The notes beneath the pieces are model-generated. The model was not told the DNA's origin. It ran no database searches and was given only the letters and a program-made list of their open reading frames with translations. From NCBI GenBank assembly GCA_026122225.1, contig JANEZZ010002360.1:930001-994000 (forward strand): a stretch of DNA of 64,000 bases. Direction: 5' to 3'. This stretch comes from Heloderma charlesbogerti (taxonomy: Eukaryota > Chordata > Lepidosauria > Squamata > Helodermatidae). The position numbers and the translations under genes are program-made. Within the stretch, counting starts at the first letter, position 1, and each line of letters opens with the position of its first letter. This document shows positions 1-64,000 of the stretch, one piece after another.

Positions 1-1078
1 ACTTGTTGCAGGTGTAGGCCATGCTGTTCTCAGGCAAGAAAACAAACATTGCATACACCTTGCAGGTCACCACCACTGGAGAGTCTTTTCCTTCCATAGC
101 CTCTTTTCCATTTTTGTGTCTAGCTTTGTGATTGTTCTAGACTAGCCTGTGCCTGCTCCTCTACTCAGTAGAGGTTAAAAGCAGAGTCCCACTGGTGTGG
201 AAGTGTGTGTTACAAGACAAATAAATGGAAACACAAGTCAGTTAAAAAAGAAAAAAAATGTTAGGTGCCTCCCCTTTGACCTCCCCTGCCGAACTCCCCT
301 GGCCAACTCCTGTTTGCTCCCCATTTGCTCACTCTGGTCACTCGCTCTTTGGGAGCTTGCTTGCTTCTGTAGTCCCTGGACTAGCTGGAGCAGCTTGCTC
401 TGCTCTGCTCTGCTCAGCCGGGAGGCGGGAAACAGACTGAAGCTTCCCACCCACTCAGCTGCTGGGAGTACTCAGGCCACCCCCCGCCGAATTCAGTTGG
501 AGCTCTCAGAAGCACCTGGTGAGCTCAAAGCCACTCAGAAGGATAAAGGGCAGCCCCCTGGGCTTCCTGGAGCCCACTTACCTCTTAGCCTCTGTCTCCT
601 TTGTGTCCTTTGTCTCTTCTCCCATTGCAACTCCCCTGGCCAACTCCTATTTGCTCCCCCTGTTTGCTCCTGTTTGCGTTCCCCTTTTTTTCGCCGTAAT
701 AGCCTACGTAAATGTTTACCTAGGTTAGAATGGCAAAAAATAGGGAACGTAGCCGCCATTTGCCTACGCTGGGGTTTTTTTTTGGGGGGGGTTAGCTGTG
801 ATAGGCTATGTAAACACTTATGTAGCCTATCACAGCTGCAAGGGCGCCAATGGTGGCTGTAGCAGCCTGGCTGTGGCTGGCCAGGAGACCAGCCGCCAGA
901 GCTGCTGCCGCTGGAGCTGACGCCGCTGGAACCGCCACCGCCGCTGAATCCGCTGCATCCGCCCCAGGTAAGTTCCGTCCCAGGGGGATTCCACAGGGGG
1001 GCGGGGGGCAGGAGGCCGTCCTGCCACGGATTCCGGGGCGGAATTCTCTGCCATCCCTAGAAACAGACTGAAGCTTCC
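1..1078 (-). mobile_element. CR1 LINE (CR1-a), 5' UTR and start of ORF1, runs off the left edge
   Basis: Read on the minus strand, this is the 5' end of a CR1 retrotransposon. The same 5' UTR recurs at 3239-3615 (minus) and 59400-59926 (plus). ORF1 starts at the ATG at 97-95 and leaves the window; its first residues match the plus-strand copy at 59927, except that the second Cys of the first CxxC pair is Tyr here. The 5' UTR holds two partial copies of one unit: 'GGAAGCTTCAGTCTGTTTC' occurs at 1078-1060 and again at 447-429, each followed by GAGCAAAnAGGAGTTGGCC. A PAT element (668-1059) splits the first unit. The outer end at 1078/1079 abuts ORF1 of another CR1 (CR1-b), so CR1-a inserted into CR1-b. 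Confidence 0.75.
668..1059. mobile_element. PAT palindrome element, left end lost
   Basis: The right end reads ...GCCATCCCTA at 1059. It carries two inverted repeats (about 688-738, and 798-836 with TGATAGGCTATGTAAA and its inverse), a GC-rich stretch, a splice-donor match CCCCAG|GTAAGT (GT at 968) and a terminal hairpin with GGCGGAATTCTCTGCC. No TAGGGATG left end is visible; the left boundary within the CR1 5' UTR is approximate. Confidence 0.7.
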
Positions 1079-1352
1079 TCTCCCACTACTACTGCTTTTT
1101 CCTTCTTCTTCTTGTAGGCCTTGGTTTCATCACTTCTGCTTGACTGACCTTCAGCCTCTTGCTCTCTCTCGCGCACATTCCCCTGTAATTCTTCTCTGCA
1201 GGCTGTCCTCCAGTCTCATCCTCAAGTACCTGGAAACGGTTCCCTAGTTCCAATGCCTCCACTGGTGCAGAGTGGCTTCTAATTCTTCTGCTCCTAACTG
1301 TCACCCTTTTCCAAGGAGTCTCCTTTGCTTCATTTTTCCTCACCACAGCATT

Positions 1353-2344
1353 TGTCAGGGTGGGAACTGAGCTGATCAGAGCAGTTCTGATTCTGAGGAG
1401 GATCAGCAATCGGTGGAAGAGGAGCCAGCTCATCCCTCACAGGCAATGCAGCTGGCAGAGATTCCTCCTGCCGGCATTCCTGAGATAGATAGTGATCCTA
1501 GCAGTGAGAAAGTATGGGAATGGGGCTTGCTAGATGCTCGACACAGACGCAGGGAGCGACGAGCGATGGAGGGCACGGAAAGGAGGCATAGTGCCCGTTT
1601 GGCACGCAAGCAATGGCCACCTCCCGTGGACCCAAGAGAAAGAGGGAGGATCTCTCCCTAGCCCATAAGTTCAGGGTAGGGATGGCAGGGAATTCTGCCA
1701 TGGATCTCGGTGAGGCCGAATGCCAGTGCATTCGGCCCCCCTAAATCTGTGGCGGAATGGCCTGCCACCCCCCCGCCACCTACGTAAATATTTACATAGA
1801 CTAAGACGTCGAAAATAAGGGGAACGCAAATAGCATAGCATACGTGCATTTTTTTTTTTTTAAGCCAGACGTGATAGGCTACATAAGTCTTTATGTAGCC
1901 TATCACGGCTGACTACAGGGACGCAAACGGTGGTGGCTATGGCCGCTGCCATTTGTGTCCCTGCTAGCCAGCAGCCGGATGTCCGGCTGCTGGCAGAGCT
2001 GGCCGGCAGCTCCACAGAATCCCTGCAGAGCGTAGCCGGCTGGCCAGGATTCCGGAGGGAGGGATGGAGCATCTCCCCCGTCCAGCGGAACCCAGCAGAG
2101 CCAGGCAAGGGAACTGTTGTACATCCCTAGTTCAGGGTCCTCAAGTGATTCCCCTTCAAACGGGGATCAACTGCCTACTCCGAGCATAGGCTACTCCGCT
2201 GTTCATTGCTTAGTCGCTGGTGATTAGCATCTGAAAGAGTCATTAAGTTGTAAAAGGATTAAAGCCTTGAAAAGAATCCTTTCGTCTGTGTCTTGAGTTG
2301 GCTATTGGAGTGTATTAAAAGAGGCAGTTAGGGCGCTCCTGACA
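1353..2344 (+). mobile_element. solo LTR (LTR-1) containing a PAT element
   Basis: It begins TGTCAGGGTGG and ends CTCCTGACA, with 5-bp target duplications GCATT at 1348-1352 and 2345-2349, as expected of LTR-element integration. Without the nested PAT and one duplication it is about 531 bp, matching the second copy at 26446-26975 (530 bp). A polyadenylation-like region (ATTAAAG near 2260) precedes the end. An acidic/arginine-rich reading frame (1413-1661) is shared with the second copy. The retrovirus-like family was not determined. Confidence 0.8.
1677..2129. mobile_element. PAT palindrome element in LTR-1
   Basis: Complete, 453 bp, TAGGGATGG...CATCCCTA with a perfect 8-bp target duplication GTTCAGGG (1669-1676 and 2130-2137). 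One end is the terminal-hairpin type (GGCAGGGAATTCTGCC, then CGAATGCCAGTGCATTCG); the other is the TGTACATCCCTA type. The central palindrome lies at 1878-1908 (GTGATAGGCTACATAAG and its inverse). Confidence 0.9.
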
Positions 2345-2582
2345 GCATTTCCCTCTTCTGCCTCAGTTTGCTGTTGCTCTTCTAGCTCCTGTACTTCACT
2401 TTGCTGCTGTAGTTCCACTGTTCTGTCCAAGAACTCTCTGTGTTCTCTTATTCCCTGGAGGGTCGACAGTCGCCGCTCCAGGCCACTTACGTTTCCTTCC
2501 AGCAGTGTGATCAACTTGCACTTCTTGAATGTGTCGGCCATGTTCTCAGGTGAGAAAACAAACATTGCACACACCTTGTAGG

Positions 2583-2739
2583 TAGGGATGGCAGAAAATT
2601 CTGCCACGGATTCCAGTGATGCTGGATTCTTTAGAATCCGCCCCCCCCGAAATCTGTGGCAGAACGGCTTCCTGCCCCCCGCCCCCCCCATGGAATCCCC
2701 CCAGAATGGAACTTACTTGGGGCGGATGCGGTGGATGCG

Positions 2740-2774
<35 letters not shown>

Positions 2775-3238
2775 GGCTCCGGTGGCTGGTCTCCTGGCCA
2801 GCCACGGCTGGGCTGCTGCGGCTGCCATTGGCAACCTTGCAGCTGTGATAGGCTAAGTAAGTATTTACGTAGCCTATCATGGCTACCCCCCCCAAGAAAA
2901 ACCCAGCGTACGCAAATGGCGGTGACCATGGCGGCCGCCATTTGCGTTCCCTATTTTTCGCCGTTCTAGCCTATGTAAATATTTACGTAGGCTATTACGT
3001 CGAAAAAAAGGGGAACGCAAATAGTGTAGTGGGTGCTATTTGCATTCCTTTTTTTCCCCACCGTTCTAGCCTACATAAATATTTATGTAAATATCCATGG
3101 AGCAGCCAGCCAGGATTCTGGGAGGGAGGACTGGATCGCCTCCTCCCCGTCGAGGATTCCAGAGGGAGGGATGGAGCACCTCCCCCCCCCAGCGCAAATC
3201 ACATCCGCGAACAGGTAAGTCACTTTCGTACATCCCTA
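2583..3238. mobile_element. PAT palindrome element in CR1-b
   Basis: 656 bp with TAGGGATGG...CATCCCTA ends. The 8-bp duplication is CTTGTAGG (2575-2582) / CTTGCAGG (3239-3246), one mismatch. Internal: a GGC/GGT-repeat stretch (2725-2790), palindromes at about 2847-2880, 2960-2998 and 3065-3090, and a donor-like AGGTAAGT at 3213. The repeat stretch gives spurious Gly- or Pro-rich open frames on both strands. Confidence 0.9.
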
Positions 3239-3615
3239 CTTGCAGGTCACCACCACTGGAGAGTCTTGTCCTTCCATAGTCTGTTTTCCTTTTTGTGTCT
3301 AGTTTTCTGATTGTTCTAGAGTAGCCTGTGTCTGGCCCTTACTCACTGGAGGTTAAAAACGGAGTCCCACTGGTATGGAAGTTTGTGATACAAGACAAAT
3401 AAATGAAATTATTATTATTTTTTTTAAATGTTAGGAGCCTCCCCCTTGACCTCCCCTGCCGAACTCCCCTGGCCAACTCCTGTTTGCTCCCCCTGTTTGC
3501 TCACTCTGATCACTCGCTTTCTGGGAGCTTGCTTGCTTCTGTATTCCCCAGACCAGCTGGAGCAGCTTCCTCTGCTCTGTTCTGCTCAGCTGGGAGGTGG
3601 GAAACAGACTCCGAA

Positions 3616-4849
3616 GACCTTTTTTGTCTTTGATTCAGCAAGAAATCTTGGTGATATTTGAGCTAAGAATTAAAAAAAGGAGGATTGTGTCTTTGTATGA
3701 GTTCATCTTCAGTCTCTCTTGCTTTGGAGCTTCAGTCTCTCTTGCTTGAGCTTCGTCTCTTGCTTTGGAGCTTCCTGCTTGCCTTTTTTGAGGGCATCTT
3801 ATGCACTTTTACATTGGAGATGTAGACCTCAAGGGATATACTTCTGGAAGCCTAGTTGCTTCTTTCCTAACTTGTTGGAGGAATATAATACATGCAGGGA
3901 AAGGAGAGGCTCCAATCAAAAACCCTGGAGTCAAAAGAGAAATTCCCACTTAGTAACACTTGTCGAATGTCTTCCATCCATATGTGTCAGAACCCTCCAG
4001 ATCAGCCTACACAATGCAGGCCATCCCGAAGGCCACAATAAATAGAAAAACTGGATGGCCTGAAACATGCAGCTACAGAGCAAGAGCTCCGGCTGACGCA
4101 TTGAAAAATAACACCCTGGCCCATACACAATGTGTTGGCGTTACAAAGAACTATTTAGAACTATATGACCTGGACCCCCTGAGCAACTCCTTCAGGATCT
4201 CTTGCCTCCTTAAGAGTCCCACCTTCCTTCTTTTACCTGCCCCTTTCCAATAACATGGGGTTTAGGCTGTAGTCCTGGGGTGATTAGCACTTCAGGCACT
4301 TGGGTTTTGACCACAGCACTTTACTGGTAAACTAAAGCAAGCAAATCACAACTAAAGGTATTTTCACAATAGAGCTAAGTGATACATAAGGCATTAAGAG
4401 AAAATAAAAGTTGCAAAACACAAGCTCCTTTACCCTTAGCTGCACTTAGACTTCTCCAGGCTGCTTCTTCCTGCTCCCTCTTCAGGCTCTGGTGTCCCCA
4501 CTCTGCTCGCATTGGCTCTCTCACTCTCTTTATATACTCTCCTACCTCAAAACAAAAAGTACTGCTTCAAACCTGAAGAAATGAAACCTAACCGGGGAAA
4601 TGAAGCCACTCCTCTCAGGGATACCACCTCCCAACAACTCCCCTGCCCCAGGCCTCTAAGCCTGACCTTTCCCCTTTGCCTCTGTCTGTAGGACTCAAAC
4701 CTTCCCACTCTGCAACTGAGAAAGTTTATGATCTCCCTAAAGGAGAGGCTAAGAGAAACATAGAAGTAGCTAATACATTGATGCAACTGGATATCCCCCA
4801 ACTAGAATTCTATCATGCTCAGTAAACATTCTGCCCAACTGAGGTTGAG
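3616..4849. other. unassigned, no gene recognised
   Basis: AT-moderate sequence with no long open frame and no recognised domain. The part at 3660-3780 resembles 22800-22920 (both contain GAGGATTG followed by GAGTTCATC), so it is probably an old repeat. The part at 4250-4800 has an LTR-like feel (TATATA near 4530) but I could not define ends. Confidence 0.4.
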
Positions 4850-5060
4850 GAGTGAAAAGAGAAAACAAAGCCCTCCTCCCCGTGTATTTTCACTGAAGTA
4901 TGATAAAATAAATACATACATTTATATACATACTAATCTGAGTCCAGCTCTCCTGGGCCAAGTCCAGCACTCTATTCAGTGCTCTGCAGTGGCTGATCCA
5001 GGTGATCTGTCAACCTTTACCACCGTCACATTTGGGCCTTTGCAGAACAGGATCAGAGAT
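4850..5060 (+). pseudogene. relic 3' UTR of a third PLI-gamma-like paralogue
   Basis: 4852-4895 (GAAAAGAGAAAACAAAGCCC...) matches the sequence just after the stop codon of copy A (20483-20515) and copy B (53920-53965). 4938-5060 (GAGTCCAGCTCTCCTGGGCC ... TTTGGGCCTTTGCAGAACAG) matches the downstream flanks at 21357-21475 and 54411-54530. The intervening few hundred bases are missing and no exon 5 is recognisable upstream. I infer that another tandem copy once ended here. Confidence 0.65.
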
Positions 5061-5673
5061 AACCGTGGGGATTCTTCTCCCCACTAGCCTTCTGGGAGAA
5101 GAGCTTCAAGGAGGGGAGGAGACCTGAAGGCTTGATTGGGTGTCCTGAAGGAGCCAGTGTTGACCCATGGGACTGAGGTTCCCCATCCCTCGGATATATC
5201 ATCCATTTGGTTGCTTCAAGATAACTTGGTATCCAAGAGTGTGCAAGAGGTCAGGTTGATTGCCTCATTTTGTATTTCTGATCAGGAGCTGTGAGATCAG
5301 AGAATAGCCTTTGCCCCCTGTGAGTTTTCAAGTATCTGTGACCAACCAGGAAAGGAGGTCTGTTGTGTCCCCCTTGCTCTTTAACAAGAGACATATGGCT
5401 GCTAGGGCTCTATTTCCTTCTCTTTCCCCTCATATTTCTCTGGATATATCCATCCCCCGCCCCCCAGGTGGCCCATCTGAATTAACCCACATTGAAGCTT
5501 CCCACACACAGCTTCCCAAGCTCTGCCTCACATTTGCCTTGCACCTTCCCTACACCTTATCTGGAAAACACTAATTCCAGCCTCAGTCAGTCTCTATGAT
5601 TAGCATTAGGAATAGCATCTTGGTCAGGGGAGGCTGGTAGCTCTGATTTTGGTGGGACTAGAAATCTGTTCTG

Positions 5674-5795
5674 GGTTTCAGTCAGAACCTCTCAGAACTC
5701 TAAAGGAGCTTTCTAAGGTGCTGAAACAATTTTGGGGATAGGGTTCAGCACCTTGGATAGTTCCTTTAGAGTTCTGGCTGGTTCTGACTGAAACC
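5674..5795. repeat. long imperfect hairpin
   Basis: The left arm GGTTTCAGTCAGAACC...CTCTAAAGGAGCT is mirrored by the right arm AGTTCCTTTAGAGTT...GGTTCTGACTGAAACC. The arms are roughly 50 nt around a short loop (near ATTTTGGGGATAG). It is unrelated to the PAT palindromes. It could be a MITE remnant. The flanks (5061-5673) show no gene. Confidence 0.7.
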
Positions 5796-5839
5796 ATGAT
5801 GGATTCACATCCCCACCAGAATTGGAGCCACCAGTGTCT

Positions 5840-6562
5840 CATATGTGACTCAACTACACTACAAGCGAGAAGGATCTTGGATTTCTTGTAGATCACAAGC
5901 TGAATCTGAGCCAACAATGTGATGTGGCTGCAAAAAAGGCAAATGCTCTTTTGGGCTGTATTAATGGAAGCATCGCTTCCAAATCTTGGGAAGTACTAGT
6001 TGCCCTCTACTCAGCACTGATTAGGCTTCATCTGGAGTACTGTGTCCAGTTCTGGGCACCACACTTCAGGAAGGATGCAGACAAGCTGGAGAGGGTTCAG
6101 AGGAGAGCAACAAAGATGATCAAGGGACTGGAAACAAAACCCCATGAAGAGAGGCTAAAAGAACTGAACATGTTTAGCCTTGAGCAGAGAAGACTGAGGG
6201 GAGATATGAGAGCGCTCTTCAAGGCCTTGAAAGGTTGTCACAGAGAGGAAGGCCAGGATCTCTTCTCAATCATCCCAGAGTGCAGGACATGGAATAATGG
6301 GCTCAAGTGACAGGAAGCCAGATTCCGGCTGAACATCAGGAGAAAACTTCCTGACTGTTAGAGCAATACAACAATGGAACCAATGACCTAGGGAGGGAGT
6401 GGGCTCTCCCACACCAGAGACATTCAAGATGAGGCTGGACAGCCCCCTGTCAGGGATGCTCTGACTTGGATTCCTGCGTTGAGCAGGGGGTGGACCCGAT
6501 GGTTTACAGGCCCCATCCAACTCTACTATTCTATGATTCTAAGATTCTATAAACTTTCTTTT
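5840..6562 (+). mobile_element. CR1 LINE 3' end, 5'-truncated
   Basis: It encodes the C-terminal part of the CR1 ORF2 reverse transcriptase and its 3' UTR. The frame at 5924-6310 contains CxxFWAPHF- and [14 protein letters not shown] blocks also present in the minus-strand CR1 at 33205-34176. It ends with the CR1-type ATTCTATGATTCTA microsatellite. 6563-7250 beyond it has no recognised gene. Confidence 0.85.
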
Positions 6563-7382
6563 CCTCTTTGTAAGGATGTATTCCTTTTGGGGGCCATGCA
6601 GAAATCATTGGAGCCCATGATGCAAGCACCATTTTTGAATGGCCCAAAGAGTCTTCAGTGGGTACTGATGAAACTATAAATCTAAGATGTGTACATCCAG
6701 TGCTAATGAGTATAGTTTGTTAAAAATAAAGAAAAAGAAGAAGAAAACCTCTGTTCCATAATGGGGAACAGAAGCTGATTAGTTAGAGGCAATCGAGGGG
6801 CAATTCCTTGCTTATCCCACAGTAGTGCTGAAAAGAGAGCAATTAAACAGACTGAACCTGGATTCTCCATAAAATTTGTGTGAATAAGTGATGACAATTA
6901 AAGAGAAATGTGACACAGAGGGAAGACAAAGTCTGAGGGAACAGGAACCAGAACTACAGCAAAGAGGGGGCAAGAGAGACAGGGGAAACTCAGCAGGATT
7001 CTTTTAACAAGGAAAAAGGTTTTCTTCGTATCATGCCAGACTGACCCTCACTTAGTAGCAAGCACTTCTCTGAGAGATATCAGGGGTACCAGATTTCCAG
7101 AAAAAGAAGATCATGTGCTGTACAATTAGATCTCTTTGTGGACATGTTCTCCCACATCCAGAGTGGTGATGAAACCATGTTTAGGCTAGACTGAATTGGA
7201 TGTCTGGCAACATTTGACAGAGTTCCAGAAAAACTTCTCATCCACTTCCAACACTGAGGTGTTAATTCCTGTACAACGTGATGGCACTTCTGGGAAAATG
7301 CACAATCTCATCTAAAGTCAGTTCCTGCATCCCGCCAAACCAGTTGTTCCCAGCTTTTGCCCTTGGGCTCCTCTTCTTGGCC

Positions 7383-7388
7383 TATAAA
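7383..7388 (+). promoter_or_regulatory. TATA box of copy A
   Basis: TATAAA lies 95 bases before the ATG. The same motif sits at the homologous place in copy B (32270-32275) and is TATAAC in the broken unit at 24377. The upstream 300-400 bases are also conserved between A, B and that unit. Confidence 0.7.
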
Positions 7389-7477
7389 TTGTTCTGCATA
7401 AGCCCATTCTTACATCTTTTCCCTTGGTTGATCCAGCTCTGACCCAAGTCTTCCTGCCTCTTAATCTTCCCATCACG

Positions 7478-7526
7478 ATGAAGACACTCGTGAGCACATG
7501 CCTCCTTTTGGTCTTCCTTTCTCCAG
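7478..7526 (+). CDS. copy A exon 1, signal peptide
   Basis: ATG in CACGATGAAG; ends TCTCCAG|GTGAGTATG, phase 1. The same 49-nt exon with the same donor is found in copy B. Confidence 0.9.
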
Positions 7527-10500
7527 GTGAGTATGAACCAGAACTTCTGGGTTCTGGTTCTTGTTTCTGGAAGGAATATGTAGGCCTGGCTAGAGAAAGG
7601 CCAACAACCTCAATGGTTCCTGGAGGCAAAATGGGAATCAGAGAGCCAGGGAAATAATGTTCTTATAACAGCGTTCTGTGCACCTTGGTGTTCAGTCATG
7701 CCGGCCACATGACCACGGAAGCGTTTTCGGACAGCGCTGGTTCTTCGGCTTAGAAACGGGGATGAGCACCGCACCCTAGAGTCGGACACAACTGGTTGGG
7801 GACACCTTTACCTTTTTACCCAAGGCAAACTGGAAGAGTAGTAGGCAACAGTTTGAAGGCAGGGAGCCAAGAATTATGGGTTAGAAATGGAGGTGGGGAA
7901 AGGACCCAGGAGTTCTTTGGAAATGAGGAGATGGTGGGGAGCACTCCTGAGCAAAAGAGAGAGAGACAATGCATGGGTTACTTAGAGGCAGAAGGGTAAA
8001 CTTTGTATTTTTAGGTATACAAATTTGCATTTGTATACCGAGGACAAAGTATTAGCATTTGTCTGTTAGTGGCACAATATAATATCCAGCATTATATTGC
8101 ATGTAGCATCCATCTGATGAAGCAGTCTGTTGTTTATCAAAGATGGATAATAATCTATTTGAGTTCAAGTAAAAGGATGACTGTGCAGGACTACCTAAAA
8201 GTGGCATGTGGTCCAGGTGTTTTGAGAATTAAACTGGCTTTCCATTCCTCCCAGGAAAACTTGGCCATTGTAGTTCTGTGAGAGGGGGAGGGGATCTCTT
8301 GCACAGAATGCTCAGCTTTCGCCCCAAACTACAATTCTCAGGAAGCTTTGGAGGGAGCCTTGATCACTAAACTGGCATAGAGCCAATGTAAATCGCTAGT
8401 ACAGATACTCCTTGAGTGGTAATGAGGTTTAACATCTCACAGACATGCATGTTGTATGTGCCAGCTGTTCTGAAATCTATTTGTCTGCTCCACAAAGAGG
8501 AAGATAGAGTATGAATGGTGACACAGAAGGGCGCAATCCTATGCGGAGAGTTGACCGCCTCTGAACTCGGAGGTGGCTGACTGTCCAATGCAAGGTGGGT
8601 GGGGCACGGAGGGGATCCTCTCCTCTGCGCTCTGCCCTCCTTGCATTTGGGCTTGTCAGAGTGGGGTGGGGGGAGGCTGGACAGCATGTAGGAGCCAGGG
8701 ATGAGCTGCGGCAGGGGAGGAGACAGGGAGTGATGTTTCTGGGTACCCAGCTCGGAGCCCTGGCTCGAAACCCAGAAACCAAAAAAATACTATGGCCTTC
8801 TAGACACTGTCTAGCACCTAGAGGACTGCACCCTAAATGTCCGAAATAAACAAGAAGTTTGGAAATTGTACCTTTCTTACCATGCAAAAGTTCTAGGCCA
8901 GACTCATCATCCCCTTCAACAACTGTTCTCCCTTGGGTGACTTGGCTGGAAATAATGGCAGGTTTTTTCCACACTGTAATGGTATTCAGTATTGTTATAC
9001 ATCCATTCAATAACTTTGCTCTGACATTTGCAAAATGATGAAAGCAGAATTTTCTATTAGAAGTAGGGATGTCGAAGAATTTCTCCACGAATCTCCGGGA
9101 GGCCGAATGCCAACGCATTCGGCCCCCCAAAATTGGTGGAGAAACGGTCTGCCACCCCCCCGCCACCCCCCCCGGGATGGGACTTACTTTTGTTGAATGT
9201 CCCTGGCGCTGGCGGCTCCCAGCGGTGGTGCGGCGGCAGTGGCCGGTCTTTCAACCAACTGCTGCCACTGCCATTTCCAAGTTGGAAAACAGCAACAACA
9301 ACAAACGTGATAGGCTACGTAAAGATTTACGTAGCCTATCATGGCTAGATTTTCAAAAAACACCGTGATTGGCTACGTAAATAGGCTTATCGCTATTTGC
9401 ATTGCCCTTATTTTCACCGTAGTCTACGTAAATGTTTATGTAGACTACACGTGCCCAAATAAGGAACGCAAATGGTGGCGCCCATGGGCACCGCCATTTG
9501 CGTACGCGCTTTTTTTCTTTTTTTCCCAAAGTCAGCCGTGATAGGCTACATAAGGATTTAAGTAGCCTATCACGGCTGACTGCAGGGACGCAAACAGCGG
9601 CGGCTATGGCCACCGCCATTTGCATCCTGGCAGGAGACGAGATACGCAGCCGAGGAGACGGGGCGCTCCCCCCCAGCCAGAATTTCAGCAGGAAGGGATG
9701 AGGTGCCTCCCCTCCGGCCAGAATTTCGGCGGGGAGGGACGGGGCGCCTCCCCCCCTGCGAAGAATTTTGGGGGAAGAAACGGAGTGCCTCCCCCCACCG
9801 CGAAGCAAGCTGCAGGACCAGGTAAGGGACTTTCGTCCATCCCTAAAATTTGTTTTGCATCACATTGGAAAACAACAACACCCTAACCCTTCTGGATGAC
9901 CTCAGGCTGCAGTTGGAAACATGCTTCCTAGAGCGTTATCAATGGAATAATGATGGGAATATTTCTGTGGAAAAGGAAATAAATGCTGGTTTTATCTGTG
10001 AAGTTTTGTGAGACCTATGGAGGCGGCACTGTGGAATTTCAACCCTTTCCCTGTCTGCAGTGGCACCGTTGAGATGTAAAACATGTTTTGGCTGTGGAGA
10101 ACAATGTAGACCTGAAGACGTGAGGACTGAGGTGTGCAAAGCGGGTCAAGATGCTTGCCTTGTCTATGTTTTCAATACAACAATACGTGAGTGGGCTTTC
10201 AGTCCCTTTAACATATTTAAGGTCTTAGTTAAGGAAATTAAGAAAATCCAGGAATCAGCATGATGGCTGCATAAACATTTCTTACCAGATGTGAGAGAAA
10301 GATGAAAGAGAAAGATTCTTACCAGATGTGAGAGAAAGATGAAAGAGAAAGATTCTTACCAGATGTGAGCTTTTCTTACCAGATGTGAGAGAAAATGTAA
10401 CATAAATTCGAGATTCACTAAAAGAAATGCAGTTGATAAAGCTGACACTAAAATGAGTAAGCAAGAGAGCTCACTGGACAGTCAGCATTGCTGTTTGAAT

Positions 10501-13500
10501 AATATGACTCCTTCATAACACCCTCCTGTACTCTACTTTTGTTTCAAAACCTAAACTAACACATGCTAAGGCTGCAATCCTATGCATGTTTAGACAGAAA
10601 GAGTCATATAACTCCCATAGTGCTGGCTGGAAAGATGGTGGGAATTGTAAGACTTTTTTCCGTCTCAATATACATAGGATTACACTCTGAATTAGGCCTG
10701 TGCAGCACGTCAGATTCGGCAGTCCGAAGCATGGCGGCCATTTTTTGCACCATCTGCTGTTTTGTGTTACAGGCCTACGCAATAGGGCTCCCCCTAGTGG
10801 TGATAAATGGAACTTGCTTACAGTGCCCCAAGTGGTCATGGGAGACATCTCCATTCCTTTGCATGGGTCTAAGCCTTGGCATGTCATTGATAAAGGACTC
10901 TGGCATTGCTATAAATATTGAGGCCCTAGTAACCTCAAGACTGGACTACTGCAATGCACTCTATGTGGGGCTGCTCTTAAGGCTGGTCTGGAAGCTGGAG
11001 CTAGTGCAGAACGCAGCAGCCCGGCTGTTGTCGGGAGCTGCCCCCTTTCAGCGTGTAGCTCCTCTGCTGAGGGAACTGCACTGGCTGCCTATTCACTACC
11101 GGGCCAGGTTTAAGGTATTAGTACTAGCGTACAAAGCCCTAAACAACTTGGGACCAGGAGACCTGAGAGAGCGCCTCCTTCTTTACCAACCTGCCTTGTC
11201 ACTGAGGTCATCGGGAGCATGTTCCTGCTGGTTCCACACGGACCTATGGCCCCGTTGGAGTCCACCAGGAACAGAGCCTTCAGTGCGGTGGCCCTCTTCC
11301 TGTGGAATTCCCTGCCTTAAGAGGTCAGGCAGGCGCCAACATAGTGTTCCTTCCGGCACCTCCTGAAGACGTTCTTTTGACAGGCCTTCCTTGCATGACC
11401 AGCCATGGTTTGTTAAATTCCACTATAGGCATTTGTCTTTTTAAAAATGCTGTTTTATTCTTTTACTGTGTTGTTAACTGCTCTGAAATCTTCTGATGTG
11501 GAGTAGTATAAAAATATTGTAAATAAATAAAATAAAGAAAGAATAAAGAGCAACACAAAACATTTCAATAGGATTCAGCTGACACACTCACACTTTGATA
11601 GGCCCCCTTTTTATGCAAAGCAGAAAAGGGGCAGGGGAGATGTGGGGTGGGAACTAGGGGAGAGCAGGGCTAAGGTAAGAGAACTGAGACCAACTCTCCC
11701 GGCATGCATGCTTAGTGCCATGCCAAGGAACGCAGGCCTTTGCCTCACAGTATAGATCAGACCACGTATGGACTGCTCTGGCCACACACTGTTGGCTTGT
11801 GGACAATAATAATGTGCATGCTGTCCTCGCAGACACATGTGTGCACACACGCACACACGACCAAAGAAAAGCAGATACAGGTTGAAAAACCTACCCACAC
11901 AAGCTAAGGGGTGAGGGGAAGGTAAATAACGTCAACACTAACTATCTATCTAAAGTCTGACAGAAGAGAAGGGGGGGTTCTTTAATACAGGAATACAGAT
12001 GAGTTGAAAAATGGGAAGGGAAGGAATCGTGACTGAGAAGGGGGCAGGGTTGGCCAAAAACAGGCAGTTAAAAGAGCATAGAAAGAAATGGGAGCCTAAC
12101 AGCTAGAAGAGAAAGGTATGTCTCTCTGTCTCTGTCTCCGTCTCCGTCTCCGTTTCCGTCTCTGTCTGGAAAGGGAAGACTGAGACATGGAATTGAGAAG
12201 GGCTGGGTAGGTCCTGGGAACTGCTGCACAAGCACAATCCAGAAATAAAGAACTCTCCTCCTTCTACCAACTCCCTCCAGGAACAACTGAGTGTCACCAA
12301 GAACAGCAACTCCAGAACTCCTCCACGCATGTCTCTCCAGCTAACACCTTGTGGATCACAACATGCGCTGTGGTGTCATCACAGTCAGAGTGCCCCACCT
12401 CCCATCCTTGGCAGACAAAGAAGTGAACTTGGGGGCAGGGCAACTCTGAGCATGGCGATGACATCATACCTACATCTCCTTTTACAAGATGTTAGTGGGG
12501 AAGAGCCGGTGGTTGCTGCTCTCAGTCGCAGCACGAGTTCCTCATCAGGTCTTGGTCCTGAATTCACAGAAGATGGACCAGAAAAGCTTCATGCTGTGGG
12601 TGCCACAACGGCTGCCAATCTCTGTGCAGCAACTTCCTGCTTTCTTAGTTGAGCACTTCCGTGCTAAGACAAGAAGCTTTCCTCTTTCTATGAATCTATG
12701 CACAGGTGTAGCAAAGTCAGTAGTACAGATGGACCTCTGTAGTCCCTGTAACAGAAGAGTGGAGGGAAAGATTGACAAGTTGAGTCCAGAACAGAATGTT
12801 GGGTTAGTTGGTGTTAGAGAAAGTCAAATGGAAGGAGGACAGGGTCAAGGAGGGAGAGGCCAGGGAAGGAAGAGGTTGGTTAGGATGGACAGAGATAATG
12901 GGAGGAATTAGGGTCCAGCGGTCGTTCTATTAAGTAGAATAAGAGCCAGGGAGTGAATGAGAAGGGAGACAGAGAAGGTATTGAAACCAGATATATGGTG
13001 TTAGTTTTATAGAACATTATTATAATTATTTATTAGTTATTTGTTTTTCATTTATTTACTTATCTGTTTCATTTAAAATTATTTTTAGCCCACTTTAAGA
13101 GTGACATCCTCTCAAGGAATGTTGACCTGTTAAATAAAGACATTAATGTCCAGTCTTTCAAATACCTGTGTTCTGGTCTCGGAAGAATGGAAGATTGGTA
13201 CAACTCACCCCATGTGCTAAATACGTTAAGAATAGAGTCCGATTGCTGTCTCTAAGGCCAGATCTACACCTTGTGTCACCTCATCATGGTAACACTACAT
13301 CCCTTTTGAGCATTTATACCTCAAAAGACACACAGTGACCTTTGTTGCAGTAAATTAGATAATGTGGAAGAAAAAGCAGGAAATAACACTGCGGCCGATA
13401 GCGGCATACCCAATGTGCAATGCGCCCCAACACTTCTCAGCGCACTTCAGTTCCGTTATAAAGCAGTAGCGGAGATCCAGCCTAAATCAGTAGTTGGTGG

Positions 13501-16500
13501 CAGCTGGTGTTTTAGGGGTGTCCTGGGAAAAGTCTGGAGCCAGTGATCTGTAGGGACCAGGGCCCTATAGGGGACCTCTCACTTACATCGCCTGATCATG
13601 TCTGGTACAAGATGAAGCTGAGGAATACGTGACCTATGATGGGGCATTAACATGACTCAGTGAAGGTGGCATTGGGGGGCCTGTCAGCTGGATGGTGGGG
13701 TAATTATCCATCTTGCTGTGGTCAGGACTGGAAGGATGTCTTGCATCTATTTGAACTTCAGTGAATTTTTATTCACTTTCAGAAGTTGCTTTGACAAAAC
13801 TGTAACCTGTGCTGCTGATCAATTTTTAATCAATAACCTTAAGAAATAACTTGCCAGATTTGATTATTTACACAAAATAAAACCCTCCCAACTGGCTAAC
13901 ATACAAAGTTCAGCACGTCATAAGTAAGAAATGTAAGTTAAGGGAAGATGGACTTCTTTGTTTTTTGCCAGTCTAGACATTATTTTCCTGATTCTCTTTC
14001 ACAGAGGCATTTCCAGCTGGTGTGGCTTACAAGGGATGTGTCAAGCTCACAGAATGTTATCCAGGTTCTTATTCCTGGACATCAGTAGGAGATAAATACA
14101 CCCTGGTAGAACTCCACTGCTGCCAGACTGATGAGTGTAATGTACAAGATTTCCATTGTAAGTAACTGCATCTTTTTAGACTTTATCTAAATTTAGATAA
14201 AAGCCAGTTGCAAAAATTCCAGCAGAAGCAAGAGAAGCCAGGATGAGGCTATGCTGAGAGGCACTTGCGTGATTCTCCATGGCTGAGTTTGGCAGGGGCA
14301 GGGAGCAGGATTGTCTGAACGAGACTCTGTGTGGGTCAGTGAATTTCTGCCATTCATTTCTATGGACAATTGTAAAGAACTGCATTGGGGGACACTGTTG
14401 CAGTGAGTGCAGAACCTGCCTTTACTCCATGCACTGGGTATCTCACCAACAGGAATATCATATGGTGGCTAAGGGTATCTCACCCCTTCTGGTCAGTGCA
14501 ATATGGGAGCTCAAAGACACCCTTCACACAGAGAGATCCCATGAGAATGGTGGCTATTCTGCCTTTCGGAAATAGACAATTGGAATCCTGAGTTTAAGAT
14601 TATTCTGTTTTTCCATTATTCCAAATCTTCATGTTAAAGTGAAAAACATTAAATGGAGGTGCTGGAGAACTGCTGTCAGTCAGACTAGAGAATAGTGGGC
14701 CAGTTGAATCAGTTGTCTTGGTCATTATAAGGCAGGTTAACCTAGGGCTGGAGGGATGGACTCCCGTCTGCCTCGCGTGCCACTTGTTGGATCCCAGCTG
14801 GCCGTCCGGCCCTACTTGCCCTGCATGGCAGTCTGCAGGTGCCTGGGGAGTGGCACACCACCCCCAATCCCTCAGCGAGCCACCATTTTGCATAAAATGG
14901 CGGCTTATTCTTTTATGTAAAGGGCCTTTTCTACAAATGGTGGCCATCAGGCAGCCATTTACTCAAGATTACAGGCGCACATAGTCCACTTACGCCTGCA
15001 ATCTTGTATAAATGACTGCTTTACAGAGGCTATTAGCATAAAAGGCCCTTTCCATAAAAGAATGAGCTGCTATTTTTATACATAGTGCTGGCTTGGTGGA
15101 CCTGCAGGGCCTGCCATGCTTGCCCGGCTCAGTGTACCCTGACTCAGGTAAACATGGCGGGCCATGGACTAGAGTCTGGGAGGTGGAGTGGGGGGGCGGG
15201 AGTCTGCCAACTCCACCCCCCTCTCAGACTCCCGCGACATCCCTAGGTTCATATTATAGGGTCAGTGTAGTGGCCCTGTGTGGCACCAAGTGTACTTTTC
15301 CACGTGCCTTTCGGACATGCAGCCTTGACATTTGAAGGGAATTTGTAGAACATTGAATACTGAGCATCCCAAAGCTTGGCACCTTAAGTGTTGGGGGGAT
15401 TTGGAGATTAAAGGCTCATTTGCTTGCCCCAGGAGGAATTTATTGAAAATGATTAAAGGGTTCAGACACAAGGCATTGAGCATTCTGTGGGGTTACGTTT
15501 TATTCATATAACTCATGGTTTACGTTTTATTCATATAACTCATGGTTCTCCTTACTGACACGTGAAAAGCAATGGTTTAGCATAATTGACTAGCAGGTTG
15601 TGCGGGGGGCGGATAGAAATTCTGGCAGTAGGGAGAAAGAGGAGGGAGATGGATATGGGGAATAGTGTCAGGGGAAGGAGACTGGAAGCTTTTCTACACA
15701 AGGCATTTCTTGTATAGGATCATAGAATCATAGGGTTGGAAGGGGCCTACAAGGCCATCGAGTTCAACCCCTGCTCAGTGCAAGGAGCTTGATTCCCAGG
15801 CATCTCCCATCCAAGTACTAACCAGGGCTGACCCTGCTTAGCTTCCGAGATCAGACGAGATCGGGCAAATCCAGCCCTTTGCTCGACCTCATAGAATTGT
15901 AGGGTTGGGAGGGGCCTACAAGACCATCGGGTCCAACCTCCTGCTCATTGCAGGAAGCCTGATTCCCAGGCGTCTCCCATCCAAGCACTAACCTTGGCTG
16001 ACCCTGCTTAGCTTCCGAGATCAGACAAGATTGGGCGCATCCAGCCAGATGCCATGTGTCCTTTGCAGCGAAGAGACAAATCTGGGACTTCAATCCACCA
16101 TTCTGCCACTGACAGCCACCCAGTTCCGAGATAGTGGCGAAGCTGGAAATAACCAGAGCATAGGATATCATATCACTGTTGCCACCGGGGGTCTGCCATG
16201 CTCCATCATTGCAGGATTTTAAGAAGGCTTTGAAAACACAGTATTTCAGCCTGTTCCTGATATGATCACTTCTTTTGCTGTTTTCGTTGCTGTTTTTATT
16301 GCTGATCTTGTGGTTGGTTTTCCTTGCTGCTTTTATGATGTTCTTACTATTTTATTGTGGTTTTATCTCTCTTAATATTATATCTGTTTTATTGTGGCAT
16401 GCTGCCTTGGGAAGGCTTCTGCCTTGAAGGGAGGCCAAGAATTATTATTTTTTAAATAAAAATACCATATGCATATTGCCTAAATAACTCTAATTTCCTG

Positions 16501-19500
16501 GCAGTTGGGAGCTTGAGTGAACATGGGAAGCCCTTAACGCAAAATATTGAACCAAAAGATGTTGTGCATTCAATCTTCATATGTGTCCATGCATGCTCAT
16601 ATGATAATTTACCAGTGTGAAAATGACCCACTGAGCCAGGGAGGAACAGGCTACAGCTGCAGGACCAGGTGCACCCTCGGGCAGTCTGGCCATGCTGCAG
16701 GCGTGTGCCGAGAAAGCCATGAGCAATTATTCCTTTGAAGCCAAGGACAGAGCAGCAGCTTTCCTGAAGTGTGATGCCCCGGCACCCGACAGGAGAGCAA
16801 GCACCTGGCCAAGCTCGAGGGCCCTTGAGTGGAAAGCAACATGGCACCAGCAGCTTCTGTTGCTCAAGTGAAGGTGTAAATACCATCGGGGCACCAGGTA
16901 TCTCCCAGCCTGGCCTGCAGAAGGCTAAAATGGAAACAGGTTTCAGTTGTGGCAAAAAGCCCTGGAGGAGCAGGGAATGCCAGCTTTCTTGAGCAGGCAG
17001 ATCCTGAGATGCAGAACGGGCCTTTCTCTACATTTGAGGGAATAGCCCTTCATGGTAGGCCAGCTGCTGTGGAACTGGGAGTTGGAGAAGTCATGTTCAA
17101 GACACTCACCTGGACCTGTCAGTGATTCTTGGGAGACAATGCATTAATGAGGTGAAGATAATTATACTTCGTCCTGGCCTTGACAGAATTATGGGTTCTT
17201 CTCTTCCACAGAGTAGGTAGAAACCACCCAAAAGAGCTACTATTGGATGAGCACACACTGCAAATAAAATAAAATAATTGCTGATCCCACATCCTCACCA
17301 AACTACGACCCCCAGGATGCTTAGTGGGGAGTCAGGACACTTAGGGTGCAAGTTCAGACCGAGCAAAGTCCTACAACTCCCTGTGGGAATGCCTTAAAGT
17401 ATTATAGTGTGAATGTAACTGTGCAGTGTAGATAAAATCAACATCTGCTGCTTCAGGTCCCTTTAAAAAGAGTGAGAGGCCAGGTGCTAAAAGCAACAGG
17501 AAGCCCTTGGGGCTAGAAAGGGTCCAAATCCTGCCCTGTCTGGCCTCATCCTGGATGGTAGGACCTTCCAGATCAACCTGCCCAGTCTTGACCACATTGT
17601 GTCCCACAAGCCGAAGATGGGTGGATGGCAAGAGGATTTTTATCGAGGAAGAACTCCAGGGGACCCATAGCGGGGAAAACACCACCACCATCCTGGACAC
17701 CACAGAGCATGCTTGACACAACCCTCTTTAGGACTAGGCAGTCTGGAGCAGAAGGTACTAGACATGAAAGAAGAACAGGAAGGTCCTTTGTGCTGAGTCT
17801 ACTGTTTGTTTGTTTGCAGTGCCAAATCGCACCAGCCTTGAACCCAACGGGATGCAATGCCCAGGCCGCTACTCGCTGAGTTCGGATAATTGCGACAGCC
17901 AGGCGACCACCGTCCAGTGCCGTGGCACTGAGAATCAATGTGTCACAGCTAATTTTACCTACAGTTTATGTGAGTAGAGTTACCAATCTGCATGAGAGCA
18001 TGGGGAAGCCTGCTTTGTTTCTCTCATTCTTTCTGACTTCTTGTAGGCAGAGAAGTAATGGACAAGGCTGCTGTTTACTTGCCTCTGTGTTTTTATTGTC
18101 TCTAATTTCTATATCTATATCCATCTGACTATATATATATTGTTCATTTTATCCTAAGCTAAGTAACACAATAGCTTTGCTTAGAATTGCAGTTCATGGT
18201 GCCAGTCTTCTCCTCTGCATCTGATGGCAGGAAGCTGAAGACTCTCCGTTCTGTGTTTGGAACAGAACTGCTGGTTTTCCTCCCTCCCTGTTTGTCCACA
18301 TTCATACATCAAGCCTTTGTCCCACAGGTCATTGGGCCTTTTATTAATTCTTTGGCAGGAAAACAACTGACCTGTCACACCTGACTGAACTCTCAGATCT
18401 CTTGCTGCTTTTTTTTTTTAATATTTAAATGATAGGCTTTTGATGAGCGCAGACAGTCTTGCTGTGTCGAAATCTGGAGGGAAGTGGCGTCATGAATGAC
18501 CCCAGGGCCTGTCAGTCTGCACAACTGTCCTGTTTACTGTGATGCTGGGACATCGAAGCAGGGTCAATCTCACAAGCAAGGTCAATAGGCAGTCACATGT
18601 CCAACACAGGGAGATCCAGAGAAGAGAGGAGCTAGCAAGATAGACATCAGGGAGCTGGCACTCAGATGTTGTTCCAGTACCTACCGTCTGCAACAAAAGG
18701 CTTTTAAGCCTGACCCTTCAGAGTCCCGCCCAGAGCACAGCTGCAGGCCATAAGTGCCATGTAAGGAAAGATCTGCTCATTCTCAGGGCCTTGCTATGAG
18801 TTGTTGTTCAGTCGTTCAGTCATGTCCGACTCTTCGTGACCCCATGGACCATAGCACGCCAGGCCTTCCTGTCCTGCGCTCTCTCCTGGAGTGTGCTCAA
18901 GTCCATATTCATTGCATCGGTGATGCTATCTAGCCATCTCATCCTCTGCTGTCCCCTTCTCCTTTTGCCTTCAATCTTTCCCAGCATCAGGGTCTTTTCC
19001 AGTGACTTTACTCTTCGCATTAGGTGGCCAAGCCAACATATTTGAGCTTCAGCTTCAGTATCTGTCCTTCCAATGAGCACTCAGGGTTGATTTCCTTTAG
19101 GATTGACTGATTTGACCTCCTTGCAGTCCGGGGGACTTGTAAGAGTCTTCTCCAGCACCACAGTTCGAAAGCATCGATTCTTCGGCGCTCAGCCTTCCTT
19201 ATAGTCCAGCTCTCGCAGCCATACGCTGCTACTGGGAAAACCATAGCTTTGATTAGACAAAGCTTTGTCGGCAAGGTGATGTCTCTGCTTCTGACTATGC
19301 TGTCTAGGTTTGCCATAGCTTTCCTCCCAAGGAGCAAGCGTCTTTTAATTTCATGGCTACAGTCACTGTCTGTGGTGATCTTGGAGCCCAAGAAAATAAC
19401 ATCTGTCACTGCTTCCATTTCTTCCCCTTCTATATGCCAGGAAGTGATGGGGCCAGATGCCATGATCTTTGTTTTTTTAATGTTGAGTTTCAAACCAGCC

Positions 19501-20480
19501 ATTTTCACCCTCAATAAGAGGCTCTTGAGATCCTCTTCATTTTCTGCCATTAGGGTGGTATCGTCTGCATAGCTGAGGTTGTTGATAATTCTCCTGGCAA
19601 TCTTAATTCTGACCTGTGATTTATCCAACCCGGCGTTTCTCATGATGTACTCTGCATATAAGTTAAATAAGCAGGGCGACAATATACAGCCTTGTCGTAC
19701 TCCTTTCCCAATTTTGAACCAATCGGTTGTTCCATGTCTGGTTCTTACTGTTGCTTCTTGACCCTTGCTATGAGTACACCTTTACTGGGAACCCTTATTT
19801 CTCATTACTGCATCTGGCAGCTGGCTCAGCCTCGGCCTTTAGACAACTTCACTTCCTGGGGCTAGGTGGCCATTTGGCCTCTGTGTCTGAGAGTGGGGCA
19901 ACTATGTTGTGAGAGGCAATGGCTATGGCCCAAGGGCCCAGAATAGCTCTGATCAGCCTCCATGTTCCCAGTCACAGGCAGCTCTTCTGTGATATTTGGG
20001 CTAGGTGGCTGCTTGTCATTTGCCTTTAAGTCCCAGAGGGGCAAACTGTGTTGTGAGGCTTAGAGTCACTGGCTGTCTCCCCTGGGGTCCCAGGGTCCCC
20101 CGATCTGCCTCACGGTCTCCAGTCACAGGCAGCTGTTCTGTGATATTTTGCTCATTTGGCTCCAGCTCACCCTCCAAGGAGGTGTCCTCCAGAGGGAGCA
20201 TGACATTGGTGTAAAGACCTGTCCTGGGAAATGGCCCCAGTATTTCTTTTGGGAGAGGTGGCTCTACAAGATAAAGCTCTCATGTGCAAATTCTCCTTTT
20301 TCTTTTCCAGTTGGATTACCCACACAGAGTACATTTTTCCAAGGCTGTGCAAACCCGGATCTATGTTCCTACCTGACTGGAAAGTCAGAACCAGGCAATG
20401 GCTTGGTAAAACTCAACTTCTTCCAACTGGAATGCCAGTGTGCCAATAGAACATCCACACAGCCTGAAGCTCTCCTGTAG
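7478..20480 (+). CDS. PLI-gamma-like secreted two-domain Ly6/uPAR protein, copy A (five exons)
   Basis: Joining 7478-7526, 10061-10186, 14005-14157, 17820-17969 and 20311-20480 gives 215 codons ending in TAG. All introns are GT-AG and phase 1, the classical Ly6/uPAR layout. Residues 1-16 are a hydrophobic signal peptide (MKTLVSTCLLLVFLSP). Domain 1 is about residues 20-109 and closes with the family hallmark CCxxDxCN (97-104); domain 2 is about 121-205. No GPI or membrane segment follows, so the protein should be secreted. The best family match is the serum phospholipase A2 inhibitor gamma group of reptiles, which bind and block PLA2 enzymes; the target of this copy is inferred. There are four N-glycosylation sequons (N55, N112, N154, N205). 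Oddities: an extra Cys28 giving 11 cysteines in domain 1; domain 2 lacks the second Cys of the usual CxxC (position 126) but has an additional Cys203. Confidence 0.9.
7669..7818 (+). mobile_element. squamate SINE (Sauria-type tail) in intron 1 of copy A
   Basis: It is an insertion relative to copy B (32595-32605 reads straight from CTTATA to CCCAAGG). The 3' part, GAGTCGGACACAACTGG...CACCTTTACC, is the tail shared by Sauria-type SINEs and their RTE/BovB partner. Confidence 0.7.
9064..9845. mobile_element. PAT palindrome element in intron 1 of copy A
   Basis: 782 bp, TAGGGATGTCGAAG...GTCCATCCCTA. The internal order is terminal hairpin, GC-rich block, palindromes (about 9308-9343, 9410-9450, 9536-9575), GC-rich right arm. 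The right-arm motif is a donor match ACCAGGTAAGG. The flanking 8-mers do not match (ATTAGAAG / AAATTTGT). Copy B (45940-45970) has the same intron sequence without the element, an approximate empty site. The closest relative by end sequence is 57368-58084, in opposite orientation. Confidence 0.85.
10061..10186 (+). CDS. copy A exon 2, first half of LU domain 1
   Basis: Acceptor CTGTCTGCAG|TGGC, donor AATAC|GTGAGT. It encodes residues 17-58 with Cys22, 25, 28, 32, 42 and 49 and the sequon NTT. Confidence 0.9.
10283..10395 (+). repeat. 37-bp tandem repeat in intron 2 of copy A
   Basis: Units beginning CTTACCAGATGTGAGAGAAA repeat two full times and then partially. The homologous stretch of copy B (46410-46450) has only one unit's worth, so the expansion is specific to A. 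Confidence 0.85.
10571..10690. mobile_element. short inverted-repeat element (GCAATCCTATGC type)
   Basis: Inverted ends CTGCAATCCTATGCATG ... CATAGGATTACA enclose about 120 bp. Related pieces occur at 8526-8590, 26038-26100, 46614-46672 and 47511-47596. No coding capacity; probably a MITE. Confidence 0.6.
10895..11535 (+). mobile_element. L2/CR1-group LINE fragment, RT C-terminus and 3' tail
   Basis: The frame contains ALVTSRLDYCNALYVGL, QNAAARLL and RELHWLPIHYRARFKVL, conserved blocks of the C-terminal RT region in L2/CR1-group LINEs. It ends in an AATAAA-rich tail (11520-11535). It is the same family as 49493-50155. Frame-broken and 5'-truncated. Confidence 0.8.
12122..12170. repeat. pyrimidine-rich microsatellite (TCTCYG)n
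   Basis: Repeats of TCTGTCTC/CGTCTC. The rest of intron 2 (11536-14004) matches intron 2 of copy B from about 12400 on (47690-49313) and holds no other gene. Confidence 0.8.
14005..14157 (+). CDS. copy A exon 3, second half of LU domain 1
   Basis: Acceptor CTCTTTCACAG|AGGC, donor CCATT|GTAAGT. It encodes residues 59-109, ending CCQTDECNVQDFH, the three-finger closing motif. Confidence 0.9.
14743..15245. mobile_element. diverged foldback element with TAGGG...CATCCCTA ends
   Basis: Ends TAGGGCTGGAGGGATGGACTCC and GGAGTC...ACATCCCTA-like. Internal inverted repeats pair GATTACAGGCG with CGCCTGCAATC, and AAAGGGCCTTTTCTAC with CATAAAAGGCCCTTTCC. Flanks GGTTAACC / GGTTCATA match only in part. It looks like an older cousin of PAT without the TACGTAAAT core. 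Confidence 0.55.
15716..16045 (-). mobile_element. two tandem SINEs with 5S rRNA-derived head and CR1 tail
   Basis: On the minus strand each unit (15870-15716 and 16045-15888) has a piece matching the 5S rRNA internal promoter region: GATCTCGGAAGCTAAGCAGG, then TACTTGGATGGGAGA and CCTGGGAATC. It continues straight into the CR1 3' end (GGCCTTGTAGGCCCCTTCCA..., TATGATTCTATGA). 5S-headed SINEs are known in squamates with a BovB tail; here the tail is CR1-like. The 5S parts are truncated, so these are not 5S genes. Confidence 0.75.
16200..16462 (+). mobile_element. L2-like LINE 3' tail
   Basis: GGATTTTAAGAAGGCTTTGA followed by TG/TA-rich sequence, GCCTTGGGAAGGCTTCTGCC and a final TAAATAAAAAT. 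It resembles the 3' ends of the L2-group copies at 11450-11535 and 50020-50155. The remaining intron 3 (16463-17819) has no recognised element; parts align with 50880-51540 in copy B. Confidence 0.5.
17820..17969 (+). CDS. copy A exon 4, first half of LU domain 2
   Basis: Acceptor TGTTTGCAG|TGCC, donor TTTAT|GTGAGT. It encodes residues 110-159 with Cys123, 134, 143 and 150 and sequons N112 and N154. Position 126, Cys in copy B, is Tyr-flanked Arg/Gly sequence here. Confidence 0.9.
18802..19762 (-). mobile_element. BovB (RTE) LINE, 5'-truncated
   Basis: The minus-strand frame at 19682-19020 gives the RT core SYADDTTLMAENEEDLKSLL, then WCWRRLLQVPRTARRSNQSI; 19080-18820 gives MRWLDSITDAMNMDLSTL and ends VHGVTKSRT, the BovB C-terminus. 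Target duplication of about 13 bp CCTTGCTATGAGT at 18789-18801 and 19763-19775. It is shorter than and frame-shifted relative to a full element. Confidence 0.93.
20311..20480 (+). CDS. copy A exon 5, end of LU domain 2 and stop
   Basis: Acceptor TCTTTTCCAG|TTGG. It encodes residues 160-215 with Cys172, 178, 201 and 203 and sequon N205, then TAG at 20478-20480. The 3' UTR follows to about 20745. Confidence 0.9.
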
Positions 20481-20719
20481 GTCGAAGAGAACAAAGCCTC
20501 CTCCCTGTGTATTCTATCATTTGCAAAAATGGGGGAGTAAGTTGCGGCCCTAGAGGTGAGAGCAATAAGGTCTGGTACTAAGGATCCTTTGGTTTTCTTC
20601 TCAGACTCACCTGGAGGCTGAGTTTTAGAGGGCCAGATCAAAGAGGGATAAGATGTGTTTTAATTGGGCCGGTTGCTCATGGTGTATGGGTAAATGTATA
20701 CTGAGATAAAATCATTCAA

Positions 20720-20725
20720 AATAAA
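20720..20725 (+). terminator. polyadenylation signal of copy A
   Basis: AATAAA in TTCAAAATAAATT, 240 bases after the stop, conserved at 54169-54174 in copy B (TTCAAAATAAATT). Confidence 0.7.
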
Positions 20726-20934
20726 TTGATATGGCAAATCAAATCTCTGTTTTGTATATCTTGTTTCATGAATGTTGTTGAGGGAGAGAGTGGTGTTTAA
20801 AGAGGTCATCTTAGGGCATGACTTTGTCCAGAAAGAGTGGTTCATTGACCCAATGTGCTTGAGTCTCTTGACTCTTCGTCGCGGAGCAACTGATTTAATT
20901 CTTTCCAATGGGAACTGAGTCCATCGACCATCTC

Positions 20935-21352
20935 TGGATGTCCGTATCTTGGAGCATGAATCATGGGGTCATCCCATGAAGCTAAATGGTGGGAGATTCA
21001 GGACAGATCAAAGGAAGTACTTCTTCACACAGTACATAGTTAAACTATGGAATTCACTACCTCAAGATGTAGTGATGGCCACCAATTTCGGTGGCTTTTA
21101 AAGACGGTTAGATAAATCCCTGGAGGAGAAGGCTATCAATGCTACTAGTCCCGATGGTCATGTGCTGCCTCCAGTACCAGAGGCAGTGAGCCTATCTGCA
21201 CCAGTTGCTGGGGAACATGGGTGGGAGGGTGCTGTTGCACTCATGTCCTCTTTGTGGGTTCCTGGTCCACAGCTGGTTGGCCTCTGTGTGAACGGAGTGC
21301 TGGACTGGATGCACCCTTGGTCTGATCCAGCAGGGCTCTTCTTACGTTCTTA
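20935..21352 (+). mobile_element. CR1-group LINE 3' end
   Basis: GGAATTCACTACCTCAAGAT...GGTGGCTTTTAAAG...CTGGACTGGATGCACCCTTG GTCTGATCCAGCAGGGCTCT is the 3' part of a CR1-group LINE. It interrupts the downstream flank shared with copy B: 20930 joins 21353 when compared with 54405. Confidence 0.65.
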
Positions 21353-23039
21353 TGAATCTGAGCCCAGGACTCGTGGGCCAAGCTGGCACTCCATTCACTA
21401 CTCTGCACTGGCTGATGCTGGTGATCAGTCAGTCTGGTCCCTAGCCATGTTTGGGCCTTTGCAGAACAGGATCCCCATATCATGGTTTAATGACAATGTG
21501 CAATATGTCGTCTTCTCCTATACGTTATGAATTGGCAGCTATTTGTGTGGGCAGTGTCAGTAGTTCAAATGATTTACGACGTGCCACAAAAGTAGCTTTC
21601 TGGGCAGCCAATGCCAAATTGGGCATTGCACACAATTGGGTGGGGGGGGAGAAGTAAAAGGGCAAAATGAAAAGAACAAAACAAGGCAATTCCAGAGGTT
21701 AATTATTTGCCTATTAATTTTAAGAATATCTCTTTTGTTCTTATTCAGCTGATCCTTTCCATCAGACTAACTATATGCGCTGTGCATTCCTGAACCTTTT
21801 GAAACCTGGAAGCCATTACAGTCTCTCAAGTAATCTAAATGAAAGATTACTATTGTTAGAAGGACTAATACTGTTCTTGTCAAATACAGGAAACTGGTTA
21901 TCTCTTATCTCTCTTGTTCATTATTTCAAAATACTGACAGACACCCACTTAGACCTCTTCATCAGTGACCTTTTGAAATTTTCCTCCATCCTTGTGGGCA
22001 GAGAAATTGATATTACAAGTCTTCTCCAGGGGGAGAATAAATTCTCCAGTCGCTTGTGAGGGCTTGGGTTCCGCATTCGCAGAGGGAGTAGCACAGCTTC
22101 TTCTTCCATTTTTCGGAGGAGTTTTTCTTTTTCGCTGCCAGAACAAGGAGCAACAGGAGCAATGGTGTCAGTAGCAGGGCCGCCATTTTGTGTGCTCTGC
22201 AATGCCCTGGACCTACCATCATTCTGTGGCATTTTGTTGTTGGGAGTGGGGGAGAACGGCAGCAGAAAATGCTGGGAAATCTCTGAAGAAAGTTCTGCAA
22301 AGAGGCCTTATTTGTTTGGAGGGGATGAGAAAAAGAAAAATCTCAAGAGGTTTTCTCAGCAAAAAATATCTTCTGAGAAAGTTTGGCTGAGTTCCACTCT
22401 CTCTCTCGCACACCTTCATTCCCTTTATATCACACATTAAAAGCTTGTATAATTTTACTCAGGATCACAATTTCTCTATTACATTCTGTTAACTGGGAAA
22501 ATTCCTTCCTTTCTTAGTGCTTAGCATATAAAAGATATCCTGCCACTACCACATACAAAAGTAGCTTGCCTTTTCTTTGTCTTTATGAACACTTCCCTTT
22601 AAAGTAGAGTTGAGATGAATTATTTTTTCTGGCAGTCGCTGAGTTCCTTCCTCCATTCCTTTCCCGGTTTTTCAGTTTTCAAACTCTACTCTTTATTTTA
22701 ACCGCTATTGATCTCCGTTTTGGTGGGTTGGGGTGGGAAGAGAACGTATCATCTCATCACCTTGGATAAGTGATGTCACCACGTCCCTTAATAGCAAATC
22801 TTGGTGGGATTTTTTTGAGGTTGGAATAAAAATAAAAATAATAGAGGATTGTTGCTTTGTGTGAGTTCATCTGTAGTCTTTCCTGAGTTGGTGCTTCCCA
22901 TATTGCTTTTTTGTGAGCACACATACAAGAGTTAATTTGCCAAGAGCTTCATCTCCTCAGAGACAATGCTATTTTTCCATCCTCAGTAACAAACCAAAAC
23001 AGGACACAGGAATCTGCCTTCTCAGGTCCCATCCCAAAT
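21353..23039. other. downstream flank of copy A and unassigned sequence
   Basis: 21353-21490 is conserved with 54405-54540 and the relic at 4938-5060. 21700-22900 is unassigned. A minus-strand frame at 22300-22013 has a Leu-rich stretch after a Met (KMAALLLTPLLLLLLVL) but no recognisable family, and lacks support as a gene. 22160-22250 resembles 31095-31180 (both contain GCCATTTTG...CAATGCCCTGGACC), hence a repeat. Confidence 0.4.
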
Positions 23040-23380
23040 GCTTAGCCTTCTGCATGTTTACTCAGAAGCCAGAATGCAGAGAATTGCAGCCAATGGAAAA
23101 GACAGGGGTTCTCTCACCATTTGATTGGCCAAACCTAAGTAGGCAGAGCTTCCATCTTCTGCACTTTTCCTTTGGAGTCAATCCCATTATGTGGTGTAGA
23201 TTTGCTGCTCTTGAAAAAGGGAAAGGAACAGGTCTGCTGCCCCTGGCAAATGGGGCCATTTGAAGCATATGTATGGGGATCATTTTCAGGCATGGGCTTA
23301 GAGTATGCAGACCAAGGGTAGTATAATCAGCTCGCTGGAATTCTCTTATTCTGGCCAAAGATTAGCATTATCAAGGAGAT
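23040..23380 (-). mobile_element. Penelope-like element fragment
   Basis: The minus-strand frame contains IPIHMLQMAPF and FQRADYTTLGLHTLSP, matching the part after the GIY-YIG domain in the element at 54720-57367 (IPTHMLQMAPF, ICMHSLNLF). It is a short, frame-broken piece. 23381-23819 shares GAACCCCATAGCTCAATTGC with 27858-27905. Confidence 0.6.
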
Positions 23381-23819
23381 CAGAGCACATGAAGTGTAAG
23401 CCACACTGTGGAACCCCATAGCTCAATTGCCAAGGGGCTGATCAATGCTCACCCAATGTAACTCTCTGAAATGGATCCCACAGGTAAGACCACAACTGGT
23501 GCAAACTTAGATAAGCACAAAGGGTGGAAATGGCCCTTTACAGCCACCGTTGTGCACAAAACCAGATACACGAAAACCAGATATACGATATTTCTTCCAG
23601 GGAAATAGTGGTCTGGATGGAGATCAGGCAGCTGCCAGGCACGAGCAATGAGGTCTGGTTAGCCCCGGCCACTCACACGGCTCGGCGGCAGGGGCGGGTG
23701 GCTTGCTGAACTGGGCTCAGGGGGGTGAGCAGGGGGAAGTCCAGTGGACCTCCAGACCCAGTTGCATGCTCACAATGTCCCTAAATGTGAGTGAATACAT
23801 TATTGCAGTTGCAAACCCA

Positions 23820-25014
23820 GAGAGGAGACTCCGACTGAGGGCCTGGCAACAGGCACAACAGCGAAGAGGCAGAACAGAAGCGACAGGGAAGTTCAGCAGG
23901 TTTCTTTTAACAACTAGACAGGTTATAATTCATATAATTCATATAATTCCAGCCAAGCCTCACTTGGTAGCAAGCACTTCTGTGGCAGATATTGGCTGCC
24001 AGATTGCCAGGAAGATAAGATGAAGTGCTATACAATTAGATCCCTTTGCAGCTTTTTGTGAACATGGTTTTCCCCATCCACAGTGGTGAAACAGGGTTTC
24101 AACTAGACCGGATGGCAACATGAAAAGGAGTTTCAGAAAATCATCTCAGGCTCTTCAGACACTGAGGTACGAATTCCTGTATCATGTGCTAGTGCTTCTG
24201 GAAAATGCATAAAACTCATTAATAGTCATTTCCACCAAACTACTTGTTCCTGACCTTTGCTCTTTGGCTCCTCCCCTCAGCATATAACCCCCCCCTATCA
24301 TTCCCCCTTCATATCAGTTGCCTTAGTTGGACCAGCTTCGCTCCATGTCCTCTTGGCTCTTGGTCTTCCTAGGGCTATGGAAGCACTCCAGAGCACGTGC
24401 CTCCTCCTGGCTTTGCTTTCACTGGGGAAGCATTATCCAGAAGCCGCAGATTCTTTTTCCTGTTTCTGGGAAAGCAAATATGCAGATGGCTTTTTAAGAA
24501 GTGCAAGGACTTCTAGGGTTCTTGAAGCCAGAAATGGGGGAGTTGGGAAAATAAGTCTGTACACCCAGCGACAACCGGAAGAGTAGTAGGCAATAGTTTG
24601 AAGGCAGGGAGCCAAGAACACTGGGCTGGAAGTGGAGGGGGGAAAGGACCCAGGAGTCCCCTGGAAGGGAGGAGAGAGTGGGGAGGGATCTCAAACCAAA
24701 GAGTGTGATGCCCACAGTTCACTGGTTACTTCGAGGCAGTGGGGTCAATGTATGCGTTTTCCGGTCAGCTTCAGCACTCAGCTATGAGTGGGTCAAGATA
24801 ACCTACAGTCTTCCATTGGACTTACCATCCATCTGATCAAGTCATCTGTTGCTCATCAATGCTGATGCATAATAATCCTGAATCACTAAGGTGCCACAGC
24901 ATTCTACATCTAATGCAATGGAGTCAGCGCAGTTAAGTTGAAATCTACCCCGTCTACCCATACCTTACTGTGCTTCTCCAGATTTCAGTGGGGAAGCTTA
25001 GTTGCTCCTACAGG
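23820..25014 (+). pseudogene. orphan promoter-exon 1 unit (unit C) of the PLI-gamma-like family
   Basis: The upstream sequence (23820-24300) matches that of copies A and B. An exon-1 homologue starts with ATG at 24377 (MEALQSTCLLLALLS). The splice donor, CCAG|GTGAGT in A, is CTGG|GGAAGC here, and the TATA motif is TATAAC. Intron-1-like sequence follows (24540-24700 matches 7820-7960). Exons 2-5 are absent before the next unit, so this is a broken duplicate, not a gene. Confidence 0.8.
24377..24425 (+). pseudogene. exon 1 of unit C, donor lost
   Basis: 49-nt homologue of exon 1 with an intact signal-peptide frame but no GT donor. Reading continues only a short way before a stop at 24584. Confidence 0.8.
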
Positions 25015-25480
25015 TGAGGTATTCCAGAATACGATTGTGCCACAATTGCTGTATGGGACAGAGATCTGGGGCTACCACAAAGTCTCCCCTCTGGAAGTCG
25101 TGCAGAACCCCTTCTCACAAGCTCTGCTGGTTGTCTCTAACGGCACAGCAGCTCCTTTTTAAAGGGCTGCAACAGGGCTACTCCCTTCACAACCTGGTGG
25201 GCATGTTGCCCTGGCCCTGTACTGGCTCTGGCTGGAGCTGGTCAGTCTGAGTGACACCCGTATGCCCCAAAATGCTTCCAAGAACAACAGCAATCTTTGG
25301 CCCAAAACTCTTGGGCAGATTCAGTCAGCACGATTCTCCGTTCGTATGGGAACAGTGTGGGAGCCCCACCAAACTATGCCTCTAAGAGAGTCAAACAACT
25401 TGTTAAGGAAAAAACCTACCTCGATTCCAAACTTGGGCTCTACATCTGAGGTCTCAAATGGCGTACTCTTCCTGGTGCCC
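25015..25480 (+). mobile_element. LINE fragment, C-terminal ORF2 region
   Basis: The frame has VPQLLYGTEIWGYHKVSPLE VVQNPF, the 'YGxEIWG...LExVQNxFL' pattern after the RT domain of several LINE clades. A second, shorter copy is fused to unit D (29940-30050). Clade not assigned. Confidence 0.55.
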
Positions 25481-25689
25481 AATATATAAAACATCTTTCA
25501 GGCTGAAGCTGTATTTCACCAACCTCACTCTGGCGCCACTCTGAAGAGCATGTACAGCTCTGTGCTTTCAGGGTCTGCCCTCAGCCCATTTGGAAGGAAG
25601 ATTGAACAAGATTCCCATGCAGCAAAGACTCTGCATCTGTGACTCGGGACTTCAGAGCCGTGGACTGTGATCTAGGAGTTTTGCGTGGA

Positions 25690-26351
25690 GAAGAGGCGCT
25701 TGACACCACATTAGTGGAGCCTCTCTAAATTACAGTGTTAAACTGGCTTTACTGTCTTCCCAGGAAACCTTGGGCACTGTAGTTCTCTGGGAGGAGTCGG
25801 AGAGCTGTGGCACAGAACGTTCAGCCTTTACACCGAACTACAATTCCCAGGAAGCTTTGGAGGGAGCCTTGATCAATAAACTGGCATAAAGCCAATGTAA
25901 ATCGATAGTACAGATATTCCTTGAGAGGTAATGAAGTTTAACATCTCACAGACATGTATGTTGCATGTGCCAGCTGTTCTGAAATCTATTCGTCTGCTCC
26001 ACAAAGAGGAAGATAGAGTATGAATGGTGATACATAAGGGCACAATCCTATGGGGAGAGTTGACCGCCTCTGAACTCAGAGGTGGCTGACTGTCCAATGC
26101 AAGGTGGGTGGGGCACGGAGGGGATCCTCTCCTCTGCGCTCTGCCCTCCTTGCATTTGGGCTTGTTAGAGTAGGGTGGGGGGAGGCTGGATAGCACGTAG
26201 GATCCAGGGATGAACTGCGGCAGGGGAGGGGATGGGGAATGAGGTTTCTGGGTACTGAGCTCGTAGCCCTGGCTTCGACCTTGGTTCCCAGAAACCAAAA
26301 AAATACTATGGCCTCCTAGTCACTCTCTAGCACCTTGAGGATTGCACCCTC
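25690..26351 (+). pseudogene. detached intron-1 segment of the PLI-gamma-like family
   Basis: 25740-26350 matches intron 1 of copy A at 8230-8835 (AAACTGGC...CCCAGGAA, AATCGATAGTACAGATAT, GACTGTCCAATGCAAGGTGG). No exon 2 follows; the match stops where a PAT element begins. Confidence 0.7.
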
Positions 26352-27267
26352 ATTTGCGTGGCTGCCTTTACCGTGACAGGCTACGTAAATACTTACGTAG
26401 CCTATCACGGCAAAGGGCCGGGGCGCAAATGGCATAGTGGCCACCTGTCAGGGTGGACACTGAGTCCATAGAATCCCAGAGTAGTTCTGATTCTGAGGAA
26501 GAGCAGTCACTCCTGGGAGAGGAGCGCGCTCCTCTTTCCCAGGGCCAACAGCTGACGGAGATTCCTCCCACCAGCATTCCTAGCTTAGATAGCAGTCCGG
26601 GGAGTGACCGAGCACAGATAGCAGACTTGGTGGACGCGCGACGCCGATGCAGAGAGCGGCGCCAGATGGAGGGCGCGGAAAGGAGGCCTAGTGCCCGGTT
26701 GGTGCGCAAACAACGGCTGCGCCCAGAGGATCCAAGGGAAAAGGGGAGGGACTCTCCCTAGTCCTTAAGTTCAGGGGTCTGCCGGTAATTCCCTTTCAAA
26801 CGGGGACCAACTGTTCCAACTTAGGGCATAGGTACCATGCTGCTCAGATCTAGTTGCAAACGGTATAGTTGTTAAGTTGTAAAAGAAGAATAAAGCTTTG
26901 AAAGGAATCCCTTTGTCTGTGTCTGGACTTGGCTACTGGATTAGACTAAGAGAGGCCTCCAAGGAGCCCTTGACACCACCATTTGCATACCTGCTCTTTG
27001 CCGTGATAGACTATGTAAATACTTACACAGCCTATCACAGCTGACTGCAAGGATGCACATGGAGGCCACTACGACGGCCACCATTTGCAGCTGCAGCAGC
27101 CCGGCTGCGGCCAGAACTCCAGCTGCAGCCAGCCCCGGTCGGCAGGTCCGTGGAGCTGCCGTGGAGCGGAGCGGGTCCGGGGAGAATTCCAGGGGGAGGG
27201 ATGGAGCGCCTCCCCACCACCGCCGATGCCCCGGAACAGATGGGTGAGTAGTATTCGTACATCCCTA
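26352..27267. mobile_element. PAT palindrome element split by a solo LTR, left end lost
   Basis: Palindromes at 26372-26411 (CGTGACAGGCTACGTAAAT and its inverse) and about 27000-27042, with a right end GTACATCCCTA at 27267. LTR-2 (26446-26975) sits between GGCCACC and CCACCATTTGC. The left terminus is missing at the junction with the intron-1 segment. Confidence 0.8.
26446..26975 (+). mobile_element. solo LTR (LTR-2)
   Basis: 530 bp, TGTCAGGGTGGACAC...GAGCCCTTGACA, with target duplication CCACC at 26441-26445 and 26976-26980. AATAAAGCTTTGAAA lies at about 26889. The frame at 26453-26761 (Ser/Glu-rich, then REKGRDSP at the end) is shared with LTR-1. Insertion into a PAT dates it after that PAT. 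Confidence 0.88.
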
Positions 27268-27905
27268 GTTCCTGAAGGCAAAATGGGAATCAGAGAGCCA
27301 GGACAATGATGTTCTTAAGTTATATCCAAGGGAAACTGGAGAGTAGTAGGCAACAGTTCGAGGTCAGGGAGCCAAGAATTATGGGTTGGAAATGGAGGTG
27401 GGGAAAGGATCCAGGAGTTCTTTGGAAATGAGGAAGAGGGTGGGGAGTGCTTCCTATCAAAGATCAGGTATAAGAATTGATCTGAGTTGGAGTAACGGAA
27501 CGACTATGCAAGACTACATAGAAGTGGAATGCCATCTAGGTGTTTTGAGAATTAAACTGGCTTTCAATTCCTCCCAGGAAAATTTGGGCATTGTGGTTCT
27601 GTGGGAGGGTTCAAATATCTTTGCACAGAATGCTTAGACTTTGCGCCAAACTACAATTCCCAGGAAGCTTTGGAGGGAGCTTTGATCAGCAAACTGGCAT
27701 AGAACCAATATAAATTAATAGTACAGATATGCCCTGAGAGGTGAAGGTCAGCATCTCTTTTCAGGCACAGGCACGTTACTTATATGTTGCAGCTGTTCCG
27801 AACTTTATTAATTTGCTCTACAAAGAGGAATATAGAGTATGAATGGTGATATTCCATGCTGTGGAACCCCATAGCTCAATTGCCAAGGGGCCGATCAGTG
27901 ATCAC
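27268..27905 (+). pseudogene. second detached intron-1 segment (unit E)
   Basis: 27268-27460 matches the start of intron 1 of copies A and B (GGCAAAATGGGAATCAGAGA at 27280). 27480-27840 matches 8160-8520, without the intervening part. The final 50 bases match 23403-23455, upstream of unit C. Confidence 0.7.
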
Positions 27906-28636
27906 TAGGGATGTACGAAAGTCCCCTTACCTGGCTCCGCCGGGTTCCACTGGGGGGGGGGAGGCGCTCCGTCCCTCCCCCCGGAATCCTTGCCGGGGGG
28001 GGGAGGCACTCTGTGCCTCCTGCCCGGAATCCTGGCTGGCCGTCTCCGCTCCGCGGCCGTAGCTGCTGCCGTTTGTGTCCCTGTAGTCAGCCATGATAAG
28101 CTATGTAAAGACTTATGTAGCCTATCACGTCTGGCTTAAAAAACAAAACAAAAACGCACGTATGCAAATGGCGGTGGCTACAGCCGCCGCCATTTGCATT
28201 CCTTATTTTTGGCCGTCTTAGTCTACATAAATATTTACGTAGACTAAGACGGCCAAAAATAAGGAATGCAAATGGCGGTGGCCGTAGCTGCCGCCCTTTG
28301 TGTACGCGTTTTGTTTTGTTTCTTTTTAAGCCAGACATGATAGGCTACGTAAGTCTTTACGTAGCCTATCACGTCTTGTTAAAAAACAACAACAACAAAG
28401 CGACAAGACTGCAAATGGCGGCGGCGGAAGCCGGTCGGAACACCAGCCGCCGCCACCACCGCCGCAGCCACCGCCAGAGCCGCCGCCACCCGGAAGATCT
28501 GCCCCAGGTAAGTCTCATCCCGGGGGGGATCCGTGGGGTGGCAGGGGGTTAACAGGCCATTCCGCCACAGATTTCGGTGGAATGCACTGGCATTCAGCCT
28601 CACCGAGATCTGTGGCGGAATTCTCTGCCATCGCTA
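27906..28636. mobile_element. PAT palindrome element
   Basis: 731 bp with a perfect duplication GTGATCAC (27898-27905, 28637-28644). The left end is TAGGGATGTACGAAAGTCCC CTTACC; the right end is the terminal-hairpin type ending CATCGCTA. Palindromes at about 28091-28130, 28213-28253 and 28336-28376; GCAAATGGCGGTGG/GCCGCCGCCATTTGC pairs between them; donor match CCCCAG|GTAAGT near 28508. Confidence 0.92.
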
Positions 28637-28689
28637 GTGATCACCCAATGTAACTTTCTGAAATGGATCCCATAGTGAAGACCACAACC

Positions 28690-28990
28690 AGTGTAATTCA
28701 GTGCCCTCTTTATCCTTGCCCTTCCTGGCTAATAAAAGCTAGCCTAGGGGATATGATCGGCTGTGTCCTCCAACACAGTGCCTCCAATGCCCACCCCATG
28801 GAGCCAATCCAGGAGGACACCATGGTTGACAGTGTCAAAAGCCGATGAGAGATCAAGCAACATTTACAGGGTCACACTCCCTCTGTCCCTCTCCTGATGA
28901 AGGTCATCCATCAAAGCAACCAAGCCTGATTCAGTCCTGTAAATAGGACAAGCCCCCAACTGGGGGTCCAGGTCAATGGTGGAATCCTGA
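28690..28990 (-). mobile_element. L2-group LINE RT fragment
   Basis: Translation of the minus strand gives LDLSSAFDTVNHGVLLDWL, the conserved RT block A region of L2/CR1-group LINEs, with VNHG at about 28825. Frame-broken beyond it. 28991-29440 is unassigned. Confidence 0.7.
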
Positions 28991-29439
28991 CAATCCCATT
29001 AAGCAAAGAAAAGGTTTGAATACCTCAAAAGGTCTTACGTCACGTGGGTATAAGTCAAACTACAAAACTATGATGTCCACACCCAAGATGAAGTAATATA
29101 GTCTAGTTCATTATAAAACAAGGACAAGTGGTGGTGCTGGGAGGGAACCAAATTGTTCACGCCTTCCCCTCTCCTTGGTGGGGATGGGTAGGAATTTTGT
29201 TCCAGATTGTTTTCGATAAGGATTTGTCAAAATTTGCAAGGTTCTTCATATTCCGGCCAAAATGAACTTGAGATTAAAAAAAAAAAAATCAGTGTTGGAG
29301 AAACAGAAAGAGATACACTCATCCATCCAGGCCTTTGATTGTTTAGTGCTTAGCTCTTAAAAGTCTGGCTTTGATTCTCTGGGTATTCAACCATGTTGGT
29401 GTTGATTTAGGGCTGCCATCTCTCTTTTCTTTGAAAAAT

Positions 29440-29547
29440 ATATATAATATTTTTATTATATATATATAATATATATATATAATATATATATTATATATAT
29501 TATATAGATGTTATATATATAAAAATATATATATAACATCTATATAG
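29440..29547. repeat. AT-rich palindromic repeat
   Basis: (TATATA)n runs with paired ATATATATAACATCTATATA arms. Confidence 0.85.
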
Positions 29548-29769
29548 CAGCTAGAAACTCCCCTCCATGCTGGGAATGTGCCGATTTTACTTCATCAGTG
29601 TAGATGGGTGAGAAAATGGTTTCAGTTTATTTTTTTCTAAGAATCTACTAAAATTCACAAATTTCGTCATAATCAGAATGGAAAGAACTTGAGACTTTCA
29701 AAATTCAAATGCAGGCAAACTGAAACTGACAGATTTATCCATTCCTATACCTTGCAGGAAACAAAAGCT

Positions 29770-30175
29770 GATTCCCCCTTCATATCAGTTGCCTTAGTTG
29801 GTCCAGCTTTGCTCCATGTCCTCTTGACTCTTGGTCTTTCTAGGGCTATGGAAGCACTCCAGAGCATGTGCCTCCTCCTGGCCTTGCTTTCACCAGGGAA
29901 ACACGATCCAGAAGTGCCGGATTCTTTTTCCTTTTTCCATGGCACAGAGATCTGGGGCTACCGCAAACTCTCCCCTCTGGAAGTCATACAGAACTACTTC
30001 TTAGAAACTCTGTTGGCTTTCTCTAATGGCACAGCAGCTCCTTTTTAAAGGGCTGAAACAGGGCTATTCCCTTTACAACCTGGTGTGCATGTTGCTCTAG
30101 CCCTGTACTAGCTGGGCTGGTTAGTTTGAGTGATACCCATCTCCCCAAAAATGTTTCCAAGAAACATCTCCCCAG
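29770..30175 (+). pseudogene. orphan exon-1 unit (unit D)
   Basis: Exon-1 homologue with ATG at 29848 (MEALQSMCLLLALLSPGK). The donor is CCAG|GGAAAC instead of GTGAGT. Similarity to unit C begins just downstream of its TATA region (TTCCCCCTTCATATCAG), so there is no promoter. At about 29938 it jumps to the LINE fragment also seen at 25058. Non-functional. Confidence 0.78.
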
Positions 30176-30183
30176 TGTTTCAC

Positions 30184-31058
30184 TAGGGATGTACGAAAGG
30201 TACTTACCTTTCATGGATTATGTTTATGGTTGGGGGGGAGGCGTTCCGTCCCTCCCCCTGGAATCCTCGCCAGGGGGGATGCGCTCCGTTCCTCCCCCCC
30301 TGGGAATCCTGGCCAGCCAGCTGTGCTCCACAGGGATTCTGCGGAGCTACCAGCCGGCTCCACCAGCAGCCGGACATCCGTAGCCGCCTCCGTTTGCGTC
30401 CCTGCAGTCAGCCGTGATAGGCTACGTAAATGTTTATGTAGCCTATCATGGCTGACTAAAAAGAAAAAAAAATGCACATGTGCAAATTTGCGTTCCTTAT
30501 TTTGGCACGTTAAGATTAGTTTGGCACGACTAAGATGGCGAAAATAAGGGGAACGCAAATAGCGTAGACGCTACGCTATTTGAGTTCCCCTTATTTTCGC
30601 CGTCTTAGTCTACGTAAATGTTTACGCAGACTAAGACATGCCAAAATAAGGAACGCAAATGGCGGCGGCCATGGCCGCCACCATTTGCGTACGCATCTGT
30701 TTTTTTTTTCTTTTAAGTCAGCCGTGATAGGCTACGTAAAGATTTACGTAGCCTATCACGGGTTATTTTTTAAAATGTAGCCGTGATAGGCTACATAAAT
30801 CTTTACGTAGCCTATCACTTTTTTTTTTTAAACTGGAAATGGCGGCAGTGGCAGCCGGTCGGAAGACTGGCCGCCGCCGCCGCTGAACCGCCGCCAGAGC
30901 CGCCGCTGGAGCTGCTGCCACCAGGAAGATCTGCCCAAGGTAAGTCTCATCCCGGGGGGTGGCGGGGGAGCAGTCCATTTTGCCACCGATTTCGGGGGGG
31001 CGAATGCACTGGCATTCGGCCTCCCCGAGATCTGTGGCGAAATTTTCATACATCCCTA
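30184..31058. mobile_element. PAT palindrome element, best-preserved example
   Basis: 875 bp with a perfect duplication TGTTTCAC (30176-30183, 31059-31066). From left: TAGGGATGTACGAAAGG..CTTACC end; G-rich pyrimidine/purine arms; palindromes at about 30412-30452, 30543-30605 (AAGGGGAACGCAAATAGCGT and inverse), 30607-30638, 30650-30697 (GGAACGCAAATGGCGGC and inverse), 30722-30761 and 30781-30820; a GC-rich block; donor match CAAG|GTAAGT at about 30940; a terminal hairpin (CGAATGCACTGGCATTCG) and CATACATCCCTA. Confidence 0.94.
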
Positions 31059-31969
31059 TGTTTCACTGCGACCAGAAATGGCGTCAGGAGAAACTGTCAG
31101 CAGTCTGGCCACCATTTTGCATTGTTTTCAATGCCCTGGACCAACCATCATCCCAGGACATGGGATGATGGTTGTTGTTGGAGGAGAATGACTGCAAATG
31201 GCATCCCATGTTAGCTGCCCCAGGCTCTAAAAGGTGTGCGTTTAGAGGATCCTGTCTCTTAAGCACACTCTTGCTTGTAAAAAGGAACGTATGGACTGGG
31301 GAGGTGGACCTTTGATTTCAGAGAGAAACCTCAGACAGAAAGATGCAAGGGAGGCAGTGGAAGGGGAAGCACATTTAGGCAAAAAGCCAGATAATCCAAG
31401 GGGATCTGATGCAAGAGAGATCATCAGGGCCCCCTGTAACTGTATTTTCTGAAATGCCAGTTTTCTCGTTCCATGAAAAGAAACATCTTTCAAAATAACT
31501 TTCTGTACAGTGGACTCCTGTCCATGAAAGGTTATTATGCCACAGTACATTTGTGTTTTGTGAGTCTTTAAGGTGCCACAAGGCTTTGTGGCCTTTGAGC
31601 ACAAAAGAGCAAGAGGCCCATCCTCCTCCCACAGCAATTCAGCTTTCTCTAGCATAGCGCAAACCTTGATTCTGAGGAGACATATGAACCCACCAGAATC
31701 TGGCCACATGGATCACACAAAATGCAGGTGCACTCCACGTGACCTGAGAGCAGCCGATACGCCTGCTCTTCCCCTCCTCAGGGCCTCGCGGCCTACAATG
31801 GCCCAAGCCACGAGTGCAATTGCCCAGGACCAATTGGCTAGGCAGGCCTCTGCAGAGTCAGGCACACTCCGAGACTCTGAGGTTTGGTGCTGTTACTTAA
31901 TTGTGGACTCTGGAGTTAATGAAAATAATGAGCACACTGTGGAAGGGAAGCTGGCAGCCTCCCCTCTGG
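31059..31969. other. unassigned sequence upstream of copy B
   Basis: Part of it (31500-31590) contains TGAGTCTTTAAGGTGCCACA, a motif I associate with a widespread amniote repeat but cannot classify. From about 31970 on it is the conserved upstream region of the gene family. Confidence 0.4.
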
Positions 31970-32269
31970 GTTAGAGAAATGTCCGGAAGCACTTCCGTGA
32001 CAGATATCAGGGGCCCCAGATTGCCAGAAGAGAAGTTCATGCGTTGTCAAATTAGATTACTCTGGAGCTTTGTACAGTCCTGTTTTCCTGCATCCAGAGT
32101 AGTGAAACAGGTTTTATGCTAAATTGGATTTGTAGTCTGGCACCATTTATCAAGTTCCCCAAAACTTCTGAGACACTTCAAATGCTGAGGTGTATTCAAT
32201 TGCAGTCATTCCTGCACTACCCGAAACCAGTTGTTCCCAACTTTTGCCTTTGGGCTCCTCCCTTCGACC

Positions 32270-32275
32270 TATAAA
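32270..32275 (+). promoter_or_regulatory. TATA box of copy B
   Basis: TATAAA 95 bases before the ATG, in the same context as copy A (CCTATAAATxxTTCTGC). Confidence 0.7.
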
Positions 32276-32364
32276 TCATTCTGCGTCAGGCACTTCTGAC
32301 ATCAGTTGCTGTGGTCGGTCCAGCTCTGATCCAAGTCGTCCTGGCTCTTGAGCTTCCCATCACG

Positions 32365-32413
32365 ATGAAGGCGCTCATGAGCGTGTGCATCCTTTTTGTC
32401 TTACTTTCTCCAG
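32365..32413 (+). CDS. copy B exon 1, signal peptide
   Basis: ATG in CACGATGAAG; donor TCTCCAG|GTGAGTATT, phase 1. Confidence 0.9.
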
Positions 32414-35400
32414 GTGAGTATTTCATTGCATTTATTATATTTCTATACTGCTCCATAGATGAAGCTCTTTATGAACCAGATGTTCTGTGTTCTTCTTGTT
32501 TCTGGAAGGAATATTTAGGGCTGGCTCGAGATAAGCCAAGAACTTGTATGGTTCCTGAAGGCAAAATGGGAATCAGAGAGCCAGGAAAATAGTGTTCTTA
32601 TACCCAAGGGAAACTGGAAGAGTAGTAGGCAACAGTTTGAGGGCAGGGAGCCAAGAATTATGGGTTGGAAATGGAGGTGGGGAAAGGATCCAGGAGTTCT
32701 TTGGAAATAAGGAAGAGGGTGGGGAGTGCTTCCTAGCAGGAGAGAGAGAGAGAGAGAGAGAGAATGGATGTGTTACTTAGAGGTAGTAGGTAAATTTCGT
32801 AGTTTTAGGTCAGCTTCAGCATTTGTCTATTAGTGGCACAATATAATATACAGCATTAAATTGCATGTACCATCCATCTGATGAAGAAGTCTGTTGCTTA
32901 GCAAAGGTCAGGTATAAGAATTGATCTGAGTTGGAGTAAAGGAATGACAATGCAGGACTACCTAGAAGTGGAATGCCATCTAGGTGTTTTGAGAATTAAA
33001 CTGGCTTTCCATTCATAGAATCATAGAATAGTAGGGTTGGAAGGGGCCTACAAGGCCATCAAGTCCAACCCCCTGCTCAATGCAGGAATCCAAATCAGAG
33101 CATCCCTGAGAGATGGCTGTCCAGCCTTGTCTTGAATGCCTCCAGTGTGGGAGAGCCCACCACCTTCCTAGGTCATTGGTTCCACTGTTGTGTTGCTCTA
33201 ACAGTCAGGAAGTCCTGATGATCAGCTGGAATCTGGCTTCCTGTCTCTTGAGCCCATTATGCCATGTCCTGCACTCTGGGATGATCAAGAAGAGATCCTG
33301 GCCTTCCTCTCTGTGACAACCTTTCAAGTACTTGAAGAGCACTATCATGTGTCCCCTCAGTCTTCTCTTCTCAAGGCTAAACATGCCCAGTTCTTTCAGT
33401 CTCTCCTCATAGGGCTTTGTTTTCAGTCCCCTGATCATCTTTGTTGCCCTCCTCTGAACCCACTCCAGTTTGTCTGCATCCTTATTAAAATGTGGTGCCC
33501 AGAACTGGACACAGTACTCCAGATGAGGCCTAACCAGTGATGAGTAGAGGGGAACTAGGACTTCCCGGGATTTGGAAGCTATGCTTCTATTAATGCAGCT
33601 CAAAAGAGCACTGGCCTTTTTTGCAGCCACATCACACTGTTGGCTCATATTCAGCTTGTGATCGACAACAATTCCAAGATCCTTCTCACTTGTAGTGTTG
33701 TTGAGCCACGTATCCCCCGTCTTGAAACTGTGCATTTGGTTTCTTTTTCCTAGGTGCAGAACTTGGCATTTATCCCTATTAAATGTCATTCTGTTGTTTT
33801 CTGCCCAGCACTCCAGTCTATCAAAATCACTTTGAATTTTGTTTCTGTCTTCCAAAGTATTGGCTATCCCTCCCAATTTTGTGTCATCTGCAAATTTTAT
33901 CAGCATTCCCTGCACCTCCTCCTCCAAGTCATTAATACAAATGTTGAAGAGCACTGGGCCCAGGACTGAGCCTTGCAGTACCCCACTCGTTACCTCTCCC
34001 CAGTTTGAGAAGATCCCATTGATAAGCACTCTTTGAGTCCGATTCTGTAGCCAACTGTGGATCCACCGGAATGTTGTTTCATCTAGCCTACTTTGAGCTA
34101 GTTTGCTCATCAGGATATCATGGGGCACTTTGTCGAAAGCTTTGCTGAAGTCGAGGTATATTCCCACAGTCCACAATGGAGGTTACTTGATCAAAACATG
34201 AGATCAGATTCGTCTGGCAGTATTTGTTCTTGACAAATCCATGTTGGCTTCAAGTAATCACTGCATTGTTTTCATGGTGCTTCCAGATGGATTGCTTTAT
34301 AATATGCTCCTGAATTTTCCCAGGGATTGATGTCAGACTGACTGGTCTGTAGTTCCCAGGTTCCTCCTTTTTACCCTTTTTGAAGAAAGGGACAACATTA
34401 GCCCTCCTCCAGTCATCTGGCCCTTCACCCGTCCTCCATGATTTCTCAAAGAGAATAGACAGCAGTTCTGAGAGTTCTTCTGCCAGTTCCTTTCTTACTC
34501 TAGGATGCAGTTCATCTAGCCCTGGAGATTTGAACTCATTCAAAGTAATGAGGTGTTCCTTGACCATATGCCTATCGATCTCAAGCTGCAATCCTGCCCC
34601 TTCAACCTGTACTTCGCCTTTGTCAGGGGGCTCATAGACCCTCTTTGGGGACAAGACTGAGCCAAAGTAGGAATTGAGCACCTCTGCCTTTTCTTTCTCA
34701 TCTGTTATCATTTTGCCATCCTTATTTAACAGCTGAACCACCATTTCTTTCCTCTGTCTTTTTGTTGCTTTTAGCCTCCCTCGCTAGTGGTGTACGAAAC
34801 TCCACTTACCTGGCTCCACTGGGGTCCGCAGGTGGGGGGAGGTGATCCATTCCTCCCAACGGAATCCTCGACGGGGGGGAGGCGATCCATTCCCCCCCCC
34901 CCCAGAATCCTGCCTGGTCGACTCCGATCTGCAGGCAGTCCACGGAGCTGCTGACCAGGCCAACCCTCAGCGGGACCTCCACCCACTGCTGGGTTGCTGC
35001 GGACGCAAATGGCATCCTGCATACGGGATGCCATTTGCCTCCCTATGCTAGCCCGTGATAGCAGGGGCACAAATGGTGTTGTTGTTGTTCAGTCGTTCAG
35101 TCATGTCCGACTCTTCGTGACCCCATGGACCATAGCACGCCAGGCCTTCCTGTCCTGCACTCTCTCCCGGAGTGTGCTCAAGTTCATATTCATTGCATCG
35201 GTGATGCTATCTAGCCATCTCATCCTCTGCCGTCCCCTTCTCCTTTTGCCTTCAGTCTTTCCCAGCATCAGGGTCTTTTCCAGGGAGTTTTCTCTTTGCA
35301 TTAGGTGGCCAAAATATTGGAGCTTCAGCTTCAGTATCTGTCCTTCCAATGAGCACTCGGCGTTGATTTCCTTTAGGATTGACTGATTGGACCTCCTTGC

Positions 35401-38400
35401 AGTCCAGGGGACTCATAAGAGTCTTCTCCAGCACCACAGATCGAAAGCATCAATTCCTCGTCGCTCAGCCTTCCTTATAGTCCAGCTCTCACAGCCATAC
35501 ATTACTATTGGGAAAACCATAGCTTTGATTAGACACACCTTTGTCAGCAAGGTGATGTCTCTGCTTCTTACTATGCTGTCTAGGTTTGCCATAGCTTTCC
35601 TCCCAAGGAGCAAGCGTCTTTTAATTTCATGGCTACAGTCACCATCTGCGGTGATCTTGGAGCCCAAGAAAGTAAAATCTGTCACTGCTTCCATTTCTTC
35701 CGCTTCATGGCCAGGAAGTGATGGGGCCAGATGCCATGATCTTTGTTTTTTTAATGTTGAGTTTCAAACCAGCTTTTGCACTCTCCTCTTTCACCCTCAA
35801 CAAGAGGCTCTTGAGATCCTCGTCGCTTTCTGCCATTATGGTGGTATCGTCTGCATATCGGAGGTTGTTGATAATTCTCCTGGCAATCTTAATTCCGACC
35901 TGCGATTCATCCACCCCGGCGTTTCTCATGATGTACTCTGCATATAAGTTAAATAAGCAGGGTGACAATATGCAGCCTTGTCGTACTCCTTTCCCAATTT
36001 TGAACCACTCGGTTGTTCCATGTCTGGTTCTTACTGTTGCTTCTTGACCCTCGTACAGGTTTCTCAGGAGACAGGTAAGGTGGTCTGGTATTCCCATCAC
36101 TTTCAGAATTTGCCACAGTTTGTTGTGATCCACACAATCAAAGGCTTTAGCGTAGTCAATGAAGCAGAAATAGACGTTTTTCTGGAATTCTCTTGCTTTC
36201 TCCATGATCCAGTGAACCTTGGCGATTTGATCTCTAGTTCCTCTGCCTCTTCAAAACCCAGCTTGTACTTCCGGTAGTTCTCGGTTCGCATACTGCTGAA
36301 GCCTAGCTTGTATAGGGGTGGACGAAAGTCACTTACCTATCCTCGAAGCTTTTCGCGGTGGGGGGGAGGTGCTTCGTTGCTCCCCCCGTGAAGTTCAGGC
36401 TGGGGGGGGAGGCTTCCTGCCTCTCCCTGGCTGAAATTCAGGCCGGGGGGGAGGCGCCTCGCCTCGCCCGGCCGCGAACTAAACAGTTAAAAAAAAACAA
36501 AAAAAAAAACGCCCCCGTGATAGGCTACATGATGATTAACGTAGCCTATCACGGCTAGATCTGCAAAGCCAGCCGTGATAGGCTACGTAAATCGCCACGT
36601 AGCCTATCACGGGTGACTTAAAAAAAGAAGAAGCGTGTACGCAAATGGCGGCCCCCATAGGGAGCCGCCATTCGCGTTCCTTATTTGGTCGCTGTAGTCT
36701 ACGTAAATCTTTACGTAGACTACAGAGACCCAATAAGGAACGGGAATGGCGGCTCCCTATGGGGGCCGCCATTATCCGTATGCGCTTTTTTTTTTAAAGT
36801 CACCCGTGATAGGCTACGTGACGATTTATGTAGCCTATCACGGCTGACTTTGCAAATCTAGCCGTGATAGGCTACGTTAATCGTCACGTAGCCTATCACG
36901 GAGGCATTTTTTTTTTCCTTTTATTGGAATGGTGGCGGCGGCAGCCGGTCGAAAGATTGGCTGCCGCCCCCGCCCCTGACGAAGACCCGACGAACCGCTG
37001 GCCGGACCCGCCGCCGGGAGGGACATTCGGCAAAGGTAAGTCCCGTGCGGGGGGCGGGGTGTGTGTGGAGAATTTCTCCCCGAAACGTGTTCGGGGGGCC
37101 AAACACATTGGCGCTCGGCCCCCCGAAGTTTCGGGGAGAAATTCTCCGCGATCCCTAAGCTTGTAGGATTTTGAGCATCACCTTGCTGGCATGTGAAATG
37201 AGCACAATTGTGCGGTAGTTTGAACACTCTTTGGCATTGTCCTTCTTTGGAACTGGAATGTAAACTGACCTTTTCCAGTCTTGCGGCCATTGTTGATTGT
37301 TCCAAATTTGTTGGCATATTGAGTGCAGCACTTTAACAGCATCATCTTTTAGGATTTTAAATAGCTCAGCTGGAATACTGTCATCTCTGCTAGCTTTGTT
37401 GTTAGTAATGCTTCCTAAGGCCCACTTGACTTCACTCTCGAGGATGTCCAGCTCAAGTTCAGTGGCCGCACTATCATGGCTATCAGGGACATTCAGATCT
37501 TTCCTGTATAGTTCTTCTGTGTATTCTTGCCACCTCTTCTTAATCTCCTCTGCTTCTGTTAGGTCCCTGCCTTCTTTGTCCTTTATCATGCCCATCTTTG
37601 AACAAAACGTTCCCTTGAGATCTCTGATTTTCTTGAAGAGATCTCTAGTCTTTCCCATTCTGTTGTTTTCCTCGATTTCTTTGCATTGTTCATTTAAGAA
37701 GGCCTTCTTGTCTCTCCTTGCTGTTCTCTGGAACTTTGCATTCAGTTGGATATATCTTCCCCTTTCTCCCTTGCTTTTCACTTCCCTTCTTTCCTCAGCT
37801 ACTTGTAAAGCCTCATCAGACAGCCACTTGGCTTTCTTGCATTTCTTTTTCTTTGGGATGGATTTCGTTGCTGCCTCCTGAACAATGTTACGCACCTCCG
37901 TCCATAGTTCCTCAGGCACTCTGTCTATCAGGTCTAATCCCTGAAATCTATTCCTCACCTGCACTGTATATTCAGAAGGGATATGATTGAGGTCATACCT
38001 GAATGGTTTAGTGGTTTCCCCTACGTTCTTCAATTTCAGCTGAAATTTTGCAAGAAGCAGCTCATGATCTGAGCCACAGTCAGCTCCAGGTCTTGTTTTT
38101 ACTGACTGTATAGAACTTCTCCATCTTTGACTGCAAAGGACATAATCAATCTGATTTCGATATTGACCATCTGGTGATGTCCATGTGTAGAGTCATCTCT
38201 TGTGCTGTTGGAAAATAGTGTTTGCTATGATCAGCGTGTTCTCCTGGCAAAACTCTATTAGCTTTTGTCCTGCTTCATTTTGTGCACCAAGGCCATGCCT
38301 GCCTGTTATCCCAGTGATTTCTTGACTTCCTACTTTAGCATTCCAATCCCCTATGATGAAGAGGACATCTTTTTTTGGTGTTAGTTTTAGAAGATGTTGT

Positions 38401-41400
38401 AGGTCTTCATAGAGCCGTTCAACCTCAGCTTCTTCAGCCTCAGTGGTTGGGGCATAGACTTGAATTACTGTGATGTTGAATGGTTTGCCTTGGATTTGTA
38501 CTGAGATCATTCTATCGTTTTTAAGATTGTACCCCAGTACTGCTTTTCCTGCCCTTTTGTTGACTATGAGTGCTACTCCATTTCTTCTAAGGGATTCTTG
38601 CCCACAGTAGAAGATATGATGGTCCCCTGAATTAAATTCGCCCATGCCTGTCCATTTTAGTTCGCTGATTCCCAAGATGTCGATGTCCAGTCTTGCCATC
38701 TCATGTTTGACCACCTCTAGCTTACCTTAATTCATTGATCTGACATTCCAGGTTCCTAAACAACATTGTTCTTTACAGCATCGGATTTTCTTTCTACAAA
38801 TGGTGTAGGGGACACCATATGCGTCCCTGCTTTAGCCATGATTAGGGATGGCAGAGAATTCTGCCACAGATTTCAGTGAGGCTGAATGCACTGTCATTTG
38901 ACCCCCCAAAACCCATGGCGGAATGGCCCCCCACCCCTGCCCCCCGCAGAATCCCCCCCAGGATGAAAGCTTACCTGGGGCGGATGTTCCAGTGGCGGCA
39001 GCTCCGGGAGTGGCTCCGGTGGCGGCTCCGGCAGCGGCAGCTGGTCTCTTGGCCGGCTGCTGCAGACTCAAATGGTGGCCACCACACCATTTGCATAGCT
39101 GCCTTTGCTGTGATAGGCTACGTAAAAACTTATGTAGCCTATCACGGCAAGCAAAAAACAAACAAACTGCGTGTGCAAATGATGGCGGCTATAGCAGCCG
39201 CCATTTGCGTTCCCTTTTTTTAGCTGTTTTAGCCTACGTAAATATTTAAGCAAGTTATTACAGCGAAAAAAAGGGAACACAAATAGCATATTGGGCACTA
39301 TTTGCGTTGCTTTTTTTCCCTGCCGTAGTAGCTTACGTAAATATTTACGTAGGCTAAAACAGCGAAAAAAAGGAATGCAAACGGCGGCCGCTGTAGCTGC
39401 CGCCATTTCCGTAAGTGGGGTTTTTTTTGCGGAAGGCTGCCCAGCAGCTGGCTGTCCAGCTGCGGGCGGCCCCGGCCAGTGGGTCTGTGGAATCTCCGCA
39501 GAGCGGAGGTGGCCAAATCAGGGTTTCAGGGGCAGGAGCAGAGTGCCTCCCCCCCACTGCGACTCACCCCGTCAAAAAGGTAAGTGACTTTTGTACATCC
39601 CTAGTCGTGATAGGCTATGTAAATATATATGTAGCCTATCATGGGCTAGTGTAGGGACGCAAATGGCGGCCACTACAATGGCTGTCATGTGCAGCCGCAG
39701 AAGCCCGGCAGCGGCCGGAGCTGCCGCCGCCCCTTCAATCGCCGCCAGAGGCACCACCGGAGCCGCCACCGCATCTGCCACCAGGTAGGTCCATCCTGGG
39801 GGGATTCCATGGGGTGGCAGTGGGGAGGGAGGCTGTTCTGCCACAGACTCCGGGGGCCCGGATTCTAAAGAATCTGGCCTCACTGAAGTCCGTGGCAGAA
39901 TTTTCCACCATCCCTACCCCCGCTAACCTCAGCTAGGGATGTATGAAACTCACTTACCTTTACGCAGATTGATTCGCAGTGGGGGGGGGAGGCACTCCAT
40001 CCCTCCCCCCGGAATCCTCAACGGTGGGGAGGTGATCCGGTCCTTCCCCCCGGAATCCTGCCTGGCCGGCTCCGCTCCACGGTGGCTCTGTGGAGCAGCC
40101 AGCCAGGGCCGTCCACAGCCAGATTTCCATCCGGAGACGGGCTGGTGCTGGCCGTAGCGGCCACCATTTGCATCCAGCCAGGCTGCCTTGAAAGGCTACG
40201 TACCTATTTACGTAGCCTATCATGGCTAACCCCCCCCCAAAAAACAACCAGCATACACAAATGGCGACGTCTATGGCGACCCCTATTTGCATTCCCTATT
40301 TTTCACCGTTCTAGCCTATGTAAATATTTATGTAGGCTATTATGGCGAAAAAAATGGGAATGCAAATAGCGTAGTGGGCACTATTTGCATTCCTTTTTCC
40401 CCCCACATTCCAGCCTACGTAAATATTTATGTAGGCTAGCACGGCAGGAAAAAAAGGAACACAAATAGCGCCCACTACGCTATTTGCGTTCCCCTTTTTT
40501 CACCTTAATAGCCTACGTAAATATTTACGTAGGCTGGAATGGTGAAAAATAGGGAACGCAAATGGCGGCCGCCGTAGCTGCCGCCATTTGCGTATGTTGT
40601 TTTTTTTCGGGGGGGGGGTAGCCATGATAGGCTACGTAAATACTTACATAGCCTACCACAGCTGCAAGGACGGCAATGGCGGCTGCAGCAGCCCGGCTGC
40701 AGCTGGCCAGGAGACCAGCCGCCAGAGCCGCCGCCGCCAGAGCCTCCGCATCCACCCCAGGTAAGTTCCGTCCTGGGGGGATTCCATGGGGGGGGGCAGG
40801 AGGCTGTTCTGCCACGGATTCTGGGGGGCTGGATTCTTTACAGGTTATATCCGGGGGGCCGGATTCTTTAGAGGATGGCAGAGAATTCTGCCATGGATTC
40901 CAGTGAGGCCAGATTCTTTAGAATCCGGCCTCACTGGAATCCCTGGTGGAATTCTCTGCCATCCCTAACCTCTGCTTGTTCTCAGCTTTAGCCTTCCTGA
41001 TGCCATCCCTGCAATTCTGTGCTACCTGCCTGTACTCTTCCTTCGTTGCTTGACCTTCTTTCCACTTCCTATATGTGTCCTTGTTGTTGTTGTTGTTGTT
41101 TTGCAGGTCATCTCTAAGCTTTTTGTGAAGCCACATTGGCTTCTTCTGCTGTCTTCCACCTTTTCTTCTTGTTGGAATTGTTTGTAATCCTGCCTTGAGA
41201 ATTTCCTTTTTTAAAAGCTCCCACCCATCTTGGACTCCTTTTCTCATTAGAGTCGCTTGCCATGGGACCTTACTTAGCATTGTTCTGAGTTGATTAAAAT
41301 CAGCTTTCCTAAAATCCAGGGTACGCATTTGACTACACTTGGCTTTTGCTTCCTTTAGAACCAAGAACTGAAGTATAACATGGTTGCTTTCCCACAGAGT

Positions 41401-44400
41401 TCCTGTAACTGCTACTTTATCCACTAAGTCATCTCTGATGGTTAGGAGCAAGTCAAGGATAGCCAATCCTCTAGTTCCTTCCTCTACTTTCTGTAGGAGG
41501 AAGTTATCTGGCACACAAGTCAGGAATTTCCTGGAGGGGCCATGGTTTGCAGAATTTGTCTCCCAACAAATTTTGGGGAAATTGAAGTCCCCCATTACTA
41601 CTACATCATGCTCCCTTGAAACATGGGCTATTTGCTTTTCAAAAGTTTCATCCTTGTCTTCTCCATGATTGGGTGGCCGGTAGTAGACTCCGACCACCAG
41701 GTTCCTTTTATTCTTTGCTCCATTTATTTTGATCCAGATGCTCTTGATGGGGCTACCAAGCTCATCCTCCTGTATTTCTGTGTGGAGATATGTATTTTTC
41801 ACATACAGTGCAACCCCACCTTCCTTTCTGTTCCTCCTGTTCTTTTTGAACAAGTTATATCCTTCAATTGCTGTATTCCAGTCATGAGAGTCATCCCACC
41901 AAGTCTCAGTTATACCTATCAAGTCATAATTAGGGGTGCACGAAAGTCACTTACCTGGTCTCGCAGCTTTTCGCGGTGGGGGGGAGGCGCTTCGCTGCTC
42001 CCCCCGCGAAGTTCAGGCCAGGGGGGGAGGCTTCCTGCCTCGCCCGGCCGAAATTCAGGCTGGGGGGGAGGCTTCCCGCCTCGCCCGGCTGAAATTCAGG
42101 CCGGGGAGGAGGCGCCTCGCCTCACCCGGCCGCGAAATTAAAAGTAAAAAAACAAACAAAAACGCCCCCGTGATAGGCTACATGACGATTAACGTAGCCT
42201 ATCATGGCTAGATCTGCAAAGCCAGCCGTGATAGGCTACGTTAATCGTCACGTAGCCTATCACGGGTGACTTTGAAAAAAAAAAAAAGCGCGTACGCAAA
42301 TGGCGGCCCCCATAGGGAGCCGCCATTTGCGTTCCTTATTTGGTCGCTGTAGTCTACGTAAATCTTTACGTAGACTACGGCGAAAATAAGGGCAACACAA
42401 ATAGCATTGCCCTTATTTTCGCCGTAGTCTACGTAATCTTTACGTAGACTTCAGCGACCAAATAAGGAACGGGAATGGCGGCTCCATATGGGGGCCGCCA
42501 TTATCCGTACACTCTTTTTTTTTTTTTAAAGTCACCCGTGATAGGCTACGTGACGATTTACGTAGACTATCACAGCTGACTTTGCAAATCTAGCCGTGAT
42601 AGGCTACGTTAATCGTCACGTAGCCTATCACGGGGGCGTTTTTTTTTTTTTTATTGGAATGGCGGCGGCGGCAGCCTGTCGAAAGACCGTCTACCGCTCC
42701 CGCCCCGGACGAAGACCCGACGAACCGCCGGCTGGACCCGCCGCCGGGAGGGACATTCGGCAAAGGTAAGTCCCATCCTGGGGGGGGGGGTGCAGGGGGC
42801 TGTGGGGTGCGGAGAATTTCTCCCTGAAACTTGTTCGGGGGGCCGAACACGTTGGCGCTTGGCCCCCCAAAGTTTCGGGGAGAAATTCTCCGCCATACCT
42901 AGTCATAATTTCCCTCCTGTATTAAGAGTTCAAGCTCATTCTGTTTGTTTCCCATACTCTGGGCATTAGTATATAGACATCAAAGACCAGGTGCTTCATA
43001 GTCTGGCTTTCTTCCTACATTTGACTGAAGACCATTATCGGGTGCTATTAGAGCTGCTCTCTCCGTTGCAGTGTATGAGCCTTTGTCCACTGTTACCCCC
43101 AACTTTACATCTCCCTTCCCCGTAGGATTCAGGTTAAAGCCCTCCTGATGAAGTTCTTCATGCTGTGTCCAAACACATCCTTCCCAGGTTTTGTGAGGTG
43201 AAACCCATCCCTTGCAACAGCCTATCTTCCAGGAAGTGTAGCCCATAGTCCCAGAATCCAAATGTCTCACGCCGGCACCACCTTTGTAGCCAGTCATTCA
43301 CCCGGAGTATTTTTCTTTCCCTTTCTATCCCTCTTCTACCTACTGGAAGGATGGATGAGAGAACTATCTGTGTCCCAAAGTTCTTGCGTTTCCTTCACAA
43401 AGCTTCAAAGTCTGACATGATTTCTTCATAGCTCCGCTTGGCAGTATCATTTGTTCCTAACAGATGAGAAGAAAGGGATACCTGTCAGTGGGCTTCATGA
43501 GTGCAGGCAAGCTGCAAAAAAATTTCCTGACTGAAAAACTTCCTGACGGTTAGAGCAATACGGCAATGGAACCAATGACCTTGGGAGGTGGTGGGCTCTC
43601 CCACACTGGAGGCATTCAAGATGAGGCTGGACAGCCATCTGTCAGGGGTGCTCTGACTTGCATTGAGCAGGGGGTTGGATTTGATGGCCTTGTAGGCTCC
43701 TTCCAACCCTACTATTCTATGATTCTATGATTCTAACCTTTCAGTCATGTCTCTAATCTGTCCTCCTGGGAGACAACATACCTGCAAAGTCCACAGTTCT
43801 TCCCGACATACTTGGGTCTTGATCCCACACAGCAAGGAGTCTCCCACTACTACCACTCTTCTCTTCTTGTTGTTGTAGGCCTGGGTTTCATCACCTCTGC
43901 TTGACTGACCTTCAGCCTAGGGATGGCGGAGAATTCCACCACGGATCTCGGTGAGACCGAATGCCAGTGCATTCAGCCCCCTGAAACCTGTGGCAGAATG
44001 AAGCCCGCTCCCCCCCACCCCGCGAAAGGCGCGCGAAACAGAGCACTCACCTGCTGCCGTTCGCCCTGCTCTGCGAATGGCGGGTGCATCTGCGGCCACC
44101 ATTTGCTTCACAATTTTAGCCGTGATAGGCTATGTAAATACTAGGGATGTACGAAAGTCACTTACCTGGTCTCACAGCTTGCTTTGTGGTGGGGGTGAGG
44201 CACTTCGCTTCTCCCCCCGAAGTTCAGGCCGGGGGGGGAGGCTTCCCGCCTCGCCCGGCCGAAATTCAGGCTGGGGGGGAGGCTTCCCGCCTTGCCCGGC
44301 CGAAATTCAGGCTGCGGAGAAGCGCCCCGTCTCCCCGGCTGCGAACTTCAAAAGAAAAGTAAAAAAAAAAGCCCCGTGATAGGCTACGTAACGATTAACG

Positions 44401-47400
44401 TAGCCTATCATGGCTGACTTTGCAAATCTAGCCATGATAGGCTACGTTAATCGTTACGTAGCCTATCACAGGGGCGTTGTTTTTTTTTTTTTACTTTTCT
44501 TGTAATGGCGGTGGCGGCAGCCGGTCGAAAGACCGGCTGCCGCCCCTGCCCCTGACGAAGACCTGCCGAACCGCCGCTGGGACCCGCCGCCGGGAGGGAC
44601 ATTCATGAAAGGTAAGTCCCATCCCGGGGGGGTGGGGGGGGTGGAGAATTTCTCCCCGAACAACCTTCGGAGGACCGAATGCGTTGGCGCTCGGCCCCCC
44701 AAAGTTTCTGGTAGAAATTTTCCCCCATCCCTAGTAAATACTTACATAGCCTATCACAGCTAATGCAGGGACGTCATCTGCATCCCTGTGGAGGCGGTGA
44801 TAGGATACATAAATCTTTATGTAGCCTATCACGGAAAAAAAAAAAAGGAATGCAAATGGCGGTGGCTACAATGGCCGCCATTTGCGTTCCTTTTTTTAGC
44901 CGTAATAGGCTATGTAAATATTTATGTAGCCTATCACAGCAAAAGCGGGGACGCAAATGGCGGATGCTACAGCATTTGCGTCCCTTCGCTGAGCCGTGAT
45001 TAGGGATGGCGGAGAATTTCTCCCCGAAACCTCGGGGGGCCGAGCGCCAATGTGTTCGGCCCCCCGAACAAGTTTCGGGGAGAAATCCTCCGCACCCCCC
45101 CGCCCCCCACAACCCCCCCGGGACGGGACTTACCTTCGCCGAATGTCCCTCCTGGCGGCGGGTCCGGCCGGCGGTTTGGCGGGTGTTCGAGTGGGCAATG
45201 CTATTTACGTAGACTACGGCAAAAATAAGGGCAATGCTATTTGCATTGCCCTTATTTTCGCCGTAGTCTACGTAAAGATTTACATAGACTACAGCGACTA
45301 AATAAGGAACGCGAATGGCGGCTCCCTATGGGGGCCGCCATTAGCGTACGCACTTTTTTTTTTTTAAAGTCACCTGTGATAGGCTACGTGACGATTAACG
45401 TAGCCTATCATGGCTGACTTTGCAGATCTAGCCGTGATAGGCTACGTTAATCGTCACGTAGCTTATCACGGGGGTGGTTTTATTTTTTTTAAAAGAACAA
45501 TGGAGTTTGTGGCCGGGTGAGGCGGGAAGCCTCCTCTCCGGCCTGAATTTCGGCCGGGCGAGGCGGGAAGCCTCCCCCCCTGGCCTGAACTTCGGCTGGG
45601 GCGAGGCGGGAAGCCTCCCCCCCTGGCCTGAACTTCGGCTGGGGCGAGGCGGGAAGCCTCCCCCCCTGGCCTGAACTTCGCGGGGGGAGCCGCGAAGCGC
45701 CTCCCCCCCACCGCGAACAAGCTTCGACGAAAGGTAAGTGCCTTTCGTCCACCCCTAGTCGTGATAGGCTACATAAATATTTACATCCAGATTGACTAAT
45801 CCCATTCAAGAACTGTTCTTTCTAGGGTGACTCGAGTGGAAATAATGGTAGATTTTATCTACACTGTAATGATTTACAATATTGTTATACATCCTTTAAA
45901 TAACCTTGCTTGGACATTTGCAAAATGATGACGGCAGAATTTGCAAGTAGGAGTAGTAAAAATTAGTGCTGTATCACATTGGAAAATAACAAAGTCTAAC
46001 ACTTCCAAATGACTTCAGGCTGCAATCTGAAACAGACTTCCTAGGGAGTTTTCAGTGGAATAATTATGGGTATATTTCTGGGGAAAAGGAAAGAAATGCT
46101 GGTCGTATTTGTGAAGATTTTGGAGACCTATGTAGGCGGCCCTGAGGAATTTCAACCCTTTCCCTGTCTGCAGTGGCACCTTTGAGATGTAAAACGTGTT
46201 TTGGCTGTGGCGAAAAATGCAGACCTCAAGATGTGAGGTCCGAGCAGTGCAAACCGGGTCAAGATGCTTGCCTTACCTTCATTCTTCATACAACAACAGG
46301 TGAGTGGGAAGTGCTTTCAGTCCATTTCACATATGTAAGATCTTATTTAAGGAAACTGAGAAAACGTAATAATCAGCATGATGGCCACGTAAGCATAAAT
46401 CATAAGCTTTTCTGTGGTTACATTCCTAGATGTGAGAGGAAATGTAACGTAAATTTGAGATTAGCTAAAAGAAATGCTGTTGATGAAGCTGACATTAAAA
46501 TGGCACAAGCAAGAGAGCTCACTGGATGGTGAGCATTGCCGCTTGAATAATAAGACTCTTCCACAACATCCTCCAGTACTCTACTTTTGTTTCATAATCT
46601 AAACTAAAACGTTCTAAGGCTAAAATCCTGTGCATGTTTAAAGAGAAAAAAGTCCTATAACTCCCAGTACTCCAAGCCTGGGTTCAACACAGTTCTTATT
46701 TGGAAATGGTTTTAAGACCCAGCTGCAGAAAGGAGACTTAGACCTATCTTCAGAACTGAGATTAAGGTTTGATCCAGTATATGCTTACCTGAGAGCAAGC
46801 ACAATGGACCTCAATGGTGCTTATAGCTGAGCAGACACGTGTACCTCTGCATGGTAAGTAAGGAGGGGTGAATCTGACCGTTCCACTTACTCATGGATTC
46901 AATTTTTAAAAAATCTTTCTCTCTCTCCTGAATATGAAGGACTTCACGCATTTTAGTAAATGCTTATCAAAAATGATCCAAAACAAGACTCTCATCCCTC
47001 TGCAACAGCCAAATTCAATAGGGACAGCTCTTCCCATCATGGAGAGGACCATGCTGTGGCTGTCTGCCATGTAGCTGTTAAAGAAGAGAAACCTGTCAGG
47101 TTTCTGACAAAACCCACTTTCCTTTCCATCCGGGTGTCTGGAGGTGGGGGCAGGCGATCTGTCCCTCCCCCTGGAATCCTGCCCAGCCAGCTCTGCTCCA
47201 CGGCGAGTCCACAGAGCCACTGGCCAGGGCTGCCCACAGCTGGACTTCTCTCTGCTGCCGGGCTGCGGCCGCAAATGGCATCCTGTGTAGGGGATGCCAT
47301 TTGCGTCCCTGCCCTTGGCTGTCATTGGCTATGTAAATATTTACGTAGCCTATCACGGCAAAGAGCAGGGACGCAAATGGCGTAGCGGGGAGATTAGCCA

Positions 47401-50400
47401 AAGAATGAACAGTAAAGAAAGTGAGGACACAAACTGAAACCTAACAACTGGAAGAGAGAGGTAAGAATCTAGGAGAAGGATTTGAGGGAAAGGGAAGACT
47501 AAGAAATGTAAGGGTGCAATCCTATGCATGTTTAAACAGAAAAAAGTCCTACAGCTCCCAGCATTGCCCAGCCAGCTTTGCATAGGATTGTGTCGTAACA
47601 AAATTTTGCTAGAAATTTAAAGAATCTAGCAAAAGGATATAAGGGAAAGGGAAGACTAAGACATGGAATTGAGGAGTGCTGGGTAGTTACTGGGAAATGG
47701 ACTTGTGGGGGTAGAGCAACTCTAAGCATGGTGATGACTTCATACCTACATCTCCTTTTACAAGACGTTACTGGGGAAGAGACTGGGGTTGCTGCTCTCA
47801 GTTGCAGCACAAGTTCCTCATCATGTCTGGCCCTGAATTCACAGAAGATAGACCAGAAAAGCTTCATGCTGTAGGTGCCACAATGGCTGCCAATCTCTGT
47901 GCAGCAACTTCCTGCTTTCTTAGTTGAGCACTTGCGTTCTAAGCCAAGAAGTTTTCCTCTTTTCGTGAATCGATGCACAGGCAGAGCAAAGTCAGTAGTA
48001 CAGATGGACCTCTGTAAGCCCCTGTAACAGAAGAGTGAGTAGAGGGAAAGATTGACAGCTGCTGAGTCTAGAAGAGGATGTTGGGTGGAGTTAGTTGGTG
48101 TTAGAGAAAGTCAAATGGAAGGAGGACAAGGTCATTTAGGGAGTGGCCAGGGAAGGAAGAGGTTGGTTAGGATGGACAGAGATAATGAGAGGAAATAGGG
48201 TTGAGCGGTCATTCAGTTAAGTAGAATAAGAGCCAGGGAGTGAATGTGAAGGGTGAGAGAGAAGGTACTGAAACCAGATATGTGGTGTTAGTTTTTTTTA
48301 GAACATTATTATGATTATTTATCAATTATTGTTTGTTCTTAATCTATTTCTTTAGTTTTTTTAAAAAACTTCATTTAGTTTTGACAATATACATAGAACA
48401 CCATACACAATAATCAACAAGTTCCATCATATAAAATAAGACTAATAAACAAAAAAGAGGGAAAAGAAGAAAAAGAGAAAAAGAAAAGAAAAAGAAAACA
48501 CATCTCACCCCATGTACTAAGTATATTAAGAGTAGAGTCCTATTGCGGTCTCTAACGCCAGACCTACACCTTGTGCCACATCGTTACGATCCCATCATGG
48601 TAACACTACATCCCTCTTGCGCATTTATACCTTGGAAGGCACACAATGACCTTTGTTGCAGTAAATTAGATAATGTGGAATAAAAAGCAGGAAATACCAC
48701 GATAACGGCATACAGAATGTGCAATGTGCCCCAACACTTATCAGTGCACTTCAGTACCGTTATAAAGCAGTAGCGTAGATCTAGCCTAAATCACAGTAGT
48801 TGGTGGCAGGTGGTGTTTTTGGGGCATCCTGGGAAAAGTCTGGAGCCAGTGATCTGTACAGGCCAGGGCCCTATGGGGGTCCCCTCGATTACATGGCATG
48901 ATCATGTCTGTTACAAGATGAAGCTGGAGAATATGTGACCTATGATGGGGCGTTAACATGAGTCATGACTCAGTGAAGGTGGTGTTGGGGAGCATGTCAG
49001 CTGGATGGTGGGGCAATTATCCATCTTGCTGTGGTCAGGACTGGAAGGACGACTTGCATCTATTTGAACTTCAGTGAATTTTCGCTCACTTTCAGAAGAT
49101 GCTGTGAAAAACTGTAACTTGTGCTGATCAATTTTTAATCAATAATCTTAAGAAATAACTTGCCAGATTCAATTATTTACACAAAACTAAACCTTCCGAA
49201 CTGGCTAACATACAAAGCTCAGAGCATTCGTAACTGACAAATATAAGTTAAGGGCAGATGGACTTCTTTGTTTTTTGCCAGTCTAGACATTTTTTCCCGA
49301 TTCTCTTTCACAGAGACATTTCCAGTCAGTGTGGCTTACAAAGGGTGTACCAGCCAAAGACATTGTTATCAAGGTTCTCTTGCCTGGACAGCAGGAAAGG
49401 GTAAATACCTCCTGGCAGAATCCCAGTGCTGCCAGACTGATGAGTGCAATGTACAAGATCTCCACTGTAAGTATATGCATCTACTTAGACATTGTCTCAG
49501 TCAACCAATATCTGCTCCCATCGGTAGTACATGCCCTGGTCTCCTCTCGTTTAGACTACTGTAATGTGCTCTATGTGGGGTTACCCTTGAAGACAGTTCG
49601 GAAGCTGCAGCTAGTGCAGAACATGGTGGCTCACCTCATTAAAGGCAGCCGCTGGCGAGATCACATCACTCCAGTGCTGAAGGAGCTGCACTGGTTACAA
49701 GGTGTCTTCCGGGCCAAATTTAAGGTGTTGGTTTTGACCTTTAAAACCCTATATGGTTCTGGCCCAGCCTATCTCAAGGAGCGCCTCCAGCAACACCAGA
49801 TAGGCTGCTCAACAAGATCAGCCTCGGATGGCCTTCTCTCTGTCCCATCAGCCAGGACAGCTAGACTGGTTGGGACAAGGGAGAGGGCCTTCTCTGTAGT
49901 AGCCCCCACTCTGTGGAACTCCCTCCCTAGGGAACTCCTCCATGCCCCCTCTTTAATGAGCTTCCACCACGCATTAAAAACATGGTTGTTCAGGCAGGCA
50001 TTTGGGGTGGGCTAGGGTAATTTTAGAAATGTGATGTTTTTAATGTTGAATTTTATTGTATGAACTGTTTTTATTGTTGTACATCGCCCAGAGTGGCTAG
50101 GTGACCAGCCAGATGGGCGATTAATAAATTTAATATATAAATAAATAAAATTTCTGTAAAAAGCCAGTTGCAAAAATTCCAGCACAAAAAAGAGAAGCCA
50201 GGATGAGACTACACAGAGAGGCGGTTGCTTGGTTCTCGATGGTTGAGGGCACTAGGGCCTGGGAGCAGGAATGTCTGAACTTGACTCCCCCCTGTGTGAG
50301 TTTCCACCATTCATTTCTATGTGCAAAAGCAAAGACTTGCATTTGGAGACACTGTTGCAGTGAGTGCAGAACCTGCCCTTTAATCCCTGCACTGTGTGTC

Positions 50401-53400
50401 TCACCAACAGGAATATCATATGGGGTGCTACTGTCGTGCTAAGGGTATCTTACCCCTTCTGGTCAGTGCAATATGGAAACTCAAGTACCCCCCCCCCCCG
50501 CACACACACATGCACACAGATCCCAAGATAATGATGGCTGTGATGCCAGTTAGAAATAGACAACTGGAATCCTGGAACTAAGACAATTGTTTTCCATTAT
50601 TAATTTTTAATCAGAATCTTTCTTTCTTTCATGAAGAAGATTTTGTTTAATATTTGGGATAATTACAGAGAAGAACCAAGAAATTTCTGCATAACTGACA
50701 ATCTTCTTGCAGATTGCTATGCAGTAATGCTGAAATATTTTTAATGGTGTCTTAGGCCCATTCTATTAAAAGAAGAAAGTTACCCCAGATCTATACGGTC
50801 CCAGCTGCAGGATTAGGAAAATTCAAAACCGTCACAATGAGGCAAATTTGTTAAAGTAAAAAAAAAAAGGTGAATGGAGGTGCTGGAGGCTGGAGCGCTA
50901 CATCCATTCAGGGAAGCCTTGGTTCTGGACTGGGACTTGTTCCTGGATAACCACAGTCAAGACCCCTATATGGACCAATCTGTTCTTCTTGAGGGACAAT
51001 GCCTTCATGAATGAAAAGAGAGTTAGACTTGGGCCTGGCCTTGACAGATGGTGGGCTGTTTTTCTCCACAGATTGCATAGGAACCCCAAAGAATCGCACT
51101 CCTCTTACTTGAGAAGCCTCAAGTATTACTACTTTTTACATTACTACTGTTTGGGCAGATCGCACATCTTCACAAAATTACCATTCCCACAATTCTTAGT
51201 GGGGCGTCATGACACTTAAAAGTATTATACTATGACTACAATTGTGCAGTGTAGCTAGGATACACATTAGCCCCTTTAGGCACTTTTAAAAGGAGCGTTC
51301 GGTGCTAAAATCAACCGGAAGCCCTCGGAGCTAGGAAGGAACACCTCCTTGTTTAACCTCCTCTGAGATAGCAGGACCTTCCAGATCAACGTAATCAATC
51401 CAGAGAACATTACACCCACAAGCAGAAGGCAGGAAGACTGCAAGAAGTGTTTGTAGAACCAGAGCTCCCACAGAAAAAGAATGTCCCAGACAAAAGGTTT
51501 CGGTGATTCAAAGAACAGTTGAAAAATATTTGTCATTTCACTGTATGGCTCAGTGTATGGGTGATGCAGCTGTCTTTATGACTGAACATTGTGGGAGAGA
51601 CTGTAACAGATGTGGGGGGAAATAGGATGGTCATGGAAGCAAATACTCACTCTATGGGTTGGTTTTGCAGTGCCAGATTATGACACCCTTCCACTCAATG
51701 GGGTGCGGTGCCCAGCTTGCTTCGCAACAGATACAGATTACTGCGACAGCCAGGAGACAACCATCCAGTGCCGGGGCTCTCAGAAGCACTGTGCCAGCGG
51801 TCTTCTTGATTTCCGTCTACGTGAGTAGAGTTAGCAGTCAGCATGGGGGCATGAGAAAGTCCACACTGCTTCTCTCATTCTGTCTGGCTTGCTTGGTTTA
51901 ACATTCTCTGTTTCGTTTTATTTATTGCATTACTAGACTGCACAATAGCTCCCTGCATGGTTGACACAGCTTAAACTACTAATATATCTAAAAGCAATGT
52001 GCAGAAATATAACCATTTTAAAACAGTCGAGAGTAATACATTTTATTTTAAGCAAAGAAGTGCCTTTGCTTAGGACAAAAACTTACATTACCAGTCTTAT
52101 CCTCTGCACTGGATGGCAGGAAGGTGAAGGCTCCCAATTCTATGGATGGAGCAGAGGAACTGCTGGTTGTACTCCTCCCTGCTTGTCCGCATTCATACAT
52201 CAAGCCTTCGTTTCACAGCTCATTGGGCCTTTTATTCAGGATTTGGCAGCAGAGTACCTGACCTGTCACACATCCGACAGACCTCCGAGAACAGCTACTG
52301 TTGTTGGTTCTTGTATTTAAATGACTGCCTTGTATGTGCGCTCATGGCCTTTGCTGCAGTGAGACCTGGGGTGGTGGTATCTTCCTGACGGACCCAGGGG
52401 CCAGTCCTTCAGCATGGTTGTCCTACTTATGATGGTCTTGGAACAGGTCTCCAGGGATCCCGTCAGGCTCAGTTCAAATAGCAACATCAGTCGGCAGTCA
52501 AACGTCCAGCACAGGGAGATCCAGGGAAGAGCTAAGTTCGCAGGGAAAACAAGGCGGGGATCCCTGAGTCTGAAACATCTGCCATGAAGTCCAAGAGAGG
52601 GCTAAAACTATGTTGTGGACGTTAGGGTTGATGGCTGTCTCCCCTGATGGCCCAGGCCCCCCCGATCTGCCTTCAGGCCCCCTGGGTTCTCCATGTCATC
52701 CACCAAAGAGGAGTCCTCCAGAGGAAGAATGACAAGGGTGCACAGGGGAATTCAAGGCAGGAGTCCAAGAGCTGGAACTCAGCTGTTGTGCCAGCACCCA
52801 GTGTCTGGACCTGAAAGCTTTTAAGCCTGAGCCTTCAGATCCCTACCTAGAGCACAGCTGCAGGCCATTGATGCTCATGAGTATACCTTTACTCCTGAGG
52901 AGTCATTATTCCTTAAGCAGACACTCTGTCCTATTCCAGGTAGGTCAGACTTACCATTAAGGTAACTGAGGGGCAAATTCAAGGGCAGCTCAATGAACAA
53001 ACAAAAGCCAAAGGCACAGTTTCACCAGACAGTCTCCAAAAGCAAGGTGTGACCAAGGTCAACATCCAGGAGATCAGTCAAGTGAAAGCACAGTCCAAAA
53101 GCAGAGTCAAGCAGGATTGAGGTGATCAGTAGCAAGGAAGTCCAAATACAAGGTGGGGTCAAGGAACCAAGAGCAAAAGGCACTGGAAGCTGAGGTAAAG
53201 TGTTGTTTTCAACAGCTCTCAAGTTCCAGCTGAGAGCTGATATATCCAGAGCACCCAGAGCCCCACCCAGGGCTCAGCTGAAGTTCCTCACTGGCTTGTG
53301 AAAAGAGTCCTCCTCATGAAGAAGGCCTTACCCATGAGGACTCCAGTTGCTGTGGTTCTTGAGGCATGTGCTTTGCCTCTGGATGGTGTCCTGGTGCTGG

Positions 53401-53918
53401 AGTGTTCTTGGATGAGGTGGATGCTCAGCCTCTTCCTTAGAGTCTATGGGGGATGGATGGTCCTTAGGGGCCTGATCCAGGGATTCCTCAGTGTTCACCA
53501 GTACTGGAGAACATGGCGTGTAGTTTCCTTGGAGGTGCCAGGGGTGCCAATGTCAGAATGACGCACAGGGCCATGGGACTCCACCGTCTCAGACTCCTCC
53601 TCATCCAATGACATCCATGGCAATGGTGCACAAACCTGCCCTGGCTCCAGTGCTTGGGGGTGGGGGAGGTCTGTCAAGACCCCTCATTGTTTCACAATAT
53701 CTACATGATATCATTCTCACATGCATGTTCTCCTTTTTTCCTTTCCAGTTGGATTACCTTATAGGACCATTGCTGCAAAAGGCTGTGCAAACAAGGCTGT
53801 ATGTTCCTTACCCCTTGGAGAGGGAAAATTAGCTAATGGCTTAGTGGCATTCAATCACTATGAACTGCAATGCCAAGATTTGAAAGGATTGCCCAAGCAG
53901 CCCAAAGAGGAGGTGTAG
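32365..53918 (+). CDS. PLI-gamma-like secreted two-domain Ly6/uPAR protein, copy B (five exons)
   Basis: Joining 32365-32413, 46174-46299, 49314-49466, 51671-51820 and 53749-53918 gives 215 codons and a TAG stop. Exon lengths and phase-1 introns are the same as in copy A. The signal peptide is MKALMSVCILFVLLSP. Domain 1 (about 20-109) has the same 11 cysteines as A, including the extra Cys28, and the CCQTDECNVQD closure. Domain 2 has Cys123, 126, 134, 143, 150, 172, 178 and 201, thus keeping the CxxC that A lost and lacking A's Cys203; the C-terminus is Lys/Pro/Glu-rich (KQPKEEV). No N-X-S/T sequon remains, against four in A. Promoter, splice sites and poly(A) signal look intact, so I take it as functional. 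Intron 1 is about 13.8 kb of nested transposons. The role in PLA2 binding is inferred from the family. Confidence 0.9.
32741..32763 (+). repeat. (AG)n microsatellite
   Basis: Run of AG dinucleotides in intron 1 of copy B; copy A has only GAGAGAGA at the same place (7960). Confidence 0.9.
33205..34744 (-). pseudogene. CR1-c ORF2 reverse transcriptase region
   Basis: Two frames, 34744-34250 and 34176-33205, with a frameshift between. Visible are PDDWRRANVVPFFKKG and NYRPVSLTS (fingers), YLDFSKAFDKVPHDIL (block A), VLGPVLFN, the catalytic FADDTKLGG, and LECWAENNRMTFNRDKCQVL. The C-terminal part resembles 5924-6310. Inactive because of the frameshift and the missing upstream continuity. Confidence 0.9.
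35080..38795 (-). mobile_element. BovB (RTE) LINE, nearly complete, with one PAT inside
   Basis: Target duplication ACAAATGGTGT at 35069-35079 and about 38796-38806; (GTT)n at the 3' end (35078-35089). Minus-strand pieces in order: endonuclease (38714-38193, with LGISELKWTGMGEFNS and FIIGDWNAKVGS), linker and RT fingers (38033-37166), RT core (36205-35705, with FIDYAKAFDCVDHNKLW, KGVRQGCILSPCLFNLYAE and RYADDTTIMAE), C-terminal part (35694-35101). Frames are separated by shifts and stops, so it is inactive. Net length is about 2.9 kb. Confidence 0.95.
36313..37157. mobile_element. PAT palindrome element in BovB
   Basis: 845 bp, TAGGGGTGGACGAAAGTCAC...GCGATCCCTA, with a perfect duplication AGCTTGTA (36305-36312, 37158-37165). 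Palindromes: 36515-36555, 36574-36614, 36690-36728, 36804-36844, 36861-36901, plus paired AAATGGCGGCCCCCAT blocks. Donor match GCAAAG|GTAAGT at 37034. Because it lies in BovB, PAT was active after this BovB inserted. Confidence 0.95.
38843..39603. mobile_element. PAT element nested in the outer PAT
   Basis: 761 bp with duplication GCCATGAT / GTCGTGAT (38835-38842, 39604-39611; 6 of 8). The target is the outer element's own palindrome, cut between GYCRTGAT and AGGCTA. Internal palindromes at about 39110-39148, 39225-39260 and 39322-39362. Confidence 0.85.
39934..40967. mobile_element. PAT palindrome element, longest uninterrupted copy
   Basis: 1034 bp; duplication ACCTCAGC / ACCTCTGC (39926-39933, 40968-40975). 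It holds palindromes at about 40190-40230, 40305-40345, 40405-40446, 40505-40545 and 40620-40660, alternating with AACGCAAATAGCG..CGCTATTTGCGTT blocks. Near the right end the segment GGATTCTTTA is repeated at 40832, 40861 and 40910. Confidence 0.9.
40971..41930 (-). pseudogene. CR1-c ORF2 endonuclease region
   Basis: Minus-strand APE-type endonuclease: [56 protein letters not shown]. The terminal catalytic SDH of this family reads SNH here (ESNHVILQF), while the plus-strand copy at 62480-62530 keeps SDH. The frame is otherwise open across about 320 residues, so it decayed late. Confidence 0.9.
41931..42901. mobile_element. PAT palindrome element in CR1-c
   Basis: 971 bp, TAGGGGTGCACGAAAGTCAC...GCCATACCTA; perfect duplication GTCATAAT (41923-41930, 42902-42909). 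Its organisation closely follows 36313-37157: triple GGCCGGGGGGGAGGC-type arm, palindromes with ACGATTAACGTAGCC and ATCGTCACGTAGCC variants, donor GCAAAG|GTAAGT near 42765. Confidence 0.95.
43509..43735 (+). mobile_element. short CR1 3' end inserted in CR1-c
   Basis: CTTCCTGACGGTTAGAGCAA...GGCATTCAAGATGAGGCTGG... ending in (ATTCTATG)n. Opposite strand to its host; the ORF1 sequence continues on both sides (GTGCAGG / AACCTTTCAG). Confidence 0.85.
44142..44733. mobile_element. PAT element inserted at a palindrome centre
   Basis: 592 bp with a perfect duplication GTAAATAC (44134-44141, 44734-44741), which is the loop of the host palindrome (GGCTATGTAAATAC|TTACATAGCC). Confidence 0.95.
45001..45757. 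mobile_element. PAT element inserted in a palindrome arm
   Basis: 757 bp with duplication GCCGTGAT / GTCGTGAT (44993-45000, 45758-45765; 7 of 8). Insertion point GYCGTGAT|AGGCTA, the same as for 38843-39603. The right arm has four near-identical GGCCTGAACTTCGGCTGGGG units (45530-45690). Confidence 0.92.
46174..46299 (+). CDS. copy B exon 2, first half of LU domain 1
   Basis: Acceptor CTGTCTGCAG|TGGC, donor CAACAG|GTGAGT. Same six cysteines as copy A; the A sequon NTT is HTT here. 46300-47134 downstream is intron 2 shared with A. Confidence 0.9.
47135..47392. mobile_element. PAT fragment in intron 2 of copy B
   Basis: One palindrome (47318-47358: GGCTATGTAAATATTTACGT AGCC) with GCAAATGGCATCC/GGATGCCATTTGC flanks. 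Both termini are unrecognisable. Confidence 0.7.
47511..47596. mobile_element. short inverted-repeat element
   Basis: GTGCAATCCTATGCATG ... TTTGCATAGGATTGTG, 86 bp. Same family as 10571-10690. 47597-49313 otherwise aligns with intron 2 of copy A. Confidence 0.7.
49314..49466 (+). CDS. copy B exon 3, second half of LU domain 1
   Basis: Acceptor CTCTTTCACAG|AGAC, donor CCACT|GTAAGT. By hand count it differs from copy A at 34 of 153 positions, while the last 74 bases of the preceding intron differ by 3 substitutions and one gap. Confidence 0.9.
49493..50155 (+). mobile_element. L2-group LINE 3' end just after exon 3 of copy B
   Basis: The frame gives VVHALVSSRLDYCNVLYVGL, TPVLKELHWLQGVFRAKFKV, then ERAFSVVAPTLWNSLPRELL. 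The 3' end is CGCCCAGAGTGGCTAG...GATGGGCGATTAATAAAT with an AATAAA-type tail. It starts 26 bases after the exon-3 donor; intron homology with A resumes at 50156 (AAAAAGCCAGTTGCAAAAAT). Confidence 0.88.
50156..51670 (+). other. rest of intron 3 of copy B
   Basis: Mostly alignable with intron 3 of copy A (50156-50580 with 14200-14600; 50880-51540 with 17040-17750). Contains a C-rich run (50488-50500). No other gene seen. Confidence 0.6.
51671..51820 (+). CDS. copy B exon 4, first half of LU domain 2
   Basis: Acceptor GGTTTTGCAG|TGCC, donor CTAC|GTGAGT. Has the CxxC start (Cys123, Cys126) and the CDSQxTTxQCRG core shared with A. Confidence 0.9.
51821..53748 (+). other. intron 4 of copy B
   Basis: The first 550 bases align with copy A (17970-18500). 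52480-53690 resembles parts of 18500-18780 and contains no recognised coding domain; probably an older repeat present in both copies. Copy A has a BovB in its counterpart. Confidence 0.5.
53749..53918 (+). CDS. copy B exon 5, end of LU domain 2 and stop
   Basis: Acceptor CTTTCCAG|TTGG. Encodes residues 160-215 with Cys172, 178 and 201; TAG at 53916-53918. The C-terminus QCQDLKGLPKQPKEEV differs from A's ECQCANRTSTQPEALL. Confidence 0.9.
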
Positions 53919-54168
53919 ATAGAAGACAGCAAAGCCACCTTCCTCTCTGTGTATTCCACCATTTGCAGAACTCGGGAGTACGTTGTGGCCCTAGAGGCGA
54001 GAGCAGTGAGGGTCTGGGAAGTTTTTAGTTTTGTTCTTAGACCCTGGTTGAGGGTCAGTCATATTTTTTGGGGGGAGATTATAGAACTTTTAGATATGCT
54101 TTTTTAGAGCCTCCGTCCCAAGAAAATATGGTTCATGGGTTAGTTTACACTGAGTCATGATCATTCAA

Positions 54169-54174
54169 AATAAA
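54169..54174 (+). terminator. polyadenylation signal of copy B
   Basis: AATAAA in TTCAAAATAAATT, 250 bases after the stop, aligned with copy A. 54175-54719 continues the downstream flank shared with A. Confidence 0.7.
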
Positions 54175-55190
54175 TTTATATGGCAAATAAAGTCTGTGTT
54201 TTGTATATTTTACTCATTTATATTTGCTGACGGAGAGAGTGGTGATTCAAGGTGCCATTTAGGGCTTGGGTTTGTGCAGGAGAAATGGTTCATTGACCTA
54301 AGATGCTTGAGGCTCTTGACTGTCCCCCACGAGGGGCAACTGATCCAATTCTTGGGAACCAAAACCATCTCCACACCATCTCTGGATGCTGCCATCATGG
54401 AGCACTACTCTGAGCCCAGGTATCCTGGGCCAAGTCTGGCACTCCAGTCACTCCTCTGCACTGGTTGATGCAGGTGACCCGTCAATCTGTTCCCAGGCCA
54501 TGTTTGGGCCTCTGCAGAACAGGATCCCTGTATCATGGTTTGATGATGGCACAATACGCCGTCTTCTCTGACACAGTGTGAATGGGGAACTGTGTGTGTG
54601 GGCAACATCCAGAGTTCAGATTATTCTTGCTGCTCAGTCCCAAAGGAGGAAGAGCTCCATATCCTGTTATTAGGTCTAGCCAAAAGAAGAGGGCAAAGGG
54701 GTCACACACACACTGTAAATCCTATTCTACCATCTGGACTTGTAGGCATAAAGGAGAAGTCCCAGAAAACAGGGTCTGCTGCTGCTGGTGAACGGGGCCA
54801 TTTGGAGCATGTGCGTGGGGATGCTCCTGAGGAATAGGTTTAGAGAATGCATACAGATGGGGGGGATAATCCACTTGGTGGAATTCTGGGAGATGTGGCC
54901 AATGTTCAATAATCCTAGTTCGAATGGTACCAGAGGTTTTTCCTACATACAATAACCCACATGGACAAATAATAACATAAATAACTCGCTTGGTCGCACA
55001 ATTGGAAAAATGATGTAATTCAAAATGTCGATGATCCATGGGATGTTCAAAGACTTTGATTGGTAAGGAAAGATCACATACAGAGCAGCCCCCTCATTTA
55101 TAATGCCCACAAGGTGATGCTACATGTTGTACAGATGGGTCACTATCCGAGTGTACTAGAAAGTGTCTAAGGTTTTTTGTCCATCTAAAT

Positions 55191-56142
55191 TAGGGATGGC
55201 GGAGAATTATGCCACAGATTTCAGTGAGGCCGAATGCACTGGCATTCGGCCCCCCGAAACCCATGGTGGAATGGCCTCCCACCCCCTGCCCCCCACGGAA
55301 ACCCCCCCCGGGACGAAGATTACCTGGGGCGGATGTTCTGGTGGTGGCGGCTCCAGCAGCGGCTCCAGCGGCAGCAGCTGGCCTCTTGGTCAGCTGCTGC
55401 GGACTCAAATGTCAGTTTTGAGTCCTATCACGGCAGCCTGACTGGAAGGAAATGGTGGCCGCTATGGTGGCTGACATTTGAGTCCGCAGCAGCTGGCCGC
55501 GCGGCCAGCTGCTGCCGCTGGAGCCGCTGCTGGAGCTACCAATAAGCATGTGTAGCCGCATGTGTAGCTGATGTGTAGCCGCAAAGGCAGCTACACAAAT
55601 GGCGTGGTGGCCACCATTTGTGTAGCTGCCTTTGCCGTGATAGGCTGTGTAAAGACTTACGTAGCCTATGACGGCAAGCTAAAAAAACAAACAAACAGCA
55701 TATGCAAATGGCGGCAGCTACGGCGGTAACCATTTGTGTTCCCTTTTTTTCGCTGTTTTAGCCTACGTAAATATTTACATAAGCTATTACGGCAAAAAAA
55801 AAGGGGAACACAAATAGTGGAGTGGGCGCTATTTGCATTCCTTCCCCCCCCCCCACCGTAATAGCTTACGTAAATATTTACGTAGGCTAAAACAGTGAAA
55901 AAAAGGGAACGCAAATGGCGGCCACTATAGCCACCACCATTTGCTTATGCTGTTTTTTTTGTTTTTTCCAGAAGGCTGCCCAGCGGCCAGATGTCCGTCT
56001 GCGGGCAGCCCCAGCCGGCAGCTCTGCAGAATCTCCGCGGAGCGGAGCCATCCGGATTAGGATTTCAGGGGGAGGTGCAGAGCGCCTCCCCCCCACCGCA
56101 AATCACCCCGTCGAAAAGGTAAGTGACTTTCGTACATTCCTA
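55191..56142. mobile_element. PAT palindrome element in the Penelope-like element
   Basis: 952 bp; duplication ATCTAAAT / GTCTAAAT (55183-55190, 56143-56150; 7 of 8). The left arm has an unusual inverted duplication of GCAGCAGCTGGCC-type sequence around 55370-55530; palindromes at about 55634-55672, 55752-55792 and 55855-55895. Confidence 0.9.
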
Positions 56143-56423
56143 GTCTAAATCCTATATGTGGAACATTGCCGCATCCAAGTATATGGCTCACTATATGCCA
56201 ATATTTATATATTGCTTTTTTGATAGAGAAGGACAAATTGGAATACTCCAGAGAGATTGTAATCTTATTATTAGATCCCCTATCAGGTGAATTTAATAAC
56301 TTAGGTCTAGAGACTGCATCTGCTTGTGTTTCAGCATCCCTTACTATATTCCTTGGGTAACACCTATCCACCAATTGTTGCCTAAATAGTATTTTTTGAT
56401 TCACATACTCATGATATTGTGAG

Positions 56424-56863
56424 TACGGATGGCAGAGAATTCTGCCACAGACTCCAATGAGGCCGGATTCTTAGAATCTGCCCCCCCCCCGGAGTCCGTG
56501 GTGGAATGGACCAACCAACCCTGCCACCCCGCGAAGTCTGCCCCATCTGGATCCTACCTGGCACCACCAGGTCCAGGTCTGGCCGGGTTCATCCACTGGC
56601 AGTCTTCGGAAGCATATTGTGTCCGGCATTGCGGACACCATTTCCTTCCGTGCTCTTTGCCATGATAGGCTACGTAAATCTTTACATAGCCTATCATGGC
56701 AAACAGCACGGACACAAATGGCATCCGCTATGCCAGATGTCATTTGCATCCGCAGACCGGCAGCGGATGGAAGTCCACCAGCGGCCAGCAAGGATTCTGG
56801 GGGGGAGGGAAGGATCGCCTCCCCCCCTGCAGACCCCAGGTAAGGGGGTTTTGCACATTCCTA
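56424..56863. mobile_element. PAT palindrome element in the Penelope-like element
   Basis: 440 bp, one of the shortest complete copies; perfect duplication ATTGTGAG (56416-56423, 56864-56871). A single palindrome (56660-56700) flanked by paired CAAATGGCATCC / GGATG..CATTTGCATCC blocks; donor CCCCAG|GTAAGG at 56839. Confidence 0.93.
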
Positions 56864-57367
56864 ATTGTGAGGAGTTACTCTTAAGACATAAATATTGTCT
56901 ATAGGGTAAATTCCTACGCAGATACACAGAGTGAAAAGATTCAAAATGCAAAAGAGAATTCCTGTCAATCGGTTTTCTGAATCCTCTAATGTATAGATGA
57001 TTTTGTCTGCAGTATACCTCTGTATCTAAAAATGAAACACTCAGTGCATCAGAATGAGAAGAAAAATTTATAGTGATCCAGGTCAAAAGCTGATGTATGT
57101 CAAAAATATTATAAAGATATCATCAATATAACATTTATAAAAAAGAAAATACTTACAAAACGGATTAAAATTAATGTTACATATTGCGGTGTCCTCTAGG
57201 GATGCCATGAATAAATTTGCCACACTAGGGGCAAAAGGACACCCTATTGTTACTCCTCTAACTTGAAAATAAAATTGTTGAGAGGACCTGAAATAATTTT
57301 TCTCAAGAATGATGTCCACTAATTCCATAAGGAAATATGTGGGGGGAGAAAGATCATCTCTAGTATC

Positions 57368-58084
57368 TAGGGATAGACAAAAGTCCCTTACCTGATCCCG
57401 ATGCTTGCTTCACGGTGGGAGGGAGGCGTTCCGTCCCTCCCCCCCAAATTCTGGCTGGGGGGGAGGCTCCCCGTCCCTTCCCGCCAAAATTCTGGCCGGG
57501 GGGGAAGCACCCCGTCCCTCCCTGCCGAAATTCTGGCCGGGGGGGAGATGCCCCGTCCCGCCGGCTGCAAAACCTCGTCTCCTGCTGGGACGCAAATGGC
57601 GGCGGCCATAGCTACCGCCGTTTGTGTCCCTGCAGTCAGCCGTGATAGACTACGTAAATGTTTACATAGCCTATCACGGCTGACTTAAAAAAAAAAAAGC
57701 TTGTATGCAAACAAGCTTGTATTACATAGACTACACGTGCCAAAATAAGGAACGCAAATGGCGGCGCCCATGGGCACCGCCATTTGCGTATGCACTTTTT
57801 TTTTTTAAAGTCAGCTGTGATAGGCTACGTAAATCTTTATGTAGCCTATCACGTTTGTTTGTTTGTTTGTTTGTTTCACTTGGAAGTGGCGGCGGTGGCA
57901 GCCGGTCGGAAGACTGGCCACCGCCGCCGCCAGAGCCGCTGCCGCCGCCAGGGACATTCGAGCAAGGTAAGTCCCGTCCCGGGGGGGGGGGGGAGGCAGA
58001 CGGTTTCTCCACCAATTTCGGGGGGCCGAATGCGCTGGCATTCTGCCTCCCCGAGATTTGTGGAGAAATTCTCTGACATCCCTA
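57368..58084. mobile_element. PAT palindrome element
   Basis: 717 bp, TAGGGATAGACAAAAG...GACATCCCTA. End sequences match 9064-9845 in reverse orientation. Flanking 8-mers (CTAGTATC / CTTCTGTA) do not match and the two sides belong to different sequences (Penelope-like on the left only), so a rearrangement probably occurred. Confidence 0.85.
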
Positions 58085-59322
58085 CTTCTGTATTGATACA
58101 GCACCAGGCGCACAAACACATGCAGAGAGCGCGGTGTCTTGTGGTCCTGAAGAGCGGTCAACGGCCGTGGACTCAAATGGCAAGTTCTTTCTCAGAGCAT
58201 CCCTCTGCAAGCTTACGTTGTCCAAGCAGCCAGATTTATCTGCATTTCAACTGCAAAATATGCGAGCACAGCTGCAACACGCCACCTCAGTGCCAAGGCG
58301 ATGTGCTTGGCAACGGGTGATCAGAAACCCAAGGTAGCAATGCCACTCATCAATCCACTGTTTCATAGGACATGTTGTTAGGGATGGCGGAGAATTTCTC
58401 CCCGAAACTTCGGGGGGCCGAGCGCCAACGTGTTCAGCCCCCCGAACAAGTTTCGGGGAGAAATCCTCCGAACCCCCCCACCCCCCGCACCCCCCCTGGG
58501 ACGGGACTTACCTTCACCGAATGTCCCTCCCGGTGGCTGGTCCGGCCGGCAGTTTGGCGGGTGTTCGAGTGGGGTGGGAGCGGCAGCCGGTCTTTCGACC
58601 GGCTGCCGCCGCCACCATTGCAATCAAAGAAAAAAAAAAAAAGCCCCCTGATAGGCTACATGACGATTCACGTAGCCTATCACGGCTAGATCTGCAAAGT
58701 CAGCCGTGATAGGCTACGTGAATCGTCACGTAGCCTATCACGGGTGACTTTAAAAAAAAAAGAAAAAAGCACGTACGGATAATGGCGGCCCCCATAGGGA
58801 GCCGCCATTCCCGTTCCTTATTTGGTCGCTGTAGTCTACGTAAATGTTTACGTAGACTACGGCAAAAATAAGGGCAAAGCTATTTGCCTATCAGGGGGCT
58901 ATCAGGGGGCTTTTTTTTTTTTTAACTTTCGCGTTCGCGGCCGGGGCGAGGCGGGAAGCCTCCCCCCCGGCCTGAATTTCGGCCGGGGCGAGGCGGGAAG
59001 CCTCCCCCCCCGGCCTGAACTTCACGGGGGGAGCAGCGAAGCACCTGCCCCCCACTGCGAACGTCCTTCGACGACAGGTAAGGGACTTTCGTCCACTCCT
59101 ACATGTTGTGTTGCATGCAGGGTCCTTACTGAGATACAGAACTGCACACTTCTTTGGACTGTATGTGTCAATGTCACTACACATCAAAGAACCAAGAATC
59201 AGGTTGTGTATAAACTACTAGAATAACAGCAGATAAGGACACCTAAGCATGCGATGCAGCATATGCTGGCATGCTTTTGAAATTCTTAAGTTGTAATTGT
59301 AACAATACATGCTGTCTTTCAG
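58085..59322. other. unassigned single-copy-looking sequence split by a PAT
   Basis: 58085-58378 and 59102-59322 are continuous once the PAT is removed. A 67-codon plus frame (58134-58337) has no recognised motif. No repeat similarity seen within the window. Confidence 0.4.
58379..59101. mobile_element. PAT palindrome element
   Basis: 723 bp; perfect duplication CATGTTGT (58371-58378, 59102-59109). Palindromes at 58649-58686, 58704-58743 and 58829-58861; the GGGAAGCCTCCCCCC arm is repeated at 58951 and 58997. Confidence 0.94.
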
Positions 59323-59443
59323 CTATGGAGTCTCCAGACAACTCTATAACAGAGAATGCTTTGGATGAACAAGCCAGAGATCCAGGTAGATCCAGGTTGG
59401 TCTTTGAAGAGACAAAGGAGACAAAGGAGGCAGAGGCTAAGAG
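59323..59443 (+). other. possible upstream exon joined to the CR1 5' UTR
   Basis: A pyrimidine-rich acceptor (TGCTGTCTTTCAG) precedes ATG at 59325; the frame stays open for 39 codons to a strong donor AAGAG|GTAAGTG at 59444. Its end (EETKETKEAEAK) is also open in the CR1-a 5' UTR (minus strand, about 628-590, EETKDTKETEAK) next to the same donor. Whether this belongs to CR1 or a host exon is unclear. Confidence 0.35.
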
Positions 59444-59926
59444 GTAAGTGGGCTGCAGGAAGCCCAGGGGGCTGCCCTTTATCCTTCTGAGTGGCTGTGA
59501 GCTCACCAGGTGCTTCTGAGAGCTCCAACTGAATTGGGGGTGAGTGGCCTGAGTACTCCCAGCAGCTGAGTGGGCGGGAAGTTTCAATCTGTTTCCTGCC
59601 TCCTAGCTGAGCAGAGCAGAGCAGAGTAAGCTGCTCCAGCTACTCCAGGGACTACAGAAGCAAGCAAGCTCCCAGAGAGCAAGCGACCAGAGTGAGCAAA
59701 CGGGGAGCAAACAGGAGTTGGCCAGGGGAGTTCGTCAGGGGAGGTCAAGGGGGAGGCCCCTAACATTTTTTTTCTTTTTTAACTGTCTTGTGTTTCCATT
59801 TATTTGTCTTGTAACACACACTTCCACACCAGTGGGACTCTGCTTTTAACCTCTACTGAGTAAAGGAGCAGGCACAGGCTAGTCTAGAACAATCACAAAG
59901 CTAGACACAAAAAGGGAAAAGAGGCT

Positions 59927-61732
59927 ATGGAAGGACAAGACTCTCCAGTGGTGGTGACCTGCAAGGTGTGTGCAATGTTTGTTTTCTTGCCTGAGAACAG
60001 CATGGCCTACACCTGCAACAAGTGCAAGTTGATCACGCTGCTGGAAGAAAAAGTAAGTGAGAGCTTTGGCTATTGGTTGGTATGGAAATAAATAAATAAA
60101 TAGGTGGACTGGAGTGGTGACTGTCAACCCTCCAGGGAATAAGAGAACATGAAGAGTTCTTGGACAGAATGGTGGAACTACAGCAGCAAAGTGAAGACCA
60201 GAAGCTTGAAAAGCACCAGCAAGATGAGGCACAAGTGGGAAATGCTGAGCTGAAGAAAAATGGAGTAGGCAATGCTCCTTGGAAAAGGGTGACAGGAGAA
60301 GAAGAACCAGATGCCAGTCTGCACCACTGGAAACAGTGGAGCTGTGGAACCGATTCCAGGTACTTGCGGATGAGACTGGAAGACAGTCTGCAGAGGAAGA
60401 ATTACAGGGGAACCTACCTGAGAGTGAGCAAGAGGCTGAAGATCAGTCAAACAGAGGCGATGAAACCCAGGCCTACAACAAGAAGAAGAGAAGAGTGGTA
60501 GTAGTGGGAGACTCCTTGCTGTGTGGGATCGAGACCCAAGTATGTTGCGAAGACCCGTGGACTTGCCAGGTATGTTGTCTCCCAGGAAGATGGATTAGAG
60601 ACATGACTGAAAGGTTACCTGCACTAGGGATGTCAGAGAATTCCGTGACGGATCTTGGTGAGGCTGAATGCCAGTGCATTCGGCCCCCCGAAATCCATCG
60701 CGGGACGAAGCCCCCACCCCCCCAACCCAGGAAAGGCATGCGGGACGAAGTCCTCTCCACCCCCACCCCACGAAATGCATGCGAAACAGAGCACTTACCT
60801 GCTCCCATCCGCGCTGCTTTGCAAATGGCGGCCATCCTGCGGCCGCCATCCGATTCCTCCTCTTCATAGCCGTGATAGGCTACATAAATACTTACATAGC
60901 CTATCACGGCTAACACAGGGATGCCATTTGCGTAAATACATAAGTATTTACGTAGCCTATCACGGCAGGGAAAAAAACACAAGCGTACTCAAATGGCGGT
61001 GGCTACCGCCATTTGCATACGCTGGGGTTTTTCCCCCTGCCGTGATAGGTTTTGTAAATATTTATGTAGCCTATCACGGCTCAATACAGGGACGCAAATG
61101 GCGGTGGCTACGACAGCTGCCCTTTGCGTCCCTGCAGGGCTGCCCAGCGGCCGGATGTCTGGCTGTGGGAGGCCAGAGCCGGCCGGTGGCTCCACGGCTT
61201 GGCCGCGGAGCAGACCTAGCCGGGCAGGATTCCGGGGGGAGGGATGGAGCGCATCCCCCCCGTTGAGGATTCCAGGGGGAGGGACAGAGCACCTCCCCCC
61301 GACCGCGGATTGCCCGGCACGGAGCCAGGTAGGTGTTTCGTACATCCCTAGCCTGCACTCATAAAGCCCACTGATAGGTATCCCTTTCTTCTCATCCATG
61401 TGGCAACAAATGATACTGCCAAGCAGAGTTACAAAGAAATCACATCAGAGTTTGAAGCTTTGGGAAGGAAACTCAAGAACTTTGGGGCCCAGATAGTTTT
61501 CTCATCCATATTTCCAGTAGTTAGAAGAGGGATAGAAAGGGAACAAAATATACTCTGGGTGAATGACTGGCTACGAAGGTGGTGCCGACGAGAGAGATTT
61601 GGATTCTGGGATCATGGGCTATACTTCCTGGATGATGGGCTGTTGGCAAGGGACGGGTTGCACCTCACGAAGGAAGGGAAGAATGCGTTTGGCCACAGCA
61701 TGAAGAACTTCATCAGGAGGGCTTTAAACTGA
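59927..61732 (+). pseudogene. CR1-d ORF1, SGNH-esterase type, broken
   Basis: CR1 ORF1 proteins pair a zinc-finger-like head with a GDSL/SGNH hydrolase. Visible here: CKVCAMFVFLPENSMAYTCNKCK (head, split 59960-60030), RRVVVVGDSLLCGIET (block I, catalytic-Ser GDS at about 60500), HVATNDTA (block III, 61398-61425) and DGLHLTKEGKNAFG (block V with the His, 61650-61695). The PAT insertion separates block I from block III; stops near 60092 also break it. Confidence 0.8.
60625..61350. mobile_element. PAT palindrome element in CR1-d ORF1
   Basis: 726 bp; duplication ACCTGCAC / GCCTGCAC (60617-60624, 61351-61358; 7 of 8). Palindromes at about 60869-60909, 60930-60966 and 61040-61081. The left end is the TAGGGATGTCAGAGAATTCC type, the right end TTCGTACATCCCTA. 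Confidence 0.92.
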
Positions 61733-61905
61733 ATCCTATGGAGAAGGGAGATGTAAAGTTGGGGGTAACAATGGATGTAGGCGCATGCATTGCAATGGAG
61801 AGAACAGCTCTAATAGCGCCCAATAATAGTCTTCAGACACATGTAGGAAGAAAGCCAGACTATGAGGCACGTGGTCTTTGATGTCTATATACTAATGTCC
61901 AGAGT

Positions 61906-62715
61906 ATGGGAAACAAAAAGAACAAACTTGAACTCTTAATACAGGAGGGAAATTATGTCTTGATAGGTATAACTGAGACTTGGTGGAATGACTCTCATGA
62001 CTGGAATACAGCAGTTGAAGGATATAACTTGTTCAAAAAGAACAGGAGGAACAGAAAGGGAGGTGGGGTTGCACTGTATGTGAAAAATACATATCTCTGC
62101 ACAGAAATACAGGAGGATGAGCTTGGTAGCCCCATCGAGAGCATCTGGGTTGAAATAAATGGAGCAAAGAATAAAAGGAACCTGATGGTCGGAGTCTACT
62201 ACCAGCCACCCAATCAAGGAGAAGACGAGGATGAAACTTTTGATAAGCAAATAGCCCATGTTTCAAGGGAGCATGATGTAGTAGTAATGGGGGACTTCAA
62301 TTTCCCCGATATTTGTTGGGAGACAAATTCTGCAAAACATGGCCCCTCCAGGAAATTCCTGACTTTTCTGGCAGATAACTTCCTCCTATAGAAAGTAGGG
62401 GAAGGAACTAGAGGATCAGCTATCCTTGATTTGATCCTAACCATCAGAGATGACTTAGTGGATAAAGTAGCAGTTACAGGAACTCTGGGGGAAAGCGACC
62501 ATGTTGTACTTGAGTTCTTGGTTCTAAGGGAAGCAAAAGCCGAGTGTAGTCAGACATGTAACCTGGATTTTAGGAAAGCTGATTTTAATAAACTCAGAAC
62601 AATGATCAGTAAGGTCCCATGGCAAGTGACGCTAATGAGAAAAGGAGTCCAAGATGGGTGGGAGCTTTTAAAAAAGGAAATCCTCAAGGCACAATTACAA
62701 ACAATTCCAACATGA
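61906..62715 (+). pseudogene. CR1-d ORF2 endonuclease region
   Basis: [47 protein letters not shown], then after a TAG at about 62389 ILTIRDDLVDKVAV and GESDHVVLEF with the catalytic SDH intact. Further stops (TGA near 62713) separate it from 62808-63066, which has VVQLLNKDGKTITDDKEKAE. Confidence 0.9.
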
Positions 62716-63066
62716 AGAAAAGGTGGAAGACAACAGAAGAAGCCAATGTGGCTTCACAAAAAGCTTAGAGAAAATTACCTGAAAACAAAAAAGGACACAT
62801 ATAGGAAGTGGAAAGAAGGCCAAGCAACAAAAAGGCTTTCTTCAGCTACGTGCATAGTAAAAGGCAGAAGAAAGACATGGTTGTTCAGCTATTAAATAAG
62901 GATGGCAAAACGATAACAGATGACAAAGAAAAGGCAGAGGTGGTCAGTTCCTACTTTGGCTCAGTCTACACCCAAAAGAAGGTCTATGACTCCCCTGGCA
63001 AAGGCGAAGTACAGGCTGAAGGGGCAGAATTGCAGCTTGAGATCAATAGGCATATGGTCATGAAAC

Positions 63067-63416
63067 TAGGGATGTATGAAAGTCACTTACCTTTTCACAG
63101 CTTGATTTGCGGTGAGGGGGAGGGGGAATCCTCCCTGGGCTGGCTCTGATCCAGAAATTCCGGCCACGGATGGGTCTGCTGCAGATGCAAATGGCTGCCG
63201 CTGTAGTGGCCGCCATTTGCGTCCAGCGAAGCTGCCATGATAGGCTACATAAGTACTTACGTAGCCTATCATGGCAAGCCCAAAAAACAAACAAAACAAA
63301 CAAACAGCATACGTAGGAGCTACGTAAACAAAATATTTACGTAGGCTATTATGGCAAAAAAAGGGGAACGCAAATAGTGTAGTGGGTGCTATTTGCGTTC
63401 CTTTTTTTTCGTAGGC
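63067..63416. mobile_element. PAT palindrome element, right end lost
   Basis: Starts TAGGGATGTATGAAAGTCAC TTACC. Palindrome at 63236-63273; CGTAGGCTATTATGGC and GCAAATAGTGTAG repeats. It stops abruptly at about 63416 where an internal BovB position begins, so both elements are truncated at one breakpoint. Confidence 0.8.
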
Positions 63417-64000
63417 TCCGCTAGCTTTGTTGTTAGTAATGCTTCCTAAGGCCCACTTGACTTCACTCTCGAGGATGTCTGGCTCAAGTTCAGTGAGCTC
63501 ACTATCATGGCTATCAGGGACATTCAGATTTTTCCTGTATAGTTCTTCTGTGTATTCTTTCCACCTCTCCTTAATATCATCTGCTTCTGTGAGGTCCCTG
63601 CCCTCTTTGTCCTTTATCATGCCTGTCTTTGCACAAAACATTCCCTTGAGATCTCCGATTTTCTTGAAGAGATCTCTAGTCTTTCCCATTCTGTTGTTTT
63701 CCTCGATTTCTTTGCATTGTTCATTTAAGAACAATGTTCTTAAATCTTCTTGTCTCTCCTTGCTATTCTCTGGAACTCTGCATTCAGTTGGATATATCTT
63801 CCCCTTTCTCCCTTGCTTTTCACTTCCCTTCTTTCCTCAGCTACTTGTAAAGCCTCATCAGACAGCCACTTGGCTTTCTTGCATTTCTTTTTCTTTGGCA
63901 TGGATTGAGTTGCTGCCTCCTGAACAATGTTATGGACCTCTGTCCATAGTTCCTCAGGCACTCTGTCTATCAGGTCCAATCCCTTAAATCTATTCCTCAC
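63417..64000 (-). mobile_element. BovB (RTE) LINE fragment, runs off the right edge
   Basis: Matches 37386-37990 nearly base for base (minus strand: GRDLTEADDIKERWKEYTEE, MGKTRDLFKKIGDLKG, KKKKCKKAKWLSDEALQVAE). Its left end is internal to BovB, not the 3' end, consistent with a rearrangement. A small duplication of AACAATGTTCTTAA near 63730 breaks the frame. Confidence 0.93.

Follow-up and report, generated by a model that had tools for sequence, protein, structure and literature searches.

The palindrome-bearing repeats of this locus raise three questions: what they are, how they came to carry strings of palindromes, and whether the palindromes serve the elements that contain them. The window, that is, the whole 64-kb stretch of Heloderma charlesbogerti DNA that was analysed, contains 43 near-perfect palindromes with arms of at least 14 bp, whereas none appeared in any of five order-2 Markov controls; of the 43, at least two (29437-29501 and 31142-31174) lie outside the family described below. 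The explanation that we consider best, with a probability of about 0.72, is a nonautonomous Ac-like hAT family that is moved in trans, whose alternating array arose by inverted duplication and in which one palindrome type, designated A, is a cis-acting site.

Sixteen copies (440-1034 bp) can be traced from one terminus to the other, and seven others (c01, c09, c12, c20, c21, c22, and c23) are partial. Together they cover ~24% of the window, the limits of the partial copies being approximate. The family termini are TAGGGATG.../...CATCCCTA; TAGGGATG occurs 15 times in 64 kb, compared with ~1 occurrence expected from the base composition, and CATCCCTA occurs 13 times. We take TAGGGATG to resemble the Ac end. 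The named copy, c06, has the termini TAGGGATGTACGAAA and TTTCATACATCCCTA and is flanked by a perfectly matched duplication of 8 bp, TGTTTCAC; its terminal inverted repeat (TIR) is 15 bp long and 93% complementary, and the ends of several other copies are less alike. The copies have diverged from one another: an unaltered CCGTGATAGGCTACGTAAAT is present in the window twice on the plus strand and three times as the reverse complement. They can be aligned at their ends and internally too, a point on which the earlier note had allowed for failure, and its estimate of about twenty copies with shared ends agrees with our census.

Target-site duplications (TSDs) of 8 bp with 0-2 mismatches flank 14 of the 16 end-to-end copies (eight perfect, five with one mismatch, and one with two), as the hAT assignment of the earlier note implied. 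Two end-to-end copies, c04 and c17, have no recognised TSD, their flanks differing by seven and four mismatches, respectively. No perfect flank match of 6, 7, 9, or 10 bp was found around the 16 copies, and mispaired flanks agreed with two or fewer mismatches in 6 of 240 control pairs. In the orientation of the element, position 2 of the TSD is T in 8/14 cases, and position 7 is A in 10/14 cases in one duplicate and in 8/14 in the other. The TSDs thus resemble nTnnnnAn, as a preference and not a strict rule; this consensus is given for Hermes and hobo (PMC10368747; PMC8961557). The assignment of the copies to a nonautonomous, Ac-like hAT (MITE-like) family is well supported by the TAGGGATG ends and the TSDs. 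A simple tandem repeat or satellite is ruled out because the copies possess ends and 8-bp duplications. The coordinates of the copies and of the features of c06 are collected in the table.

Table. Copies of the palindrome-bearing family in the window and features of the named copy c06
Feature	Position	Strand	Remarks
c01	644..1059	+	left end not recognised; start approximate
c02	1677..2129	-	perfect TSD
c03	2583..3238	-	TSD with 1 mismatch
c04	9064..9845	-	ends recognised; no TSD, 7 mismatches
c21, partial	26300..27267	-	left end 27267; other limit approximate
c05	27906..28636	+	perfect TSD GTGATCAC
c06, named copy, 875 bp	30184..31058	+	ends and perfect TSD
c06 left TSD TGTTTCAC	30176..30183	.	
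c06 conserved left-end block, TIR and ACTTACCT; family consensus TAGGGATGTACGAAAGTCACTTACCT	30184..30209	+	distance 0.14-0.16 vs 0.42 in next 34 nt, 16 copies
c06 subterminal ~41-bp GC-rich direct repeat	30233..30316	+	
c06 A-type palindrome	30406..30457	.	
c06 long B-type palindrome	30528..30610	.	arms 40 bp
c06 D-type palindrome	30599..30640	.	shared TACGTAAAT core
c06 B-type palindrome GCAAATGGCGGC...	30653..30690	.	
c06 A-type palindrome	30722..30761	.	inside best-conserved stretch of the element
c06 A-type palindrome	30783..30818	.	
c06 right outward 5' splice-site motif AAGGTAAGT	30937..30945	+	
c06 right terminal inverted repeat	31044..31058	-	
c06 right TSD TGTTTCAC	31059..31066	.	
c22, fragment	34800..35045	+	limits approximate
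c07	36313..37157	+	core 90% self-inverse over 416 bp
c08, within A palindrome of c09	38843..39603	-	TSD with 2 mismatches
c09, right part, interrupted by c08	39604..39916	+	
c10	39934..40967	+	TSD with 1 mismatch
c11, six palindromes	41931..42901	+	core 89% self-inverse over 486 bp
c12, with c13 and c14 both within its palindromes	43918..45780	-	limit approximate
c13	44142..44733	+	perfect TSD
c14	45001..45757	-	TSD with 1 mismatch
c23, fragment	47146..47390	+	limits approximate
c15	55191..56142	-	TSD with 1 mismatch
c16, shortest, one palindrome	56424..56863	-	perfect TSD
c17	57368..58084	+	ends recognised; TSD not, 4 mismatches
c18	58379..59101	-	perfect TSD
c19	60625..61350	-	TSD with 1 mismatch
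c20	63067..63420	+	right end not found; limit approximate

The element starts on the left with a conserved 26-bp block (family consensus TAGGGATGTACGAAAGTCACTTACCT), which in many copies is followed by GC-rich direct repeats of ~41 bp; next come the palindrome core and a region rich in GC, and a GTAAGT motif then precedes the right end. The number of ~40-bp palindromes per copy ranges from one (c16) to six (c11), in agreement with the previously described string of near-perfect ~40-nt palindromes, one to at least five or six per copy. Half-units make up the core, arranged as <B<H H>B> <B<H H>B>, with A and D as variants of H; the centre of the H-half junction is 2 nt, and that of the B-half is usually 10 or 3 nt. 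The array is therefore a ~65-bp unit in strictly alternating orientation, with the core TACGTAAAT on one side of the unit and GCAAATGGCGGC on the other, and every junction is a palindrome centre. All three alternating kinds of palindrome that had been listed are present, but they reduce to two junction kinds of one unit, the B palindromes (GCAAATGGCGGC..., AAGGGGAACGCAAATAGCG...) being the other junction. The suggested hairpin-forming potential was borne out when each copy was folded: the z-scores of c06 are -23.7 as DNA and -29.9 as RNA (20 shuffles each), and each of the other 15 copies folds below the mean of its five Markov controls. The palindrome count relative to the controls and the folding of c06 exclude chance palindromes.

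Two modes of array growth make different predictions: after direct tandem duplication, the left arm of a palindrome should resemble the left arm of its neighbour, whereas after inverted duplication, left should resemble right. Among 29 pairs of neighbouring palindromes, the inverted match is better in 20, the direct match in eight, and one is a tie (Wilcoxon p 0.003, sign test p 0.036; being related by descent, the pairs are not independent, so these values are generous). Six of the 16 cores are self-inverse, with fractions of the alignment length of 0.90 (c07), 0.89 (c11), 0.90 (c13), 0.83 (c16), 0.81 (c10), and 0.76 (c05), compared with 0.45-0.48 in the controls. The c06 core is intermediate (0.62), and nine of the 16 cores are as a whole at or near the control level (0.42-0.57 versus 0.45-0.49); in these nine, the symmetry is local or cut by deletions. 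Since neighbours match better inverted than direct, the array has probably grown by fold-back inverted duplication. This conclusion is reasonably supported by the comparison of arms, although only six of the 16 cores are mirror-symmetric throughout. Direct tandem growth is disfavoured, though eight of the 29 pairs favour it.

The corresponding 100-bp dimers of c07 and c11 are 96% alike between the copies versus 92-93% within c11. The doubling in these copies consequently predates their split, and no duplication has been caught in progress. The arms of 40 A palindromes differ at 3.48 of 20 positions within a palindrome and at 3.43 when shuffled (3097 of 5000 permutations at or below), so maintenance of A-arm pairing is not visible. 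The arms of nine D palindromes are closer than shuffled ones (3.0 versus 4.5; 100 of 5000 permutations), a difference confounded by subfamily structure; six of 55 pairs were mixed and were excluded from both tests. Ongoing gene conversion between the arms is unsupported by the arm comparison and by the dimer identities within and between copies.

Conservation along the element is uneven. Averaged over all pairs of the 16 copies, the distance is 0.14 in the left 15 bp, 0.16 in bases 16-26, 0.42 in bases 27-60, and 0.41 in bases 60-110; on the right, it is 0.15 in the last 15 bp and 0.34-0.39 in the preceding 105 bp. When one palindrome is taken per copy, the distance is between 0.19 (rightmost) and 0.24 (leftmost) versus 0.48-0.51 in the flanks, but these palindromes were picked by likeness to the consensus, which selects for similarity, and two of the 'leftmost' picks are D-type. 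At least one A palindrome within five mismatches of the 40-nt consensus is present in 16/16 copies, including those of 440 and 453 bp. A profile with equal ascertainment was obtained by taking every fourth 26-mer of c06 and c17 and recording its highest identity to each of the remaining copies. The top 12 windows of c06 and of c17 all lie in A palindromes; the best reach a mean of 0.91 with 0.85 in the worst copy for c06, and 0.89 and 0.85 for c17. The element as a whole averages 0.70-0.71, and its left end scores 0.79-0.81. The multiplicity of A palindromes inflates the best-match identity somewhat; with the single-palindrome copy c16 included, the minimum is still 0.81-0.85. This profile places the A palindrome ahead of every other part of the element in conservation, the ends included, and for this reason the palindrome is probably a cis-acting site, which is the simplest way to account for its conservation.

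A site of this kind could be a transposase-binding site that has been amplified, as the earlier note proposed; copies with more docking points would then move better. The conservation of the A palindrome fits this proposal, and so does its placement: its distance from the left end is 139-287 bp in 16/16 copies, and 231-307 bp separate the rightmost palindrome from the right end in 14/16. In addition, a quasi-palindrome is the target of the Hermes BED domains, and as much as ~200 bp is required at hAT ends (PMC10368747). However, the Hermes BED motif AAGT/ACTT is not enriched in the copies (7.6 per kb versus 7.0 in three background stretches), and the shortest copies, c16 with one palindrome and c02 with one A-type palindrome, have perfect TSDs, so that one suffices. 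The proposal is thus not supported for sites of the Hermes type, whereas some cis role is favoured by the conservation, and the palindromes may contain a family-specific transposase-binding site. We regard the amplification of binding sites as the reason for the array as a tentative idea, more doubtful than probable.

The left block allows two readings of the same letters. AAGT stands at positions 14-17 in 10/16 copies and ACTT at positions 19-22 in 9/16, with both in 6/16, and these may be subterminal BED repeats: at the left end of Hermes, BED domains bind an AAGT/AAGC quasi-palindrome (STR1-STR2) at bases 15-23 (PMC10368747). The overlapping word CTTACC, found in 14/16 left ends and thus commoner than AAGT, gives GGTAAG, a 5' splice-site core, when read outward. 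A scan with a 5' splice-site matrix revealed 45 strong motifs in the window, 28 of them in 21 copies or fragments and 17 in the other 49.7 kb. All 28 are subterminal and face outward (15 left and 13 right, none inward or internal), where ~5 would be expected from the outside rate; the counts are related by descent. Examples are found at 30937, 37033, and 42763 (+) and at 30202, 36331, and 41949 (-). The right motif lies 94-209 bp from the terminus, and it is exactly AGGTAAGT in 11 of 19 right ends and a GT-bearing variant in seven, being lost in c02. The observed/expected CpG ratio is 0.81 in the copies and 0.24 outside.

These features could mark the element as a mobile, bidirectional, CpG-rich promoter cassette, with transcription starting in the palindromic core and leaving through the outward 5' splice sites. 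The uniform outward orientation of the motifs, the retention of CTTACC and of a GT-bearing motif in 18/19 right ends, and the CpG content all agree with this, but descent links the motif counts, the overlap with the hAT subterminal AAGT/ACTT pair could explain the conservation of the left motif, and the high CpG may reflect mere youth and GC-rich repeats. As judged from the letters of the copies, we consider such a cassette unlikely. Its extended form, a self-contained bidirectional promoter transposon in which the A unit would be a dimer-binding site between splice sites on both sides and the left splice motif would double as the transposase-binding block, seems very doubtful.

Three copies (c08, c13, and c14) are inserted in sibling copies, all in an A palindrome; two of these nested insertions occupy the identical palindrome position. 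Joining the flanks of c08 and of c13 restores an uninterrupted sibling palindrome, and joining those of c14 restores most of one, the sibling itself ending shortly beyond. Arrays might be made by copies that land in sibling palindromes and lose their inner ends by recombination. Insertion into sibling palindromes accounts for three of the 14 TSD-bearing insertions with a 3.6% target (P 0.013), but this statistic is post hoc, and nTnnnnAn sites are present in the palindromes. We find this route to the arrays quite improbable.

Maintenance of the palindromes for hairpin formation, as small-RNA precursors or DNA cruciforms, is highly unlikely: folding is very stable in 16/16 copies, but the pairing of the A arms is itself not visibly maintained, and no Rfam family was found at the palindromes in a gathering-score search. 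The replication hairpins once suggested are likewise not supported by the comparison of A arms, and the perfect 8-bp TSDs point to cut-and-paste.

No hAT transposase was found in the 10 ORFs scanned with Pfam out of the 109 listed in the window. Two of these ORFs match reverse transcriptase, three match LINE-type endonuclease (one below the cut-off), one has a marginal match to a phospholipase A2 inhibitor, and four match nothing; this set of domains is compatible with a squamate host without proving one. A translated stretch of one copy has no protein relative at E 0.001, a value that none of the 29 candidates of the search reached. No match to the family was found in phages, nor was its exact 17-mer found in viral contigs. 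The degenerate 17-mer occurs in at least 80 stretches of prokaryote genomes and in six of viral contigs; as relatives, these loci were rejected, since BLAST of the 16 copies gave only matches of 21-44 nt with E of 4e-4 or worse, which are taken as chance. The palindrome words of the family are absent from a body of 5.39 million open papers, and its end words were found only in papers whose titles are unrelated to transposons.

The window also contains other repeats. Fragments of non-LTR retrotransposons with reverse transcriptase or endonuclease domains are located at 33208-34182 (-), 19023-19781 (-), 40921-41946 (-), and 61882-62388 (+), and c11 and c20 appear to interrupt non-LTR retrotransposon sequence. 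A 5S rRNA-like sequence at 15775-15890 (-) scores 43.3 bits against an Rfam gathering threshold of 38 and lies in a twofold tandem with a period of ~170 bp (15720-16046); it is possibly a 5S-derived SINE. The beginning of the tandem unit is, we assume, like a CR1-type tail. Two long ORFs, 8367-8789 (-) and 25873-26319 (-), have closely similar translations and apparently belong to another dispersed repeat. The ORF at 46146-46529 (+), whose match to a phospholipase A2 inhibitor is marginal (PF02988, E 3e-4, 21.8 bits versus a cut-off of 22), is perhaps a host gene exon.

When the family is compared with known systems, Ac/Ds, hobo, and Hermes of the hAT Ac group are similar in their nTnnnnAn-like 8-bp TSDs and short TIRs, and the subterminal AAGT/ACTT pair is at 14-22 here and at 15-23 in Hermes (PMC10368747). 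Unlike these elements, the present family combines a large array of alternating inverted units with GC-rich repeats of ~41 bp, and no transposase was seen in the scanned ORFs. In Tol2, the palindrome AAGTACTT follows straight after the TIR, in the manner of AAGT/ACTT here; however, Tol2 is autonomous, and the text available from that source mentions no comparable array for it (PMC10368747). Mar, a hAT MITE of Drosophila, is likewise a small nonautonomous element, but it is assigned to the Buster group, and the word 'palindrome' is absent from the main text of its description (PMC3517528). Galileo and Foldback-like elements share structural growth by repeats and a palindromic target motif, whereas Galileo belongs to the P superfamily and has 7-8-bp duplications and very long TIRs (PMC4168063). 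In the present family, the TIR measures ~15 bp and the inverted repeats lie inside the element, with a terminal match of 15 bp in c06, and membership among Foldback/Galileo-like elements was rejected. The coral CMITEs also have an internal region conserved above their TIRs, but they are linked to piggyBac-like transposons (PMC2872659).

We return to a nonautonomous hAT family with an array that probably grew by inversion. The ends, the 8-bp TSDs, the palindromes recovered on joining the flanks of the nested copies, and the alternating units are its direct evidence. Its copies would probably be mobilised in trans by a transposase encoded elsewhere, and the terminal block with AAGT/ACTT is the expected binding place of a BED-type transposase domain. 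The conserved A palindrome near both ends may be a cis-acting site, for the transposase or a host factor, that is needed for movement, and the extra A palindromes may be tolerated by-products. Successive inverted duplications would enlarge the array of one ~65-bp unit, most simply when a short palindrome already present prompts fold-back template switching while the DNA is replicated or a gap is repaired; doubled array forms could then spread through transposition. Inverted duplication via single-stranded hairpins has been described in yeast (PMC7467729); by analogy, a similar process may apply to this array.

If the array does grow by fold-back duplication within a mobile element, the copies preserve in nature the history of how palindromes arise, with one-, two-, and six-palindrome stages coexisting in one window. 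A palindrome of 40 bp that is better conserved than the ends of its element offers a tangible candidate for a cis-site. Should the family already be present in a repeat library, the alternating-unit reading and the splice-site pattern would remain new. If the element were a bidirectional promoter, spliced transcripts could run from every insertion into the DNA on either side, and the family would, provided that the outward splice motifs are used, supply its host with new first exons.
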